DNA from: Alphaproteobacteria bacterium
GTDB lineage: Bacteria; Pseudomonadota; Alphaproteobacteria; Caulobacterales; Hyphomonadaceae
DNA length: 64,000 nt
Reading direction: 5' to 3'
NCBI GenBank assembly: GCA_018830285.1
Contig: JAHJSB010000014.1
Span: forward strand, 1 to 64,000
The notes under the pieces were generated by a model that did no database searches, was not told where the DNA came from, and was given only the letters and a program-made list of their open reading frames with translations. Both the position numbers and the translations under genes were made by a program. Of this stretch, positions 1 through 64,000 are shown one piece after another; the stretch's first letter is position 1, and each line of letters begins with the position of its first letter.

Positions 1-537
1 CAGATGAACAATGGGGATTATTCCTCACTGCACATCCACTATTCACCCACAGCCTTCGATTCCGTTGGCCTTTATACCGAGCGGAACTGGGCTGACGATA
101 TCCAGTTCACCGGCATTCAGTATAATCGCCTTCTGAAGCGATGGAACGGCCCTTCCAGCCAAGGCAATCTCTACCTGAAACTGGCCGCAGGACAGGCAGA
201 TCCGTTCGGCAGCGCCGGACCGGAACTGGCCGGAATTGCCAGTTTCGCCGCTGACTGGGAAACCCGCCGATGGTTCACATCCTTCGAGACGCGCGCCACG
301 GACTTTCCCGGCAATCAGAGTGTCAGCCATAGCGGGCGCATCGGCGTCGCGCCGTATATCGGCGACTATGGCGATCTCCACACCTGGCTGATGCTGCAGG
401 TGGATAACCAGCCGGACGCAGCCGATCCCGTCACGACCACCCCCCTGATACGGTTCTTCAAGGGCGTCCAGATGGTCGAGCTCGGCTACACCGTTGAAAC
501 AGAAGAATTGCTTGCGAACTGGATCATCCGGTTCTGA
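1..537 (+). CDS. Outer-membrane beta-barrel-like protein of a metal operon, 5' partial
   Basis: The reading frame is open to the first base of the window, so the true start probably lies upstream; the first ATG inside is at 4. The 178 visible residues are rich in alternating aromatic/polar stretches and end in WIIRF, with the terminal aromatic residue typical of outer-membrane barrels. The next gene starts 19 bases downstream and encodes a metal-binding protein, so a role in metal efflux or tolerance is inferred from context. I do not recognise a named family. Confidence 0.6.
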   Translation, partial: QMNNGDYSSLHIHYSPTAFDSVGLYTERNWADDIQFTGIQYNRLLKRWNGPSSQGNLYLKLAAGQADPFGSAGPELAGIASFAADWETRRWFTSFETRATDFPGNQSVSHSGRIGVAPYIGDYGDLHTWLMLQVDNQPDAADPVTTTPLIRFFKGVQMVELGYTVETEELLANWIIRF

Positions 538-556
538 ACCTAAAAGGAATATACTC

Positions 557-985
557 ATGAAAACAGTCACGATTGCTCTCTCGTCCCTCGCCCTCTGCCT
601 GCTCGCTGCACCAGCATATGCGCAGGAGACGGCGGAACCGGCGCCTATGGACCATTCTACGATGGACCATTCCACCATGGACCATTCCGCGCATGCTGAC
701 GCCGTGCGCCCGGCCCCGGCGACGCAAGAAGAGGCCACGCCAGCCGCTTCGGGCGAAATCGTCACCGCCAGGATCAACGGCCTGGTCTGCGATTTCTGCG
801 CCCAGTCGATCCGGAAAGTGTTCGGCAAGCAGGCCGCCGTGGAGACCGTTAAGGTCGACCTCGACAATGGCGAAGTCGTGCTCGGTATGAAGACGGGCCA
901 GACGCTCGATGACGAAACCGTCGGCGAGCTGATCCGCAAGTCCGGCTACGCGCTCGTGGAAATCAAGCGCGCAGGTGGCGTATGA
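557..985 (+). CDS. Secreted heavy-metal-associated (HMA) domain protein
   Basis: A 142-residue protein with a signal peptide ending near AYAQ, then a Met/His-rich segment with three MDHS repeats, then an HMA (ferredoxin-like) domain with the GLVCDFC metal site (CxxC). Both parts are typical of copper or mercury binding, so a periplasmic metal carrier is likely. The start at 557 was chosen over an in-frame ATG at 494 because it gives a clean signal peptide and an AAAAGGA ribosome site at 542-548. The stop overlaps the next start (ATGA), indicating translational coupling. Confidence 0.82.
   Translation: MKTVTIALSSLALCLLAAPAYAQETAEPAPMDHSTMDHSTMDHSAHADAVRPAPATQEEATPAASGEIVTARINGLVCDFCAQSIRKVFGKQAAVETVKVDLDNGEVVLGMKTGQTLDDETVGELIRKSGYALVEIKRAGGV
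647..691 (+). repeat. Three tandem 15-bp repeats encoding MDHS(T/A)
   Basis: Three consecutive 15-base units, each beginning ATGGACCATTC, encode MDHST, MDHST and MDHSA. The units differ only at wobble and last-codon positions. Repeated Met/His motifs are common in periplasmic copper binders, so the array may tune metal capacity; that role is inference. Confidence 0.8.
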
Positions 986-1368
986 GCGAAGAAATCCGGT
1001 CGCCGAGCACGCTGCCGGCCTTTCTCTCCCTGTTCACCTCAACCGGGACACTGGTCTGCTGCGCCCTGCCCGCCTTGCTGGTGAGCCTGGGGGCGGGCGC
1101 CGTCATGGCCGGACTGATTGAAGCCGTGCCGCAGATCACCTGGCTCGGCAGGAACAAGACGCTCGTGTTCGGGATCGCGGGCGCCATGATCGCGCTCTCT
1201 GGGGCCTGGCAGTGGCATGCCCGCTCGCTGCCCTGCCCGATCGACCCGACCGCCGCGCGGGCCTGCACGCGGGCCCGGCGCGTCAGCTGGATTGTCTGGT
1301 GGATCAGCCTTGCAGCATTCCTGATCGGCGGATTCTTTGCGTTCTTTGCGGCCAGCCTGATCGCATAG
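982..1368 (+). CDS. MerT-like small membrane protein
   Basis: A 128-residue membrane protein with about three hydrophobic segments. The first carries a Cys-Cys pair (LVCCALPALLVSLGAG) in the position and context of the MerT mercuric transporter, and a second cysteine region (SLPCPIDPT...RACTR) follows the second segment. It overlaps the HMA gene by four bases. The likely role is moving a soft metal across the inner membrane with the HMA protein as partner. The metal (Hg, Cu or other) cannot be told from sequence; no merA or merR is visible, so mer assignment is not made. Confidence 0.65.
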   Translation: MSEEIRSPSTLPAFLSLFTSTGTLVCCALPALLVSLGAGAVMAGLIEAVPQITWLGRNKTLVFGIAGAMIALSGAWQWHARSLPCPIDPTAARACTRARRVSWIVWWISLAAFLIGGFFAFFAASLIA

Positions 1369-1404
1369 TCCTTGCGGGGCCCTGTCCGCCGGACGGGGTC
1401 CTGC

Positions 1405-2046
1405 CTACTCTTCGAGCACCTCGGCGAGGCACGCAGCGATGGTTTCGCTCGTGTCCTCGTGGGTGAAGAAGGTCTTCAGCTTCCAGTCCTCGTCCATCAG
1501 GTAGAGCAGACTCGTATGGTCCATCGTGTAACCGGCTGAGCTGCTGTCATCATTGATGCGCGAATAGTCGGCGATGAAGGAATCGGCTGCGGCGCGAACC
1601 TGTTCCGGCGTGCCGGTGAGGCCAATGAGATTCTTCGGAAACGCAGCGGTTGTCACGTATTGGCCGAGGGTTTCGGGCGTGTCGCGTTCAGGATCGACCG
1701 AGATCAGGAGCGTCTGGGGCGGCGCCATGCCTTCAGGGAGCATCTTGTAGGCGCGCGCGATGCTGACCAGCGTCATCGGGCAAACGTCCGGGCAATAGGT
1801 AAATCCGAAATAAATCAAGGTCGGATGACCTTTGAACGCGTCCTCGGTGACCGTTTCGCCGGTGTGCGAGACGAGCGAGATGGGCCCGCCAATCTCCGGA
1901 TAGGCGCGGCTGAGGCACCCGGATTTGGTCCCGCCGGAGCGCGGTGTCGCGGGTGCGGCAGCGGTGTCGGACGGGGGTGCTGAGGGGGAGCAGGCGGTGG
2001 CAGCAAGGGCGCCGAACGCGACGAGGAGGGTGCGGAAAGGGAACAT
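1405..2046 (-). CDS. senC: SCO1/SenC/PrrC copper-dependent assembly lipoprotein
   Basis: A 213-residue thioredoxin-fold protein with a lipobox (LAATAC), the SCO copper site GFTYCPDVCP (CxxxC) and the distal conserved His in YTMDHTSLLYL. SCO proteins deliver copper to the CuA site of cytochrome c oxidase and act in the periplasm. The start at 2046 gives the lipoprotein signal directly; an upstream in-frame ATG at 2082 adds a non-signal extension. It is divergent from regB, as senC/prrC is in Rhodobacter, where it links oxidase state to the RegBA system. Confidence 0.92.
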   Translation of the reverse strand: MFPFRTLLVAFGALAATACSPSAPPSDTAAAPATPRSGGTKSGCLSRAYPEIGGPISLVSHTGETVTEDAFKGHPTLIYFGFTYCPDVCPMTLVSIARAYKMLPEGMAPPQTLLISVDPERDTPETLGQYVTTAAFPKNLIGLTGTPEQVRAAADSFIADYSRINDDSSSAGYTMDHTSLLYLMDEDWKLKTFFTHEDTSETIAACLAEVLEE

Positions 2047-2109
2047 GGTATCGATATGCCGGGAATGCCCCGCTTGGCGCAAGCGTCACGCTGCCGCATA
2101 AGCAGGTTC

Positions 2110-3477
2110 ATGGACGATATTTCCCGCGATTCCCGATACGGGCTGGACGACGCCGTGTTCACGCTGGCGCCCGAGGGGCTTGGCTCTGCCCAGTCGGCGC
2201 TGGGGCGGACGCGGCTGCGCACATTCATCACGCTGCGCTGGCTGGCCGTGGCCGGACAGACGGCGGCCGTCCTGTTCGTGGCCTTCGTGCTGGGCTTTGA
2301 AGTGCCGCTGGCGCTAAGCCTGGCGATCATTGCCGCGTCGGCCTGGCTCAATGTGTTTCTCGCCTTTGCCTTCCAGAGCCAGCGCCTGACACGCGGCTGG
2401 GAGGCGAGCCTGCAACTGGCCTTTGACACGCTGCAACTGGCGGCGCTGATCACGGTGACCGGCGGCCTGTCGAACCCCTTCCTGCTGATGCTGCTGGCGC
2501 CGGTGACCGTTGCGGCCCTGTCCGTCTCGCAGGCGCGGGCGACGATGATCGCCGTCCTGGCGCTCGCGTCGGCAGCGATGATGCCGTTCTTCTCGCTGCC
2601 TTTGCCCTGGGTAGGCGGTGACGCCATCAGCCTGCCCCCGCTCTTCCAGTGGGGCCAGTTCACGGCCCTCGTCGTGGGCCTTGTGTTCTTTTCCCTGTCG
2701 GCGGTCCGCGTCAGCCAGGATGAGGCCCGGCTGGTACGCGCACTTGATGCGGCCAGTGTGGTGATGGCGCGCGAGCAGAAGCTCTCGGCCCTCGGCGCGA
2801 TGTCGGCGATGACCACGCATGAACTCGGCACGCCACTGGCCACTATCCACCTCGTGTCCAAGGAACTGCTCGCCGAAATCGGAGCGGATGATCCCCATAG
2901 CGAGGACATTCGCCTGATTGCCGAGCAGGCAGATCGTTGCCGCGCGATCCTCGCCACCATCCGGGAAGCGCGCGAGGCGACGGATATCGTGCATGCGCTG
3001 ATGCCGCTCGACGCGCTGGTCGAGGAGTCGGCCGCCCCGTTCAAGGGGCTGGGCGTCGAACTGGTGGTGCGCGCTGTGCCCGGCGAAGGCGGCGAAGCCA
3101 AGGCGCCGATCCTCAATCGCAGCCCGGAAATCCTGCACGCGCTGGGCGCCTTTATCGAGAACGCGGTCAGCTTTGCCGACACGCGCGTGACGGCGGTGGC
3201 GTCATGGACCGAAGAGCAGGTGATCATCACGATCACAGATGACGGTCCGGGATTTGCCGCTGACGTGATGCCGAAACTTGGCGAGCCTTACGTTTCCCAG
3301 CGCAGCGAAGCCCAATTGGGCGGGGGCGACATGGGACTGGGCTTTTTCATCGCGAAAACGCTGATCGAACGCACCGGCGGACGCATCGCGACGCGCAACC
3401 GGACACCGCCGAAACGCGGCGCGGTCGTACAGGCTCTCTGGCCCAGAGCAGCGCTGGAGGCTTCTAAATTGGCCTAG
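2110..3477 (+). CDS. regB: RegB/PrrB/ActS-family redox sensor histidine kinase
   Basis: A 455-residue kinase with about six N-terminal membrane segments, the GGLSNPF quinone-site motif of RegB, an H-box MTTHELGTPLATIH (His237), a nearby Cys277 in DRCRAIL that matches the redox-active cysteine of RegB, and N/G boxes (FIENAV, DDGPGFA, GLGFFIA) for ATP binding. In this family reduced quinone and oxidised Cys control autophosphorylation. The start at 2110 is preferred to 2056, which would add a basic, unhydrophobic leader. regA follows after 50 bases; senC is divergent. Confidence 0.93.
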   Translation: MDDISRDSRYGLDDAVFTLAPEGLGSAQSALGRTRLRTFITLRWLAVAGQTAAVLFVAFVLGFEVPLALSLAIIAASAWLNVFLAFAFQSQRLTRGWEASLQLAFDTLQLAALITVTGGLSNPFLLMLLAPVTVAALSVSQARATMIAVLALASAAMMPFFSLPLPWVGGDAISLPPLFQWGQFTALVVGLVFFSLSAVRVSQDEARLVRALDAASVVMAREQKLSALGAMSAMTTHELGTPLATIHLVSKELLAEIGADDPHSEDIRLIAEQADRCRAILATIREAREATDIVHALMPLDALVEESAAPFKGLGVELVVRAVPGEGGEAKAPILNRSPEILHALGAFIENAVSFADTRVTAVASWTEEQVIITITDDGPGFAADVMPKLGEPYVSQRSEAQLGGGDMGLGFFIAKTLIERTGGRIATRNRTPPKRGAVVQALWPRAALEASKLA

Positions 3478-3527
3478 GCCGTGCAATGGCCCTATATTGA
3501 AATGGAATCACAAGAAGGAATGGGGCC

Positions 3528-4100
3528 ATGGACCGCCCGGTGACTGTAAACGTGCACGAGAGCCTCAAGGATGTGGAAGACCGTTCCTGCCTTGTGATGG
3601 ATGATGACGGCCCGTTCGTTCAACGCATGGCGCGCGCCCTGGCCCAGCGCGGCTTCATTGTTTCCGCCGTTTCAACCGTCAGCGAAGGCAAGGATATTGC
3701 CCGCCTGAACCCGCCCGCCTTTGCCGTGCTGGACCTGCGCCTCGAAGACGGCAGCGGCCTCGACGTGGTCGACGTGCTGCAAAAGCATCGCCCGGATGCG
3801 CGCGCCGTGATCCTGACCGGTTATGGCGCAATCGCGACGGCCGTTGCCGCCGTGAAGGCTGGCGCCGTCGATTACCTGTCGAAACCTGCCGACGTGGATG
3901 ACATCGTCCGGGCGTTGACCGCTACGAAAGATGAAAAGCCAGCTCCACCGGAAAACCCGATGTCGGCTGACCGGGTGCGTTGGGAACATATCCAGCGCGT
4001 CTATGAGCTGTGCAATCACAATGTCTCGGAAACCGCACGGCGCCTGAACATGCATCGCCGGACCTTGCAGCGCATCCTGGCGAAACGCGCTCCGCGCTAA
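3528..4100 (+). CDS. regA: RegA/PrrA/ActR-family response regulator
   Basis: 190 residues: receiver domain with acidic pocket (MDDDGPF) and phospho-acceptor Asp69 in AVLDLRLEDG, conserved Lys in YLSKPAD, then a proline-rich linker and a Fis-type helix-turn-helix (CNHNVSETARRLNMHRRTLQRILAKR). These are diagnostic of RegA, the global regulator of respiration, carbon and nitrogen fixation genes under low oxygen. An AAGAAGGA ribosome site precedes the ATG. It sits directly after the cognate sensor and is followed by a strong terminator. Confidence 0.94.
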   Translation: MDRPVTVNVHESLKDVEDRSCLVMDDDGPFVQRMARALAQRGFIVSAVSTVSEGKDIARLNPPAFAVLDLRLEDGSGLDVVDVLQKHRPDARAVILTGYGAIATAVAAVKAGAVDYLSKPADVDDIVRALTATKDEKPAPPENPMSADRVRWEHIQRVYELCNHNVSETARRLNMHRRTLQRILAKRAPR

Positions 4101-4123
4101 AGTCCGAGCCCGCGAATGGCATG

Positions 4124-4149
4124 AAAAGGTGACTGCGGCGTCACCTTTT
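4124..4149 (+). terminator. Hairpin terminator after regA
   Basis: A perfect 10-bp stem AAAAGGTGAC/GTCACCTTTT with a six-base loop (TGCGGC) lies 24 bases after the regA stop. The T-run forms the 3' arm and is followed by CTGT, so it can end transcription of regBA. Confidence 0.8.
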
Positions 4150-4159
4150 CTGTAACAAA

Positions 4160-4172
4160 TGCAACAGTTGCA
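4160..4172. promoter_or_regulatory. Palindromic operator-like site upstream of TonB receptor
   Basis: TGCAACAGTTGCA is a perfect 6-bp inverted repeat around one central base, 31 bases before the receptor start and just after the regA terminator. It may be a repressor or activator site for the receptor gene. The binding protein is unknown. Confidence 0.45.
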
Positions 4173-4202
4173 ATGCGTTTTCACCTCGCTTAAGCGCGGC
4201 GG

Positions 4203-6443
4203 ATGAAATCGTCCCGTGTCCTCTCCGCCTCGCTCCTGATTGCCTCATTTGCCGCCCCCGCGATGGCGGAAACAGCGGACGCGCCAAGGCGCCTGGACCC
4301 GGTCGTCACGACCGCCACGCCCAGCGCCGCGCTGCTGACCGACATTCCGATGTCCGTCAGCGTAATCAGCTCAGACGCGCTCAGGCTGGCGGATGCCTTC
4401 CTCGGGGCAGAAGACATTACGGACCTGCTGACGGGCGTCGATGCGGCGGTGGCCAATGGCACACAGGTCGCCTTCCAGATCCGCGGTATCGGCGCGGTGG
4501 ACCACCAGGCGCTGACGCCGACGGCTGCGGCGGTCTATTCCGATGGCGTGTACCTCGCTACCAATGTGCAGACCGGCCTGATGCTGTATGATCTCGACCG
4601 GATCGAGGTACTGAAAGGCCCGCAAGGCACGCTCTATGGTCGCAACGCATCTGGCGGAGCGATCAATTTCATTACCGTAAGACCGGGTCCGGACCAGGCG
4701 CGCTATGTTCGCGCCGGTTATGGCAATTTCAACCGCTTGGACCTTGGCGGCGCCTATGGGACCGCGTTGGATAACGGCTTCAGCTATCGCCTCGCCGGGC
4801 GGTACCTGTCGCGTGATGCCGCCCTCGACAATACGGCTGGCCCGGCGGATGCGGGTGGCGTGCGCGACGAGTTCGGCCTGCGCCTTGGCCTGCTCTGGGA
4901 GAATGCTGGCGCCGGCGAACTGCTGGTGCGCACGCATTATGAGCAAGACAATGGCATCAACACTACGCCGCGCAATGACAGCCTGGACCTTGGCGACCAC
5001 GAGATCGCGGTCGCTGGTGACGGCCTGCAGGATACGGATAATGCCTTCTATGGCGTGTCGGCCGAATATCGCCGCGCCTTAGGGCACTGGGACCTCACGT
5101 CGCTGACGGCCTTTGAAGGCTATGCGCAGCAATACGGTTTTGACTTCGATGGCGCCGTGGCCCTGTTCGGCAACCCGAATTTCAATGCGAACCTCGCTTA
5201 TGATCGCGCGTTCCGCCAGTATTCGCAGGAGTTCCGCCTGCAGACGGACTGGAGCGGCGGGCATACGCTGGTGGGCTTGAGCGGGGCGGTCGACGATTTC
5301 AGCCAGACCTATACGATCTGGTGCGGCGTGCTGGACCCTGCAACCCTGCTGGGCACATGCCCCTATGTCGGTGCGGGCAGCCGCGCAGGCCCGGCGCCCG
5401 TATCCCCCGGGACCGCGATGACCCTGGTCACCGACATCAACCAGTCCCGCACGGCGCTCGCCGCCTTCACGCATAATGAATTCGACCTGACGGAGCGCCT
5501 GGCGGCGACGCTGGGCCTGCGCGTGACCGATGAGCGGATCGAAGGGCATGGCAGCGGGCGGCATGTGTTTGATGATGGCACGGTCGGCTACAATAATGTC
5601 GGCGGGATGGGCCTCGCTTTCGGATCGAATGAGATTGACGAGACACGCCTCAGCGGCAATGCGGCGCTTTCCTATGATATCGGGCCGGGGCTGGCCTATG
5701 CCTCCATATCAAACAGTTACAAGTCCGGCGGCTTCAATGGCGAGGTGCAAAATAATGCGACGCATTTCACCGACGAGGGCCTGTTCGAAGCTGAATCGGT
5801 GACCGCGTATGAGCTCGGCTACAAGGCCCGGCCCACAGACACGCTGAACTGGACCCTTGCCGCGTTCTGGCAGGATTATGATGCGCCGCAGGCGCGGATA
5901 TTCGTGAACTTCCCGCTGCCGGACGGTTCGAGCATCACCTCGAATTCGCTGTCGAACCTGGATGCGGCCACCGTGTATGGCGCAGAGGCGGATATGATCT
6001 GGCGGCCAACCGACGGCCTGACACTGGACGCCGGGCTGACCGTGCTTGATACCGAGATTGAGCAGGCGACCAATATTGGCGGCAATGCCGCGACGTTCGA
6101 CGGCAATCCCCTGCCCTTCGCGCCGAACGTGTCAGCCACACTGGGCGGGCGTTATGAATTCGCGCTGACACCGGGCGTGGATGCGAGCGTCGCGGCCCAT
6201 GTGAAGTATCGCGGCGATTATTATCTCGACCCAGAGGGCCTTGAGACGCGGATGCAGGCCGGCTTCACCACATTGCAGGCCGAAGCGGCGTTCCAGTTCG
6301 CAGGCACCGGCCTTGGGCTGACGGTCTGGGGCCGCAACCTGACCGATGAAGACTATGCCCTCTCGGGCTATGGCTTCATCGGCTACAACACGTTCAGGTC
6401 AGACCCGCGCACCTTTGGCCTGCGGCTGGATTACAGTTTCTAG
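4203..6443 (+). CDS. TonB-dependent outer-membrane receptor
   Basis: 746 residues with signal peptide (cleavage near AMAE), a TonB-box-like VVTTA segment, a plug domain (SVSVISSDAL...FQIRGIG...IEVLKGPQGTLYGRNASGGAINF) and a C-terminal barrel ending in LRLDYSF with the final Phe. It imports an unidentified ligand across the outer membrane using TonB/ExbBD energy. The start has only a weak ribosome site. Its stop overlaps the convergent M20 gene by four bases. The plug resembles receptors numerous in Caulobacterales/sphingomonads, not a siderophore type I can name. Confidence 0.9.
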   Translation: MKSSRVLSASLLIASFAAPAMAETADAPRRLDPVVTTATPSAALLTDIPMSVSVISSDALRLADAFLGAEDITDLLTGVDAAVANGTQVAFQIRGIGAVDHQALTPTAAAVYSDGVYLATNVQTGLMLYDLDRIEVLKGPQGTLYGRNASGGAINFITVRPGPDQARYVRAGYGNFNRLDLGGAYGTALDNGFSYRLAGRYLSRDAALDNTAGPADAGGVRDEFGLRLGLLWENAGAGELLVRTHYEQDNGINTTPRNDSLDLGDHEIAVAGDGLQDTDNAFYGVSAEYRRALGHWDLTSLTAFEGYAQQYGFDFDGAVALFGNPNFNANLAYDRAFRQYSQEFRLQTDWSGGHTLVGLSGAVDDFSQTYTIWCGVLDPATLLGTCPYVGAGSRAGPAPVSPGTAMTLVTDINQSRTALAAFTHNEFDLTERLAATLGLRVTDERIEGHGSGRHVFDDGTVGYNNVGGMGLAFGSNEIDETRLSGNAALSYDIGPGLAYASISNSYKSGGFNGEVQNNATHFTDEGLFEAESVTAYELGYKARPTDTLNWTLAAFWQDYDAPQARIFVNFPLPDGSSITSNSLSNLDAATVYGAEADMIWRPTDGLTLDAGLTVLDTEIEQATNIGGNAATFDGNPLPFAPNVSATLGGRYEFALTPGVDASVAAHVKYRGDYYLDPEGLETRMQAGFTTLQAEAAFQFAGTGLGLTVWGRNLTDEDYALSGYGFIGYNTFRSDPRTFGLRLDYSF

Positions 6444-7756
6444 GTTGTCGGCTTCATCAGCGCCATTGCGCCGACGACCATCGCTTCGGTGCCGAGCTTG
6501 ACCGAAGGCTCAGGGTCGATCCTGAAGAAGGGCGAATGGTGTGACGGCGCGCTGGCCGCCTCGGCCTCAGGTGTGCCGCCGACACTGAAATAGACGCCTT
6601 TGACGCCGGTTTCCGGCGTGACGAAATAGGCGAAGTCTTCCGCCCCCATGCCGTCGCGCGGCTGTTCATACAGCGCACCTTCCGGCAGTGAGTCCGTGAA
6701 CGCATCGCGCAGGCGCCGCGCCGTGTCTGCATCATTGATGGTGGGCGGTGTGGATTCGGTTTTCGAGCGGGTGACTTCCGGCATCAGGTCTTCCGGTACG
6801 CCCATTGAGATGGCAACGCCCCGTGCGACCCGGTCTATCCCGTCGAGCAATTGTGTCCGCACCTCAGGGTCATCGGACCGGACGGTCAGCTGCATCTCGA
6901 CCTTGTCGCCGATGATATTGTGCTTGGCCCCGCCATGGAATGCGCCAACCGTAATGACGCCCGGATCCAGCGGCGCGATCGAGCGCGACACGACCGACTG
7001 TAGTGACACGACAATCTGGGACGCCACGAGCACCGGGTCGATACCCATGTGCGGATACGCGCCATGCGTGCCGACGCCATGGACGAGAATGTCCACGCTG
7101 TCGGAGCTGGACGCCACGATATCGGGCGGCAGCAGGATACGTCCGGTCGGCACGTCGGCCGCAACGTGGAAGGCGATGGCGTAATCGGGCTTGGGGAACC
7201 GGGTATAGAGGCCATCTTCCATCATGGCGTGGGCGCCGCCAATGCGCTCCTCCGCCGGTTGGCCCACGAGGACAAGTGTGCCGGACCATTCGTCCTTGCG
7301 GGCAGCCAGCTGTTTCGCAGCGCCGACAAGGGACGTGATGTGCACATCGTGCCCGCACGCATGCATGACCGGCTTTTCTATGCCGTCGATGTCTGTCTGC
7401 GTGACCGTGGACGCATAAGCGAGACCGCTGTCTTCGAGAAGCGGCAGGCCGTCCATGTCGGCGCGCATCAGGACGGTTGGCCCTTCCCCGTTTTTCATGA
7501 CCGCGACAATGCCGGTGCCACCAACGCCTTCGGTCACATCAAACCCATAAGCCCTGATTTCCTTCGCGAGCGTCTTGGCCGTATTGGTTTCGCGGAAGGA
7601 GAGTTCTGGATGCGTATGGAAATATGTGAACAGCGCGCCAAGATGCGTATCGTAATCGACCGCAATGTCAGAGCGGAGCGTCTCGTCCGCAAAGGCGCCC
7701 GGCGCGACGCCGAGGGCAAGGACGGATGCGGCCAAGGCCAAGGATTTCAAATTCAT
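6440..7756 (-). CDS. Secreted M20 family amidohydrolase (hippuricase-like)
   Basis: 438 residues with a signal peptide (LGVAPGAFA), then an M20D amidohydrolase: RADMDGLPL, the metal-site HACGHDVH, PAEE with the catalytic glutamate, and a C-terminal metal His in PSHHSPFF. Relatives hydrolyse N-acyl amino acids, hippurate or indole-amino-acid conjugates using two metal ions. The start at 7756 has a GGGGAG ribosome site and gives the signal peptide. It is convergent with the TonB receptor, so joint use of a substrate is only a guess. Confidence 0.9.
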   Translation of the reverse strand: MNLKSLALAASVLALGVAPGAFADETLRSDIAVDYDTHLGALFTYFHTHPELSFRETNTAKTLAKEIRAYGFDVTEGVGGTGIVAVMKNGEGPTVLMRADMDGLPLLEDSGLAYASTVTQTDIDGIEKPVMHACGHDVHITSLVGAAKQLAARKDEWSGTLVLVGQPAEERIGGAHAMMEDGLYTRFPKPDYAIAFHVAADVPTGRILLPPDIVASSSDSVDILVHGVGTHGAYPHMGIDPVLVASQIVVSLQSVVSRSIAPLDPGVITVGAFHGGAKHNIIGDKVEMQLTVRSDDPEVRTQLLDGIDRVARGVAISMGVPEDLMPEVTRSKTESTPPTINDADTARRLRDAFTDSLPEGALYEQPRDGMGAEDFAYFVTPETGVKGVYFSVGGTPEAEAASAPSHHSPFFRIDPEPSVKLGTEAMVVGAMALMKPTT

Positions 7757-7820
7757 GTGCTGTCTCCCCAATTCGGGCGAGAGGCTAGGCGGCGCGGGCG
7801 CGCCTGTAAATCATTGATCC

Positions 7821-9884
7821 TTATTCCCCGGGACAACCGCCTGTATCGAAACGGATTGCCCGGAAATTGACCGGGTCTCCGTTGGAATAGTTCAGCGCAT
7901 AATGCGGCTGGGACTCCGTGACGCAAAGATTCAGCTTTTCCGCTTCGGCGCGCAGCGTGGCCACCGTATCCGCGATTGCGGGATCGGCCTTCCTGTCCTC
8001 GAAATTGACGAGGTAGACGACCGGATAGGCGGACGGGTCCGCCGGCAGGTCTAGCGGGGTCTCCGGCGGGTGCAGGTTCTGCGTGCCGAGCGTCAGGATA
8101 TAGCTTGGTTCGGCATAGCCGAGCGCGAGAATGCGCTCGGGCGCGGTCGTATTGCAGTTGGCATCATCTCCCGGCACGCCGCAGACGTCTTCAAGCGCGG
8201 CGCGGGCGGTTTCGGTCGGCTGCAGCCAGACCTGGCTGGGCAGCATGAAGATGCGGATGTGCCAGCCGATGGCAATGCTGGCGGCGATGGCGAACAGGAT
8301 GGCCAGTCCGTCCCGGTGCCGGGCGAACTCGATAATGGCCAGTCCAACAAGCACGAAGCCGAGCCACCAGAGCCAGAGCGGGAAGCTGCGATAGGAGGTC
8401 CATGCGTCAAGCACCTGGCTGGAAGCGGCTGTGGTGAAATCTGCCGCGGTTTCTTCCATGAAGTAGATCGCGACGCCGGGGAACGAGACGGCAAGCAACA
8501 GGATCGCGCCCACGGCAAACAGGGCGAGCGAAACCCAGCGGCTGACCGGCATGCGCTTGCCCTCCATCAGCTGCACCGCCGCATAGCCGCAGAGCAGGCC
8601 GATGGCCGGATAGGCGGGCAAGATATAATGGCTGAGCAGCGTGGGCATGAGTTCGAAGAAGGCGTAGGTGAGCGCCGCCCAGGCCACGAGGAAGCGGATG
8701 GCGCGGGTCTCATCCGTCAGGCCGTCAATGCCGATCGGCCAGCGGTGCTTCCAGTCGTCGCGGCCCGAGATGTACCAGAAGACGCCGAGCAGCACCGCCG
8801 GGAAGGCGGGCAGGGTTTTCAGCGTGGAGAGCGTCGCCAGAGACTTTGCGACGAGGCCTGTGCCCTCGGGCCGAGGCAGGTGGGGCAGGGCGTAAAGGAG
8901 CACGACGAGGAAGGCGAAAACGACGGCGGTGATGGCCGCGGAATCGCGCAGCCATTTCCAGCCGAGATCGCCCCGCGGCTTCAGGCGCTGCCAGGCCGCG
9001 ACGCAGCCGGGCACCAGCATCAGCGTGGCCGGGAAGAACCAGGCGGGCATGTGCGTCAGGTGGTAGAAGGGCCAGCCGCCATGGCCTTCGGAAGCGCCTG
9101 TGAACTTGTCCTTCAGGTCCTTGCCGACGGCACCCTTGATAAATTCTCCGCCGGTCGCCGCCTGGATCCACAAGAACCAGGGCAGGACGAGGGCGACGAA
9201 GATGGCCGGACCGGGCCACCAGAGGAGGACGCGCCACCAGTCGCCGCCCTTGCCGCCGGCCGCCTTGGTCCAGACCCAGGCGCCGATGCCGGCATAGGCC
9301 GCGACCATCGGGCCGACAGGCCCCTTGATGAGGAAGACAAGGCCCATGGCTGTCCAGAACAGGAGCGCCATGCGCTTGGACTGGTCATTGCGCATATAGA
9401 GGCGGGCCAGCGCGCCGATACTGAGCGTGGTCAGGAAGACGAGCATGCCATCGGTCTTGGAGATGTGCGCCTCGCTGGTGAGCAGCAGCGTCGTGCCGAA
9501 CAGGGCCGCGCCGAGGAAACTCGCGCGCCGCCCGATCAGCGGCATGCCGCACCAGAAACAGGCGAGCGTGGCCAGCGCCGCACCGAGCCAACTGGGCACG
9601 CGGTAGGTCCAGATCTGCTTTGCGTCAGCGCCGGTAAACAGGGCGGTCGAACCGGCCTGCAGCCAGTGGATGCCGGCTGGCTTCTTGTTGCGCAGTTCGT
9701 CCTGGTAGCGCAGGCGGATATAATCGCCCGATTCCAGCATCTGCTTGGAGGCTTGCGCGAAGCGGCTTTCGTCGCGGTCGAGCGCGGGCAGGCTGAACAC
9801 GCCGGGCGCGGCGGCCCCGAACGTGATCACGAAGAGCAGGACCCAGGCTTTCCAGCCGGACGAGATGCGGTCGAGAAATATCAT
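7821..9884 (-). CDS. GT39/ArnT-like membrane glycosyltransferase
   Basis: 687 residues with about twelve hydrophobic segments. The first periplasmic loop carries the acidic signature LDRDESRFAQASKQML and the following KKPAGIHWLQ, typical of PMT/ArnT-type transferases that move a sugar from a polyprenyl-phosphate donor to lipid or protein on the periplasmic face. A GT2 polyprenyl-phosphate sugar synthase gene is divergent at 9968, which fits donor supply and use. Acceptor and sugar are unknown; no other arn genes are present, so lipid A modification is not assigned. Confidence 0.88.
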   Translation of the reverse strand: MIFLDRISSGWKAWVLLFVITFGAAAPGVFSLPALDRDESRFAQASKQMLESGDYIRLRYQDELRNKKPAGIHWLQAGSTALFTGADAKQIWTYRVPSWLGAALATLACFWCGMPLIGRRASFLGAALFGTTLLLTSEAHISKTDGMLVFLTTLSIGALARLYMRNDQSKRMALLFWTAMGLVFLIKGPVGPMVAAYAGIGAWVWTKAAGGKGGDWWRVLLWWPGPAIFVALVLPWFLWIQAATGGEFIKGAVGKDLKDKFTGASEGHGGWPFYHLTHMPAWFFPATLMLVPGCVAAWQRLKPRGDLGWKWLRDSAAITAVVFAFLVVLLYALPHLPRPEGTGLVAKSLATLSTLKTLPAFPAVLLGVFWYISGRDDWKHRWPIGIDGLTDETRAIRFLVAWAALTYAFFELMPTLLSHYILPAYPAIGLLCGYAAVQLMEGKRMPVSRWVSLALFAVGAILLLAVSFPGVAIYFMEETAADFTTAASSQVLDAWTSYRSFPLWLWWLGFVLVGLAIIEFARHRDGLAILFAIAASIAIGWHIRIFMLPSQVWLQPTETARAALEDVCGVPGDDANCNTTAPERILALGYAEPSYILTLGTQNLHPPETPLDLPADPSAYPVVYLVNFEDRKADPAIADTVATLRAEAEKLNLCVTESQPHYALNYSNGDPVNFRAIRFDTGGCPGE

Positions 9885-9967
9885 GGCTTTGCCTTCTAGC
9901 GGGTCGCGTAGGGCGCGTCTTGTGGTTTTGGGCAGGAAGCAGGGCCAGATGAGGTAAGGTCTCGCTT

Positions 9968-10762
9968 TTGCGGCCCTGTCTCGTTATGAGGCGTGGTTTG
10001 TTTTCCCCGCAAGCCCGAAGGCGCGTTGTTTTGGCCAGTTCCCTTGAATTCTCTGTCGTCGTGCCCTTGCACAATGAAGCCGGTAATGTCGAGTTGCTGA
10101 TCGAAGAGATCGCGCGCGCGCTGGATGGCCGCGCCTTCGAGATGGTGTTTGTCGACGACGCCTCAACCGATGACACCCGGGCGGTGCTGTCCGAACTCAA
10201 GTCACGTTTTCCGATGCTCAGGGTTCTGGGACACCGCAAGAATGCCGGGCAAAGCCGCGCGATCCGGTCGGGTATCCTGGCTGCACGGGCGCCCGTGATC
10301 GGCACACTGGACGGCGATGGACAAAACGATCCGGCCGACCTGCCGGACCTTTACCGTGCCCTGACCCGCGCCGATGCGCCCAACGACCTGAAAATGGTCA
10401 TGGGCCGCCGGGCCAGCCGCAAGGACACGCCGTGGAAGCGGTTCGGATCGCGTTTCGCCAACAATATCCGCCAGCGCCTGCTGAATGATGATTGCGACGA
10501 TAGCGGATGCGGCACCAAGGTATTGTATCGCGATGCCTATATCTCGCTTCCCTATTTCGACCATATGCACCGTTATGTGCCGGCCCTGATGCGGGCCGAG
10601 GGCTACAAGGTGGAATTCCGGGACGTGAACCACCGTCCGCGCGCCACCGGCACGTCGAACTATACCAATTTTGGCCGCCTGAACGATGCCCTGTCAGACC
10701 TGCGCGGCGTGATGTGGCTGATCCGCCGCCGGCGCAATCCCGGCGGCTCGGACGAGATCTAG
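9968..10762 (+). CDS. GT2 family polyprenyl-phosphate glycosyltransferase (DPM1-like)
   Basis: 264 residues or slightly fewer, a GT-A fold: SVVVPLHNEAGN, VDDASTDDT and LDGDGQNDP nucleotide-sugar motifs, then the MGRR...RFANNIR region of dolichol-phosphate-mannose-synthase relatives. No C-terminal membrane segments are seen. It likely makes a polyprenyl-phosphate sugar at the cytoplasmic face for the divergent GT39 enzyme. The start is uncertain: ATG at 9968 or 9986, or TTG at 10031 with AAGG upstream, would all keep the catalytic domain intact. Confidence 0.88.
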   Translation: MRPCLVMRRGLFSPQARRRVVLASSLEFSVVVPLHNEAGNVELLIEEIARALDGRAFEMVFVDDASTDDTRAVLSELKSRFPMLRVLGHRKNAGQSRAIRSGILAARAPVIGTLDGDGQNDPADLPDLYRALTRADAPNDLKMVMGRRASRKDTPWKRFGSRFANNIRQRLLNDDCDDSGCGTKVLYRDAYISLPYFDHMHRYVPALMRAEGYKVEFRDVNHRPRATGTSNYTNFGRLNDALSDLRGVMWLIRRRRNPGGSDEI

Positions 10763-11289
10763 GCGCCGATAATGTCACGGATGAAGGCGGCGCGTGTCGC
10801 GGCATCCGTCAGTGGCATGTCGATGAGCCTGTAGCCCAATCCTTCATAGGCGCTGCGCGTCAGGGCGCCGAAGGCTTCCGCGCCCGTGAAATCGAGCGTG
10901 CGCTCATCATCTGATGCGTAGATCGCCTGCCAGGCCGGGAACCAGAAGACCTTTTCCGCCCTGCCCCGCGCCGCAATCGCCCGGTCGATGGGGGACGTGT
11001 CGAGCTGCCAATAGGCGGCATAGGCCAGCAGGTCCACCAAGCCCCGGTCGAAGACGACAGGACCCGGCGCTGACAGCGCGGCGTCATGGTTGCAGACCGC
11101 CTGGTCCAGCATCAGTGCGACAAACAGGGCCGGATCCCGGTCACCCGTGCCCTGCCCATCGATACGGCGCTGCTGCGCCAGCACCTGCCGGGCAGGCTCT
11201 GCGACCGTGTGGCATGTTCCGGCCAGATGTGGCAGCACCGAGGTTTTGCCGCTGCCGGGCGGACCGGCAAGAATGTGAAAGGATGGCAT
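10759..11289 (-). CDS. AAA-type P-loop ATPase/kinase (AAA_28-like)
   Basis: 176 residues with an N-terminal Walker A (LAGPPGSGKTSV), a DRGLVDLLAYA segment in the Walker-B region and a small-nucleotide-kinase layout. Short single-domain proteins of this type are predicted kinases or NTPases with unknown substrate. It converges with the GT2 gene (four-base overlap) and has no functional partner nearby. Confidence 0.75.
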   Translation of the reverse strand: MPSFHILAGPPGSGKTSVLPHLAGTCHTVAEPARQVLAQQRRIDGQGTGDRDPALFVALMLDQAVCNHDAALSAPGPVVFDRGLVDLLAYAAYWQLDTSPIDRAIAARGRAEKVFWFPAWQAIYASDDERTLDFTGAEAFGALTRSAYEGLGYRLIDMPLTDAATRAAFIRDIIGA

Positions 11290-11453
11290 TCTGTTCTCCC
11301 CGAAAGATACGATATGGACCTGAAATCGCCGTGTTTGCCGCGATTAATGGCTGCCGGGCAGTGTTGTCCGACCGCATTGGGGAAATCCGCTCGCATCGCC
11401 GCGTATGATACGGTAAACCCTGTGTTAACTCGACCGGATGACGGATGGTCTGA

Positions 11454-12032
11454 ATGAGCAAAAATACGAAGATCGCACTGGCGGGAGCGGCGATCGCAAA
11501 GCGAGAGCGTGACAAGCAGAAGAATAATGCTTCGAGCGACTCACATGAAAAGGGGAACCTGATGCGCGCAATTTTCGGAATCTTTCCGCTGCTGGTTATT
11601 CCAGTAGCTCTCTACAATCTCCTGGCCCTCGGCTTTGGCGGCGCGGTCGAGACCGTGAACGCGCAGGGCGAACTGGTACGGGCGACAAGCGCCCCCATCC
11701 TGAACCTGCTGAACGGTCCGTTCATGCACCTGCCTATGATTTCCGGCGTCGAGTGGATGCTGACCAAGGGCGACGCGATCCTGCTGCTGGCAATCGTCTT
11801 CCTGTTCCTCGAAATCCTGAAATCGACCAGTACCGGCACCTCGACCATCATCAATCACGCGATCTCGATGATGCTGTTCATCGTCTGCCTGATCCAGTTC
11901 CTGCTCTTGCCGAACTTTGCCACCTCGACCTTCTTCATCCTGATGTCGATGGCCCTGCTCGACGTGCTGGCCGGTGTGGTAGTGACGATCGTGTCGGCCC
12001 GACGTGACTTTGGCGTGGCCGGCGACGTCTGA
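11454..12032 (+). CDS. Four-helix membrane protein of unknown function
   Basis: 192 residues: a basic cytoplasmic N-terminus (about 35 residues, Lys/Arg rich) and four hydrophobic segments at roughly 37-60, 100-120, 127-147 and 152-175. I do not recognise the family; no catalytic motif is visible. It stands alone with its own terminator. An internal ATG at residue 37 could be an alternative start, but the charged leader is in good codon usage. Confidence 0.7.
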   Translation: MSKNTKIALAGAAIAKRERDKQKNNASSDSHEKGNLMRAIFGIFPLLVIPVALYNLLALGFGGAVETVNAQGELVRATSAPILNLLNGPFMHLPMISGVEWMLTKGDAILLLAIVFLFLEILKSTSTGTSTIINHAISMMLFIVCLIQFLLLPNFATSTFFILMSMALLDVLAGVVVTIVSARRDFGVAGDV

Positions 12033-12058
12033 CGCCCAACACCTTGAATTCGAGACAG

Positions 12059-12094
12059 AACGGCCTGCCCCACAAAAGTGCGGCGGGCCGTTTT
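12059..12094 (+). terminator. Rho-independent terminator
   Basis: AACGGCCTGCC pairs with GGCGGGCCGTT (one G-T pair) around a 12-base loop and is followed by further T residues. It lies 26 bases after the stop of the four-helix membrane protein gene. Confidence 0.85.
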
Positions 12095-12212
12095 CGTATT
12101 GGGGACAAGTCTGACCGTCCAGAGTGGCCCGTCCTGCCGGGACGCGCGCGTCGCGCTGATCGCGGAACGAACGCGGTGCCGCGTCGTTTATTGGCAGGAA
12201 AGGAGCCCCACA

Positions 12213-12512
12213 ATGACAAGGAAAACGCTGCCTCGCGAGGCCCGTCCCCACACCTCGCCCGACGAGGCCGACCAGATCGAAACGGCAGCGCGCAGGCGAC
12301 GCATGCAAATGCTGCCCGAAGAGGGACCGCACGCGCCTGAAAAGGACATGCCGGTCGACCATTTCAAAGGTAACGACGAGACCATCATTCTCGGCCCCGA
12401 ACCCGAAACCGCCAGCTATGCCAAACCGGCAGCGCCCGATGAGCCAGCGGCCACACCTGATAGCACCAAGCACAAGACGCCTGGCCACGCCCAAACGCCA
12501 TCGCCTGACTAG
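12213..12512 (+). CDS. Small hydrophilic disordered protein
   Basis: 99 residues beginning MTRKTLPREARPH, rich in Pro, Glu, Ala and Arg, with no membrane segment or known domain. The start at 12213 is chosen because GGAAAGGAG lies at 12197-12205; a frame extension to 12078 would run through the upstream terminator region. Function is unknown. It converges with phaR. Confidence 0.55.
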   Translation: MTRKTLPREARPHTSPDEADQIETAARRRRMQMLPEEGPHAPEKDMPVDHFKGNDETIILGPEPETASYAKPAAPDEPAATPDSTKHKTPGHAQTPSPD

Positions 12513-12540
12513 AATCCGACAAGTCCGGGCGACACGTCGC

Positions 12541-12574
12541 GCCAGGTCCTGCATCCCGGTAACGGGAGCCTGGC
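12541..12574 (-). terminator. Hairpin at the end of phaR
   Basis: GCCAGG/CCTGGC arms enclose an inner TCCCG-GTAA-CGGGA hairpin immediately after the phaR stop. No T-run follows in either direction, so it may be a Rho-assisted terminator or a 3' stabiliser. Confidence 0.5.
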
Positions 12575-13146
12575 TAGTCCTTCTTCGTGAGGTCGGCGAG
12601 CTGATCCTGGATGGCCTGCATCTGCGCCTGCATGGCCGCGAGGGCCTCGGCCTGGAAGTCGAGGATCGGATTGGCTGGCGTCGATTTCTCGGTTTGGGAC
12701 GCTTTGTAGAGCGTCGGCATGAACATTTTCATGCCCTGTTCGAACATGGCCATGTTGCGTTTGGCCTGCTTTTCGAAAGCGGACATCGGATTGGCGGCCT
12801 TGCGCCATTCCTTTTGCGTGTCGGCAAAACTGTTCATCGACATGTCGAGAAAGGCTGGCAGGAAGGTCTGAGCGCCCCCGCCATAGAAGCCGATCAGCTG
12901 GCGCAGGAAGTTCAATGGTAGCGCGCCTTCGCCCTTTGTTTCCTGCTCGAATATGATCTGCGTGAGCACCTGACGGGTCAGGTCGTCGCCTGTCTTGGCG
13001 TCGCGAACCTCGAAATCCCGGCCTTCGCGGACGAGTTCCGAGAGGTGGTCCAGCGTCACGTAAGACGAGGTGGATGTGTCGTAGAGACGCCGATTCGCAT
13101 ATTTCTTGATGATGATCGTCGAAGACGATCCGTTTTGCTTGGCCAT
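12574..13146 (-). CDS. phaR: PhaR polyhydroxyalkanoate synthesis repressor
   Basis: 190 residues with the PHB/PHA accumulation-regulator N-terminal DNA-binding domain (IIKKYANRRLYDTSTSSYVTL...LVREGRDFEV.DAKTGDDLTRQVL) followed by a helical domain. PhaR represses phasin and PHA genes until it binds PHA granules. The ATG at 13146 directly gives MAKQNGSS; the ATG at 13167 is a weaker option. It is divergent from phaB, a standard arrangement. Confidence 0.95.
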   Translation of the reverse strand: MAKQNGSSSTIIIKKYANRRLYDTSTSSYVTLDHLSELVREGRDFEVRDAKTGDDLTRQVLTQIIFEQETKGEGALPLNFLRQLIGFYGGGAQTFLPAFLDMSMNSFADTQKEWRKAANPMSAFEKQAKRNMAMFEQGMKMFMPTLYKASQTEKSTPANPILDFQAEALAAMQAQMQAIQDQLADLTKKD

Positions 13147-13183
13147 GTCCTGCCCTCTGTTCTCCAAAACGGAGAAGCAATTT

Positions 13184-13209
13184 TTGTGCTATGCAGCAAT
13201 GTTTGCACA
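13184..13209. promoter_or_regulatory. TGC/GCA-rich AT-rich site between phaR and phaB
   Basis: The divergent phaR-phaB intergenic region has TGTGC...GCACA arms plus internal ATGCAGCA, in a locally AT-rich patch. PhaR of related alphaproteobacteria binds TGC/GCA-rich dyads and autoregulates, so this is a candidate operator. Binding is inference. Confidence 0.35.
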
Positions 13210-13297
13210 GAATTTGCGTGTGACCAATCTCCCAGTTGAAGTCTGACACCCATGAAGGCTACGAGTGAGCGCAACTTAAAGCCGGAGGAAAACAGGC

Positions 13298-14023
13298 ATG
13301 ACGAAAACAGTATTGGTGACAGGGGGCACGCGAGGCATCGGACATGCCATTAGCGTGGCGATGAAAGCCAAGGGCTACAAGGTTGCGGCCAATTATGCCG
13401 GCAATGACGAGGCGGCGAAAAAGTTCGAAGCGGACACCGGCGTCAAGACCTACAAGTTCGACGTCGCCGACTATGACGCTGTCGGCAAAGGCATTGCCGC
13501 CATCGAAGCCGATCTCGGCCCCATCGACATCGTGGTCAACAACGCCGGCATCACGCGCGATGCGCCGTTCCACAAGATGTCGCTCGACCAGTGGCAGCAG
13601 GTGATCGATGTCGACCTGACCTCGGCCTTCAACGTGACGCGCCAGGTCTGGGACGGCATGCGCGAGCGCGGTTTTGGCCGGGTGATCAACATCTCGTCGA
13701 TCAACGGACAGAAGGGCCAGTTTGGCCAGGCGAACTATTCCGCCGCCAAGGCCGGCCTGATCGGCTTCACCAAGGCCCTCGCCCAGGAAGGCGCCAAGAA
13801 GGGCGTCACCGTGAACGTGGTCTGCCCGGGCTATATCGACACGGAAATGCTGCAGGCGGTGCCGGAAAAAGTGCTTGAAGGCATTATCGCGTCCATCCCG
13901 GTCGGCCGTCTTGGCAAAGCGGAAGAGATCGCCTCGATGTGCGCCTACCTGGCGAGTGATGAAGCTGCCTTCATCACGGGTGCGACCATGACCGTGAACG
14001 GCGCGCAATATATCGCGGGCTAG
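13298..14023 (+). CDS. phaB: Acetoacetyl-CoA reductase
   Basis: 241-residue short-chain dehydrogenase: N-terminal cofactor motif TGGTRGIG, NNAG at about 84-87, catalytic Ser in ISSINGQKGQFGQ, YSAAK catalytic Tyr/Lys, and CPGYIDTEM. The NGQKGQFGQANYSAAKAG segment is characteristic of PhaB, which reduces acetoacetyl-CoA to (R)-3-hydroxybutyryl-CoA with NADPH for PHB synthesis. AAAGCCGGAGGAAAA ribosome site precedes it. phaR is divergent. phaA and phaC are not in the window. Confidence 0.95.
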   Translation: MTKTVLVTGGTRGIGHAISVAMKAKGYKVAANYAGNDEAAKKFEADTGVKTYKFDVADYDAVGKGIAAIEADLGPIDIVVNNAGITRDAPFHKMSLDQWQQVIDVDLTSAFNVTRQVWDGMRERGFGRVINISSINGQKGQFGQANYSAAKAGLIGFTKALAQEGAKKGVTVNVVCPGYIDTEMLQAVPEKVLEGIIASIPVGRLGKAEEIASMCAYLASDEAAFITGATMTVNGAQYIAG

Positions 14024-14052
14024 ACTGAACGCATCATGCGCGACAGGAAGAG

Positions 14053-14085
14053 CCGGACCGGCCCCGCGCCGTCCGGTTTTTCTTT
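14053..14085 (+). terminator. Rho-independent terminator after phaB
   Basis: CCGGAC and GTCCGG arms around a GC-rich 12-base loop, followed by TTTTTCTTT, about 30 bases after the phaB stop. Confidence 0.88.
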
Positions 14086-14099
14086 GCCTGAAAGCACCG

Positions 14100-14546
14100 T
14101 CAGGGCCGTGGCCGCCAGTCAGGCGGGGCGAGCTCGAATCCCTTGAATTCGAACCCCGGCGCGACCGTGCAACTGACAAGCGTCCATGCGCCAAGCGTTT
14201 CGGCGGTTTGCCAATGATGAGCGGGAACGAGCACTTGGGGGCGCTGGGCTGCGCGCAGATCGGGGCCCAGCTGGAACGCCTCGGCGCCGTTTCCGTCCGG
14301 CGGTGACAATGTCAGGGCAAGAGGCCCGCCAGCATGCCAGAACCAGGCTTCATCGGCGTCCACGCGGTGCCAGGCGGATACTTCGTCAGCCTGCAGCAGG
14401 AAGTAGATGGCGGTGGAGGCCGGCCGGTAGCCGGGCAGCGCAGGGGCGCGAAAGGTTTCGGCATAGTGGCCGCCTTCCGGGTGCGGCTTCAGGCCGAGCA
14501 GGCGGATGATCTCGTTGGCGCCCAGGTCCCCGGAGATGGCGTCCAT
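14100..14546 (-). CDS. DUF985-type cupin protein
   Basis: 148 residues of the cupin_5/DUF985 family: LKPHPEGGHYAETFR, TAIYFLL, SAWHRVDADEAWFWHAGG, and VPAHHWQTAE, with the conserved His residues that form the small-barrel metal site. Biochemical role is not established for the family. Its start overlaps the gloB stop (ATGA), so the two are likely co-translated. Confidence 0.88.
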   Translation of the reverse strand: MDAISGDLGANEIIRLLGLKPHPEGGHYAETFRAPALPGYRPASTAIYFLLQADEVSAWHRVDADEAWFWHAGGPLALTLSPPDGNGAEAFQLGPDLRAAQRPQVLVPAHHWQTAETLGAWTLVSCTVAPGFEFKGFELAPPDWRPRP

Positions 14547-15307
14547 CAGAACCGGTCCTTGCGGCCGCGGATCTCGGCGAAGGTCGCCACGGCGTCACCG
14601 GGATGGCCCATGGCGGCCTGAAGGGCAGGATCGTCCGCGCGCAGGAAGGGATTGGTCGCCAGCTCGCGCGAAAGCTGCGTCGGGACGGTCCACTCATTGC
14701 GGGCGCGCTTGTCGGTGATCTCTTTCACATACGCGGCGAGGGCTTTATTGCCGGGATCGACCGTGACGGCGAATTTGGCGTTCGAGGCGGTATATTCATG
14801 GGCGCAGTAAAGCGCGGTTTCGGGCGGCAGGCCTTTCAGCCGCGTCAGGCTTTGCCACATCATTTCCGGATTGCCTTCGAACACGCGTCCGCAGCCGAGG
14901 GCAAACACGGCATCGCCGACGAACGCGACAGATTCAATTGGCAGATGATAGGCGATATGACCGAGCGTGTGGCCGGGCACATCGATGACTTTCGCTTCGA
15001 TATTGCCGAGTTTGACGAGGTCGCCGGTCTTCACCATACGATCGATGCCGGGAATTTTCTCCGCTTCGCCAGCCGGGCCGGTAATAGTGCAGGTGGTTGC
15101 GTCCCTGATCGCAAGGTTGCCGCCGGCATGGTCAGGATGCCAGTGCGTGTTCCACACTTGCGTGATCGTCCAGCCCTTCGCGGCGGCCTCGGTCAGGTAT
15201 TTTTGCGCGTCGGGCGTATCGATGGCGGCTGTTTCGCCCGACACGGAATCATGCGCGAGGAACCCGTAATTATCGTTCAGGCAGGGAAACTGGTGTATCT
15301 GGAACAT
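14546..15307 (-). CDS. gloB: Hydroxyacylglutathione hydrolase (glyoxalase II)
   Basis: 253 residues, metallo-beta-lactamase fold: metal-binding THWHPDHAGG, VPGHTLGHIAYH, FVGDAVFALGCGRVFEG and the C-terminal substrate segment ending RGRKDRF. It hydrolyses S-lactoylglutathione to lactate and glutathione in methylglyoxal detoxification. It is divergent from a methyltransferase gene and upstream of the DUF985 cupin in one operon. Confidence 0.95.
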   Translation of the reverse strand: MFQIHQFPCLNDNYGFLAHDSVSGETAAIDTPDAQKYLTEAAAKGWTITQVWNTHWHPDHAGGNLAIRDATTCTITGPAGEAEKIPGIDRMVKTGDLVKLGNIEAKVIDVPGHTLGHIAYHLPIESVAFVGDAVFALGCGRVFEGNPEMMWQSLTRLKGLPPETALYCAHEYTASNAKFAVTVDPGNKALAAYVKEITDKRARNEWTVPTQLSRELATNPFLRADDPALQAAMGHPGDAVATFAEIRGRKDRF

Positions 15308-15370
15308 GTTTCGGGGTCTCCATTGCCGTTATGGGTACTTACAAGACCTTGATCTAACACAGGGAAGTCG

Positions 15371-16114
15371 ATGCGTCAGGATGCCGTCACGCTACAACGA
15401 TTCTATGCCTCTCCGTTAGGGAGCGCGGCGTCACGCATCCTGTCAGCCAAACTGACCGACCTGTGGGGCGACGCAAACAACCTCTCGCTGCTGGGCCTCG
15501 GCTACGCTTTGCCGGTGCTAGATACGTTCGGCGACCATCCAAGCCGCAGCGTGGCAGCTGTGCCATTCGATCATGGACCGGTGCACTGGGATCCAACAGG
15601 GCGGGGCAATGCCGCCGTGTCCGTGGGCGACCTGCGCCTGCCCTTTCCGGACGGCATGTTCGACCGGGTGATCGTGCTTCACGGGCTTGAAGAAACGGGC
15701 GATCCGCGCGCCTACCTGCGCGAAGTCTGGCGCGTGATGTCGCCAGAAGGTCGCATCGTCCTTGCCGCCTCGAACCGCGCCGGGCTCTGGGCGCGGGCAA
15801 CGCGCACGCCATTCGGCCAGGGCCGTCCCTGGAGCCGGGCCCAATTGATGAACCTGCTCTCGGTCGGCTTGTTCCAGGTCACGGCCAGTTCGAGCGCGCT
15901 CTACATGCCGCCTGTTTCAACGGGTATCGTGACGGCCGCCGCTGAAGGCTGGGACGCGATCGGCCGCCTGATCACGCCCGATCTTGGCGGCGTCGTCCTG
16001 GTCGAGGCGGTCAAGAGACTGTATGCTTCGCCCGGCGGCGGCGCTGTCGCGCCGGTTGTGGAGCGAGCGCGCATAGCCAAGCCCGCGACAGGCTCCGGGC
16101 GCAAAAGGCATTGA
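15371..16114 (+). CDS. SAM-dependent methyltransferase (class I)
   Basis: 247 residues with a Methyltransf_11-like core: LLGLGYALPVLDTF for the SAM loop, LPFPDGMFDRVIVLHGLEET (motif II/III) and LREVWRVMSPEGRIVLAASN. A GGGAAG ribosome site precedes ATG 15371. Substrate unknown. The divergent pairing with gloB is a familiar alphaproteobacterial arrangement. The C-terminal 35 residues are basic and low complexity. Confidence 0.85.
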   Translation: MRQDAVTLQRFYASPLGSAASRILSAKLTDLWGDANNLSLLGLGYALPVLDTFGDHPSRSVAAVPFDHGPVHWDPTGRGNAAVSVGDLRLPFPDGMFDRVIVLHGLEETGDPRAYLREVWRVMSPEGRIVLAASNRAGLWARATRTPFGQGRPWSRAQLMNLLSVGLFQVTASSSALYMPPVSTGIVTAAAEGWDAIGRLITPDLGGVVLVEAVKRLYASPGGGAVAPVVERARIAKPATGSGRKRH

Positions 16115-16170
16115 CGCGGGCGGTGCGGCGGCTACGTTCGCAGGTGCACAAAACAGAAGGCCGGTCGACC

Positions 16171-16515
16171 ATGAAACTCGTGACAGCAATCTTCAAGCCC
16201 AGCCGCCTCGACGCGGTGATCGACGCCCTGTCTGAAGCCGGGGCAACCGGACTGACTGTCTCGGAAGTGCGCGGCTATGGTCGCCAGCAGGGCAAGACAG
16301 AAGTCTACCGGGGCGCCGAATATGAAGTCCGCCTGTTGCCGAAGGTACGGGTCGAGGTCGCCTGCGCGGACACGGACGTGGACCGGTTCTCGGATGCGAT
16401 CATCTCGGCAGCCAATACGGGCACGATTGGTGACGGCAAGATATTCGTCCACACAGTGGACTCGGTGGTCCGGATCCGGACGGGCGAGCGCGATGAGCAG
16501 GCCCTGACCGGCTGA
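16171..16515 (+). CDS. glnB: PII signal-transduction protein (GlnB/GlnK)
   Basis: 114 residues matching the PII family end to end: T-loop RGYGRQQGKTEVYRGAEY with uridylylation Tyr51, KVRVEVACAD B-loop region and GTIGDGKIFV, ending IRIRTGERDEQALTG. PII trimers sense 2-oxoglutarate, ADP/ATP and nitrogen status. The ATG at 16171 has AGAAGG upstream; a frame extending to 16111 would overlap the methyltransferase. No amtB or glnA is next to it, so GlnB versus GlnK is not decided. Confidence 0.93.
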   Translation: MKLVTAIFKPSRLDAVIDALSEAGATGLTVSEVRGYGRQQGKTEVYRGAEYEVRLLPKVRVEVACADTDVDRFSDAIISAANTGTIGDGKIFVHTVDSVVRIRTGERDEQALTG

Positions 16516-16533
16516 TTGGCGCCGCAGCGCCAA
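16516..16533 (+). terminator. Stem-loop immediately after the PII gene
   Basis: TTGGCGC-CGCA-GCGCCAA is a perfect 7-bp stem with tetraloop right after the stop. It is followed by AAAATTC rather than a T-run, so termination efficiency is doubtful. Confidence 0.5.
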
Positions 16534-16691
16534 AATTCATGACAAATCGCACGTTAACGCGGGCCGCCATATTTGGTCGCCCGCCGAAAGCGTTCGTGCA
16601 CTGGCGGACGATAAGAATGGAGGCCTAACTTGAGGGTCAGGCTGTCTTCCATGGCACATTCATTCCACATCTCCACGCACCGGGCGCTCTC

Positions 16692-18122
16692 ATGAGCGGG
16701 CTGTCGGCAATCCTTATTGCAAATATCGCACTGGCGCTGCTGGCAGCGCTGATCCTGTGGCAAGGCTCTCAGCATGCCGAACAGCTGAGTATCGTTCGCA
16801 GGCAGTTCAGCAAGCTGTCCTCGACAGATCCGGTCACTGACCTGCCCAACCGGGCAACCCTTCATGACCGGCTGACCGACGCACTCAACTCGGAAGGTCC
16901 GGACTCGGCACTCATGGTCATCGAACTCGACGGATTCAAAGTCGTCAATGATACGCTGGGACATGAGACCGGCGACGAATTGTTGAGAGCTGTGGCTATG
17001 CGGATGTCGAGCTGCCTGCATCAGAGCGACCTGCTCGCCCGCGTTGGCAACAGCGAATTCGCTGCGCTGATCATGCGCGAAGATGCCGAGAGCCGTGCGA
17101 CGCAAACAGCCCAATCGATCGACAAGGCCATGGATGCGCCGTTCCGCATTCGAGACGATGTTATCAACATCAAGGCCAGCATCGGTATTGCACCGACCAC
17201 GAAAGGTGACTCACCCGCCACGGAAATCCTGCGCCGCGCAGATGTCGCAATGTTCGCCGCCAAGAGCGAGAAGCAGGACAGTATTCGCGTCTACTCGCCA
17301 GCAATGGATGAAGTGCTCCAATTGCGCCGCACGATCAATTCGGAACTCGACCTGGCATTGATGAACAACCAGCTCCAGCTCGTCTACCAGCCCCTTGTGT
17401 GCGCCCGCACCGGCAAGGTGATGAGCGCCGAAGCGCTGATGCGTTGGCCGGGCAAGCCGGGACAGGCAGGATCGCCCGGAGTCTTCATTCCGATTGCCGA
17501 GGAAAGCGGCCTGATCACGAAATTGGGCGCCTGGGCGCTCGATCAGGCCATGTTGGAGATCACGCGCCAGAAGACGATTCCGATCGCGGTCAATGTTTCA
17601 CCCATCCAGTTCCGCGTTGATGGATTCGCCAGCAGCGTCGAAGCAGCCCTTGAGCGTCACGGCATCGACCCGTCATTTCTGCATATCGAGATCACCGAAG
17701 GCGTGCTGATTTCCCATACGGGTGAAGCACAACGGACGATGAAGCGCCTGCGCGAAATGGGTGTGCAGGTCCTACTCGACGATTTCGGCACTGGCTATTC
17801 ATCGCTGAGCTACCTGCAGCAATTTGAATTCGACGGGCTGAAGATCGACCGGGCCTTCATCCAGCAGCTTGATATCGGCCCAACCGGCCGACAGTTGCTG
17901 AAGTCCATTATTGCACTTGGCCACAGCCTCAACATGAAGGTCGTCGCCGAGGGCGTCGAAACCGAAGACCAGGCGGCCATCCTGCAATTGCTGGCCTGTG
18001 ACTTCCTGCAGGGCTATGCGCTGGGCCGTCCCGACGTCGCCGACAAGCTGCACAGCGTCACTCGCCCGGAGGAATTGCTCGGCAACCTGCATCGCAATGG
18101 CGGCTGGAGCGCAGCGAGCTAG
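16692..18122 (+). CDS. GGDEF-EAL protein with degenerate GGDEF, likely c-di-GMP phosphodiesterase
   Basis: 476 residues: one N-terminal membrane helix (about 3-22), a GGDEF domain whose active loop reads RVGNSEF instead of GGDEF and lacks the RxxD inhibitory site, then an intact EAL domain (SAEALMRW, NVSPIQF, EITEGVLI, DDFGTGYSSL, LKIDRAFI, VVAEGVET, LQGYALGRP). It likely hydrolyses c-di-GMP, with the first domain as a GTP sensor or scaffold. Such enzymes often control the motility/attachment switch. The ribosome site is weak, so the start is moderately sure. Confidence 0.92.
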   Translation: MSGLSAILIANIALALLAALILWQGSQHAEQLSIVRRQFSKLSSTDPVTDLPNRATLHDRLTDALNSEGPDSALMVIELDGFKVVNDTLGHETGDELLRAVAMRMSSCLHQSDLLARVGNSEFAALIMREDAESRATQTAQSIDKAMDAPFRIRDDVINIKASIGIAPTTKGDSPATEILRRADVAMFAAKSEKQDSIRVYSPAMDEVLQLRRTINSELDLALMNNQLQLVYQPLVCARTGKVMSAEALMRWPGKPGQAGSPGVFIPIAEESGLITKLGAWALDQAMLEITRQKTIPIAVNVSPIQFRVDGFASSVEAALERHGIDPSFLHIEITEGVLISHTGEAQRTMKRLREMGVQVLLDDFGTGYSSLSYLQQFEFDGLKIDRAFIQQLDIGPTGRQLLKSIIALGHSLNMKVVAEGVETEDQAAILQLLACDFLQGYALGRPDVADKLHSVTRPEELLGNLHRNGGWSAAS

Positions 18123-18496
18123 CGATCCTTGATGTCTGACGCGGTGACCTGTTTGGCGCCGTGGTGGAGCTGGAGGTTGAGCAGAACTGCCTTGGCGACC
18201 GGCAAGAGGATCAGGCACAGCCCGATCAGGACGACGCACAGCGTGGCAAACGCAAAGACCTTTGCCACGGCAGGAAGCGGGCTCATCGGTAGCAGGAACA
18301 GGAACGGGGCGAGCAGGATCAGCACGCCGAAGCCGACGAAGAAAGCAGGCCCGTCTGCCGTATCGGCTGCTGTCATATCGCGTCCGCAAACAGGGCAAGC
18401 GGAATTGAGCTTCAGGTAGCCCGAGAACAGCTTGCCTTTTCCGCAATTACCGCAGCGCAAGCGCAAGCCTGCCAGGATGGGCGTGGTGTTTGCCAT
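18119..18496 (-). CDS. DUF983 family zinc-ribbon membrane protein
   Basis: 125 residues: N-terminal zinc-ribbon CGNCGKGKLF...CPVCGRD followed by two membrane helices. This is the DUF983 layout (LRLRCGNCGKGKLF). Function of the family is unknown, though it is often near cytochrome oxidase genes in alphaproteobacteria. The ATG at 18496 is chosen over 18541 because conservation starts there. Its end overlaps the EAL gene by four bases. Confidence 0.85.
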   Translation of the reverse strand: MANTTPILAGLRLRCGNCGKGKLFSGYLKLNSACPVCGRDMTAADTADGPAFFVGFGVLILLAPFLFLLPMSPLPAVAKVFAFATLCVVLIGLCLILLPVAKAVLLNLQLHHGAKQVTASDIKDR

Positions 18497-18675
18497 ATCA
18501 ATCTCCGTCGCAGGTGCACATGTAATGCCTCGCCGGCACAAAACAGCCGCGCCAAACCGTCGCTGCGGCCGGTGCGCGCCATCGCACCGCCCGGATTAAG
18601 TTCGGACGACCCTTGACCTTGGCCTTCGCTTTGCACACCAGAGCAACGCAGATTGCCTGAACAAGAGTGCGTTGA

Positions 18676-19620
18676 ATGTCCGACCCTGTATTTCCCTCGA
18701 TTGCCATTGTCGGCGCCGGCCTGATCGGCGCTTCGATCGCCCGTGCCGCCATCGAATATGGTGCAGCAGGTTCTGTCATTCTGTACGATGCCAGCGATGA
18801 CGTGCGCGACCGGGCAAACGGGCTGGGCCTTGGCGCAGTCGTGGACACACTGCCGGCCGCCGTCGCAAACGCTGATTGCGTATTCCTGTGCGTGCCAGTT
18901 GGCGCCCTGAGCGCTGTTGCGACGGACGCCGTTCCGCATATGAAGACGGGCGCCATCCTGACCGATGTCGGATCGGTGAAGGGCGAAGCAGCAGCGGCCC
19001 TGACAGCCGCCGGTGACGGCCGCATCCATATCATTCCCGGCCACCCGATTGCGGGCACCGAACAATCCGGTCCGGAAGCCGGGTTCGCGACCCTGTTCCG
19101 CGATGCCTGGCACATCCTGACTCCCGGCGACGACACCTCGCCGGACTATCTCGCTGCCGTCGATGCGCTGACGCGGTTCTGGCAGGGGCTGGGCGCGAAG
19201 GTCGAGACGATGGACGCGGCCCGCCATGACCGCGTGCTCGCAATCACCAGCCACCTGCCCCACCTCATCGCGTTCAACATTGTCGCAACCGCGTTCGACA
19301 TGGAGACAGTGGAACAGGGCGAAGTGGTCAAGTATTCGGCCGGCGGGTTTCGCGACTTCACGCGCATCGCGGCCTCGGACCCGGTCATGTGGCGCGACGT
19401 GTTTCTGACCAATAAAGATGCCGTGCTCGAGTGCCTCGGCCGGTTCTCCGAAGATCTCGCTGCCCTGCAGCGGGCCATCCGATGGGGCGACGGCGATATG
19501 CTGATGCGGGAATTTTCCCGGGCCAGGACAATCCGCAAGGCGATCATTGATGCGGGACAGGATTCCGGCGAAGTGAACTTCGGTCGCAATCCGCATCCCG
19601 AGCCTGAGGCGGAAAAATGA
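18676..19620 (+). CDS. tyrA: Prephenate/arogenate dehydrogenase
   Basis: 314 residues: Rossmann motif VGAGLIGASIARA, LCVPVGA, DVGSVKGE, PGHPIAGTEQSG with the prephenate-binding His, and a helical dimer domain (HDRVLAITSHLPHLIAF, GFRDFTRIAASDPVMW). It oxidatively decarboxylates prephenate or arogenate in tyrosine synthesis. No regulatory ACT domain is present. Its stop overlaps the next start (ATGA), coupling it to the DUF2164 gene. Confidence 0.94.
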   Translation: MSDPVFPSIAIVGAGLIGASIARAAIEYGAAGSVILYDASDDVRDRANGLGLGAVVDTLPAAVANADCVFLCVPVGALSAVATDAVPHMKTGAILTDVGSVKGEAAAALTAAGDGRIHIIPGHPIAGTEQSGPEAGFATLFRDAWHILTPGDDTSPDYLAAVDALTRFWQGLGAKVETMDAARHDRVLAITSHLPHLIAFNIVATAFDMETVEQGEVVKYSAGGFRDFTRIAASDPVMWRDVFLTNKDAVLECLGRFSEDLAALQRAIRWGDGDMLMREFSRARTIRKAIIDAGQDSGEVNFGRNPHPEPEAEK

Positions 19621-19856
19621 AAGAGATCACGCTGAGCCCTGAACGCCGGGAAACCCTTTGCCGCGATGTACAGAAAACATTTAGTACCAAATTCGACGAG
19701 ACGCTGAGCGACTTCCGGGCTGGCGAAATCGTCGACCTGATGCTGAAGACGATGGGACCGCCTGTGTACAGTCAGGCGGTGCAGGACGTGCGGGCGCATT
19801 TACAGGGCAAGCTGGATGATCTCGAAGGCGAGGTTTGGGTCGACGAAAGCGCCTGA
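19617..19856 (+). CDS. DUF2164 family small protein
   Basis: 79 residues with the family layout [19 protein letters not shown]...[28 protein letters not shown]. Function unknown. It overlaps the upstream tyrA by four bases and ends 50 bases before the msrB start, so it may be the last gene of a tyrA operon or link to msrB. Confidence 0.8.
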
Positions 19857-19906
19857 CGGGCACACAGCCTTGTGTGTGTTGCGTGTCTGAACCTATTGCT
19901 AGACCC

Positions 19907-20437
19907 ATGCGCATGAAACACGTCCTGTCCCGCCGCGCCCTTCTCCTGTCCGGTTCTGCTGCTGTTGCGGTGGCCGCCTGTTCCTCCGCCGGTGCCGACA
20001 AGCCACAATCATCCGACGCCAACAGCGCTTCTGACCCGTTTGCAGGCAGCGAATGGCGGACGATGAGCCAGGATGAGTGGCGTGCGCGCCTGTCGCCTGA
20101 GGCCTTTGCCGTGTTGCGCAAGGCGGATACCGAACGGGCATTCACCTCGCCCCTGAACAAAGAGAAACGCGACGGGACGTATCACTGCGCAGGCTGTGAC
20201 CTGCCGCTGTTCGCATCGGACACGAAATTCGACAGCGGCACGGGCTGGCCGAGCTTTTTCGACGTCATGCCGGGTGCAATCACGACGAGCCTCGATCGCA
20301 AGCTGATCTATACGCGCACCGAATACCACTGTGCCCGCTGCCTTGGGCACCAGGGCCATGTGTTCGACGATGGCCCAGCCCCGACCGGCCAGCGCTGGTG
20401 CAATAATGGCGTGGCGCTGACCTTCAGGCCGGCCTGA
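19907..20437 (+). CDS. msrB: Lipoprotein methionine-(R)-sulfoxide reductase MsrB
   Basis: 176 residues. The N-terminus ([16 protein letters not shown]...VAVAAC) combines twin-arginine and lipobox features, so the enzyme is exported and probably lipid-anchored. The MsrB domain follows: CAGC and CARC zinc-site pairs, [28 protein letters not shown], and the catalytic Cys in [11 protein letters not shown]. It repairs oxidised methionines in envelope proteins. A second ATG at 19913 is an alternative start. Confidence 0.93.
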
Positions 20438-20439
20438 TC

Positions 20440-21633
20440 CTATTCGATGATTTCCATGCCTTCGGGTATGACGATAGGCGCGGAAGCGACGGCGACATTC
20501 TGCTCGACCTGCTCACCGGGACCATTTTCGCGGCGCTCATACGCTTTGACCAGTGACAGGTATGGCGGAACGTGCGCCCAGCCATGCTCGGCCGTGTTTT
20601 CGACGATCTCGAAGTGCAGGTGGAAGGTCGTCGCGGAGCCGCCGAAATCGTTCGAGACAAACCCGAGGGACTGGCCGGCAGTGACGGTGTCACCGGTCTT
20701 CACCTTGAGCTTTGCCATGTTGAGGTGAAGGTATTTGTAGATGCGGCCACCGGCGCGCAGGCTGATCGAATAGGAGCCCACATTCGAGATGACGCCATCT
20801 TCGGCGGCGACGACCTCATGCAGCGTGCGGTCGGCCTTGGCCGTGGACCGCATCGTGCTGCACTGGGCGGGCGTACCGACGCGGATATCCTGACCCTGGT
20901 GGATTTTTTCCACCGGGCAGAGGGGTGACCCGCGATTGGCGCTGCGGGTTTCGCAGAAATTGTCGCGCCATGGATAGGCGTAGTTGCGCGCATCGCACTG
21001 ATCGCCGCCGCCGACGCCGCCACCAAAGGTGAAGACCTGTGATTGCAGGTAGGCCGGTGCCGCAGCGATCGGAAACACCATGTCAGGCGCATGGACGACC
21101 TGGTCGCCGGAGCCTTGCCCGGTGCCAGGGATCAGCGCACCGGGGGCGAAGAAGCTGAACACCGGCTCGGGAGCCGGTTCCGGAACGGCGGGCGTGACCG
21201 GGTCGACGGGGGGCGTCACGGGTGTGTCTGCGGTGTCGCCCACAGGAGGTGTGGGGTCGGTCTGGGTGTCGGACGTGTCAGGCGTATCGGTTGCATCCGG
21301 CGGGACATCGACCGGATCGGCAACCGGGGGTATATCGGTAGGCGCATCCACGTCGCTATCCGGCGGTGTCGCCGGATCGTCGCCCGACACCGGATCGGTC
21401 GCGTGCGTATCGCCATCGACCGGCGTGTCGGGCGTGGTGTCTCCCGTGTCGCCATAGGGGTTGTCGACAGGCGCACCCGGCGGCGGTGGCCCGGGGGCGC
21501 CGGGGGGGATTGCGGGGCCCGGTTCGGGGGTGGACGGTGTCGGTCCGCCGTCCCCCGGAAAGCGGATGAAGTCACAGCCGGCAAGTCCCGACAGCGCGGC
21601 GGCCGCCAGGATGAACGAAACTTTTTTCAGCAT
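20440..21633 (-). CDS. M23 peptidase lipoprotein with long acidic Pro/Thr/Asp linker
   Basis: 397 residues: lipoprotein signal (ALSGLAGC), a roughly 130-residue low-complexity linker rich in Pro, Asp and Thr, then an M23/LytM domain with HQGQDIRVG (His/Asp metal ligands), YKYLHLN and the HLHFE metal/catalytic motif. All zinc ligands are present, so active peptidoglycan endopeptidase is likely. It is the last gene of a four-gene operon and its start overlaps the preceding stop (ATGA). Confidence 0.88.
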   Translation of the reverse strand: MLKKVSFILAAAALSGLAGCDFIRFPGDGGPTPSTPEPGPAIPPGAPGPPPPGAPVDNPYGDTGDTTPDTPVDGDTHATDPVSGDDPATPPDSDVDAPTDIPPVADPVDVPPDATDTPDTSDTQTDPTPPVGDTADTPVTPPVDPVTPAVPEPAPEPVFSFFAPGALIPGTGQGSGDQVVHAPDMVFPIAAAPAYLQSQVFTFGGGVGGGDQCDARNYAYPWRDNFCETRSANRGSPLCPVEKIHQGQDIRVGTPAQCSTMRSTAKADRTLHEVVAAEDGVISNVGSYSISLRAGGRIYKYLHLNMAKLKVKTGDTVTAGQSLGFVSNDFGGSATTFHLHFEIVENTAEHGWAHVPPYLSLVKAYERRENGPGEQVEQNVAVASAPIVIPEGMEIIE

Positions 21634-22274
21634 CAGCGTGTCCCCGCGATGACCAGTTTACGGGCGATTTCGAGCGCCTCGTCCTCTCCGATACAGGTCG
21701 GGGCCTCGCCCGAACTGTTCTTGCATTCGAATTCGATCAGATAGTCGGCACCATAGCGCGAGAAGGCGACCTGCGCGCCGGAGGCGGTGGCCTCAAAGGT
21801 CGGTTCGGTGTCACCAGATGTGTCAGCGGTATCTCGGGCACCAACGATTTCGTTCGTACCGTTGACGACGATGTTATAGTCAATTCCGGGATAGGCCGCG
21901 AAATAGCCGTCGCTCATCGGCTGGAACTTTACGCCGTCTTCTGCGGACTGCGGCACGACGATGCCGGTGGGTAGCAGGACGGGCACCGGCGCGGCTTCGG
22001 CGCCGGACTGGACCTGGAAAGCGCCTGCGCCGCGATCATCACTTGGCACCGAAGCCATGTCACGCCGGGCTGCCTCCCAATCGATCGTGGCAGTGCTTGC
22101 AACAGCTTCGGGTCGCACCGGGGTTTCGCGATCAGCAGGTGGATTATCGGCCGTTGTCGCCGGTGCTGCCGCGACCGCTGTATCGGACGCCGGGTCTGGT
22201 CCCTTGAGACGGTCACAGCCCGTCAGGGCAAATGCCAAAACAGCCACGAGGGCGAGCGTGCTGGACGTGTTCAT
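21633..22274 (-). CDS. Small lipoprotein of unknown function
   Basis: 213 residues with lipobox (LTGC), an Ala/Pro/Thr-rich linker and a compact C-terminal domain containing SRYGADYLIEFEC and CIGEDEALEIARKL. No family recognised. The two cysteines of the C-terminal domain could form a disulfide. It is co-transcribed with a subtilase and an M23 peptidase, so an accessory envelope role is inferred. Confidence 0.75.
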   Translation of the reverse strand: MNTSSTLALVAVLAFALTGCDRLKGPDPASDTAVAAAPATTADNPPADRETPVRPEAVASTATIDWEAARRDMASVPSDDRGAGAFQVQSGAEAAPVPVLLPTGIVVPQSAEDGVKFQPMSDGYFAAYPGIDYNIVVNGTNEIVGARDTADTSGDTEPTFEATASGAQVAFSRYGADYLIEFECKNSSGEAPTCIGEDEALEIARKLVIAGTR

Positions 22275-22276
22275 TG

Positions 22277-22909
22277 TCAGTCTTCCTTTCCAGGATGGGC
22301 GATATAGTCGGGATCCGCATAGGCGACCCCGTCCACGGCCATGATTTTCTCCTGCACCGAACGGATGGCCGCGCGGGTCGGCTCGACGCCCGGGGGCATT
22401 TGATAGGCAAGCCTGATTTCGCCTGAATAGCTGGCCCCGACCAGCATGAAATCTCTCAAGGCCGGCGTACGCCGGACATAGTCGGCAAAGGCCTGCTCAG
22501 CCGCTGCCGGGTCTTTCTTGTAAAGGCGCGCCACCGAATCAATTTCCGGCGCACCCTTGATCCGCACGATAAACGTGACCTCCACCCCGGTCGCCTGCGC
22601 CGTGATCACGCTTTGCGGAACCTGAGCCGGCTGAATCGCGGGGCCATCAGGCGGGGGACCGCCTTCGGTGTCCAATGGCGCTGGCGCATCCGGAAGCGTG
22701 CCAATCAGCGGACTGGCATCCCGGTCGACGCGCGCATCAGGCAGTAGGGCAGGCACCGCTTCCGACACGCCGGACAAGGTCACACTCGGCTGGTCATCGC
22801 TATCGGGTGACCCCGCCAGGACAAACAGGCCTGTCGCTCCAGCAAGCAATGCCAGGCCTGCCAGACCGAGCGGGCCGCCAAAATGAAACGGGGAGCGAAG
22901 GCCTGCCAT
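22277..22909 (-). CDS. Membrane-anchored protein with S8-propeptide-like C-terminus
   Basis: 210 residues: one N-terminal membrane helix (about 12-32), a Pro-rich linker, and a C-terminal domain ending VQEKIMAVDGVAYADPDYIAHP. That ending resembles the segment that closes subtilase propeptide/I9 inhibitor domains, and the adjacent subtilase has a similar stretch (LRASGQFEYVEKDFIF) before its catalytic domain. A stand-alone inhibitor or folding partner is inferred. The start at 22909 lies two bases after the subtilase stop; a longer frame would overlap that gene. Confidence 0.7.
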   Translation of the reverse strand: MAGLRSPFHFGGPLGLAGLALLAGATGLFVLAGSPDSDDQPSVTLSGVSEAVPALLPDARVDRDASPLIGTLPDAPAPLDTEGGPPPDGPAIQPAQVPQSVITAQATGVEVTFIVRIKGAPEIDSVARLYKKDPAAAEQAFADYVRRTPALRDFMLVGASYSGEIRLAYQMPPGVEPTRAAIRSVQEKIMAVDGVAYADPDYIAHPGKED

Positions 22910-22911
22910 GG

Positions 22912-25230
22912 CTATTGCGTGCCTCCGCCCGTGCTGAGCGGCGGCACGTTGGCAAGGTTCAGCAAGCCACCGCACGGACGCGCGCACATGTCCGGACTGC
23001 CGGGGATCGGCGTCGTGCCGGGATAGGTTGCGCAGGCGCCTGCACACTGGAGCGGCTCGCGTTTATCGAGCGCCGCGATCAGCGTCGCCTTCAGCTCTGA
23101 CGTGGTCGCGTCCGGTTGGCGGGCCTTGAGCAAGGCCAGCGCGGCCGAGACGTGCGGGGCGGCCATGCTGGTGCCCTGTTCGTAGGCGTAGAAGCAGGTG
23201 TCCACGCCTTCTCCCGTGACAGGGTCATAGCAATTGGTTGCGGCCTTGGTGGACAGGACGCCATCGGGGCGACCGTCGCCATTGTCGTCGCGGGTCAGGT
23301 CGCCGCCCGGTGCGATGACCGTGACGTTCGGACCGAAGTTCGAATAGGGCGCGATCTGGCCACGGGCATCGCCAGCCGCCACCGAGATGACATTCTGGCA
23401 GCCGCCGGGGGCATAGAACTGTGTTGAGACACGGGCATTACCCGCTGCAGAGACGACGATTACGCCACGGTCCACAACCGAGTCGATCGCATCCTGCAGC
23501 GAGGCCGGGCAGAATTCGAACAGGCCGATGGACAGGTTGATGATGTCCGCCGGATTGTCGTTCCAGACCTCATTGCCAAGCGCATCTTCACCCGGAATCA
23601 GGCCGCCGGCCCAGCGGATGGCGTCATTGATATCCGACAGGCGTCCACCGCATTTGCCGAGCGCCCGCACCGGAACAATTTTCACGTTCCAGGCGCCGCC
23701 CGCAACACCGGTCGCATTGTTCGACGCAGCCGCACCGATCGTGCCGGCAACGTGCGTGCCGTGGAACGTATCCGCGGCGAAGGGCTGGGTCGGATCGCAC
23801 ATGTCGCCCGGGTCGTTGGCATCATTGTCGCGCCCATCGCCATCATTGCCCATGCGCGGATCGGAAACCATGTCCCAGCCTGCTGCCACATTCGGCGAAT
23901 CCTTGATGTCGGGATGCTGCATCTGCAGGCCGGTATCGACCACGGCCACCACGACCTGATCCGAGCCTTCATTGGCCTGGTGGGTCCAGAAATCCTGGAA
24001 TCCCGCACCGCCGGCCGACTTGCCTTCACTCGTACCATTGCTCTGAAAATTCCATTGCAGGCTCCAGAGCGGGTCATTGGGCGTGATGTCGGTCAGCGCG
24101 GCAGGCGTTGCCGGCGTGTCACCCGGGACCGTTCCCGTGGACGGCGTAGAGCCGGGAGTTGTTCCGGGATCGGTAGGGCGCGGACGCCGCACGAACTGGT
24201 TCTGGAAAATGAAATCCTTCTCGACATATTCGAACTGGCCGGATGCCCGCAGGTCTTCCACGATGCATTCAGTTGCCATGGCCGCATTTGACTGGATGGT
24301 GACGAGATCGACAGTGTCAGGGCAGCCTGCGCCGGAATCGACCGCGAGGAAACTTGCCTGCAGTTTTGCGGCAGCATCTTCCGGGCTGAAACGCGTCGGG
24401 TCAGCGCCATCCGAACCGATCTGGATCACCATCTGGCCTTCGCGCGAGAGGGCGACCTGACCGTCCATGCCATATTTTGACAGGGTGTCGAGCATCACGG
24501 AATTGGCGTCCTGCTGCTTGCGGATGGCATCGCCCGAGATCACCGACCGGCGGGCCAGTTTCCTGGCCGCAACGCGTCGTGTCTCCGGGACAGCCTCCAT
24601 CGAGCGAGGGGCCAGGCTGCGGGTGCGCAGCTGAGGTGCAGGCTCTTCGGCTGCCGTGCGTTCCAGTTCCCTGGTCGCGTTGGCGATCTGGTTTTGCGAT
24701 TCCTGGGGTGCCGCCGGGTCGAGCTTGACCGTTGGCATCAGGCGCGCGGGCCGCACAAGCCCCCCGGATTCGGCCGGCGCAGGCGCGGCGGCCGGGGCTT
24801 CAGCTTCACCGGCTGCCGATGCAGGCGCTTCTTCGAGCATGGCCATCTCAGGTTCGACTTCCTCGAACAATTCATCGTCTTCCATCATCAGCGCGTCTTC
24901 TTCGTCGAACGCGACGGTCTGGATATCCTTTGGTTTGGCGATAATCGAGCCGATCGCGAACATGGCCCTTTCGCTTTCCGCCTGAAAAGCAATGTCATTG
25001 ACCAGCGTGCCGGCGATCGCGCGGTCCATGACGGAGGCGGCCAGCAATGTTTGATCGGCGCCGGGTTCGACGACGGCACGGCCGCTGATCTGGTCGAGTG
25101 TTGCGTCGGCGAGTTCACGGGCCCGCTCGAGCCGTGTGCCCTGCTGGTCGCAGGCAGCAAGTACGAGTAGACCTGCCAAAGCGGCGCCGACGGCAAGTCG
25201 CGTGGTTTTCATGGTCAGGTTCGACAGCAT
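22912..25230 (-). CDS. Lipoprotein subtilisin-like serine peptidase (S8)
   Basis: 772 residues: lipoprotein signal (GLLVLAAC), a long acidic/Ala-Pro region, a propeptide-like segment, then the S8 catalytic domain with Asp432 (VVDTGLQ), His490 (HGTHVAG) and Ser688 (GTSMAAP), all intact. It is an envelope-anchored protease of unknown target. The start at 25230 has AAGGGGA upstream; ATG 25212 is weaker. It heads a four-gene operon with a propeptide-like protein, a lipoprotein and an M23 peptidase. The sirtuin gene is divergent. Confidence 0.93.
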   Translation of the reverse strand: MLSNLTMKTTRLAVGAALAGLLVLAACDQQGTRLERARELADATLDQISGRAVVEPGADQTLLAASVMDRAIAGTLVNDIAFQAESERAMFAIGSIIAKPKDIQTVAFDEEDALMMEDDELFEEVEPEMAMLEEAPASAAGEAEAPAAAPAPAESGGLVRPARLMPTVKLDPAAPQESQNQIANATRELERTAAEEPAPQLRTRSLAPRSMEAVPETRRVAARKLARRSVISGDAIRKQQDANSVMLDTLSKYGMDGQVALSREGQMVIQIGSDGADPTRFSPEDAAAKLQASFLAVDSGAGCPDTVDLVTIQSNAAMATECIVEDLRASGQFEYVEKDFIFQNQFVRRPRPTDPGTTPGSTPSTGTVPGDTPATPAALTDITPNDPLWSLQWNFQSNGTSEGKSAGGAGFQDFWTHQANEGSDQVVVAVVDTGLQMQHPDIKDSPNVAAGWDMVSDPRMGNDGDGRDNDANDPGDMCDPTQPFAADTFHGTHVAGTIGAAASNNATGVAGGAWNVKIVPVRALGKCGGRLSDINDAIRWAGGLIPGEDALGNEVWNDNPADIINLSIGLFEFCPASLQDAIDSVVDRGVIVVSAAGNARVSTQFYAPGGCQNVISVAAGDARGQIAPYSNFGPNVTVIAPGGDLTRDDNGDGRPDGVLSTKAATNCYDPVTGEGVDTCFYAYEQGTSMAAPHVSAALALLKARQPDATTSELKATLIAALDKREPLQCAGACATYPGTTPIPGSPDMCARPCGGLLNLANVPPLSTGGGTQ

Positions 25231-25314
25231 GTCAGAATGTCCCCTTGCAATTGCCAACGTAGCCCCCGGTCCCCTAAATTAACCGTGTGTTTAGATTATG
25301 ACGAGGCCTGCCAC

Positions 25315-26040
25315 ATGTCCAATGCTTACGCGCAGCCCGGTATCGTTGTGCTTACCGGTGCTGGTATATCTGCCGAAAGCGGCCTCGGCACGTTCCGCGA
25401 TGTCGATGGCATCTGGACCAAATACCCGCTGGACGACCTTGCCACACCGGAGGGGTTTGCCCGCAATCCCGCCTTCGTGCAGGAATTCTACAATGCACGA
25501 CGGGCGCAGCTGAAGACGTCCGAGCCGAATGCAGCCCACCTGGCGCTGGCGCGACTGGAAGCGGCCATGCAGGCATCCGGGCGCCGGTTCACGCTGGTAA
25601 CGCAGAATGTCGACCATCTGCATGAGAAGGCCGGCAGCCAGAATGTGCTGCACATGCATGGCGAGCTGCTCAAGGTTCGGTGCGAGGCCTGCGGGTCGGT
25701 CGTGAGGTGGCCGGGCGATATCAGCGTGGCAACACCCTGCCCGGTCTGTGAGGCTGTCGGCCTCATGCGGCCCCATATTGTGTGGTTCGGCGAAATGCCA
25801 CTCTACATGGACGAAATCGAAGCCGACCTCGCGCGGGCGGACCTGTTTGTGTCAATCGGGACCAGTGGCAATGTCTATCCCGCCGCAGGCTTTGTTCAGA
25901 TGGCGCGGCGCGTGGGCGCACGGACGCTGGAGCTGAACCTTGAACCGTCTGACGGGGCGAGCTTTTTCAACGAGACGCGCTATGGCAAGGCGAGCGACGT
26001 GGTGCCGGACTGGACGAACGAGTTGATGGCCCTGCTGTGA
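25315..26040 (+). CDS. cobB: NAD-dependent protein deacylase (sirtuin, CobB type)
   Basis: 241 residues: GAGISAESGLGTFRD NAD motif, TQNVDHLHEKAG, catalytic His in MHGELL, zinc cysteines (CEAC, CPVC), RPHIVWFGE and GTSGNVYPA. The YNARR segment matches the Tyr-x-x-Arg pair that gives class III sirtuins (CobB, SIRT5) desuccinylase activity. The start at 25315 gives the normal N-terminus; a frame from 25237 adds an unconserved leader. Convergent with the first flagellar operon. Confidence 0.94.
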   Translation: MSNAYAQPGIVVLTGAGISAESGLGTFRDVDGIWTKYPLDDLATPEGFARNPAFVQEFYNARRAQLKTSEPNAAHLALARLEAAMQASGRRFTLVTQNVDHLHEKAGSQNVLHMHGELLKVRCEACGSVVRWPGDISVATPCPVCEAVGLMRPHIVWFGEMPLYMDEIEADLARADLFVSIGTSGNVYPAAGFVQMARRVGARTLELNLEPSDGASFFNETRYGKASDVVPDWTNELMALL

Positions 26041-26065
26041 GCAAGCGTCACTGACAGCGCAGACG

Positions 26066-26395
26066 CTATTTCGTCATATTCTTCAGACGGTCTTCGGAAT
26101 CGAATGCCCGTTTCAGGACGTCATGAGCGCTGCGAAGAACCGATTCCTTTTCGGTAACCGTGGCGCGTACCGATTCGATATCCTGGATCAGTTTGGAGAC
26201 GCGTCCATTCTTCAGCGAAAGCAGAAACGTTTCGGCCTCACCATGCTGGCCATCCAATATTCGCAGCGACTCTTCGAGATGCGCTGCTTGAGCGCCAGCC
26301 CGATCACGGTCCTGTTTCGCAAGGTGGAAATCCTGTTCCGCCTTTTGTCGCTTGAGCGATACGATTTTTTGCAAGTCAGGTTTGCGGCTGGCCAT
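26066..26395 (-). CDS. fliJ: FliJ-like flagellar export protein
   Basis: 109 residues, almost entirely coiled-coil (VSLKRQKAEQDFHLAKQDRDRAGAQ). Size, helical pattern and last place in a flagellar export operon fit FliJ, the stalk that links the FliI ATPase to FlhA. The family is poorly conserved, so this is position plus structure. The ATG at 26395 lies seven bases after the flhB stop; the frame extends to 26650 inside flhB but that is not conserved. fliI is not adjacent, which is unusual. Confidence 0.65.
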   Translation of the reverse strand: MASRKPDLQKIVSLKRQKAEQDFHLAKQDRDRAGAQAAHLEESLRILDGQHGEAETFLLSLKNGRVSKLIQDIESVRATVTEKESVLRSAHDVLKRAFDSEDRLKNMTK

Positions 26396-26402
26396 GATGA
26401 TC

Positions 26403-27476
26403 TCACATATGCTTGCGCACACTTTCCACAAAGTTGATGGCAGCGGCGACGGCGGCGAAATGCTCTGGATGAATTTCCGAGTCGACGTCCACAAGCTTGA
26501 AGATTGAACGGGTCGATGGCGGGTCCCGATATATTGGAATATTGTTGGCGATGGCGATTTCCCGGATTTTCGCGGCAAGGTGATCCATGCCCTTGGCGAC
26601 GCAAACCGGCGCCAGATTGTCGTCCGGATTCCACCTGAGCGCCACGGCATAGTGCTCAGGGTTGACCATCACGACGGTCGCTTCCTTGACATTCTGCAGC
26701 TGCTGGCCTTGCGTTATCCGCGAGCCAGCCTGACGCCGCTGTTGTTTCAGCTGTGGATCGCCTTCACTCTGCTTCATCTCCTTCTTCATCTCTTCGCGAG
26801 ACATTTTCAGCTTGTTCTCGTGAATGCGCCGTTGCAGCGGCAGGTCAAGGACTGCCAGCACGAGCTGAAACAAAAGAAACCACATGATCAGCTTGAGCGC
26901 CTGGCTGAATGTGAACGACGCAAAATGACCAAGTTCGATGGCGCTGCTGGCATAATAGTCCGTCGCCAGCTGGACCAGGAAAACGACCGCAATAATGCCT
27001 GCGAATCCCAGTTTGACGGTGTCCTTGAGAAAGTCCGTCATACCGGTCATGCCATAGCGCTTCTTCAGATTCTCGACCGGCGACAGCTTCTTCATATCCA
27101 TCTGGATTTTCTTGAAAGAGAACGAGATGGACCGCTGAATAATGAGCGCCGCCAAGACAACCGCCGCCAGGATCAAAAAGAGCAGGGCGAATTGCACGAG
27201 CAAGCTCTGGATCCAGCTCCTGGTCTGGCCTCCGCCTCCGCTAAACACATCATTTGCATAAGCGTCGATATGGTAGAGAAACGCCGAGAAATCGTCGAAC
27301 AAAGTATTGCCGACAACGCCCTGCAACACTACGCCCGCACCAAGTATGCCCGCGATCAAGGCGAACGCGTTCGCCTCCTTTGACTGAGCAACATTACCCT
27401 CGTCACGCGCCTGCTGGCGTTTGGTGTCGGTGGCGTCGAATTCCTTTTCACCACTATCGGGTTCCTGATCGGCCAT
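26403..27476 (-). CDS. flhB: Flagellar export switch protein FlhB
   Basis: 357 residues: N-terminal signature FDATDTKRQQARDEGNVAQSKE, four membrane segments, and the cytoplasmic domain MSREEMKKEMKQSEGDPQLKQQRR. The autocleavage motif, normally NPTH, reads NPEH at residues 272-275 (VVMVNPEHYAVALRW); Asn and Pro are kept. FlhB switches export from rod/hook to filament substrates. It follows fliR by eight bases. Confidence 0.96.
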   Translation of the reverse strand: MADQEPDSGEKEFDATDTKRQQARDEGNVAQSKEANAFALIAGILGAGVVLQGVVGNTLFDDFSAFLYHIDAYANDVFSGGGGQTRSWIQSLLVQFALLFLILAAVVLAALIIQRSISFSFKKIQMDMKKLSPVENLKKRYGMTGMTDFLKDTVKLGFAGIIAVVFLVQLATDYYASSAIELGHFASFTFSQALKLIMWFLLFQLVLAVLDLPLQRRIHENKLKMSREEMKKEMKQSEGDPQLKQQRRQAGSRITQGQQLQNVKEATVVMVNPEHYAVALRWNPDDNLAPVCVAKGMDHLAAKIREIAIANNIPIYRDPPSTRSIFKLVDVDSEIHPEHFAAVAAAINFVESVRKHM

Positions 27477-27484
27477 GCCCTACC

Positions 27485-28240
27485 CTACATCCATCCCACG
27501 ATCTGGATGACGCGGTCTTTCCATACAACCAGCAGCCCGACAACTGACAGGGCCAGCAAGATCGTGCCGCCTCCGATCATAAGCGGCGCACCGACAAAGG
27601 CGACCATCAGCTGTGGCAGGGCCTTGTTGATGAAGCCAAGGCAGATATTGTAAAGTAAATTGACAGCAACGAATGGCCAGGCGAGCAGAACCGCGAAGCC
27701 CACAGCAGAGAAACTCCGCTCAATCAGCATGTCCCAGTCGAGGGCCGACAGCGCGCCGACGGGAATGTCAGTATAGAGGCGCATCAGCGACGCGATGGCA
27801 TTCAGGTGGAAGTCGGCTGTCAGCAGAATGGCGGTGCCCGCCATTGAAAGCATGCTTCCGGTGAGACTCTGGGCTTCGCGTTCCAGGGCAACACCGAGAA
27901 GTTGTGACAGACCGATCGACTGCGAAATAATCGTACCGGCGATGCTGAGCATCCACACGGATACGCGCAGGATGGCCCCGAGGCAGAATCCTATCGTAAG
28001 TTCGCTCAACAGAAGCCCGCCGTATCCGGTTAAGGACTCCAGGGATGGGACGGCGACGACACCCGTACTGGCCATCGACATGGCAATCGCCAGCAGAATC
28101 ATGAGACGCAATTGCACCGGCACAACCTGTTCGCCGATTCCCGGCATGAAAAAGATCACGAAGGACAGCCGCGCCACGACCAAAAGGAACATCGACAGAA
28201 GGGGCGCCAGCTGACCCGCCAGTGCCGCAAGGTCGGCCAT
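27485..28240 (-). CDS. fliR: Flagellar export gate protein FliR
   Basis: 251 residues with six hydrophobic segments, FMPGIGEQVVPVQLRL near the N-terminus and FLLVVARLSFVIFF, typical of FliR. It forms the export gate with FliP and FliQ. The start overlaps the flhA stop (ATGA). Confidence 0.95.
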   Translation of the reverse strand: MADLAALAGQLAPLLSMFLLVVARLSFVIFFMPGIGEQVVPVQLRLMILLAIAMSMASTGVVAVPSLESLTGYGGLLLSELTIGFCLGAILRVSVWMLSIAGTIISQSIGLSQLLGVALEREAQSLTGSMLSMAGTAILLTADFHLNAIASLMRLYTDIPVGALSALDWDMLIERSFSAVGFAVLLAWPFVAVNLLYNICLGFINKALPQLMVAFVGAPLMIGGGTILLALSVVGLLVVWKDRVIQIVGWM

Positions 28241-30318
28241 CAGACAACGCCGATAATATACGGCTTGGTCTTTGCTGTGATTTCTTCGTAGGCCAGAACC
28301 GAATTGCGAATGCCTTTGCTCGCGAGGACGGTCTGCAGGAAGCGTCGGCGCCGCGACGACGTCGCTACGGAGGCGATCACGCCCTTCTTGGCCGCGTCAT
28401 TCAATTTCGATTGCACTTCATTGGTCAACTCGCCAAACATTTCGGGCGGCAGCGCGATATCGCTGCTGCCATTCTCATTATTGACCTCATACTGGGTGAA
28501 CTTCTGCTCCCAGTCTGTGGACAATTGAACCAGCGGCAGGCGGCCCTGGTCGTCCTGAAGCCGGTCCACGATCTGGAAGGCGAGACGCTGGCGCACAAGC
28601 TCGACTATCCTTGGCAGACCCGGCGATGAGGCTTTGGCTTCAGCAATCGCCTCGATGATCAGGAACAGGTTGCGGATGGAAACGCGCTCCTCGAGCAGCA
28701 AGCGCGCGACCGACAAGAGCATTTCGGGCGTGACTTTCGCCGGGATATACTCGTCCAGGAAGCGGCGGTTGGCGGCGGCCCGGTCGCTGTCGCTAACGGT
28801 CGTCAATGCATCGAGCGTATCGAGCATGACCATCCGCGTAAAGACCAATGCGAAGTTGGATTGGATCACTTCGAGCATGTGGGTCGCCAGGACCTCAATC
28901 GGCTCGACGACCGGAATGCCAGCTGCGGCCAGCTCCTGCTTCTTGCTGTTGGGCAACCACCGGGCTGCGGCCTTGTAGACGGGTTCCTTGACCTTCTCGC
29001 CTTGCATCTGCGGCGACTGGTCGTCTTCCATGAGTGCGAGGATGGAGCCGGGACGCAGCAAGCCGGAATCAAGGCGAACGCCCTGAATGCGGATCCTGTA
29101 TTCATTCCGCTTCAGCGTGGGATTGTCCGTCATGCGGATCGCCGGCAGAACGAACCCGTATTCTTCCGCGATGTAGCGACGGATTTTGTGGATCCGGCTT
29201 TCGAATCCGTTCTCTCCGAGCAGAACGAGGTTGACCAGATCGGGGGCAACTTCGAGGTGGATCTCGTCGGAATGAATGGAGTCGCCGAACTTCACAGGCT
29301 CGTCGACGGTCAGCTCCGGGACTTTTAGAGCTTCGGCATCCACCTCACGGCTTTTCCGGCGCACAAGGACCGAGGCCGTCGCAAAGCCTGCAGACGCAAG
29401 CATGAACGGCACGAACGGAAGACCGGGAAACAGCGCAAACACGAACAGGATTCCGGCCACGATCATCAAGGCGGCCACGTTGCTGCCGAGCTGCGCCACA
29501 AGGGCGAGGTCGATGGCGCCCTCCTCGCGTCCCTTGGACAGGAGCAGCGCGGATGCCACAGATACGATGACGGCGGGCACCTGCGACACGAGTCCGTCGC
29601 CGACAGTGAGGATGGAGTAATTGCTCAGGGCCTCGGAGAAGCTGAGGTGATGCACGGACAGGCCGATCGCGATTCCCGCAACCAGGTTCAGAGCCGTGAT
29701 CATCAGGCCGGCGATCGCGTCTCCCTTGACGAATTTCGATGCACCGTCGAGGGACCCGAGGAACGCCGCTTCTTCCTGTTCCTTCTGGCGACGTTTTTTC
29801 GCCTCCTCGTGGGTGATGGCACCCACGGCAAGGTCGGAGTCGATCGCCAGCTGCTTACCCGGCATGGCATCGAGCGCAAACCGTGCCCCCACTTCGGCCA
29901 TACGTCCGGCGCCCTTGGTGATAACCATGAAGTTGACGATCACGAGAACGCTGAACACGACCAGGCCAACGAAAAGGTTGCCGCCCATGATGAACATGGC
30001 GAAGCCTTCGATAACGCCGCCAGCTGCCTGTGTTCCCGTATGGCCTTCACCGATGATCAGCTTTGTCGAGGAGACGTTCAGCGCCAGGCGCAGGATCAGT
30101 GAGGCGAGGAGCACGCTGGGAAAGGACGAGAAATCCAGCGGCCGTTCGATGAAAACCGCAGTGGCAAAGATCAGGATTGCGAAGGCGAACGACATGGTCA
30201 GGCCGACATCCATCACCCATGCCGGGATCGGCAGGATCATCACGAGGATAACCATCATCAAGCCTATGGCCAGGAGCGACGTGGGCCGGGCCAGGCCAAA
30301 GTTCTTGGGTGTCTGCAC
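28240..30318 (-). CDS. flhA: Flagellar export protein FlhA
   Basis: 692 residues: eight N-terminal membrane segments with the family signature SSFPSVLLASLILRLALNVS region and the FHIPEP-type cytoplasmic loop GRMAEVGARFALDAMPGKQLAIDSDL, then the cytoplasmic ring domain (MLSVARLLLEERVSIRNL). FlhA converts proton motive force and docks export chaperones. Central gene of the flgB-to-fliJ operon. Confidence 0.97.
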   Translation of the reverse strand: MQTPKNFGLARPTSLLAIGLMMVILVMILPIPAWVMDVGLTMSFAFAILIFATAVFIERPLDFSSFPSVLLASLILRLALNVSSTKLIIGEGHTGTQAAGGVIEGFAMFIMGGNLFVGLVVFSVLVIVNFMVITKGAGRMAEVGARFALDAMPGKQLAIDSDLAVGAITHEEAKKRRQKEQEEAAFLGSLDGASKFVKGDAIAGLMITALNLVAGIAIGLSVHHLSFSEALSNYSILTVGDGLVSQVPAVIVSVASALLLSKGREEGAIDLALVAQLGSNVAALMIVAGILFVFALFPGLPFVPFMLASAGFATASVLVRRKSREVDAEALKVPELTVDEPVKFGDSIHSDEIHLEVAPDLVNLVLLGENGFESRIHKIRRYIAEEYGFVLPAIRMTDNPTLKRNEYRIRIQGVRLDSGLLRPGSILALMEDDQSPQMQGEKVKEPVYKAAARWLPNSKKQELAAAGIPVVEPIEVLATHMLEVIQSNFALVFTRMVMLDTLDALTTVSDSDRAAANRRFLDEYIPAKVTPEMLLSVARLLLEERVSIRNLFLIIEAIAEAKASSPGLPRIVELVRQRLAFQIVDRLQDDQGRLPLVQLSTDWEQKFTQYEVNNENGSSDIALPPEMFGELTNEVQSKLNDAAKKGVIASVATSSRRRRFLQTVLASKGIRNSVLAYEEITAKTKPYIIGVV

Positions 30319-30326
30319 GGGGAGGC

Positions 30327-30590
30327 CTATCGGGAAATGAGCGGCAGTACCGAATTATTGAACAGGTCTACGCAGATCCTGGTCATGTATCCGAGCGAAA
30401 GGAAAAATACGATTATGACCGCCAGGATCTTGGGGATGAAGGTCAGAGTGACTTCCTGGATAGATGTCAGGGCCTGCAAAAGGCCGATGGCAAAGCCGAC
30501 GACGAGCGTACACGCAAGAATGGGCATCGCCATCATCGCCGCCGCCCAGATATGGGCACGTAATACCTCGAAGATTTCTGCTTCGGACAT
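30327..30590 (-). CDS. fliQ: Flagellar export gate protein FliQ
   Basis: 87 residues with two membrane helices, VGFAIGLLQALTSIQEVTLTFIPKI, the standard FliQ pattern. Eight bases separate it from flhA. Confidence 0.94.
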   Translation of the reverse strand: MSEAEIFEVLRAHIWAAAMMAMPILACTLVVGFAIGLLQALTSIQEVTLTFIPKILAVIIVFFLSLGYMTRICVDLFNNSVLPLISR

Positions 30591-30605
30591 GACGACCCCC
30601 TGCTC

Positions 30606-30902
30606 TTAAACGGGCATTCTCAGCAGTTCCTGATAGGCTTCGACGACCTTGTCCCGGATGGTTACAGCGGCATCGAGCATCAGTTCCGCGTTTGCCAGCG
30701 CTGCCACCATGGCATGGGGGTCCGCTCCGGAAACGGCCGTTTGCATTGTGGTATTTTCGGCCTGCTGCAGAGCCGCCCGAAAATCCGCGACACCTTCGGC
30801 AACGACGTTCTTGTCAGCGTCTGCCTTTCCCACAGCCTTGGCAGTATCTGCTGGCCGCGTGGTATTCAGAGCCGTGTAGGCATTGAAACTTACTGTAGAC
30901 AT
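30606..30902 (-). CDS. fliE: Flagellar MS ring-rod junction protein FliE
   Basis: 98 residues ending with the conserved helix DPHAMVAALANAELMLDAAVTIRDKVVEAYQELLRMPV. FliE connects the MS ring to the proximal rod and is the first axial export substrate. It follows flgC by 17 bases. Confidence 0.93.
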   Translation of the reverse strand: MSTVSFNAYTALNTTRPADTAKAVGKADADKNVVAEGVADFRAALQQAENTTMQTAVSGADPHAMVAALANAELMLDAAVTIRDKVVEAYQELLRMPV

Positions 30903-30919
30903 GACTTCACTTTGCCCCT

Positions 30920-31303
30920 CTAGCGACGCAGGATATCAAGCAGAGACGTGTACATCGAACGCGCCTGCTGGAACGCGTTGAGGTTGGCTTCATAGGTGCG
31001 ATTGGCGCCCCGAAGGTCGGCCATTTCCATGATCAAAGACACATTCGACATCGTCACATAGCCGTCCTGGTCGGCCATCGGGTGCGACGGGTTATAGTCG
31101 CGCTGACCCGGAGTCTCGTCGAGTATCTGCTTCATCGCCGCGAATTGATCGGCCGAGGTGCCCTGCGGATCGATGAGAAGCATTTTTTTCTTGTAGCCAG
31201 GCGTATCGACATTGGAGATGTTCTCGGCGGCAACGGTAATCCGCTGCGACTCGAGCTGCATGCCGGAGACGGCTTGCTGCATAATTGCCTTGAGAGGATT
31301 CAT
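30920..31303 (-). CDS. flgC: Proximal rod protein FlgC
   Basis: 127 residues: the N-terminal rod motif GMQLESQRITVAAENISNVDTPGYKKK, VTMSNVSLIMEMADLRGANRTYEANLNAF and C-terminal coiled region. A normal-length FlgC. Confidence 0.95.
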   Translation of the reverse strand: MNPLKAIMQQAVSGMQLESQRITVAAENISNVDTPGYKKKMLLIDPQGTSADQFAAMKQILDETPGQRDYNPSHPMADQDGYVTMSNVSLIMEMADLRGANRTYEANLNAFQQARSMYTSLLDILRR

Positions 31304-31315
31304 CGTCGTCTTCCC

Positions 31316-31675
31316 TTAGCTTCTCTTGCCCATCGCAGTGCGCAACAGGTTGATTGATTTCGTATAGACAGTCAGTGCGAGCTGGTGCTGGCTCATGGCA
31401 TCGGCCGAATTGAGCATTTCCGCTTCCAGACTGACGGTGTTGCCATTCGGCGAGCCAATCGTATCCGCCTCAACTGTTCGAAACGGCGTCGACATCGCGT
31501 CGAGGGAGGACCCTGACGTCGCGCGCGCCATGTAACTTTCAAAAGACTCAAGTTTGGCGGCCTTGTAGCCGGGCTCATCGGCATGTGCGATGTTAGTCGC
31601 ACTTACCTTTTGGTTTTCTGCCGCGTGGCGCGCCATGGCGCCGAGAATCTGAAACATTGGTAGTTCGGATATCAT
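31316..31675 (-). CDS. flgB: Proximal rod protein FlgB
   Basis: 119 residues: rod motif ARHAAENQKVSATNIAHADEPGYKA and a C-terminal SMGKRS helix (SINLLRTAMGKRS). First gene of the flgB-flgC-fliE-fliQ-flhA-fliR-flhB-fliJ operon and divergent from fliI. The upstream region has GGTTAACC at 31690-31697 and TTAA pairs that resemble CtrA sites. Confidence 0.94.
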   Translation of the reverse strand: MISELPMFQILGAMARHAAENQKVSATNIAHADEPGYKAAKLESFESYMARATSGSSLDAMSTPFRTVEADTIGSPNGNTVSLEAEMLNSADAMSQHQLALTVYTKSINLLRTAMGKRS

Positions 31676-31760
31676 GGCCGATTCACTTTGGTTAACCGCA
31701 TCACAAGGTTTGGTAATATATGTTAAAGAAAGGGTTAATTAGGTGTGAAGGACTGCGTCC

Positions 31761-33110
31761 ATGCAGATGAAGGCGGCCACCTCATCATTGAAGCTGTTCA
31801 GGCTCTGGGGCACCGTCATTGATGTGGCGCCAGGCGTAATCAAGATCGCCGGAATCAGCGAACTCGCTGGCGTTGGAAATGAAATTATCATCGAAAAGCA
31901 AGGCACTACTGTTCTGGGCGAGATCCTGACCGTGTCTGGCGACAGTGTGACGGCGCTGCTGTTTTCACCCTGCGACATGCTTCGGATCGGCGATCCCGTA
32001 CAGATTGAACAGGAAGCCAGAATCGAGCCCGGCGACCATTGGCTGGGACAGATCGTTAACTACCGCGGCGATATCGCAAGCGGAGACAGCGCAACACCAA
32101 TGAAGCGCGCGACACCACGCAGGCTACTGGCGGCACCCCTGCCCGCCCACGCCCGCCGGGGAATCGGACCACGCCTCGCGTCCGGATGGATGGTGACCGA
32201 TACAGTACTGCCCATCTGTCGCGGACAGCGACTCGGATTGTTCGCAGGGTCGGGCGTGGGGAAATCCACATTTCTCGGATCACTGGCCGCCGGAATGGAG
32301 GCCGACCGGGTCGTCATCGCCCTGATCGGCGAACGTAGCCGAGAGGTGAACGAGTTTGTACGCAACGTTCTTCCCGAATCGATCATGTCGAAGACGGTCG
32401 TTGTCGCAGCGACCGCCAGCGAACCGCCCGGTGCCAAGAAACGCGCTGCCTATTGCGCCATGGCGGCCGCAGAGCATTTCCGGGATCAGGGCCTGAACGT
32501 GCTGTTCCTGTTCGATTCGATCACCCGGTTTGCCGAGGCGCATCGTGAAACTGCCCTTCTCGCGGGAGAAACGCCCGCCCTTAATGCCTTCCCGCCATCA
32601 ACCGTCCGCGTCGTCTCCGAACTGGCAGAGCGGACCGGGCCCGGCACTGACGGCAAGGGCGACATCACGGCGATCTATTCCGTACTCGTGGCCGGATCCG
32701 ATATGGAAGAGCCCGTCGCTGACATGATCCGCGGCATACTGGATGGCCACATCATCCTGGCCCGTGACATCGCGGAACGCGGCCGCTATCCGGCGATCGA
32801 TATCCTGCGCAGCGTCTCGCGCAGCCTGCCGCATGCGGCGACCGACGACGAGAACGCGCTCATTCGGGAATGCCGCCGGATGTTTGCCCTGTACGAAGAG
32901 ATTGCTCCCATGTTGCGGGCAAACCTCTACGAATTCGGCAAGGATGCCGAAGCCGACAGGGCGATCGCGCTGTATTCGCTGTTGGACCGCTATGCCGGCA
33001 CCCCCAATGACCTGGGCATCGAGGCAGCGTTTGATCAGCTTCGCGATATACTTCGCACCGAAAGGAGCCTGGCTGCACAGGCATTGCCGGCGACGCCGAT
33101 AGACCCATAA
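31761..33110 (+). CDS. fliI: Flagellum-specific ATPase FliI
   Basis: 449 residues, F1-beta-like: Walker A LFAGSGVGKSTFLG, Walker B VLFLFDSITRFAEAHRE, and the FliI/SctN signature AFPPSTVRVVSELAERTGPG. It hydrolyses ATP at the base of the export gate. It is a single-gene unit, divergent from flgB and convergent with the DUF1217 gene; fliJ is elsewhere. Confidence 0.96.
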   Translation: MQMKAATSSLKLFRLWGTVIDVAPGVIKIAGISELAGVGNEIIIEKQGTTVLGEILTVSGDSVTALLFSPCDMLRIGDPVQIEQEARIEPGDHWLGQIVNYRGDIASGDSATPMKRATPRRLLAAPLPAHARRGIGPRLASGWMVTDTVLPICRGQRLGLFAGSGVGKSTFLGSLAAGMEADRVVIALIGERSREVNEFVRNVLPESIMSKTVVVAATASEPPGAKKRAAYCAMAAAEHFRDQGLNVLFLFDSITRFAEAHRETALLAGETPALNAFPPSTVRVVSELAERTGPGTDGKGDITAIYSVLVAGSDMEEPVADMIRGILDGHIILARDIAERGRYPAIDILRSVSRSLPHAATDDENALIRECRRMFALYEEIAPMLRANLYEFGKDAEADRAIALYSLLDRYAGTPNDLGIEAAFDQLRDILRTERSLAAQALPATPIDP

Positions 33111-33938
33111 TTACAGCAGGCTGAGGAACAGGTTCTGGCTGCCCTGGCTGCCAAGCCCATTGCTCAAGAGTGTGAGCGCTGCCGATGCAGGCGAATAGCT
33201 TGATGCATTTTGTGAGATGGCCGACATGGCGTGAAATCTCTGGATGACTTGTTCGACATTCTCGGGCGCCGTCAGCTCTGACATCTCTCGAATTCCCAAC
33301 GTGCTCTGAAGGCGCTCCTTAAGGATGACTGCCTGACGCTCAAGCGGCAGCTTGCGGATATCCGTCGGCAAGTTGGTCGCACCCTCAAGCAGGGTTCGCG
33401 TAGGCACATCGCCGAGGATCCGATAAAGTATCGTGGTTTCGCTCGCCCCGGTTCCAGCTATTGCGCCGATACCCGACTTGTAGTTGAGGCTGAGCCGCAT
33501 GTTGTCGTCGACTTCGCCTACGGCCGCCTGAAAGGATTTGGCTTCAAAGTCTTCCGCCATACGCGACAGCGCCCCCGGTGACAGGGATATCTTCCCGTCC
33601 ACGATATCCAGCGCTTTGGCGAATGCAGTATATTTCGAATTGTTGAGGCGCGCGAGAAACGTGCTCTCAGGATCGGTCGATTCTTCGAGCACTTTGTCGA
33701 TGAAACCGCGCTTCCACTCTTCACCGCCAAGATCGAAAGATGTGAGAACGACGCGAAGCAGGCGCCGGTCATCGAGAAAGCTTTCGACAGCAACAGGTTC
33801 GGAAAACTTGTCTACGAGATAGTCACGGTCGAGCCGAACCTGCGGCGACTTGGAATAGCTTTCCAACTGGCGGTCATAAGTCGCCTCGAGGAATTTCCAC
33901 CCACCACTGCCGGACAGGGGTATGACGGGTTGAAACAT
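33111..33938 (-). CDS. DUF1217 family flagellar-associated protein
   Basis: 275 residues with two halves that resemble each other (EATYDRQLE...QVRLDRDYLVDKFSEPVAVESFLDDRRLLRVVLTSF), typical of DUF1217 proteins found only in alphaproteobacterial flagellar loci. Exact role is not known to me. Last gene of the flagellin-flaF-flbT unit, four bases after flbT; its end abuts the convergent fliI stop. Confidence 0.8.
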   Translation of the reverse strand: MFQPVIPLSGSGGWKFLEATYDRQLESYSKSPQVRLDRDYLVDKFSEPVAVESFLDDRRLLRVVLTSFDLGGEEWKRGFIDKVLEESTDPESTFLARLNNSKYTAFAKALDIVDGKISLSPGALSRMAEDFEAKSFQAAVGEVDDNMRLSLNYKSGIGAIAGTGASETTILYRILGDVPTRTLLEGATNLPTDIRKLPLERQAVILKERLQSTLGIREMSELTAPENVEQVIQRFHAMSAISQNASSYSPASAALTLLSNGLGSQGSQNLFLSLL

Positions 33939-33941
33939 CCG

Positions 33942-34376
33942 TCAGGCCACTTTCGTGTCAATCGCGGGCGCGAAGGTTTTGCTGGCCCGGGCCAGCAGCT
34001 GGTCTTCGATCACCAGTATCTGCCTGAGATGGCACAGTGCGGAGTAATAATTGTTCCGGCTGATCATCGAACGCAGCGTCGGAATGAGTTCCGGGTCGAT
34101 CGACTTGAAGACGTCGAGCAGCTTGGCGCACTCTTCATCAATTGCCGGCAATGTCCCGAACTCTTCGAGATCGCCGGTAATCAGCAACTGGACAGCGTAG
34201 TAGATCTGCTTGCACGGCGTATTGACGTCTTCCGGCCGGAGCGCGTCGCGGCACCGCAGCACCCTGACATCACTGTCCGTGATACGGATCCGGGCGGGCT
34301 TGTCGCCATTCTCGAGAACGGCGCCATTCACGATGAAGCGTTCCCCGGGAGCGATTTTCAGTACGAGTCCAGACAT
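33942..34376 (-). CDS. flbT: Flagellin mRNA regulator FlbT
   Basis: 144 residues matching FlbT (LKIAPGERFIVNGAVLENGDK..IRI, RVLRCRDALRPEDVNTPCKQIYYAVQLLI). In Caulobacter FlbT binds the flagellin 5' leader and reduces its stability until the hook is done. Its start overlaps the flaF stop (ATGA). A hairpin in the flagellin leader (36102-36118) is a candidate target. Confidence 0.93.
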   Translation of the reverse strand: MSGLVLKIAPGERFIVNGAVLENGDKPARIRITDSDVRVLRCRDALRPEDVNTPCKQIYYAVQLLITGDLEEFGTLPAIDEECAKLLDVFKSIDPELIPTLRSMISRNNYYSALCHLRQILVIEDQLLARASKTFAPAIDTKVA

Positions 34377-34765
34377 CAGGCAGCCTCACCTTGCAATTCG
34401 GGTTTATCCGAGCCGGCCAGTCCCGCAATGATGGGTTTGTTGACCTCAACCAGGTCGGCGATATCGCCCTCACCTGAGAGAATCTGCATGCTGGTTTTCT
34501 GCACGAATTTCGAAAGCTGAAGGAGGCGGGCCTTGAGATCATCCGGCAGTGCATTCGCAGGGCTCATCAGGTCGGTTGCGAGCAGCGTCCACAATTGCTG
34601 ATTTCGGTAGATCGCATCGGCCTTGGCAGCGGGTGTGGGAGACTCAGACCGAGCGACATCTTCAAGCGCATCAGTGATCTGAACAAAGAGTGCATGCTCG
34701 ATACCCTTGTCGCTGCCTGTGCGCTGCTGGATCTGACCGTAAGCCTTGTATGCCAAATTATGCAA
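34376..34765 (-). CDS. flaF: Flagellin synthesis regulator FlaF, TTG start
   Basis: 129 residues: LAYKAYGQIQQRTGSDKGIEHALFVQITDALE, YRNQQLWTLLATDLM and LISLSKFV-type C-terminus, the FlaF layout. I place the start at a TTG (34765) because a perfect AGGAGG lies at 34771-34776, five bases upstream, and FlaF proteins begin just before the YKAYG motif. ATG at 34822 would put the first 19 residues inside the preceding hairpin. FlaF promotes flagellin translation opposite FlbT. Confidence 0.88.
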   Translation of the reverse strand: MHNLAYKAYGQIQQRTGSDKGIEHALFVQITDALEDVARSESPTPAAKADAIYRNQQLWTLLATDLMSPANALPDDLKARLLQLSKFVQKTSMQILSGEGDIADLVEVNKPIIAGLAGSDKPELQGEAA

Positions 34766-34770
34766 AACGC

Positions 34771-34776
34771 CCTCCT
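34771..34776 (-). promoter_or_regulatory. Consensus Shine-Dalgarno deciding the flaF TTG start
   Basis: AGGAGG on the minus strand, five bases before TTG 34765. It is the best ribosome site in the flagellin operon and sets the flaF start despite the rare initiation codon. Confidence 0.75.
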
Positions 34777-34793
34777 GGCGACAAAGAAACAAT

Positions 34794-34820
34794 GGCCCGG
34801 GCGCATCATGCGTCCGGGCC
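34794..34820 (-). terminator. Strong hairpin between flagellin and flaF
   Basis: Twelve-base arms GGCCCGGRCGCA/TGCGYCCGGGCC (one G-T pair) with a three-base loop lie 11 bases after the flagellin stop. On the minus strand they are followed by ATTGTTTCTTTGT. This suits partial termination or 3'-end protection of the flagellin transcript. Confidence 0.8.
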
Positions 34821-34831
34821 ACCGATCAGTA

Positions 34832-36076
34832 TTAGCGGAACAGTGACAGCAGTGCCTGCGGTCCCTGGTTAGCAATCGACAGCGCCTGGACGCCGAGCTG
34901 TTGCTGAACCTGCAAAGCCTGCAGTTTCGCCGAAGCAGCTTCCATGTCAGCGTCCGTCAGACCGCCGATGCCCGTGGTCATGGCATCGATCAGCGTATTG
35001 ACAAACTCACCCTGGCTTTCGATCCGCTTTTGCGACGAACCGAGACCGGCAGCAGCATCGATCGACGTTTGCAGCAGGCCTTCGATCGCCGTCAGAGCAG
35101 CGGTTGCACCAGCATCCGTCGTCACGTCAACCGTAGCAAGATTGCCAAGGCCACCTGTGGTCGTACCGGCTGTACCGCCTGTCGTCGCAGTCGCCGTCAC
35201 GGCAAGAGCGGCAGCGGAGTCGTTAGTGATCGTGATGACACCATCGGCGCGGGAGACGGAATAGTTCGTTTCACCGGTGGCCGAAAGGAAGTTTGCCATT
35301 TGTGTTGTCAGGTTTGCTGCAACCGAAGCCGCACTGTCGTCAGCACCAGCAACGTACTCGAATGTACGCTGGCCAAGTGTGTTGTTGGTTGCCGTATCGT
35401 CCAGAACGAGGCGATAGCTGTTGCCCGAGGCGACAGAAGCGATCGTGACGTCCAGAGTGCCTGCTGCACCAGCAGACGTCGCCGTACCCGAGTTGACGCC
35501 CGAGGCGATAATCGTTTGATCCGCATTTGCGACCGCGCCGAAAGTGGCAGGCGTAGACGAGTTGCTGATCGACAGGTCCCGACGCTCAACGGCGATGGAT
35601 GATGCCGTAACCGTGCCACTGGACGAACGGTCCAGCGAGGAAAGGAAGTTCACGTCAGCTGACGAGCTGCCGTCGAGCAGGTTGAGTCCGTTGAACTGCG
35701 CTGCACCAACATAAGCCTGAATGCCCTTGGTCAGCTCATCAATGTCGGTCTGGATCTTCGTCCGGTCAACGTTGCCTTGCTGGGCCGACACAATCAGGCT
35801 TTTGATTTCCTGGAGGTTTTGGGTGACGGACTCGGCAGCCGAACGGGCAACACCAACAGTGGACGAACCAAGGTTCAGTGAGTCGGAAATCGTCTTGAAG
35901 CTTTCAACGTCGGTCGACATGACCGTCGAGATAGCCCAGATCGAAGCGTTGTCCTTGGCGGACGATACTTTCTTGCCGGTCGAAATCTCGTTCTGAACAG
36001 TCGAGAGATCTCTGTTGATGCTGCGAAGAGTGTCGAGCGCGACCATGGCGCTGTTATTGGTAAGAATACTGGACAC
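34832..36076 (-). CDS. Flagellin
   Basis: 414 residues: conserved N-terminal D0/D1 (SAMVALDTLRSINRDLSTVQNEISTGKKVSSAKDNAS), variable Ser/Thr/Ala-rich centre, and C-terminal D1/D0 (LGSSQKRIESQGEFVNTLIDAMTTGIGGLTDADMEAASAKLQALQ...QQLGVQALSIANQ). It is the filament subunit and the only flagellin in the window. A sigma-54-like promoter and a leader hairpin lie upstream; flaF and flbT follow. Confidence 0.96.
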   Translation of the reverse strand: MSSILTNNSAMVALDTLRSINRDLSTVQNEISTGKKVSSAKDNASIWAISTVMSTDVESFKTISDSLNLGSSTVGVARSAAESVTQNLQEIKSLIVSAQQGNVDRTKIQTDIDELTKGIQAYVGAAQFNGLNLLDGSSSADVNFLSSLDRSSSGTVTASSIAVERRDLSISNSSTPATFGAVANADQTIIASGVNSGTATSAGAAGTLDVTIASVASGNSYRLVLDDTATNNTLGQRTFEYVAGADDSAASVAANLTTQMANFLSATGETNYSVSRADGVITITNDSAAALAVTATATTGGTAGTTTGGLGNLATVDVTTDAGATAALTAIEGLLQTSIDAAAGLGSSQKRIESQGEFVNTLIDAMTTGIGGLTDADMEAASAKLQALQVQQQLGVQALSIANQGPQALLSLFR

Positions 36077-36101
36077 AGTTTGGTACCTCTGAATTTTTTC
36101 G

Positions 36102-36118
36102 CCACGACATGGTCGTGG
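36102..36118 (-). promoter_or_regulatory. Perfect hairpin in the flagellin 5' leader
   Basis: CCACGAC-loop-GTCGTGG, a 7-bp perfect stem with a 3-base loop, 26 bases before the flagellin ATG and followed on the minus strand by CGAAAAAA. It would lie in the predicted leader. FlbT acts on the flagellin leader in Caulobacter, and flbT is in this same operon, so a translational or stability role is plausible. Confidence 0.6.
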
Positions 36119-36145
36119 AAATGATCAAACACGCGTCATCCTGAC

Positions 36146-36162
36146 AGCGGAAAAACCGCCAA
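36146..36162 (-). promoter_or_regulatory. Sigma-54-like promoter of flagellin
   Basis: Minus strand reads TTGGCGGTTTTTCCGCT: TGGC with GG at -24 and GC at -12, exactly 12 bases apart as in TGGCAC-N5-TTGCA. Predicted transcription start is near 36135, about 60 bases before the ATG. The same bases also form a GCGG/CCGC dyad, which weakens the call slightly. Confidence 0.6.
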
Positions 36163-36220
36163 CCCATCTTGGTTGTTAAGGTAACCCTTAGGTGTCCATT
36201 GTGTAGATTGCGTTAACCGG

Positions 36221-36601
36221 TCAGGCTTTTCTGCGGAACTGACCGGTAACCTCCGTGAAAGGAATTTTACTTCCGTTTTGGGCGTAGGACCCGACGTATG
36301 CACTGCCATGCATGGACTCGAGTCTGTCGATGGCATGACGCAGGCCATTTCGAATCGCCTCGAAATGCGCGGAGTTCTCTTTGGAGAGACGCACAATCTG
36401 CTCCATGTCTGCGCGGTGTTCGACCGGAAGGAAATTGGGTTCCCGGTTCTCGAGGAAGGCCTCGATATCCTGCATCGCTTCCATCTTGACGGGCACGAGG
36501 TCGGCAGCCTCCCGGGCTCGCCCGGTAAGCAGCAGGTCCTTTTCGCTGAGCAGGATATCTCTCAGCCGCGCTGTTTGGGACCTAAGCTCTTGATTATTCA
36601 T
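36221..36601 (-). CDS. flgN: FlgN-like flagellar export chaperone
   Basis: 126 residues, helical and charged (MNNQELRSQTARLRDILLSE, LSKENSAHFEAIRNGLRHAIDRLE). Size and locus fit FlgN, the chaperone of the hook-filament junction proteins, but sequence identity to known FlgN is not obvious by eye. The start overlaps the flgJ stop (ATGA at 36598-36601). A longer frame to 36940 is antisense-like within flgJ and is not used. Confidence 0.65.
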   Translation of the reverse strand: MNNQELRSQTARLRDILLSEKDLLLTGRAREAADLVPVKMEAMQDIEAFLENREPNFLPVEHRADMEQIVRLSKENSAHFEAIRNGLRHAIDRLESMHGSAYVGSYAQNGSKIPFTEVTGQFRRKA

Positions 36602-36918
36602 GATATTTTGTCCACTCGCGGTTGAGGCGCGCGGGCGGCATCGAATTTGACCGCATCGGCGAGACCAAGCGGATGAGACGCGGCAATATCTTTCGCAACC
36701 GCCTCGACCACATACCTGGAAAACGCAGAGGCCGCTTCTCCGCCACCCTGGGAGAAGGCTTTCTCCAAACCGGCATGGGTCAGCATTTCGGCCCAGAGCA
36801 TCTGTTCGAACCTTTGGCCAATGTCGGCGGCCTCGGCGTTCGCGAGATTGGCAACCGGCCGGTTCTCGGGCGCCAAAGCCGGCGCGCTGATGGCAGGGAA
36901 AGACACTGGTCCTGTCAT
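36598..36918 (-). CDS. flgJ: FlgJ-like rod-binding protein (no muramidase domain)
   Basis: 106 residues with the rod-binding core IGQRFEQMLWAEMLTHAGLEKAFSQGGGEAASAFSRYVVEAVAKDIA. This is the N-terminal domain of enteric FlgJ only; like other alphaproteobacteria it lacks the C-terminal glycosidase. It caps the growing rod. flgN follows with overlapping codons. Confidence 0.82.
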   Translation of the reverse strand: MTGPVSFPAISAPALAPENRPVANLANAEAADIGQRFEQMLWAEMLTHAGLEKAFSQGGGEAASAFSRYVVEAVAKDIAASHPLGLADAVKFDAARAPQPRVDKIS

Positions 36919-37034
36919 TTAACACTCCGCAGTCAAACAAAATTTAAGAAGTGAACGAAATCGCTTCGAATATTAACGTACTTTTTACGCGGCGTGGTTT
37001 TTATTCGGTTAACGCTTAACTCATCAGGCAAAAA

Positions 37035-38462
37035 ATGGCATTCACTCTCGATACGATTTTGTCCGGTCGGCCAGCCCGCGAATCGTCGGATTCCGGCAAC
37101 CGCCCACTGTCGCCAAGCGGCAAAGGCGCCGAATTTGCGAAAATCCATTCCAAGTTCGAGACCGATAAGCGTGACCGAGACGAGTCCGACTTGCTGGCCG
37201 GGGCCGATACCGGCCAGGTCGCTGCGTCTGCCATTCTGATCAATGGCCCGCTGGAAGATGGCGGTCAGCTCGGCGAAATGCTCGCCATCGCGGAGAATAC
37301 CGCAGAGCTTGCCGGAAACCCCCAAGCCCTACCGGCTGCCGAATCGCCTGAAACATCCGACGTGCCGCTGACAACAGCCGATGTGATCGAAATGCCCCAT
37401 GGCACGCTTGAGGAACTGGCGCCTGACAGGATGGAGGTGCCTGTTGACCTACTGGCTGCCGGGCGCGCCGGGGCGCCAGAGGGTCTCGCCGAGCAAAATG
37501 CAACGGAGGTTGACGCCGATAGTGCTAAACTGGCGCTTCCAGCGCCTGGGCCCGATCAGACCAATGTGTCAACACGCCCGACCGCGGATACAGACAGTCC
37601 TCCAGAGGCTGATATCGTCGCCCTGCCGGGACGCGCAGACCCTGCGCTTCAATCGACGCTCGCTAGCGCAATCAGTCCGGTCGCCGCAAACGTTACTCCA
37701 ACGACCAAGGGCTCGGACAAAGTGGGCGCTGCTGCACCCGCCCCCGCCTCGCCAAAGGCATCCGCGCTGACAGGTGATGACGTATCGACGACGAGCAACA
37801 GGTCAGCCAGGACAAGCGCCCCGGCTGACTTCCTCACAGGCGATGGCGAACAAATTGCATCCACCGCCCAGGGGCAAAATCCCGATACAGTCCCAGACAT
37901 TGCGACAGGTACAAAAGCCGTAAATCCGCTGGATATGGCTATGTCGACTCAGTCGGGTCTGCCGCAACCGCCAGCAGCGACGCTGGCACCCGCCGTTCCG
38001 ATAACTGGCGCGATGACACCAGCATACAGCCTGATTTCTGCAACACCCGCACAAGTCGTCGAAATTATTTCCGATTCCATCGCCGCGCCGGAAGACCAGA
38101 AGAGTCGCATCCATATCCAGCTGGATCCGCCCGAACTCGGTCGCGTTTCGATCGATTTCAAGTTCGATGCAAACGGGCTCCAGCATGTGACGGTTACGGG
38201 CGAAACGCCCGAAGCGCTTCGCCATTTGCGCGCGATGCATTTTGAATTGGTCAATGCGCTCGAGCGCCAAGGCCTGTCGAGCCAGAACATGTCGTTTCAG
38301 CAGAACCAGACGCAGCAGGACCCCGGTCAGCAGGCGGCGCGTGCGGGCCGGACCGACCGTGATGTCGTCGCCGACGTCGACCTGGTCGCGACGTCCATGG
38401 CCGCAGCACGCAATTCGCAGCCCCATTCTGCAGCGGCTGGCAGCCTCAATATCAAACTATAA
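37035..38462 (+). CDS. fliK: Flagellar hook-length control protein FliK
   Basis: 475 residues: long low-complexity Ala/Pro/Asp-rich N-terminal ruler region and a C-terminal Flg_hook domain (RIHIQLDPPELGRVSIDFKFDANGLQHVTVTGETPEALRHLRA) followed by a Gln-rich tail (QNMSFQQNQTQQDPGQQ). It measures the hook and triggers the FlhB switch. flgD follows by 11 bases. Confidence 0.93.
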   Translation: MAFTLDTILSGRPARESSDSGNRPLSPSGKGAEFAKIHSKFETDKRDRDESDLLAGADTGQVAASAILINGPLEDGGQLGEMLAIAENTAELAGNPQALPAAESPETSDVPLTTADVIEMPHGTLEELAPDRMEVPVDLLAAGRAGAPEGLAEQNATEVDADSAKLALPAPGPDQTNVSTRPTADTDSPPEADIVALPGRADPALQSTLASAISPVAANVTPTTKGSDKVGAAAPAPASPKASALTGDDVSTTSNRSARTSAPADFLTGDGEQIASTAQGQNPDTVPDIATGTKAVNPLDMAMSTQSGLPQPPAATLAPAVPITGAMTPAYSLISATPAQVVEIISDSIAAPEDQKSRIHIQLDPPELGRVSIDFKFDANGLQHVTVTGETPEALRHLRAMHFELVNALERQGLSSQNMSFQQNQTQQDPGQQAARAGRTDRDVVADVDLVATSMAAARNSQPHSAAAGSLNIKL

Positions 38463-38473
38463 GGGTATCTCTC

Positions 38474-39043
38474 ATGACCACCATAGCCCCGACAACAGGC
38501 ACCACAACGTCCCCCATTGCGACTGCACCAACCGAGCAGGCCGAGATCGGTGAGGAATATAACAGCTTCCTCAAACTGCTTACGGCCCAGCTGAGAAACC
38601 AGGATCCGCTGGCACCTCTCGATTCGACCCAGTTTGTCGAACAGTTGGCGACGTTCTCCTCTCTTGAGCAAGACGTCAAATCCAATAGCAGCCTCGATGT
38701 CATCGCTGCCAAGATGAGCGATCTCTATGCCATCGCCGCCAGCCAGTGGATCGGGCAGACCGTCTCAGTCGAGACATCATGGGTGCCCTTCTCGAGCCAA
38801 GCTCTCGACTTTGCCATCGCTATTCCTGATGACGCTGATCGCGCCATTCTTTCAGTCAAAAATAGCGCGGGAGGCGTTGTGTGGACCGAAACGCTCGATC
38901 CTGAAGCCGCCAGCTTCAGCTGGGATGGTCGCAACCAGGCCACCGGCGAGAAGTCACCGGCAGGACAGTATCAGTTCGGGGTCGAACTCTATCGCAGCGA
39001 CGAATACTATGGGACGGTCGCACCTCAACTCGCGGCCAGCTAA
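38474..39043 (+). CDS. flgD: Hook cap/scaffold protein FlgD
   Basis: 189 residues: N-terminal FLKLLTAQLRNQDPLAPLDSTQFVEQLATFSSLEQ, the FlgD signature, then Ig-like/tudor region with FSWDGRNQATGEKSPAGQYQF. It caps the hook during growth. Convergent with fliL. Confidence 0.95.
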   Translation: MTTIAPTTGTTTSPIATAPTEQAEIGEEYNSFLKLLTAQLRNQDPLAPLDSTQFVEQLATFSSLEQDVKSNSSLDVIAAKMSDLYAIAASQWIGQTVSVETSWVPFSSQALDFAIAIPDDADRAILSVKNSAGGVVWTETLDPEAASFSWDGRNQATGEKSPAGQYQFGVELYRSDEYYGTVAPQLAAS

Positions 39044-39123
39044 AGCCTCTCGAACCTCTGAATACGTGTGCGGGTCTCGCGACGACCTGATGAGTTGGCG
39101 TCTAGGCCAGCGGATCGGCCAGT

Positions 39124-39690
39124 CTAGAGATCCTGCTTGGCCATATCCACAATCAGTACGTTCCGGATGCCATCCGGCAAGATCGTTTGAAGGTTCAACA
39201 GCACCGTCGACCGGATCGATTCGTAATTCTTGAGCGTCGCGATCGAATCAAGCGTCGCCCCGTCATTGCTGAGTTCGATCAGAGTAGTCATGATGTTGTC
39301 TCGGATCTTTGGCTCCATCGCAAACAGCCTCTGGATCTCACTTGCATCAACTTCCAGATTGATATTCAGGATTACCAGGCTTTCAACCCGGCTCTCACGC
39401 ATGATAGGGACAACGAATTCGCGGCTGAACTTGAAATACTCGACACCTGACGATGATGCCGCGTCGCCATGCGAATCCTTCTTGCCTTGGCTGCCTTTCT
39501 TACCGCGATCGTCCTTGGCTGGAGCCTCTGCTCCGTGCCCGCCCTTTTCCTCCTTGGCACCATGAGCATCTTTCGTCGCATGGTCAGCCTTGCCAGACGA
39601 TGCGCCGGAGCTGCTTTTGAGGAAACTTCCACCGATACCGCCAATAACGATACAGACGACGACGACGACGGCAGCGATGATGTTCTTCAT
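39124..39690 (-). CDS. fliL: FliL-like basal-body protein, copy 1
   Basis: 188 residues: one N-terminal membrane helix, a Lys/His/Gly-rich periplasmic linker (about 35-75), and a C-terminal stomatin-like FliL domain (REFVVPIMRESRVESLVILNINLEVD...IRDNIMTTLIELSNDGATLDSIATL...ILPDGIRNVLIVDMAKQDL). FliL supports stator function. Last gene of the motA-flg operon, nine bases after flgH, as in rhizobial flgH-fliL order. Confidence 0.85.
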   Translation of the reverse strand: MKNIIAAVVVVVCIVIGGIGGSFLKSSSGASSGKADHATKDAHGAKEEKGGHGAEAPAKDDRGKKGSQGKKDSHGDAASSSGVEYFKFSREFVVPIMRESRVESLVILNINLEVDASEIQRLFAMEPKIRDNIMTTLIELSNDGATLDSIATLKNYESIRSTVLLNLQTILPDGIRNVLIVDMAKQDL

Positions 39691-39699
39691 GTGGGAACC

Positions 39700-40401
39700 C
39701 TAGAAAGGCAAGACTTTGTCGAGGACCCTGGGAACCAATTTGCGTCCGCCTGATCCTGTCGTGTCGCCCTCGTTGACATAAGAAAGGCGCGCATCAGCGA
39801 TCTTCTCATAGGAAACTGTGTTCGTTCTCGTGATGTCTTGTGCGCGGATGACGCCAGCAACACTCAAATAGCGAACCTCTTTGCCGACTCGTGTTTGCTG
39901 GTAGCCCTGAATGACGAGGTTACCATTCGGCTCAAGGCCCACAACGCGCGCCGCAAGCGTAAACGCGATCTTCTCGGCGCGATTGACCGCACCGCTGCCG
40001 TTGAGGCTGGAGTTTCGATTGAAGTCCACCGCAGGCGAAACGCTGGCTGAACCCGGCAGAGCCCGGTTGACCACGTCGGGCAATCCGAACAGCGCGTCGA
40101 CGCTAAAGTCCTCACTGGAATCCCTGCTCCGGGAGAGAGAACTCTTCAGGCTGGCCTGGTCGTTCATTTCCACGACGACGGTCAGCAGGTCGCCTACTTC
40201 CTTGGCGCGCCGCATGCTGAGCAGCGCATTCGGCGAGGTCGCCCACAGGGATGGGTTGGGGTCTCGGGCTGAATCCAATTCGGCGACCGGTGTTGCCCAC
40301 TCGGAATAAACCGCGTGCTCAAACTCGGGTCCAGATTGCGATCCGCTTGCACACGCTGTAAGGGCCGTCGCGAGAATTGTCGTCGAGAATAAAATCTTCA
40401 T
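39700..40401 (-). CDS. flgH: Flagellar L-ring lipoprotein FlgH
   Basis: 233 residues: lipoprotein signal (TALTAC), DLLTVVVEMNDQASLKSSLSR, ..KIAFTLAARVVGLEPNGNLVIQGYQQTRVGKEVRYLSVAGVIRAQDI.R.NTVSYEKIADARLSY, the FlgH core. The start at 40401 overlaps the flgA stop. It forms the outer-membrane bushing. Confidence 0.95.
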   Translation of the reverse strand: MKILFSTTILATALTACASGSQSGPEFEHAVYSEWATPVAELDSARDPNPSLWATSPNALLSMRRAKEVGDLLTVVVEMNDQASLKSSLSRSRDSSEDFSVDALFGLPDVVNRALPGSASVSPAVDFNRNSSLNGSGAVNRAEKIAFTLAARVVGLEPNGNLVIQGYQQTRVGKEVRYLSVAGVIRAQDITRTNTVSYEKIADARLSYVNEGDTTGSGGRKLVPRVLDKVLPF

Positions 40402-40805
40402 TGTGCCAGCACCCATCCGCCTTCCTGAACGATCCCTTGTACCAGTTGCCGCGAATCGGGATTGAGGACGCTCACGGTCTCACTGAGGCCCGCTTCGCCC
40501 AACGCCCGACCGGTCGTCGTGATTTCAAGCGCACCGTTGATATATTTGAGCGTCACAACCTGGTTGCGTTTCACAAGCATGGGCGGGCGCGTATTGTCAG
40601 CCGTGATAGACTGGCCGGCATAGATGGTGCGACGCACTTCGCGGCCAAGCAGCGACCCTTCGGCGTCCGCTGCCGATCCGGAATCTGTCACGGCATTGGC
40701 CGCCGAGACCCGATCACCGGCACGAATGACTTCGGCGGCAACTAGCGACGACGCGTCGGTGACTGCCGTGATGGCACCAAATCCAAGTGCGACCAGAATG
40801 ATCAT
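40398..40805 (-). CDS. flgA: P-ring chaperone FlgA
   Basis: 135 residues: signal-like N-terminus, a SAF domain (VIRAGDRVSAANAV) and RTIYAGQSITADNTRPPMLVKRNQVVTLKYINGALEITTTGRALGEAGLSETVSVLN. It assists FlgI ring assembly in the periplasm. Short compared with enteric FlgA (about 220), as usual in alphaproteobacteria. Confidence 0.9.
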   Translation of the reverse strand: MIILVALGFGAITAVTDASSLVAAEVIRAGDRVSAANAVTDSGSAADAEGSLLGREVRRTIYAGQSITADNTRPPMLVKRNQVVTLKYINGALEITTTGRALGEAGLSETVSVLNPDSRQLVQGIVQEGGWVLAQ

Positions 40806-40810
40806 CTCTG

Positions 40811-41596
40811 CTACCTCAAGCGTGTTGTGGCGGCGAGCATTTCATCGGAAGCGGTAATCACTTTCGAATTCAGCTCATAGCCGCGTTGCGCCTCGATAAG
40901 GTCTGAAATCTCCTTGACCACATCGACGCCGGATTCTTCGAGATAGCCCTGCCGAATAAAGCCAGAGCCTTCTGTGCCAGCGACCACTTGCGTGGGCGTA
41001 CCTGACGCCGCAGTTTCGCGAAACAGGTTATCGCCCACGGCCTCCAGGCCCTTTTCGTTTACGAAGCGGACGAGTTGTATCGAACCGATGGCCTGACCGG
41101 CTGGCTGGTCGTCGAAATATGCAACGACTTCGCCATCCCGGCTGATCGAAATACTTTTTGCATCGGCCGGTATCGTGATGCCGTCGGCCAGAGGATAGCC
41201 GTCCATCGTGACCATCTCTCCTTCCGCGCTACGATTGAGCTTGCCGTCGCGCGTATAGGCTGACTCGCCCGATGGCAAAGTGACTTCCAGGAACCCGGCG
41301 CCATCGATCCCAAGGTCGAGGTCCGATCCGGTCTCCTTCAGGGAGCCTTGGATAATTTGCATGGACACCGTTGACGGCCTGACCCCCGTACCGATCTGAA
41401 TACCTGCCGGCACGACCGTTCCGACCTGGGACGTAATCGTACCCGGGGTCAGGTATTGCTGGTACATCAGGTCAGAGAATTCAGCGACACGTGGTCGATA
41501 TGCGGCGGTACTCATGTTGGCAATGTTGTTTGAGATGACGTCGACACGCAGTTGCTGCGCAGCCATTCCTGTCGCGGCGATCTGTAGTGATTTCAT
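40811..41596 (-). CDS. flgG: Distal rod protein FlgG
   Basis: 261 residues: AATGMAAQQLRVDVISNNIANMSTAAYRP, LDLGIDGAGFLEVTLPSGESAYTRDGKLNRSAEGEMVTMDGYPL and C-terminal EISDLIEAQRGYELNSKVITASDEML. The normal length and sequence of FlgG. flgA follows by five bases. Confidence 0.97.
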   Translation of the reverse strand: MKSLQIAATGMAAQQLRVDVISNNIANMSTAAYRPRVAEFSDLMYQQYLTPGTITSQVGTVVPAGIQIGTGVRPSTVSMQIIQGSLKETGSDLDLGIDGAGFLEVTLPSGESAYTRDGKLNRSAEGEMVTMDGYPLADGITIPADAKSISISRDGEVVAYFDDQPAGQAIGSIQLVRFVNEKGLEAVGDNLFRETAASGTPTQVVAGTEGSGFIRQGYLEESGVDVVKEISDLIEAQRGYELNSKVITASDEMLAATTRLR

Positions 41597-41624
41597 GCTC
41601 GTCTCCTTCGTTCAGTTTTCGCGA

Positions 41625-42338
41625 CTATCGTTCGCGAACGGTCGATATGAGTTGCCCGATACGCTGGTCTTCGCGCTCGAGAAGGGTTTGTCCGGCTTCA
41701 TAGGCCCGCTGGACTTCGATCATCCGTGCGACTTCAAGAACTGGCGACACATTTGACTGTTCCAGTGCTCCCTGAACCACGCTGAAGTCCGTCGCATTCC
41801 GGAAGCCGTCGGGCGCCGAAAAGTAAGTGTTTGAGCCACGCATGAGCGCACCATCAGCTGTCACGATACCGATCTGCTCAAGCTGCTCTCCATCGACCGA
41901 GATCGTACCGTCTCCGGAGATGGAGACCTGCCTAGCCTCAGGCGGAATGTTGATCGGACCACCGCCGGCACCGAGCACGTTGTTTCCAATCGCGTCGATC
42001 AGCGTGCCTTCGGATGAAAGCTGGAAATGGCCAGCTCGTGTAAGACGCGTTCCTTGCGGTGTTTCGATTGAGAAGAAGCCGTCTCCCTGGACCGCTAGAT
42101 CGAACTGGCCGCCAGTGACGTTCAGGCCGCCCTGTTCCATTTCGAAGGCATGTCCGGCCAGAGCGCCCATAGAAAGCGACATTTCTCCGGGTCCGGAATT
42201 AACGAGGTATTCCGCAAAAATAGCCTTGTCTGTCTTGTAGCCAGTGGTGCTCGAATTGGCGAGGTTGTTGGAAACAACCTGCATTTCCTGCATGAGACCC
42301 TGTTGCCGCGCGAGTGTAGCGTAAATCGCATTGGACAT
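41625..42338 (-). CDS. flgF: Proximal rod protein FlgF
   Basis: 237 residues: LARQQGLMQEMQVVSNNLANSSTTGYK, FDLAVQGDGFFSIETPQGTRLTRAGHFQLSSEGTLIDAIGNNVL and C-terminal RMIEVQRAYEAGQTLLEREDQRIGQLI. It follows the unknown secreted protein with a one-base stop/start overlap (TAATG). Confidence 0.95.
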   Translation of the reverse strand: MSNAIYATLARQQGLMQEMQVVSNNLANSSTTGYKTDKAIFAEYLVNSGPGEMSLSMGALAGHAFEMEQGGLNVTGGQFDLAVQGDGFFSIETPQGTRLTRAGHFQLSSEGTLIDAIGNNVLGAGGGPINIPPEARQVSISGDGTISVDGEQLEQIGIVTADGALMRGSNTYFSAPDGFRNATDFSVVQGALEQSNVSPVLEVARMIEVQRAYEAGQTLLEREDQRIGQLISTVRER

Positions 42339-44107
42339 TAATTGCTCCCCCTTGAGGATGGCGCAGATGCAAGCGGCGTGGACTTCAGCAAGTCGGTCAC
42401 ACGAGCGATTGACATCGGACCCGCTGGCATAATGTCGCCTTGTGCGGCCCGCTTAAGGCTTGCCACACGCGCAACGCGCTGCTCATGATCGCCGCCCGTG
42501 AGTTGATCGGCCGCATCGTATATCCGGTCCGATACAAGCCAGTGACCCGACACCGCATCTTGCTCGATCAGTGCCAGAATGATGTCCGACTGCAAAGGCA
42601 ACCGGCTCTCGATCTTGCTGAGCAATGCCTGGTTTTGTTCTTTGATTGCACTCTTTGCGGCCAGCTCGTTGATGCGACTATCGCGAGGATGGCCGTCGGC
42701 GAGCATGTAGACTTCCCTATAGTCCTGACGCCGGAACGCGAGCGTTGCGATCTGCAGGCTCACCGCGTCATCGGTCACTGCCTTCGCGGACAGATTGCTC
42801 GCCATCGCGCCGAACCCGAAATGGATGGCGCGTTCTGTCGCTGTCTTGAAGATCCGGTCTCTGCTCGGTTCATTGTCGAGCAGTCCGGACTCGCCGGACA
42901 GGGCGCTGATCGCAGCAAGGTTGCGCAATGGATCATCGCCACCCAGATCGCGGTCGAGACTCGCCACGAGTTGACGCCTCACTTCTGCCTGGGCTTCCGG
43001 ATTTTGCAGCGCCGGCATTTCTGCGAGCTTCATGATCGGTTGATAGCGGGACCGGGCACTCAACTCCTGAAGCGCGAACTGAAGGCTGGCTGCGAGGTGC
43101 TTGTCGCTGTTCTTGTCCTGGCCAAACTTCTGCATCAGGTCGCCGAGCAGAATCTCTTCGTAGGCGGGATCCATCGGTCGTTGTCGGCGCAGCATGGCTG
43201 CTAGCGCAGGCTCCTGAAACTGAGGGTGGCCGAGGAATTCGACAATCGTCCGTTCAGCGGCAGAATCCCCGCTATCCAGGTTGACGAGTGCACTCACGAA
43301 CTGCAGTTCCGACGAGTTCGCCACCTGCTCCTCGTCAAAGTCCGCCATCAGCTTTTTCGCCAGCGCTTTCTCACCAATGCGTTCCAGTTCCGGGATGCTG
43401 AGAGCCGCATAGTCAACCCGAAGCTGGAGAGGGAGTTTGCGGAAGCCGGAAAGAGATTCCTGGAGAGTCTGAGCTCCCTCGGCCTGTCCGCCAACAAGCA
43501 GCGCCAGGGCCAACCAGAGCCCCGAATCCTTCTGGCAGGATGCCATCTCCCGGAAGAAGCGCACATCGGGCTTGCTCCGGTCTTGCATGAGCGTTGCCAG
43601 ATTTCGGTATGGCGCAAAGGCCGGGCCAGGTGTGCGTTTGAGCACCATTATGGCTTCAGGGTACAGTCCAAGGGCAATGTACGCCTTAGCCATTTCGCTG
43701 AGCGCAACAGGCAGGACCGTCTTGTCTGTTGTGGTGCCGACTGCTTCTCGAACGGAATATATTTCCTGGTAGCGCCCGATCTGCTGGACGTTGGTGAAGT
43801 CGAGTGCGTAGGGACTGTCGCAGGCGCTATAGCGCTCCTCAGCGACCGGGGCGTGAGGGGGAACCGAACCCGCCGCTGGAGTTGTCGCCTGATGATCGGG
43901 ACCGGACGGTCCGGCAGGTTCCGCCTGCGCCTCGTCTACGGGCGTCAACAGGCCCTCACTGATCGCGCCGCGCACGAAAGAATCAAGATCGGACGAGAGG
44001 TCTGACTTGCGAGTCGACCTGTCCGCCGCCGCTGAATCCGGCCCAGCCGCCATCGCCTGGGCAACCAGGCAAAAGCTTAAGAGGAGTATCCAGGGATAGC
44101 GTTTCAT
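42338..44107 (-). CDS. Secreted helical-repeat protein between motA and flgF, function unknown
   Basis: 589 residues with a signal peptide (AMAAG) and a long alpha-helical body with TPR-like spacing (VALSEMAKAYIALGLYPEAIMVLKR, ALAALMRRQRPMD). Two cysteines (SACDSPYAL and ASCQKDSG) could pair in the periplasm. It is locked in the operon: start overlaps motA by four bases and stop overlaps flgF by one. Position recalls rhizobial MotC, a periplasmic stator partner, but similarity is not evident by eye. Probably a periplasmic motor accessory. Confidence 0.75.
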   Translation of the reverse strand: MKRYPWILLLSFCLVAQAMAAGPDSAAADRSTRKSDLSSDLDSFVRGAISEGLLTPVDEAQAEPAGPSGPDHQATTPAAGSVPPHAPVAEERYSACDSPYALDFTNVQQIGRYQEIYSVREAVGTTTDKTVLPVALSEMAKAYIALGLYPEAIMVLKRTPGPAFAPYRNLATLMQDRSKPDVRFFREMASCQKDSGLWLALALLVGGQAEGAQTLQESLSGFRKLPLQLRVDYAALSIPELERIGEKALAKKLMADFDEEQVANSSELQFVSALVNLDSGDSAAERTIVEFLGHPQFQEPALAAMLRRQRPMDPAYEEILLGDLMQKFGQDKNSDKHLAASLQFALQELSARSRYQPIMKLAEMPALQNPEAQAEVRRQLVASLDRDLGGDDPLRNLAAISALSGESGLLDNEPSRDRIFKTATERAIHFGFGAMASNLSAKAVTDDAVSLQIATLAFRRQDYREVYMLADGHPRDSRINELAAKSAIKEQNQALLSKIESRLPLQSDIILALIEQDAVSGHWLVSDRIYDAADQLTGGDHEQRVARVASLKRAAQGDIMPAGPMSIARVTDLLKSTPLASAPSSRGSN

Positions 44108-44970
44108 GCCGCCTTTTTCGCCTCTCGTAACGCCTGCTCCACTTCATCAAACGACGGCCGCACGCGTGACGGCGCATGACGCCGCGCGACTTCCACGCAA
44201 ATGCTCACCGGATTGAGGTGCAGGTTCGAGACAAGAATCTCGCCGATCATTGTGTAGAAGGCATGTTCTTCTGTGCGTACCCCCTTAACCTTGGTGGCAA
44301 ATGGCCCAACGACCCCATACGCGAGAAACACGCCGAGGAAAGTACCCACAAGCGCGCCGCCAATCATGCCACCAAGAATTTCCGGCGGCTTGTCAATTGA
44401 GGCCATGGTTTTGATAACCCCCAGAACAGCAGCAACAATCCCCAACGCCGGCAGGGCATCTGCCATGTTTTGAAGGGCATGCGATCCGTGAAGATTGTTC
44501 TCCGCGAGCTGCTCGATCTGTTTCTGCAAGAGCTCTTCTACCTGGTGCACATTGTCAAAATTCATGATCATTGAACGGAGGGTATCGCAAATAAGCTCAA
44601 TCGCGTAATGGTCCTTGAGAATTCTCGGATACTTGGAGAAGATGCTCGATTCTTCGGGCGCTTCGATATGCGCCTCCAGCTCGACCGGATTCTGCTTCAT
44701 CAGATTGAGCAGTTCGTGCATCAGGCACAACAGGTCCTGATAATCCGTTTTCTTCCACTTGACGCCTTTGAAGACCGCCACCACGTCGCCGCCAGTGTGC
44801 TTGATCGTGTTCATGTCATTGCCAACCAGGAATGCGCCCACCGCGGCGCCACCGATCATCATCATTTCGAATGGCAAGGAATGGGTGATAATACCCATCT
44901 TACCCCCGGCAAGTATGTACCCGCCGAAGACCATGGCCACCGTGACGATCAGGCCCAGAATTGCGTTCAC
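44104..44970 (-). CDS. motA: Stator proton-channel protein MotA
   Basis: 288 residues, four membrane segments: MNAILGLIVTVAMVFGGYILAGG, a large cytoplasmic loop, then MADALPALGIVAAVLGVIKTM (Pro of the proton path) and GVVGPFATKVKG (second conserved Pro). It is paired functionally with motB, which is encoded in the opposite direction 1.1 kb away. Confidence 0.96.
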   Translation of the reverse strand: MNAILGLIVTVAMVFGGYILAGGKMGIITHSLPFEMMMIGGAAVGAFLVGNDMNTIKHTGGDVVAVFKGVKWKKTDYQDLLCLMHELLNLMKQNPVELEAHIEAPEESSIFSKYPRILKDHYAIELICDTLRSMIMNFDNVHQVEELLQKQIEQLAENNLHGSHALQNMADALPALGIVAAVLGVIKTMASIDKPPEILGGMIGGALVGTFLGVFLAYGVVGPFATKVKGVRTEEHAFYTMIGEILVSNLHLNPVSICVEVARRHAPSRVRPSFDEVEQALREAKKAA

Positions 44971-45018
44971 CAGAAAACTCCCTTAACCCCAACATACTGT
45001 TGGCGGCGATCTCAAAAT

Positions 45019-45912
45019 CTATCTTATTGTCCGGGCGAAACTCGCGGATACCGGCGTGTGAAGCTTCACCGCACGCTGCCGCTTCCAAACCCCGAGTTCT
45101 CCGGTGCCAATATCCACGCTTCCGTGAATGGTCTCCGCGCAAAGCGATAGGCGACCGGCATCAGCGCTTGCCAGCGGCAGCACATCGCCGATTTCCAGCC
45201 GTGAACATTCGCCGATCGTAAGCGTCATTCTGTCCAGAACAGCATCCAGCGAAATGGCGGACGCCTTGACGCTGTCGCTCAAGGATTTCGGGCTCTGCGA
45301 GCATGCCTGGGCCTTGAGATCAGCAGTCCGGCGCACATCATTTCGCGCATAGGTCTGCAAATAGTCGACTTCAAACAGGCATGTGACCACAGATGGCTGG
45401 CCGTCGAGCGTGAGCGTGAACTCGACCTTCAGATACCGGCTTGCATCGGCGAACCCGCCAGCAGTCGCTGCGGCGTCGGATTGCGGGTCGTCGCGTGAAC
45501 GCACGTCATGTCCGGTCAACCCTTCTGCCAATCGCTGCCAGAGCGCGATCGTTGGCTGCTCGCTAAGTAGCTTGAGAAACAGTGGGGATGCGTCTTCGAG
45601 GCTTGACGGATCCTGACGCAGACGGATTGCTGCGCACCGGATCGCACAGGCAGCATCGAAGGCGACAGCGCATAGCCCTGGCGATACGTCTGAGGCAAAA
45701 AATAAGGTAAACGGATTTTCCGCGATGTCGGCCGCCACGCGTCCGCTCACAACCCGGCGACTGGATATAATCGGCTCACTTTCGAGGTCAAACGCGTCCG
45801 TCGCCCAGTCTTCAGTCCTAGACAGCAATTGCGTCCAAAACTCCTGCATCTGCAGAATCGATGGGGGCACACCGGCCCCGGAATCTATCTTTTTTCGCAG
45901 GACCGCAGACAC
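45019..45912 (-). CDS. fliM: Divergent FliM-like C-ring protein, GTG start
   Basis: 297 residues. The C-terminal about 70 residues form a SpoA/FliN-type domain (LDRMTLTIGECSRLEIGDVLPLASADAGRLSLCAETIHGSVDIGTGELGVWKRQRAVKL), and the middle resembles a degenerate CheC-like fold. The usual FliM N-terminal CheY-binding LSQxEID motif and the GGxG loop are not seen. As the only FliM candidate in an otherwise complete locus and just upstream of motA, it probably is the switch protein. Start is GTG 45912 after AGGTGA. Confidence 0.65.
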   Translation of the reverse strand: MSAVLRKKIDSGAGVPPSILQMQEFWTQLLSRTEDWATDAFDLESEPIISSRRVVSGRVAADIAENPFTLFFASDVSPGLCAVAFDAACAIRCAAIRLRQDPSSLEDASPLFLKLLSEQPTIALWQRLAEGLTGHDVRSRDDPQSDAAATAGGFADASRYLKVEFTLTLDGQPSVVTCLFEVDYLQTYARNDVRRTADLKAQACSQSPKSLSDSVKASAISLDAVLDRMTLTIGECSRLEIGDVLPLASADAGRLSLCAETIHGSVDIGTGELGVWKRQRAVKLHTPVSASFARTIR

Positions 45913-46060
45913 GAATCACCTATCGTTGAAGTATTGTTAATCCCTTCCAAATGGTGTCCGATCCATTGAAAAAGCATTAACGCAACTCCCCAAACTTAAG
46001 GTTTGGATAAGCAATGATCCTTCATGGCTTTTTGGTAGGCATGTCCCATCGAATAACCTG

Positions 46061-46912
46061 GTGGGACTTATGGAAATCCAACAAGCTGCAATCGTTCAGC
46101 CGATCATCATCAAGCGACGCCGAGTTGTAAAAGCTGACGGGCATCATGGTGGTGCGTGGAAAGTGGCATACGCAGACTTCGTGACGGCTATGATGGCGTT
46201 CTTCCTGCTCATGTGGCTGCTGAACGCGACGACCGAAGAGCAGCGCAAAGGCCTTGCCGACTATTTCAGTCCCACGATTCCCATTTCCAGAATATCAGGC
46301 GGCGGCTCTGACGGACTGAACGGATCCTCCATCATGACCGAGGAAACCTATGCCAAGAACGGCACTGGCGCATCGGAGCGGCACCCCAGCTCCGCTTCAT
46401 TCGAAGGGAAGAAAGAGACCGACGCAGCCAAGGAAGCGGCGATCTCCAAGGAAGCGGCGATCTCCAAGGAACTTGAGACCTTGAAGCAATCGCTGACCGA
46501 GGAGGGCAGCCGCTTGTCGGAACACATGCTCATCAAGATGTCACCGGAAGGCATTGTCCTTGAGATAACCGATTCAGAGGATGCTCCGCTGTTTCCTGTC
46601 GGACAAAGCGTGCCGTCAACCCTTCTGAGTGACATGCTCGACCTCGTCGCCAACTCGTTTGCAACATTCGAAAACAACATCAAGATCGTTGGGCATACCG
46701 ACAGCCTGAGTTATCGAGACGGTGCGACGTATGACAATTGGAACCTGTCTGCCGACCGGGCAAATGCCGCGCGGAAATTGCTGCTGGAATCACACCTCGA
46801 TCCGGACCGGATCCTTGAGGTTTCCGGGAAAGCCGATACCGACCCCCTGGTTGAAGACAGTCCGTCTGCGGCCCAAAATCGCCGGATATCAATTACGATA
46901 CTAACCCGTTAA
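46061..46912 (+). CDS. motB: Stator peptidoglycan-binding protein MotB
   Basis: 283 residues: single membrane helix with the proton-binding Asp in WKVAYADFVTAMMAFFLLMWLL, plug and linker with a short repeated segment, and OmpA-like domain (KIVGHTDSL, SADRANAARKLLLES, GKADTDPL). It anchors MotA to the cell wall. A second ATG at 46070 is possible. It heads motB-flgE-flgK-flgL-flgI. Confidence 0.96.
   Translation: MGLMEIQQAAIVQPIIIKRRRVVKADGHHGGAWKVAYADFVTAMMAFFLLMWLLNATTEEQRKGLADYFSPTIPISRISGGGSDGLNGSSIMTEETYAKNGTGASERHPSSASFEGKKETDAAKEAAISKEAAISKELETLKQSLTEEGSRLSEHMLIKMSPEGIVLEITDSEDAPLFPVGQSVPSTLLSDMLDLVANSFATFENNIKIVGHTDSLSYRDGATYDNWNLSADRANAARKLLLESHLDPDRILEVSGKADTDPLVEDSPSAAQNRRISITILTR
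46430..46465 (+). repeat. 18-bp tandem duplication inside motB linker
   Basis: Two exact copies of an 18-base unit (AAGGAAGCGGCGATCTCC) encode KEAAIS twice, in the linker between the membrane helix and the OmpA domain. An in-frame slippage product that lengthens the linker. Confidence 0.85.
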
Positions 46913-46960
46913 CGGCGCGGGACCAAAGAGTTATCCGCTCATTAACTATCAGCGCCTAGA

Positions 46961-46991
46961 TTCGGTTGCACTACTTGCAGGAGCAACCGAA
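46961..46991 (+). promoter_or_regulatory. Hairpin that encloses the flgE ribosome binding site
   Basis: TTCGGTTGC (46961-46969) and GCAACCGAA (46983-46991) are a perfect 9-bp inverted repeat around a 13-base loop. The CAGGAG ribosome site lies at the loop end and first stem base, and the ATG is two bases after the stem. This structure could control hook protein translation. Confidence 0.7.
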
Positions 46992-46993
46992 AA

Positions 46994-48298
46994 ATGAGTA
47001 TCTCATCGTCCCTGAATGCAGGCGTCATGGGGTTGAATGTCAACGCCGCCCGCCTCTCGACCATTTCAGACAATATCGCAAACTCATCGACCGCAGGCTA
47101 TAAGCGCAGCCAGGTAGATTTCTCGAGCATGGTGCTTCAGCAACGCTCGTCATCGTACTCTGCTGGCGGCGTGCGGGTTGATACATTCAAGGACATTGCG
47201 ACATCCGGTTCCCTGATCTCCACAGGCAGCGCAACTGATATTGCCGTCGCGGGCCGCGGGCTGTTCCCGGTAACCAACGAATCTGGTTTGGATGCCTCAC
47301 CGTCTTCCCGGGAACTGCAGCTATTGCCGACCGGCTCATTCTACGCCGACCAGAATGGCAACCTGCGCACTCAAAGTGGCCTGTTCCTGCTTGGCTGGCC
47401 GGCGGATTCCACGGGCGATATCGGCAATGTTAGCCGCAATAGCGGCATCAATCTCTCGCCAGTCAACATTGCTACATCGCAATTTACTGCCACCCCTACG
47501 AGCAAGATTGATCTTGGAATCAACCTGCCAGCCGATGCCACAATCGCAGGCGCGACAACGGGTGACTATAATCTTCCGGTCGAATATTTCGACAATCTCG
47601 GCCGCGCGAACTCCCTGACATTCCAGTTCACCCCGATCGTCCCGGCTACGGGTGCCAGCAACCAGTGGTCCGTGAATATTTTCGACAGCGCTGGCGATCC
47701 GGCCGTCTCGATTGGAACCCTGGACCTCGAATTCAGCGATACGGCTGCCTCCGGCGGGCGCATCCTGACAGCCACGGCTGGCGGCGGCGCGACCTTTGAC
47801 GCGGCGACCGGAAATCTCTCAATGACCCTTCCCCACGGCCCGGTCGAAGTTTATGTCGGTCGCATCAATGACAGCGCAGGCGTTACCCAGCTGGCGGCCC
47901 CCTTCTCTCCAACTGCCGTGACGAAGGATGGCGGTCCGATTGGCGACCTGAGTTCGGTTGAGATTGACAATAACGGATACCTCCAGGCTGTCTACGATAC
48001 GGGCCTGCGCCGCACATTGTACCAGATACCGGTTGGCGACGTGCCGAACATGAATGGCCTGAATGCCCTTGATGCCCAGGCCTTCGCGATCTCCGCCTCG
48101 AGCGGCAGCCTCTACTTGTGGAACGCGGGCGCCGGTCCGGTGGGCGGGATTTCTGGCTTCTCCCTGATGGAGTCGACAACCGATATCGCCGCTGAACTCA
48201 CCGACCTGATCGAAACCCAGCGGGCATACTCTTCGAACGCCAAGATCGTTCAGACGGTGGACGAAATGTTGCAGGAAACCACAAATCTCAAGCGCTAA
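46994..48298 (+). CDS. flgE: Flagellar hook protein FlgE
   Basis: 434 residues: LNAGVMGLNVNAARLSTISDNIANSSTAGYKRSQVDFS, DIAVAGRGLFPV, flagellar body domain (IDLGINLPADATI...YNLPVEYFDNLGRANSLTFQF) and ELTDLIETQRAYSSNAKIVQTVDEMLQETTNLKR. Forms the hook. Its ribosome site is in a strong hairpin. flgK follows by 28 bases. Confidence 0.96.
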   Translation: MSISSSLNAGVMGLNVNAARLSTISDNIANSSTAGYKRSQVDFSSMVLQQRSSSYSAGGVRVDTFKDIATSGSLISTGSATDIAVAGRGLFPVTNESGLDASPSSRELQLLPTGSFYADQNGNLRTQSGLFLLGWPADSTGDIGNVSRNSGINLSPVNIATSQFTATPTSKIDLGINLPADATIAGATTGDYNLPVEYFDNLGRANSLTFQFTPIVPATGASNQWSVNIFDSAGDPAVSIGTLDLEFSDTAASGGRILTATAGGGATFDAATGNLSMTLPHGPVEVYVGRINDSAGVTQLAAPFSPTAVTKDGGPIGDLSSVEIDNNGYLQAVYDTGLRRTLYQIPVGDVPNMNGLNALDAQAFAISASSGSLYLWNAGAGPVGGISGFSLMESTTDIAAELTDLIETQRAYSSNAKIVQTVDEMLQETTNLKR

Positions 48299-48326
48299 TT
48301 TCCAGCGCCAGAAGGCGGTCGGCTAA

Positions 48327-49775
48327 GTGTCTCTATCCAGTGCAATAAATGCGGCCCGTTCCGGCCTTCAGATCACCAGTCTGAGGGCCGACATGGTTGC
48401 GACCAATGTCGCGAACGCCTCTACGCCCGGATATGTCCGGCGAACTGTTCAAGTATCGGAAAATGTCCTTGCCGGAAGCACGGCGGGCATCCGGTCCGAC
48501 GGCGTAGCCCGCTCCCAGAACGAGGCACTCACAGCAGAGCGACGGAACCTGACCAGCGATCTGGCTCAGGCCGACGTCTTGTCTTCGACCTGGCGGACGA
48601 TTTCATCCATGGTCGGCGACACCGCCGAAGGCACCGGCCTGTTCGAGGCATTCGGGAATTTCGAATCGGCCTTGTCGAACCTTGCCCTGTCGCCAGAGTC
48701 CGGTGCAGATGCGTCAGCGGTGCTGAACTCGGCCAATGCGATTATCAGGGAATTCCATAGCCTGTCCCAAATGACCGTCAGTCTCCGCACGGAAGCTGAC
48801 CGGGAAATCGGCCAAGGTCGGGACATCGTCAATTCCGCGTTGAAAACGATCGAGACACTGAACGGCCAACTCTCCGGGATCGACCGCACAACAGGCGAAG
48901 CTGCTGCCCTGATCGACGAGCGCAACCGCGTCCTCGACACGATTTCCGAGTATCTTCCTGTCCAGGCTGTGCCCCGGAATTACGGCATGATCGACGTGGT
49001 CACACCGGAAGGCGTGTTTCTGCTGTCTGGAACGGCCAGGCAAGTCGAGTTCAATACGTCATCGTCTTTCGGCCCGGCCCAGACAGTCGAAAACGGTGCA
49101 CTTTCCGGATTATCCGTTGACGGGATATCCCTCACGCCCGGTTCGTCATCCTATGGCGCCGTATCAAGTGGCTTGTTCGGTGCGCTGTTCACGTTGCGAG
49201 ATCAGGACCTGCCCACTTTCAGCGCACAATTGGACACGCTGGCAGGCGACTTTATCTCCCGACTGTCCGACGACACGATCGATCCGACCAAAGCGCCCGG
49301 AGATCCGGGGATTTTCGTTGACTCCACGGGCACCGGCGACCCAGGCTTGGCTAGCCGTATCGCCATCAACGCCGCTGTCGATCCTTCTCAGGGCGGCGCC
49401 ACCTGGCGCTTGCGAGACGGAATCGGGGCGGTTGCACAAGGTCCGACAGGCGATTCAACGATCCTCAACAAAATGCTGGGGGCGATTAAATTGGTATCGC
49501 CAATCAGCTCCAATGGTATTCAAGGTTCCTTTTCATCGACCGAGATGGCAGCCCAGTTCGCGTCCCTAGCGGGACAAAAGCGCGTACAGAACGAAGGCAT
49601 CCTGTCATCAACCTCTGCGCAGCACACGATGCTCCAGGAGGCGGAACAGTCCGAAAACGGCGTCGATATCGATTCCCAGATGCAGGACCTAATTCTGATC
49701 GAGCAGGCGTATGCCGCGAACGCCCGCGTCATCGAAATCGCCAGCCAGATGATCAACCGGCTGATGGAGATCTGA
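48327..49775 (+). CDS. flgK: Hook-filament junction protein FlgK, GTG start
   Basis: 482 residues: SSAINAARSGLQITSLRADMVATNVANASTPGYVRRTVQVSE and C-terminal DSQMQDLILIEQAYAANARVIEIASQMINRLMEI. Start is GTG 48327, after AGAAGGCGG; the first flagellar rod motif begins directly afterwards. FlgN is the likely chaperone. flgL starts one base after the stop. Confidence 0.94.
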   Translation: MSLSSAINAARSGLQITSLRADMVATNVANASTPGYVRRTVQVSENVLAGSTAGIRSDGVARSQNEALTAERRNLTSDLAQADVLSSTWRTISSMVGDTAEGTGLFEAFGNFESALSNLALSPESGADASAVLNSANAIIREFHSLSQMTVSLRTEADREIGQGRDIVNSALKTIETLNGQLSGIDRTTGEAAALIDERNRVLDTISEYLPVQAVPRNYGMIDVVTPEGVFLLSGTARQVEFNTSSSFGPAQTVENGALSGLSVDGISLTPGSSSYGAVSSGLFGALFTLRDQDLPTFSAQLDTLAGDFISRLSDDTIDPTKAPGDPGIFVDSTGTGDPGLASRIAINAAVDPSQGGATWRLRDGIGAVAQGPTGDSTILNKMLGAIKLVSPISSNGIQGSFSSTEMAAQFASLAGQKRVQNEGILSSTSAQHTMLQEAEQSENGVDIDSQMQDLILIEQAYAANARVIEIASQMINRLMEI

Positions 49776-49776
49776 C

Positions 49777-50757
49777 ATGTTGCGCATTCCGTCCTTTACA
49801 AATCTCCCAAAGTCGGACCTGAGCGAGGCAATCGTCTCCCTGCGTGACCGATTGACCACGACCTCCAAGGAGGCCGTCACGGGGAGGTATTCCGACCTGA
49901 CGGCTCACCTTTCCGGTCGCATCAGCCAAGCCATGCTGGGCAAGAAAGCGCTGGACGACATTTCCCTTGAGCGCTCGCAATTGACACTTCGCGGCGGTCG
50001 GCTTGACATCACACAAAGAAGCCTGGAAGTCGTTCAGGAACGGACAAATGGTCTGGCGGCGCGCATGCAAGCCGCACTGGGCTCCGACGATCAGGTTTCC
50101 AAGACAGCCGTGGCACGCGATTCAAAGGCGGCGTTGGAAGAGACTTTTTCGGTGCTCAATACGCGCTATGGCGAACGCTTCCTGTTTTCAGGCAATACAG
50201 CGTCCACACCGCCCCTGGCAGCTGTTGAAGACTTGCTCGCAGACATACGCCTGATCGCGTCTACGGCGGTCGATGCTGCCGATCTCGCAACTTCCCTGGA
50301 CACATACTTCAACACGCCTGGCGGTGGTTGGCGGCAGAACATTTATAGCGGCACCGACACATCATCCGATCCGGAAGCCGTAACGGCCACCGATCCCCAC
50401 ATCATTCAAATCGTGTCGGGACTGGCCGTTATGGCTTTGGCAGGGCCCGATGAAGCGCTGTCTCTTTTTGATGGAAACAGCCCATCCGTGCACGCAGCAG
50501 CCGAATCCTTGGGATACGGACAAACCGCACTGACTACCGCGCGCGCTGATGTGGGCATTTCACAGGCCAAGGTTGCACGCCAGAAAGAATCCCTGGATGT
50601 CGAAGAAACGGTGCTGGCCGCGGCTTTCAATGAAACGACTGCGCGCGATCAATACGAAGCTGCGTCAGAATTGCGTGAGCTGGAGGGAAATCTCGAGGCG
50701 TCCTACCTTCTCACGTCGCGATTGGCCAATCTCAGCCTGATGAATTATTTAAGGTAA
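49777..50757 (+). CDS. flgL: Hook-filament junction protein FlgL
   Basis: 326 residues, flagellin-like ends: N-terminal LSEAIVSLRDRLTTTSKEAVTGRYSDLTAHLSGRISQAMLGKKAL and C-terminal ISQAKVARQKESLDVEETVLAAAFNETTARDQYEAASELRELEGNLEASYLLTSRLANLSLMNYL. Its place between flgK and flgI supports FlgL rather than flagellin. Confidence 0.9.
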   Translation: MLRIPSFTNLPKSDLSEAIVSLRDRLTTTSKEAVTGRYSDLTAHLSGRISQAMLGKKALDDISLERSQLTLRGGRLDITQRSLEVVQERTNGLAARMQAALGSDDQVSKTAVARDSKAALEETFSVLNTRYGERFLFSGNTASTPPLAAVEDLLADIRLIASTAVDAADLATSLDTYFNTPGGGWRQNIYSGTDTSSDPEAVTATDPHIIQIVSGLAVMALAGPDEALSLFDGNSPSVHAAAESLGYGQTALTTARADVGISQAKVARQKESLDVEETVLAAAFNETTARDQYEAASELRELEGNLEASYLLTSRLANLSLMNYLR

Positions 50758-50761
50758 CGCC

Positions 50762-51871
50762 ATGAAGTGGTCCACTCGGTTCATTGCCCTTCTTTCGGCA
50801 GTTCTGGTCACGCTCCCCGCACCAGGCTTGGCGCAGCCGCGTATTCGCGACATCGTCGATGTGGAAGGCGTACGCGAGAACGACCTCGTCGGTTACGGCA
50901 TCGTCGTGGGCCTGAACGGCACGGGCGATTCGGTCAAGAATTCCCCTTTCACCGAAGACTCGCTGTCCTACATGCTCGAGAGACTTGGCGTTAACGTGCA
51001 GGGTGAAGACATCAAGCCGAAGAACGTCGCTGCCGTACTTGTGACAGCAACACTTCCGTCCTTTGCCCGCAACGGGTCGACCATTGATGTAACAGTCGCG
51101 TCAATCGGTGATTCCAAAAGCCTCAAAGGCGGCACGCTGATCCTTACCCCGATGAAGGGCGCAGACAACGAGGTCTACGCTGTCGCACAAGGCAGCATTG
51201 TTGTGAGCGGCATTGATGTACAGGCGGCCGGCGCGAGCGTTACGCGTGGGTCCCCCACGACAGGTGGCGTTCCGAACGGCGCGAGAATCGAGCGAGAAAT
51301 CAACTACGTGTTCAACCAGCGCGAGTCGGTCACACTGGCCCTGCGCAGTCCGGACTTCACAACAGCAGCGCGCATTTCGGATACGATCAATAATGCTGTC
51401 GGTGCGAAGATTGCGTCCATGCGCGACTCCGGCACCGTCGATCTGGACCTGCAGACCATTTCCGATTCCCCTGCCCGCGTGCTGGCAAGCATCGAAAACC
51501 TGCTGGTCCCGGTGTCGAGTCCTGCACGTATCGTGATCGACGAAAAGTCTGGCACAATCGTGCTCGGCGAAGACGTCACAATTTCGCAGGTGGCGATCGC
51601 ACAAGGCAACATTTCGATCAAGATCGTCGAAACCCCGGTCGCGTCGCAGCCCAATGCATTTTCTGACGGCGAGACTGTCATCCTGCCCCGTTCACAGATA
51701 ACCATCGGCCAGACCGGCAGCGGCAATATCGCACTGATGGAGCCAAATGTATCACTGTCGCAACTGATTGCCGGCCTGAACGCTCTGGGCGTGTCGCCGC
51801 AGGAAATGGCGGACATTATCCGCGCGATGAAAACGGCCGGCGCCATTCATGCTGAACTGGTCGTCCGCTGA
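50762..51871 (+). CDS. flgI: Flagellar P-ring protein FlgI
   Basis: 369 residues: signal peptide (APGLAQ), RIRDIVDVEGVRENDLVGYGIVVGLNGTGDS, VNVQGEDIKPKNVAAVLVTATLPSFARNGSTIDVTVASIGDSKSLKGGTL, the classic FlgI core. Forms the periplasmic bushing with FlgA help. flgA is in a different operon. Confidence 0.97.
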   Translation: MKWSTRFIALLSAVLVTLPAPGLAQPRIRDIVDVEGVRENDLVGYGIVVGLNGTGDSVKNSPFTEDSLSYMLERLGVNVQGEDIKPKNVAAVLVTATLPSFARNGSTIDVTVASIGDSKSLKGGTLILTPMKGADNEVYAVAQGSIVVSGIDVQAAGASVTRGSPTTGGVPNGARIEREINYVFNQRESVTLALRSPDFTTAARISDTINNAVGAKIASMRDSGTVDLDLQTISDSPARVLASIENLLVPVSSPARIVIDEKSGTIVLGEDVTISQVAIAQGNISIKIVETPVASQPNAFSDGETVILPRSQITIGQTGSGNIALMEPNVSLSQLIAGLNALGVSPQEMADIIRAMKTAGAIHAELVVR

Positions 51872-51908
51872 CCGATCCGGCGACGACGCAGAAATTTTCT
51901 GATCGGCG

Positions 51909-53045
51909 CTAGGCCGCCGCGGTTGCGTCCTCAGGCGCATTGTCCGGCTCGATCTTGACGAGTTCGATCTGCCCGCCGCGCTTCAACTTCATCAACAGAG
52001 ACAGGAAATCGCGGTGGACGATATCGATCTGCGCCTGCGACAAGTCTTTGAACTCGGTCAGCTGATCACGAAGCTTTTCAGCCAGACGTGGCGAGATGCT
52101 CTTGAACAGGAATTCGGAAACCTCGTCATTGCCTCCCCTCAGGCTGCCCATCAACTTCAGCGTCGCTTCTTCATCGAGTTCGCGGAAGATGATCGGCACC
52201 GCCGTGGGCGGCAGCATGTCGGGAAGCCCCTCAATCGTGAACATTGACTGCTGAATCTGCTTATACTTGTCCTCATACTTGCCTTCCAGGAACTTGACGA
52301 GCTCATCGCGTTTCTGGGCAGGGATCAGGCTGAGCAGCTCTCCAATATCGGCAAGATGTTCGTCGTTTCCACCGAGTTCCTCTTGCGTCGCGTTCAGGAA
52401 TTCCAGTTCGATCATCCGAGCAAGCACCTGATCGATACCGGGATCGTCGGCCTGGCTTTCGACCATGAAGCCCATTGCGGGCCCCAGCTTGTCGCCTTCC
52501 ATGTAATTGAGCACGTCGGAAGCAATCGAAACGTCCAGTTTGCGCAGGATCAGCGCGATGATGTTCGGGGTCAGTCCCTCAAGGTAGCCGGCAATTTTCT
52601 TCGGATCGCTCTTTGCAAGCCGCGACCAGGGTGTCTCATTTGCCGCCTTCGTCGTGGGTGCCGCAATTTCTGTCGGCGCGTCTCCGAGGATCGAACTAAG
52701 GCGCTCAGCATCGAGAACACCGGTGAGCACCTCGCGGGCCTTTTCCCTGCCGCCCCGCAATGCACCATTCGAGTGGCGAAGATGCGAAAGAAAATCGATA
52801 GCGATCATGATCATCTCGTCGCGCGTGACAAAGGAAAGGTCTTGCAGCGCTTCGGCGATCTTCACCATTGCGGTGTCATCCAGCTTTTCGACGATCGGCT
52901 TGGCCGCGCCGTCACCCAGCATCGTAATGATCACCGCAGCGCGCTGCGATGGCGTAATGCTTGACTTGCTGGCGGCCGAGCGCGCGGTATCGGCACCCCG
53001 CAGCGTCAGCCCTGTGCTCACGGTGGGTTTGGGTTGCGTACTCAT
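51909..53045 (-). CDS. fliG: Flagellar motor switch protein FliG
   Basis: 378 residues: SQRAAVIITMLGDGAAKPIVEKLDDTAMVKIAEALQDL (N domain), MiddleD with LEFLNATQEELGGNDEHLADIGELLSLI, and C domain DEVSEFLFKSISPRLAEKLRDQLTEFKDLSQ that contacts MotA. A Pro/Ala tail ends the protein. The ATG at 53045 overlaps the fliP stop; an upstream in-frame ATG at 53087 lies inside fliP. It is last in the fliF operon rather than next to fliF. Confidence 0.95.
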   Translation of the reverse strand: MSTQPKPTVSTGLTLRGADTARSAASKSSITPSQRAAVIITMLGDGAAKPIVEKLDDTAMVKIAEALQDLSFVTRDEMIMIAIDFLSHLRHSNGALRGGREKAREVLTGVLDAERLSSILGDAPTEIAAPTTKAANETPWSRLAKSDPKKIAGYLEGLTPNIIALILRKLDVSIASDVLNYMEGDKLGPAMGFMVESQADDPGIDQVLARMIELEFLNATQEELGGNDEHLADIGELLSLIPAQKRDELVKFLEGKYEDKYKQIQQSMFTIEGLPDMLPPTAVPIIFRELDEEATLKLMGSLRGGNDEVSEFLFKSISPRLAEKLRDQLTEFKDLSQAQIDIVHRDFLSLLMKLKRGGQIELVKIEPDNAPEDATAAA

Positions 53046-53821
53046 CCCGAATATCCTCTTAACACCGCTTCGGTGACCTTGAGCCAACCATCTGCCAAAA
53101 TGAAGAATCCAAGCTTAAAGGGCAAGGAAACAACTGTCGGGGGCACCATCATCATACCCACGGCCATCAGAACCGATGCCACGACCAGATCGATCACCAT
53201 GAAGGGCAGGAAGATGACAAAGCCGATCTGGAAGGCATGCTTGACTTCAGACAACATGAATGCCGTTGCCAGCAGCGAAAAGGACGGCGCTTCTCCCGCC
53301 GGCACGGGGCGGTTCACGGCATCCCCCAGGATATCAATGGTTGTCGCTTCCACGCGCCGCATCATGAATTCACGGAACGGGTCCGTCGTCTGGACCCATG
53401 CCTGCTCTTCCGTCAGGACGCCATCCATGTAGGGGGAAATGCCCGAGTCCCACGCGGTCATGAAAACAGGCTCCATGATGAAGAATGTCAGGAACATGGC
53501 CAGTGCCATGATCATCATATTCGGCGGGGCCTGTGGCACACCAATCGCCTGACGCATGAACGAAAAGACGATGACCATGAATGGCAGGCAGGTCACCATC
53601 ATGGCGATCGCCGGCACGAGGCTCAAGACCGACACAAGCAGGAACAGCTGGATGGTAGAACGGCTGAGCCCGCCACCCGCGCCGTTCAGCACGTCATTTA
53701 GTCCGGCAGCAATCGGTTCTGACTGCACGCCTTGCGCATATGCGGCAGACACAAGGCAAACCGACGCGGCAAGGACAACTCCAAGAAAACGGGTTGCGCC
53801 GCCAATCCTAGCCAATGGCAT
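53042..53821 (-). CDS. fliP: Flagellar export gate protein FliP
   Basis: 259 residues: signal sequence (AAYAQG), then FLLVSVLSLVPAIAMMVTCLPFMVIVFSFMRQAIGVPQAPPNMMIMALAMFLTFF and FMLSEVKHAFQIGFVIFLPFMVIDLVVASVLMAVGMMMVPPTVVSLPFKLGFFILADGW. Forms the core of the export channel with FliQ and FliR. It overlaps fliN by 14 bases. Confidence 0.96.
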   Translation of the reverse strand: MPLARIGGATRFLGVVLAASVCLVSAAYAQGVQSEPIAAGLNDVLNGAGGGLSRSTIQLFLLVSVLSLVPAIAMMVTCLPFMVIVFSFMRQAIGVPQAPPNMMIMALAMFLTFFIMEPVFMTAWDSGISPYMDGVLTEEQAWVQTTDPFREFMMRRVEATTIDILGDAVNRPVPAGEAPSFSLLATAFMLSEVKHAFQIGFVIFLPFMVIDLVVASVLMAVGMMMVPPTVVSLPFKLGFFILADGWLKVTEAVLRGYSG

Positions 53822-54131
53822 CGCCGGCCTGCTCTTCCAACTCGGTAATCTTCACCCCGAGAGACCCATCCTCTGTTTCGACAAGCTCGCCGCGGGCGAT
53901 GATCTTGTTGTCGATTGCCAGCTCCACCGGGTCGTCAATGCGTGAGGTCAGCGGCACGACCGATTCTGGTCGCAGCTCGAGGATATCCGAGACGCTCAGG
54001 CGCGCCTGTCCGATCGATACGGTCACCGTGACCTGCACATCGAAAATCGAGCGGCGATACTTGTTCGCGTCAGAATCGTCCCGGCGGTCAAGATCGGCCT
54101 GTGCCTGAGGGGTCTGTTCGGGCTTGGACAT
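53808..54131 (-). CDS. fliN: Flagellar motor switch protein FliN
   Basis: 107 residues: hydrophilic N-terminus and a SpoA domain (DVQVTVTVSIGQARLSVSDILELRPESVVPLTSRIDDPVELAIDNKIIARGELVETEDGSLGVKI). C-ring component. The ATG at 54131 is chosen because family length starts there; the frame runs to 54200 within fliH. Confidence 0.93.
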   Translation of the reverse strand: MSKPEQTPQAQADLDRRDDSDANKYRRSIFDVQVTVTVSIGQARLSVSDILELRPESVVPLTSRIDDPVELAIDNKIIARGELVETEDGSLGVKITELEEQAGDAIG

Positions 54132-54135
54132 GCTT

Positions 54136-54744
54136 CTACTCTTCAATCGTGGGTGAGGATGGTTCCAATCGGGCGAGGCATGCATTGAGCAGACCGTCAA
54201 AATCGAATGTCAGGCCCCCTGTTTCCCAGGAAACATGGACCTGTCCATCGTCCGATTTTTCGGTCGGAACGACGGAGCAGCGCTCGGACAGGGACGCCGT
54301 TTTGTCGACAAGGTCCCGAAGCTTCTCCAACAGAGCCGGCTGCGCGCGGATTTCGACGGCCGGCGCCGTGGACGGAATCATGCCGGGCAAGTGCCGCCCA
54401 ATCTCTTCGGCCAGGAATAATCTGGACAGTTCAGGAAACAGTCTCGACGCGATTGACTGCGTTATGCTGACGGCCCGTTCGCGTGATTCCTGCTCCAGCC
54501 GTTCGATCGTGTCGGACAGCGCCGTGAGCATTATCTCGATCTCGGCGAATTCCGGAACGCGCCCCGATGCTGTCTGGGCAGGCTCAGGTTCATCCCGCGC
54601 GGCAGAGGCCAATGCGTCTTGAGCCGAATCGATGCCCCCCTCTTCGACGGGCAACTGGCCCAGCAGCAACCGGCGAGAGCCCGACGCCGGCGGCGGAGGG
54701 GCGCTATCAAAGCGGGGCAAATTGGAGAGGAATGCCTCACTCAT
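54136..54744 (-). CDS. fliH: FliH/FlbE-like ATPase regulator
   Basis: 202 residues: proline-rich N-terminus (DSAPPPPASGSRRLL), central coiled-coil (MLTALSDTIERLEQESRERAV) and a C-terminal domain (VEIRAQPALLEKLRDLV...VHVSWETGGLTFDFDGLLNACL) of the FliH/FlbE type. It binds FliI and docks it to the C ring. Its start overlaps the fliF stop by eight bases. Sequence similarity is modest; position between fliF and fliN supports it. Confidence 0.8.
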   Translation of the reverse strand: MSEAFLSNLPRFDSAPPPPASGSRRLLLGQLPVEEGGIDSAQDALASAARDEPEPAQTASGRVPEFAEIEIMLTALSDTIERLEQESRERAVSITQSIASRLFPELSRLFLAEEIGRHLPGMIPSTAPAVEIRAQPALLEKLRDLVDKTASLSERCSVVPTEKSDDGQVHVSWETGGLTFDFDGLLNACLARLEPSSPTIEE

Positions 54745-56254
54745 TGACGGCGGCCTTCCGGTCTTCGTTCAGCCATTCCTGAAGGATCGCAGCGGCGTCA
54801 TCCTGGCGTCCCATCGTATAGTCTTTGAGGGACACGAAGGGATCTGGCCCGCCGACGCCTCCGCCAGCGGCGAAGAAATCATCGCCCGCAGCTCCAGATT
54901 GTGCGTTTCCATTCTGGCTGAGCATGGGCCGGATCACACCGAAAGCCAGGACGATAACCACAAGTCCCAGAACGAGAATCTTCACGCCGGACCAGAGATA
55001 ACGCTCCGTCAATTGCTGGACCAGGCTGGGCGCTTCCACCATTTCCACGACTTCAGGCGGCTGGAATGGCATGATTTCGACTGTCAGATCGTCTCCCCGG
55101 CTCGTATCCAGACCAGCTCCTGAAATGATCAGTTGCTTGAAATCCGAGATCATCTGGTCGGTCAGCGCGGCCGCATCGGCAGCAGCCGGATCGATTCCCA
55201 GGACCTGGTCATTGAGGAGAACGGCGATCGAAATTCGCTCAATAGCGCCGGGCATTGTCTCGGTTTCGGTCCGTGTCTCGTTGATCTCGTACGATACATT
55301 TTCCGACGAATTCCTGGCTGTGCTGTTGGATGATCCGCCCGACTGTCCACTCTCCTGTGGTAGATTGCTCGCTGCCGTAATGCCCGCAGACGTCCCGCCG
55401 CTGGATTCGCTGACATCACCGCTTGAGCGGTTGCGAACGACCCGCGAATCCGGATCGAACATGACGGCTGACGTCATCTGGCGTTCATGACTGACGTCGA
55501 CGGACACCGAAACACGCGCGTTGTTCGGGCCGACGCGCGCCTCTAGCAGGCGCAGGATTTTCTGCTCGAGCATACCTTCTTGCGTTTCCGCCTTGAGGCC
55601 CGGCTTCTCAGCGGAATCGACGCCAGGGCCTGCGAGAATGCCTTTTTTCGAGTCGATCACGGCAACTTCGTCCGGGCTCAGTCCCGACACAGCCAGCGCG
55701 ACAAGATACTGGATGGCCTGCGCCTGTGCGCCGGACAGGTCGCGGGCAGCGGCGATCGTCACAGACGCCGTCTGCTTCGGTTCCGATCGCGCAAATCCGG
55801 ATCGAAGGCTTGCGCCGATATGAACGCGGACAGACTGGACGCCCGGAATCGCCAGGATGGTACGCGTTAGTTCACCCTCTTTGGCGCGCCAGTAAGCGGC
55901 ATTGTACATTTCGGATGTCACGGAGAAGCCGTTAACCTCGTCAAGCAGTTCATAACCCTGAACGGATTGCTGCGGCAGGCCCGATCTCGCGAGCGAGAAC
56001 CGGACGGAATCGCGGTCCTTCTGCCCGACGAAAATGGCGTCGCCCCGGATTTCGTACTGGGTGCCCCGCTTTTCGAGTTCGTCGATGATTTCGCCCGTAC
56101 TGGCTGGCTCGAGCCCTGCGTAGAGCAGTGTCATCGGCTGTTGCATGGCGCCCCGTACGAGGAAGGTCATCGCAAGCGTGACCCCCAGTATGGCAAACAC
56201 CAACATCATTTGCCGCTGCAAAGGCAGCGTTCTCAAAGTAGCGATGAAACTCAT
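54737..56254 (-). CDS. fliF: MS-ring protein FliF
   Basis: 505 residues: first membrane helix (MMLVFAILGVTLAMTFLV), ring-building motifs (LLYAGLEPASTGEIIDELEKRGTQYEIRGDAIFV, QTASVTIAAARDLSGAQAQAIQYLVALAVSGLSPDEVAVID), NARVSVSVDVSHERQ, and a C-terminal helix plus FliG-binding tail (DPFVSLKDYTMGRQDDAAAILQEWLNED). First gene of fliF-fliH-fliN-fliP-fliG. The ATG at 56254 is preferred to 56290. Confidence 0.96.
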   Translation of the reverse strand: MSFIATLRTLPLQRQMMLVFAILGVTLAMTFLVRGAMQQPMTLLYAGLEPASTGEIIDELEKRGTQYEIRGDAIFVGQKDRDSVRFSLARSGLPQQSVQGYELLDEVNGFSVTSEMYNAAYWRAKEGELTRTILAIPGVQSVRVHIGASLRSGFARSEPKQTASVTIAAARDLSGAQAQAIQYLVALAVSGLSPDEVAVIDSKKGILAGPGVDSAEKPGLKAETQEGMLEQKILRLLEARVGPNNARVSVSVDVSHERQMTSAVMFDPDSRVVRNRSSGDVSESSGGTSAGITAASNLPQESGQSGGSSNSTARNSSENVSYEINETRTETETMPGAIERISIAVLLNDQVLGIDPAAADAAALTDQMISDFKQLIISGAGLDTSRGDDLTVEIMPFQPPEVVEMVEAPSLVQQLTERYLWSGVKILVLGLVVIVLAFGVIRPMLSQNGNAQSGAAGDDFFAAGGGVGGPDPFVSLKDYTMGRQDDAAAILQEWLNEDRKAAVNE

Positions 56255-56273
56255 GACCCAGCAATTCTGTTTA

Positions 56274-56289
56274 TGGCAGTATTTCTGCA
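56274..56289 (+). promoter_or_regulatory. Sigma-54-like promoter upstream of the second fliL gene
   Basis: TGGCAGTATTTCTGCA matches TGGCAC-N5-TTGCA at 9 of 11 defined positions, with GG and GC exactly 12 bases apart. It reads toward fliL2; predicted start near 56300, about 80 bases before the ATG. ATGGTTAA (CtrA half-site complement) follows at 56290-56297 and may serve the divergent fliF. Confidence 0.7.
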
Positions 56290-56382
56290 ATGGTTAAAAT
56301 TAAGCGGGTAATTGTTAACGGTTCCTTTACCCCAAAATTTGATTAACAGCATTGTGGGGTTTTAAGTCTGAATCGGGTTCAC

Positions 56383-56907
56383 ATGGCGAAGGGCAAGGGC
56401 GCAAAAGCGGTCGATGACGCAGCACCAGAGTCGGCGCCTGTCGAAGCGAAAGCGGGTGGCGGGATACTCGGTATCGCGCTGCTGGCTATCGGCGCCATCG
56501 TTAGCTCTTTTGCGACGGTCTATTTTCTCTCGCCCGCTCCCGCTGCCGAAGTTGCAGTGTGCGAAACAGAAGAATCAGCTTCTCATGCTGAATCAGCTAT
56601 TAAACCGAACCAGTCCTACGTCGAACTGCGAGATATCCTCATTACGATCGGTAGCGCCCCCGCGACGCGCTACCTCAAGATGAAAGTGGCCATCATCACT
56701 GACAGTGGAGACATCTCAACAGTGAACGAGGCGGAACCCGTGCTGATCGATGCATTCACAAATTACCTTCGCTCTGTTGAGCTCAGCGATTTCGAAAATC
56801 CCGGTTTCTATTCCCACATGCGGGATCAGTTGGACCGCCGTTCACAGCTCGTCCTGGGCGGCAGTGTATCCGACGGTGTCCTGATCACCGAATTCCTGTT
56901 GAGATGA
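56383..56907 (+). CDS. fliL: FliL-like basal-body protein, copy 2
   Basis: 174 residues: cytoplasmic basic N-terminus, one membrane helix (about 27-50), and a C-terminal FliL domain (YVELRDILITIGSAPATRYLKMKVAIITDS...VEPVLIDAFTNYLRSVELSDFENPGFYSHMRDQL). The VLITEFLLR ending is typical of FliL. It is a paralogue of the protein at 39124-39690 but lacks the Lys/His linker. First gene of fliL2-unknown-motE; sigma-54-like site upstream. Confidence 0.85.
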   Translation: MAKGKGAKAVDDAAPESAPVEAKAGGGILGIALLAIGAIVSSFATVYFLSPAPAAEVAVCETEESASHAESAIKPNQSYVELRDILITIGSAPATRYLKMKVAIITDSGDISTVNEAEPVLIDAFTNYLRSVELSDFENPGFYSHMRDQLDRRSQLVLGGSVSDGVLITEFLLR

Positions 56908-56911
56908 GACG

Positions 56912-57403
56912 ATGAATTTTGAACCCACCGATATAGCCATTGTCCTGGTATCGTTCGCGGCCTGCGTATATTGCTTCGTGCTCAATCGACGCCTGAAGGC
57001 GCTGCAGAACACGAAGGACGGACTTGGCGCCACGATCATGGCCATGTCGAAGTCCATCGCAGCGATGTCGAACTCGACACAGGAGACACGGTCGCATGTC
57101 GGGGAAATGGCCGTTCGGTTGTCGAGCCTGCTGCAGGACGCCAACCAGACCTGCGAGCGACTCGAAACCTTGCAGGCCTCGCTGGAGGCCACGCAGCAGA
57201 ACGCCGTCGACCAGGTGACGGCAACGCAAACAGAGCTTGGCATCATGATGCGGATCATCCTCGATCAATCGAAGACCCGAATCATGGAAATGACGAAGCT
57301 GATGCAACGGCTTCGGGATCTGACAGATGCTGCAGGCGACGTGCCGAATGCTGCCGCTCCTGTTCGGACCAAGCAAAAAGCCGTTCCGCATCGGGTAGGC
57401 TAG
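56912..57403 (+). CDS. Flagellar-locus membrane coiled-coil protein, DUF6468-like
   Basis: 163 residues: one N-terminal membrane helix (IAIVLVSFAACVYCFVLNRRLKALQ) and a long helical cytoplasmic region (TQETRSHVGEMAVRLSSLLQDANQTCERLETLQASLE). I associate this layout with DUF6468 proteins that sit between fliL and motE in alphaproteobacteria, though I cannot verify the profile. Four bases separate it from fliL2 and four from motE. Function unknown. Confidence 0.65.
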   Translation: MNFEPTDIAIVLVSFAACVYCFVLNRRLKALQNTKDGLGATIMAMSKSIAAMSNSTQETRSHVGEMAVRLSSLLQDANQTCERLETLQASLEATQQNAVDQVTATQTELGIMMRIILDQSKTRIMEMTKLMQRLRDLTDAAGDVPNAAAPVRTKQKAVPHRVG

Positions 57404-57407
57404 CGCC

Positions 57408-58028
57408 ATGAAAACGCTCGATAAACGCGGGTCCTACGTTCTCCTCTCTCTCGGATTCCTATTCGCGATCGGTGCCGCCGTCCGGTTCCTGCCCAGCAGC
57501 TTTGCGATCGCGAGCGAGACGCTTCCCGGCGAGCATTCCGAAACGGAAGGCATGGACCCTGCCGATACATCCTCTGCGGCGGTGAAAGTGGAGCCGATCA
57601 ACCAGGTCTGCTTCAGCGAAGAAACGGCGGCGACGCTGGCCGCCGACCAGAAGGCGATGGAAACCCAGTTCGAAGAACTGACCGAACAGGAATTATCGCT
57701 CCAGACGCGGCAACAGGAACTGGATCGCCGGGCGGCTGATCTGGACGCGTTGCAACAAACACTCGCGGCGCGCTGGAAGGAAATGCAGACCGCCTCGGAT
57801 GAAGACCTCATACATCTCGCCCGGATGTACGGCACGATGAAGCCGGACCAGGCTGCCGCAATTTTCAACCAGATGGATCCTGATTTTGCCGGCAGCTTCC
57901 TGCGCCTCATGCGAAGCGAGCAGGCTGGCCTCATCCTGGCCAGCATGGAAACCCGCAAGGCCTATGAAGTAAGCCTGAAACTGGCGGAGATGAATGAAGA
58001 CATCCGCCAGACCGACGCATCGAACTGA
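57408..58028 (+). CDS. motE: MotE-like flagellar stator/chaperone protein
   Basis: 206 residues: one N-terminal membrane helix, an acidic linker, a coiled coil (EELTEQELSLQTRQQELDRRAADLDALQQTL), and a C-terminal MgtE-N-like repeat (LIHLARMYGTMKPDQAAAIFNQMDPDFAGSFLRLMRSEQAGLILASMETRKAYEVSLKLAEMN). In rhizobia MotE is a periplasmic chaperone of MotC. Last gene of the fliL2 unit, convergent with the BCCT gene. Confidence 0.8.
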   Translation: MKTLDKRGSYVLLSLGFLFAIGAAVRFLPSSFAIASETLPGEHSETEGMDPADTSSAAVKVEPINQVCFSEETAATLAADQKAMETQFEELTEQELSLQTRQQELDRRAADLDALQQTLAARWKEMQTASDEDLIHLARMYGTMKPDQAAAIFNQMDPDFAGSFLRLMRSEQAGLILASMETRKAYEVSLKLAEMNEDIRQTDASN

Positions 58029-58049
58029 ACTGCCGACGTCGCAGCGCGC

Positions 58050-59672
58050 CTACTCGCCCTCTTTCAGCTTTTCGTGTTCGTCCCGCATGCCGATATAAAG
58101 GCTGAGGCAGCAGACAAGCAGGATCACCGTAAACGGAAGCGCCGCCGTTATTGTCCCCGCCTGCAAGGACCTCAGCACGTCCGCGCCGCCGCCATAGAGC
58201 AGGGCGGACGCCGTGAGCCCCAGCATGCAAGCCCAGAACACACGCTGGATGACGGGCGAATCTGTTTTTCCCCCACTCGTGATCGTATCGACAACGAGAG
58301 CGCCCGAGTCTGCGGATGTCACGATGAACACGATCAAAAGCAGGATCGCCACGCCAGATGTTACCTCGGGAAACGGCATGTCGTGCAGCATTTTGAACAA
58401 TGTGATCGATGCGTTCGTCATTTCGCCAGAAAGCTCGCCAACGCCCGATTTGTGTTGCGCTATCGCCGTTTCGCCGAAGGCGGAAAACCAGACCACGCAA
58501 ATCGTGAAGGGTGCCAGGAGAACAACGGCGAAATATTCCCGGACAGTGCGGCCACGTGAAATGCGCGCGATGAACATGCCGACAAATGGCGACCATGATA
58601 TCCACCAGGCCCAGTAGAAAATCGTCCAGTCGTGAAACCAGACAATGTCCTCGCGCCCGACCCAGTTGGTCAGGGCGGGCGCGTCCTTGAAATAATTGAG
58701 AAGGTTTTCGCCCATGCCTGTGAAGATCAAGATCGTCGGGCCCGCAATCACCACGAACATGAGCAGTGCAAAAGCAACGCCCATATTGATGTTGCTCAAG
58801 AGCTTCACGCCGCCGTCCAGACCACGAAGGACCGACAATACCGCAAGGCCCGTCATCGTCATGATGAGGAGAATCTGGATCAGGCGCGTTTGCTCGAATC
58901 CGAACAGGTAGGACAGGCCGCTCGTGGCCTGGGTCGCACCGATGCCAATCGTCGTCGCCAGGCCGAATATCGTCGATACAACGGCAAACAGGTCAATGAT
59001 ATGGCCCGGCCAGCCCCAGACCCGATCTCCCAATATGGGATAGAAGGCCGATCGGATGCTGAGCGGCAGCCCCTTGTTGTGCGCAAAGAAGCCAAGCGCC
59101 AGGCCGACAATCGCGTAGATCGCCCAAGGCGCCAACCCCCAATGGAAGATGGTCGCGCTGAAGGCGAGCCGCTCGGCGGCGGGCGTGGCGGGAGCGACGG
59201 ACAGAGGGGTTCCGAACCAGTCGGTATAATAGGCCAGCGGCTCGGCTGATCCGTAGAACATGAAACCGATGCCGACGCCGGCAGCAAACAGCATCGCAAC
59301 CCAGGAATGAATCTTGAAATCGGGTGTCGCATCTGCCCCGCCAAGCCGGATCCGCCCCAATGGACTGACCGCCAGTGACAGGCAGAACAGGAGCACGATC
59401 ACCGGCGTGATCGCGAACAGCCAGTCAGCGCTTTGAAGGGTCCATGTCTTCGCGTCAGCAAGGGCCAGATTGGTCGTCTCAGGGAAGACAAGCGACACAA
59501 CGGAAAAGAAGATGACGAGGCCCGCACTCATGAAAAAGACGGGGTTGTGGATGTCCAGCCCGAGGACTTCGATATTGTCCTGCCCGATTTCATAATCGGT
59601 ATCGTATTCGGCATTTGCGATTGGTTCTGCGGGAACGGGTGGCATCTCTGCGGTCGGCACATCACTGGTCAT
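58050..59672 (-). CDS. BCCT family osmolyte transporter
   Basis: 540 residues with twelve membrane segments and the BCCT signature: FGTPLSV, FHWGLAPWAIYAIVGLALGFF, FYWAWWISWSPFVGMFIARISRGRTVREY and FIVTSADSGALVVDTITSGGK. Members import glycine betaine, choline or carnitine with sodium or protons; the WxWWISWSPFVG motif is the substrate-binding TM8 box. Substrate not decided. Divergent from a TonB receptor, with a palindrome between. Confidence 0.95.
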   Translation of the reverse strand: MTSDVPTAEMPPVPAEPIANAEYDTDYEIGQDNIEVLGLDIHNPVFFMSAGLVIFFSVVSLVFPETTNLALADAKTWTLQSADWLFAITPVIVLLFCLSLAVSPLGRIRLGGADATPDFKIHSWVAMLFAAGVGIGFMFYGSAEPLAYYTDWFGTPLSVAPATPAAERLAFSATIFHWGLAPWAIYAIVGLALGFFAHNKGLPLSIRSAFYPILGDRVWGWPGHIIDLFAVVSTIFGLATTIGIGATQATSGLSYLFGFEQTRLIQILLIMTMTGLAVLSVLRGLDGGVKLLSNINMGVAFALLMFVVIAGPTILIFTGMGENLLNYFKDAPALTNWVGREDIVWFHDWTIFYWAWWISWSPFVGMFIARISRGRTVREYFAVVLLAPFTICVVWFSAFGETAIAQHKSGVGELSGEMTNASITLFKMLHDMPFPEVTSGVAILLLIVFIVTSADSGALVVDTITSGGKTDSPVIQRVFWACMLGLTASALLYGGGADVLRSLQAGTITAALPFTVILLVCCLSLYIGMRDEHEKLKEGE

Positions 59673-59700
59673 GCACGCCTATTGCAGGAATTATGTCGCT

Positions 59701-59716
59701 AATCAAAATTTTGATT
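59701..59716. promoter_or_regulatory. 16-bp perfect palindrome between BCCT and TonB receptor genes
   Basis: AATCAAAATTTTGATT is a perfect 16-base palindrome 29 bases before the BCCT start and 237 bases before the receptor start. It looks like a dimeric repressor operator for the transporter. The binding protein is not in the window. Confidence 0.55.
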
Positions 59717-59937
59717 CTCGCGAAACCGATCTTTTCGACGGAAATCGGCCAGAAATCGCAGCTATAGAGGCATCAGAGCAACACCTCAGGCATTCCGATG
59801 TGCGAATTTCAGCAAAAACCTTTCTATCATCGTAATAATTCGCTAGCCCGGCCCCTAACCAGCAACCGTAACTTGGAACGTCGCGCCACGAGTGCGCAAG
59901 TCGATTCGGTTGGAACGCGACCCAAAAGGGAATGTCT

Positions 59938-62529
59938 ATGAAGAATTTGATGTATGGCGCCTCGTTAATTGCGATCACGAGCCTTGTTGCTCCAATGGCG
60001 CAGGCCCAAAATCAGGCACCGGACGGCACAGCTGCGCCGGAAGCCAAGACCCGGCGCCTGAAGGCCGTCACCGTAACCGCCACCAAGCGAACCGAAACCG
60101 CCCAGAGCATTCCCGTCGCCGTGGTTGCTCTCGGGGAGAGCGAGCTTGATGATCTCGGCGTCAAGAATTTCACAGACTACCTTGTCCAGCTGCCCGGCGT
60201 GACAGCCGGGGGATCTGGCCCCGGTCAGGGCACGATCTACATTCGCGGCCTCGCATCGACCACGCCGAACCTCACCACAGCCGGCGTGGCAGGCCTCGCA
60301 CCGAACGTCGCCCTGTACCTTGACGAGCAGCCGGTTTCGCAGCCTGGCCGCAACCTTGATGTCTATGCGGCGGACCTTGAGCGTGTGGAGGTCCTGTCCG
60401 GCCCTCAGGGAACGCTTTTTGGCGCGAGTTCTCAGGCGGGTACAGTCCGCTTGATCACGAACAAGCCGCGACTAGGCGCATTTGAAGCCAAGGTGAAAGC
60501 ATCGACCTCATTCACCGAAGGCGGTGAGATGAGCAACAGCGTCGAAGCGGTCATCAATCTGCCAATTACCGATAATTTCGCGCTGCGCGGCGTTGTCTAT
60601 TCCGACAACCAGGGCGGCTATATCGACAATGTCGGCGGCACGCTCGACATTACGGAGTCGGGACGCTTCCGTCCCGCAGGAACTGTCCGTGCAAATGGCA
60701 CGGTGGTCCAGCCGAATCGCGCCGGATTCCAAGCGGGCGCTGACCTGTCCGGCGTTAATATCATTGCGGCCAACAATGCCTCGATCGCCGAGAACGATAT
60801 TAACGATACGAGCTATCAGGGCTTCCGTTTGAGCGGCCTCTATGAGTTCGATCAGGATTGGCGTCTCAGCGTATCGCACTCCCAGCAGAACCTGGATTCC
60901 GATGGCGTCTTCTTTGCTGACCCAGATCTTGCTGACTACGATATCGTCCGGTTCACCGACGACGAGATCGAGGACAGCTATCACAACACGGCCTGGACGC
61001 TGGAAGGCCGCATCGGCGCACTCGAAGCCGTCTATACCGGCGCCTTTACGGAGCGCAGTACGGACCAGACAGTTGACTACTCGGACTATCTCTTTGTCGC
61101 CCAGTACCTTCCCTACTATATCTGCGACTATAATGTGAGCTATCCATCCGGCGGCGCCGCGCCGTCAGGCAATTGCTATGCGCCGGACCTTAACGTGACA
61201 TCGAGCACGGAAACCAAAATCCAGACTCATGAGCTCCGGTTCAACACGCCGAACGAACATCGCATCCGCGCTACCTTTGGCGGCTTCTTCAGCGATCTTG
61301 AATTGCGCGAACTGAATGATTTCAACTATCCCGGCTCGACCCAGGTGGCTTACTCCGACGGATCCATCGGTTTCGCGCCCAACTATCCGCTGACCAATAC
61401 CGCCGTCACCGGCGAGATCGGCAACGCTGCGCCCGGCTATTTCAGCCAGCCGGGACCGTTCCCTGCGGGCGTCATTTTCCGCAATGATGTCAAGCGCACA
61501 GACAAGCAGCTGGGGATTTTTGGTGAAGCGACGTTCGACATCACTGATCAGTTTGCCCTGACGGTCGGCGCGCGTTGGTACGATATTGAAGTGGACCTTG
61601 AAGGCAGCGCCAACTCGTCCTTCTTCAACCTCTACCAGGACTCGGACCTGCAACTGGCCGGCACGAATATCTCGGCCCAGTTCGCCCCGAACAATTCACT
61701 TGGCGCACCCGACAAGGCCGCAACGGACGGGTTTATCTACAAGGTGACCGGCAACTGGACACCGACCGACGACCTCCTGTTCTTCGCGACCTACTCGGAA
61801 GGCTTCCGTCCCGGCCTCCTGAACCGTCCCGGCGGCGCAGCCGGACCCAACGGTTTCACAGTGCCTTATGCGCTTGATACGGACGATGTGAAAAACTACG
61901 AACTCGGCTGGAAAACGGAACTTTTCGACAATTCCCTGCGCCTGAACGGATCGGCCTTCTTTGTTAAGATCGACAACCTTCAGACGACGATCTTCGATCC
62001 ATCCATCACGAACCTGTTCTTCTCGGACAATGCCGCCAATGCGGAAATCAAAGGCGTGGAAGGCGAATTCACGTGGGCTCCGGCGTCGGTCGACGGCCTG
62101 ACCGTGGCCGGCGCGTTCTCCTTCCTCGATACGGAAGTGACAGAAGTTCTCACCCCGACCGATGACGTCCTGCTCGGCTCGGAACTGGCCTTTGCACCAG
62201 CCTACCAGGGCAATTTGCGGGCCCGCTATGAATGGGACCTTGAACGCCGCATTGCCGGTTCGTCCCTCACCGCCCATGTCATGCCGCAGATCGTCTTCTC
62301 CGACAGCTCGGTGAGCGACATCATCGAAATCAACAAGGCAGAGATTGATAGCTCGATGACATTGGGCGCCACGATCGGTGTCACGGCCGACAAATGGACG
62401 GCTGAATTGTTCGGGAGCAACCTGACGAACGAATATGCGGAACTGGCGAATAATTTCGTCTTCGACCGTGAGCGGGTCACGCCTGTTCGTCCGCGCACAG
62501 TTGGCGTACGGGTCTCGTTCACGTACTAA
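59938..62529 (+). CDS. TonB-dependent outer-membrane receptor
   Basis: 863 residues: signal peptide (VAPMAQA), a TonB-box-like AVTVTATKR, plug (ESELDDLGVKNFTDYLVQLPGV, IYIRGLAS, ERVEVLSGPQGTLFGASSQAGTVRLITNKP) and a barrel ending GVRVSFTY. Imports an unknown ligand. The ATG at 59938 is preferred to 59932 because the AAAAGGG ribosome site then has seven-base spacing. It is divergent from the BCCT transporter and ends in a strong terminator. Confidence 0.92.
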   Translation: MKNLMYGASLIAITSLVAPMAQAQNQAPDGTAAPEAKTRRLKAVTVTATKRTETAQSIPVAVVALGESELDDLGVKNFTDYLVQLPGVTAGGSGPGQGTIYIRGLASTTPNLTTAGVAGLAPNVALYLDEQPVSQPGRNLDVYAADLERVEVLSGPQGTLFGASSQAGTVRLITNKPRLGAFEAKVKASTSFTEGGEMSNSVEAVINLPITDNFALRGVVYSDNQGGYIDNVGGTLDITESGRFRPAGTVRANGTVVQPNRAGFQAGADLSGVNIIAANNASIAENDINDTSYQGFRLSGLYEFDQDWRLSVSHSQQNLDSDGVFFADPDLADYDIVRFTDDEIEDSYHNTAWTLEGRIGALEAVYTGAFTERSTDQTVDYSDYLFVAQYLPYYICDYNVSYPSGGAAPSGNCYAPDLNVTSSTETKIQTHELRFNTPNEHRIRATFGGFFSDLELRELNDFNYPGSTQVAYSDGSIGFAPNYPLTNTAVTGEIGNAAPGYFSQPGPFPAGVIFRNDVKRTDKQLGIFGEATFDITDQFALTVGARWYDIEVDLEGSANSSFFNLYQDSDLQLAGTNISAQFAPNNSLGAPDKAATDGFIYKVTGNWTPTDDLLFFATYSEGFRPGLLNRPGGAAGPNGFTVPYALDTDDVKNYELGWKTELFDNSLRLNGSAFFVKIDNLQTTIFDPSITNLFFSDNAANAEIKGVEGEFTWAPASVDGLTVAGAFSFLDTEVTEVLTPTDDVLLGSELAFAPAYQGNLRARYEWDLERRIAGSSLTAHVMPQIVFSDSSVSDIIEINKAEIDSSMTLGATIGVTADKWTAELFGSNLTNEYAELANNFVFDRERVTPVRPRTVGVRVSFTY

Positions 62530-62552
62530 GACAGACAGCGACTTACTGAGAT

Positions 62553-62587
62553 TGCAGCGCCCTGATAGGTTCAGGGCGCTGCATTTC
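62553..62587 (+). terminator. Strong terminator after the TonB receptor
   Basis: TGCAGCGCCCTGA and TCAGGGCGCTGCA are perfect 13-base arms around the loop TAGGT, followed by TTTCG, 24 bases after the receptor stop. Confidence 0.9.
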
Positions 62588-62601
62588 GTTCAGACAGGGA
62601 T

Positions 62602-64000
62602 ATGATCGACAGGATGACAGAGTTGAACGAGCAAGACGCGGCCCTGAAGAACGCACAAGCCCACATTCAGGCTGGCAATTTCGCAGCGGCGAGTGAAATC
62701 GCACAGGCGATTCTGACGACCCAGCCCGCACACAAGAATGCCCTCTACATCGCCGCCGTTAGCGCCCGCTATGGAGGCCGCCATGCAGACGCGACCGCGC
62801 GCCTTGCCGAACTGATGACGGTCGCCCCGGATTATGGCCGCGCCCATCAGGAGGAAGGCCACCTGAAGCGCGCGCTTGGCGACATGGCCGGCGCTCTGCG
62901 GGCTTATGAGCGTGCGACGCGGTTTAATCCCGCATTGATCGCCAGCTGGACCCGACAGGCAGAATTGCACGCGATCACTGGCAACCAGCAGGCCGCTGCA
63001 AATGCCCGCGCCCAGGCGGAACGGATGACGGCGCTTCCCCGCGAATTGCTCGCCGTTACAAATCACGTGCACGAAGGCCGAATTTTTCGCGGCGAAGAAA
63101 TCGCGCGCGCGTTTCTCCGCCACCACCCGACGCATGTCGAAGCCATGCGCCTGCTCGCGGATATTGGCTCACGGCTCAGTGTGCATGAGGATGCCGACTT
63201 CCTGCTTGAAAGCGCCATCGAGCTAGAACCTGATAATATCCAGTTGCGCCTCGACTATATCCAGGTCCTGCGCAAACGGCAGAAATACACGCTAGCCCTT
63301 GAACAGGCCCGCGCCCTGATGGCGCGCGATCCGGACAATCCGGTATTCCAGTCCCATTTCGCGATCGAGAGCATGCAGGCGGGTGACTATGAAACCGCGC
63401 TCGACTATTTCGACAGGGTACTGGCAAAACTGCCTGACGACCCCGCGACACTGGTTTCCCACGGCCATGCCCTGAAAACCTACGGTCGCAGCGACGATGC
63501 GGTGGCCTCATACCAGGCCGCCGCGCGTGTGGCGCCGGGTCAGGGCGATGCCTGGTACGGGCTGGCCAATCTCAAGACCTATGGTTTCAGCGATGAAGAG
63601 CTCGCGCGCATGGAGGCACAGGCTGCGGCCCCGGAACTTGACCATCTGTCTCGCATCCACATCGCCTTCGCGCTCGGCAAGGCGTATGAGGATCGCGGCG
63701 ATCATGACAGTGCCTTTCAGGCTTTTGCACGCGGGAATGAGCTGAAGCACCAGACGGTGCGGTACACGACCGCGCAAATGCATGCCGAGTTCGATGCGCA
63801 GAAAGCGGCCGGCACGGCGGACCTGTTCTCGGAGCAGGGGGGAAAGGGCAGCCCCTCACCTGATCCGATCTTCATTCTCGGCTTGCCGCGGGCGGGATCG
63901 ACCCTGATCGAGCAGATCCTGGCCTCGCACCCGGATGTCGATGGCACGCTGGAATTGCCGAACATCCTGTCACTCGCCCACCGGCTGCGCGGGCGCAAGC
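62602..64000 (+). CDS. TPR-sulfotransferase protein, 3' partial
   Basis: The frame from ATG 62602 is open to the last base of the window (466 codons). It begins with about ten TPR-like helical pairs (ALKNAQAHIQAGNFAAASEIA, HLKRALGDMAGALRAYERAT, MQAGDYETALDYFDRVLAKL) and then enters a sulfotransferase domain at FILGLPRAGSTLIEQILASHP, the 5'-phosphosulfate-binding loop of PAPS enzymes. Relatives sulfate tyrosines or glycans. The ATG at 62614 is an alternative start. The open frames on the minus strand here are its shadow. Confidence 0.9.
   Translation, partial: MIDRMTELNEQDAALKNAQAHIQAGNFAAASEIAQAILTTQPAHKNALYIAAVSARYGGRHADATARLAELMTVAPDYGRAHQEEGHLKRALGDMAGALRAYERATRFNPALIASWTRQAELHAITGNQQAAANARAQAERMTALPRELLAVTNHVHEGRIFRGEEIARAFLRHHPTHVEAMRLLADIGSRLSVHEDADFLLESAIELEPDNIQLRLDYIQVLRKRQKYTLALEQARALMARDPDNPVFQSHFAIESMQAGDYETALDYFDRVLAKLPDDPATLVSHGHALKTYGRSDDAVASYQAAARVAPGQGDAWYGLANLKTYGFSDEELARMEAQAAAPELDHLSRIHIAFALGKAYEDRGDHDSAFQAFARGNELKHQTVRYTTAQMHAEFDAQKAAGTADLFSEQGGKGSPSPDPIFILGLPRAGSTLIEQILASHPDVDGTLELPNILSLAHRLRGRK

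Follow-up and report, generated by a model that had tools for sequence, protein, structure and literature searches.

We analysed a 64,000-nucleotide stretch of DNA from a member of the Hyphomonadaceae (hereafter, the window), which corresponds to contig C7 in a genome of 3.56 Mb that is 99.7% complete. The window carries a minus-strand gene run, fliM-motA-TPR-flgF-flgG-flgA-flgH-fliL, within a flagellar cluster. As described in an earlier reading of the sequence alone (the sequence-only reading), fliM belongs to the motA operon and starts with GTG; it ends 48 bp before motA, whose start codon is also GTG. We regard the GTG start of fliM as ordinary. A TGA codon is located two codons 5′ of it, so an in-frame N-terminal extension is impossible, and the relatives that we extracted have a start codon at the matching position, in front of S-x-V-L-R-K-K or a similar sequence. 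The features of the locus are summarized in Table 1.

Table 1 Features of the flagellar locus in the window and of the second C-ring set in the same genome. CP1 to CP4 are proteins of the fla1 cluster (see text).
Feature	Position	Strand	Remarks
FlhA	28240..30318	-	sole FHIPEP protein found in the genome
DUF1217 protein	33111..33938	-	adjoins flbT, the CP1 place of fla1 clusters; by position only
589-aa protein, CP4 equivalent	42338..44107	-	weak TPR signal; by position only
MotA, stator protein	44104..44970	-	next gene of the fliM operon
Divergent FliM	45019..45912	-	297 aa; MSxVLRKKIxAGxGxPP 1-17, middle-domain fold ~13-191, SpoA ~215-290
MotB	46061..46912	+	divergent from fliM
FliG of the window motor	51909..53087	-	
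FliP	53042..53821	-	
FliN (SpoA)	53808..54200	-	
FliH	54136..54744	-	assigned from its place between fliN and fliF; no Pfam match
FliF	54737..56290	-	full length, 517 aa
FliL-like protein	56383..56907	+	
CP2 equivalent	56912..57403	+	position; 31% over 85 residues to Paroceanicella protein, E 7e-13
CP3 equivalent	57408..58028	+	position; 31% to Paroceanicella protein, E 3e-18
Second C-ring set	C46:1-4727 (L007); C58:86570-91318 (L009)		other contigs of the genome

The CP3-type protein matched MgtE_N/FliG_M weakly (E 3e-5 and 9e-4); it may act as a MotE-like chaperone or as a ring protein. Two ORFs adjoining fliK (36221-36940 and 36933-37325) match no Pfam family and may not be genes.

The sequence-only reading had described the product of fliM as a highly divergent FliM with a C-terminal SpoA-type domain. 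The domain was confirmed by a PF01052 match that exceeds the curated cut-off (E 1.4e-7); this was the sole Pfam domain seen, and a single SpoA stretch was found. The FliM equivalog TIGR01397 scored 19.4 bits, below its cut-off of 219.6, and PF02154, the model of the FliM middle domain, had no match anywhere in the genome, although this model matched only four of 14 controls. Fold, position and phyletic pattern, rather than the family model, are thus our grounds for classing the window protein as a divergent FliM. When its predicted structure was searched with Foldseek, two-domain FliM chains of C-ring structures came out on top (8wiw, E 2.4e-9; 8umd, E 5.1e-9) and FliY followed at E 1.6e-4; isolated FliM middle domains merely tied with FliY. 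The predicted fold contains the FliM middle domain. A profile of window-type FliM gave weak matches to PDB sequences, the best of which was a FliM-FliN SpoA fusion (E 0.0074).

The distribution of this protein was surveyed in 105 genomes of the family. Near full-length relatives were present in 66 of them, always as a single copy, and the ORF is therefore not a chance reading frame. FlhA was found in 92 genomes, and 65 of these have window-type FliM. FlhA in the genomes with window-type FliM is full length in 63 (673-707 bits) and fragmentary in G052 and G017; in the other 27 FlhA-bearing genomes, designated type A, FlhA is either full length (746-870 bits) or fragmentary. We refer to the window-type set of FliM and FliG as type B. 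PF02154 FliM was detected in 25 of the 105 genomes, all of them type A, and none of the 105 has both kinds of FliM. Among the 13 genomes that lack FlhA, window-type FliM occurs only in G023 (87% complete).

The gene order of MotB (<-), FliM (->) and MotA (->) was kept in 46 of 47 named loci with window-type FliM, the remaining one (L163) ending at a contig edge before motB. Thirty-eight of these loci are labelled Hyphomonas, Henriciella or Hyphomonadaceae, two Aquisalinus and four as broader alphaproteobacterial; three come from metagenome bins with Acidobacteria-type names. Judged by its nearest named relatives, the window belongs to Hyphomonas. The three metagenome loci, L164 (bin Candidatus Sulfopaludibacter), L160 and L171 (Acidobacteria), carry a Hyphomonas-type flagellar cluster and are probably misbinned or misnamed. 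In L164, an MCP-like gene is located between fliG and flgI.

The absence of the CheY-binding tail (LSQxEIDxLL), also noted from the sequence alone, was borne out. No pattern of the LSxxEIDxLL kind matched in six frames of the window, and none of 50 window-type FliM, among them the window protein, has the motif, whereas all 25 type-A FliM have it. No CheW-domain protein was found in the genome by a search expected to include CheA; hence, the genome has neither CheA nor CheW. CheW-domain proteins occur in six of the 66 genomes with window-type FliM (G046, G051, G059, G072, G010 and G017), compared with 23 of 27 type-A genomes. The FliM N-terminus in these six is likewise [M/V]SxVL[RQ]K. In G046, CheW is encoded within 10 kb of fliM.

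The GGxG loop, likewise reported missing, is replaced in window-type FliM by RxxQD, with the equivalent place assigned by inspection of the sequences. The regular expressions GGxG and GG..G matched 9 and 14 of 50 window-type FliM, respectively; where inspected, these matches lay at other places in the protein. The partner FliG of the window has SDPK at the expected place of the FliM-binding motif EHPQ/EYPQ. E[HY]PQ was present in 0 of 25 window-type FliG (the loci out of 46 that passed our filter, 21 being dropped for no match at E 1e-10 or a length of 250 aa or less), whereas all 12 type-A FliG have EYPQ. We considered a strong co-change of the FliG motif and the GGxG loop. It is weakened by the EYPQ of type A, by the GGxG and GG..G matches elsewhere in type B, and by variation of the motif in FliG2, a second FliG of the family (EHPQ in 10, ERAQ in 10, EHAQ in 8 and others in 11; n = 39).

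FliG2 belongs to a second C-ring set in the same genome. Four proteins exceeded the PF01052 cut-off genome-wide, namely two FliNs, the window FliM and a 362-aa protein on contig C58, FliM2, which has an LSSAEIEALL tail and a GGxxG loop. The set comprises mini-FliF, FliG2, FliH2, FliN2, FlhF and FleN, with FliM2 and FlbT2 encoded apart. Mini-FliF is a two-helix protein of about 225 aa (213-237) that carries the FliG-binding helix, and the FliM2 tail reads LSxAEIEALL in the family. FliM2 is located outside the flagellar cluster. The second set is what remains of a fliF locus of the Caulobacter-like kind, such as that of type-A Hyphomonadaceae, with which it shares the synteny SciP-fliF-fliG-fliH-fliN ... 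flhF-fleN and the FliM tail motif. It differs from that locus in that flhA is absent, FliF is shortened, and all or some of the set persists in genomes of the family that lack FlhA. FliM2 matched in all 13 such genomes (11 clear; G001 and G013 weak) and FliG2 in nine. In a FliG tree, FliG2 grouped with type-A FliG and not with window-type FliG; the tree is unrooted, has long branches that may join artificially, and omits every second row of two groups. FliG2 is likely the partner of FliM2. No neighbours within 1.5 kb were common to the FliM2 loci and the type-A FliM loci. A 420-aa protein (L009:12953-14215) and its orthologues, with no Pfam family above the cut-off, are encoded upstream of FliM2, between MarC and a DksA-like gene, in 11 of 11 loci. 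FliM2 was also considered as a sequence-recognisable relative of window-type FliM, and hhalign gave no significant match (probability 0.9%, E 0.058).

FliM2 bears on two statements of the sequence-only reading. That no other FliM is seen in the 32-kb flagellar locus holds; the window protein is not the only switch candidate genome-wide, as the suggested check of the genome brought out FliM2 but no FliM of the PF02154 type. The motor could accordingly use FliM2, with its tail and loop, and the window ORF could encode an accessory SpoA protein, or both proteins could be mixed in one ring. We consider this unlikely. FliM2 matches in every FlhA-less genome of the survey, twice weakly, and lies outside the flagellar cluster, whereas window-type FliM is a flagellar operon product whose occurrence tracks that of the flagellum in 65 of 65 genomes; FliG2, moreover, groups apart from window-type FliG. 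FliM2 does not refute the reading of the window protein as the switch FliM, because it tracks a C-ring remnant that is also kept where FlhA is absent. A divergent FliM that is decaying after the loss of chemotaxis, and that builds no working switch, would agree with the lack of a CheW domain in the genome, of the tail and the GGxG loop in FliM, and of EHPQ/EYPQ in FliG. Against it, the Nei-Gojobori dN/dS of window-type fliM was 0.099-0.158 in four of four pairs and the gene is conserved in 66 genomes, which makes decay very improbable.

The sequence-only reading had named a structural match to another SpoA-family protein, such as FliY or SctQ, as the result that would speak against FliM. FliY does appear in the Foldseek ranking, but two-domain FliM chains head it. 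The active-site signature of the CheC/FliY phosphatases is E..N; this is absent from the window protein, and one of 42 relatives has one at that place. SctQ proteins have two SpoA domains and an injectisome locus; the window protein has one SpoA stretch and is encoded in a flagellar operon. Apart from the FlhA of the flagellar cluster, no FHIPEP protein was detected in the genome, which leaves no injectisome export gate. There is thus very little chance that the ORF encodes a FliY- or SctQ-type protein.

Taken together, these results suggest that the ORF encodes a real, very divergent FliM of a fla1-like flagellum in a Hyphomonas species, which lacks the CheY-binding tail and operates without chemotaxis drive; we assign this reading a probability of about 0.86. 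Judging from the predicted fold, the window FliM would make up the C-ring wall, placed between FliG and FliN, with only about 12 residues preceding the middle domain. With so short an N-terminus, the usual docking of CheY on FliM would be impossible. Since CheA and CheW are absent, the motor would not be driven by the chemotaxis phosphorelay, and the earlier suggestion that it may not use CheY in the usual way appears right in substance. Most likely, the motor has a fixed or intrinsically set direction of rotation or responds to a different input, e.g., stator or c-di-GMP control. Such a natural motor raises the question of how the C-ring functions if CheY does not act on FliM.

The second set may have a role of its own. 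The odds are about even that Hyphomonadaceae keep a flagellum-independent C-ring of mini-FliF, FliG2, FliH2, FliN2 and the tailed FliM2, with FlhF and FleN alongside in some of the genomes. No description of such a ring was found in the literature searched, a scope that takes in few subscription papers. If it exists, such an orphan C-ring would represent a rotary-motor component retained for another use in genomes that lack a flagellar export gate, and it could be tested directly in culturable Hyphomonas or Henriciella.

We compared the window with known systems. Canonical FliM (PF02154 plus PF01052; E. coli, Salmonella and Caulobacter) resembles the window FliM in the middle-domain fold, the SpoA domain and the flagellar operon, and works with the same partners, FliF, FliG and FliN. 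In contrast, the window FliM has no CheY-binding tail or linker and no GGxG at the expected loop, its partner FliG has no EHPQ/EYPQ, and it scores under the FliM model cut-offs.

A tblastn search of plasmids with the window FliM gave no match. Plasmid pD4M1D of Paroceanicella profunda nevertheless encodes a FliM (WP_138578674.1) beside MotB in a fla1-like cluster; the fliM/motB junction is common to the window, Paroceanicella and Aquisalinus. The SpoA domains align (30%, E 1e-9), and the Paroceanicella protein is tail-less as well: its Pfam FliM match begins at residue 14, and no tail was found within 100 in-frame codons upstream. Unlike the window FliM, it matches PF02154 and retains GG in the loop; its partner FliG has EHPQ, and its gene is the first of a che operon (STAS, response regulator, CheA, CheW, MCP, CheR, CheD, CheB and response regulator). 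Because this che-linked protein and the CheW-bearing relatives are also tail-less, a missing tail is not a simple consequence of missing che genes. In Paroceanicella, fliM and motA are separated by the che genes as well as by the fliG-to-fliF block and fliL-CP2-CP3; therefore, the adjacency of fliM and motA in the window needs a rearrangement. A simple deletion of che genes from this interval as the origin of the window arrangement is not supported, as the interval also holds the two other blocks and as che genes are reported to be absent from Rhodobacterales flagellar clusters (PMC12363192). Either a gain of che in Paroceanicella or a loss in the window lineage would fit.

The fla1 cluster was described in Phaeobacter inhibens by Tomasch et al. 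(2025, PMC12363192). In the main text and Table 1 of that paper, fliG and fliN are named and fliM is not, 'FliM' occurring once, in the reference list; the cluster gene PGA1_c35740 has no name in the text. CP1-4 are four essential uncharacterised proteins there. Rhodobacterales flagellar clusters are reported to be without che genes, and CP1-4 and fla1 are said to be absent outside this order. The window has the same blocks as far as that text describes them (motB-flgEKLI, fliP-N-H-F, fliL-CP2-CP3, motA-CP4 and DUF1217 beside flbT) and is from the Hyphomonadaceae; NCBI taxonomy puts Hyphomonas in Hyphomonadales. CP2 and CP3 were compared with the Paroceanicella proteins (31% identity each), and CP1 and CP4 were matched by position, the 589-aa protein showing no BLAST similarity to the Paroceanicella CP4 counterpart.

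Among 385 genomes sampled across the class, four outside Hyphomonas had FlhA 53-56% identical to that of the window, and the next among the matches listed reached at most 43%. A query FliM had no match in three of the four, all of one family, and matched on another contig in the fourth (G161). This query matched 171 of 182 genomes with ordinary FlhA and 11 of 32 with weak FlhA, and missed one of two Hyphomonas genomes of the sample; thus, a divergent FliM may be hidden in the three fla1-like genomes. No recognisable FliM or FliG was seen in their clusters (60 kb each), and profiles revealed no hidden FliM in the 60-kb flagellar regions of these three and G161. The three genomes keep the gene order of P. 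inhibens fla1 as given in the text of PMC12363192, whereas in the window the motB-to-CP3 segment is inverted, other blocks are moved, and fliG and the divergent fliM lie inside. The window FliM pinpoints a candidate rotor-switch gene in a cluster type whose Rhodobacterales relatives are described, in the main text of that paper, with no named fliM.
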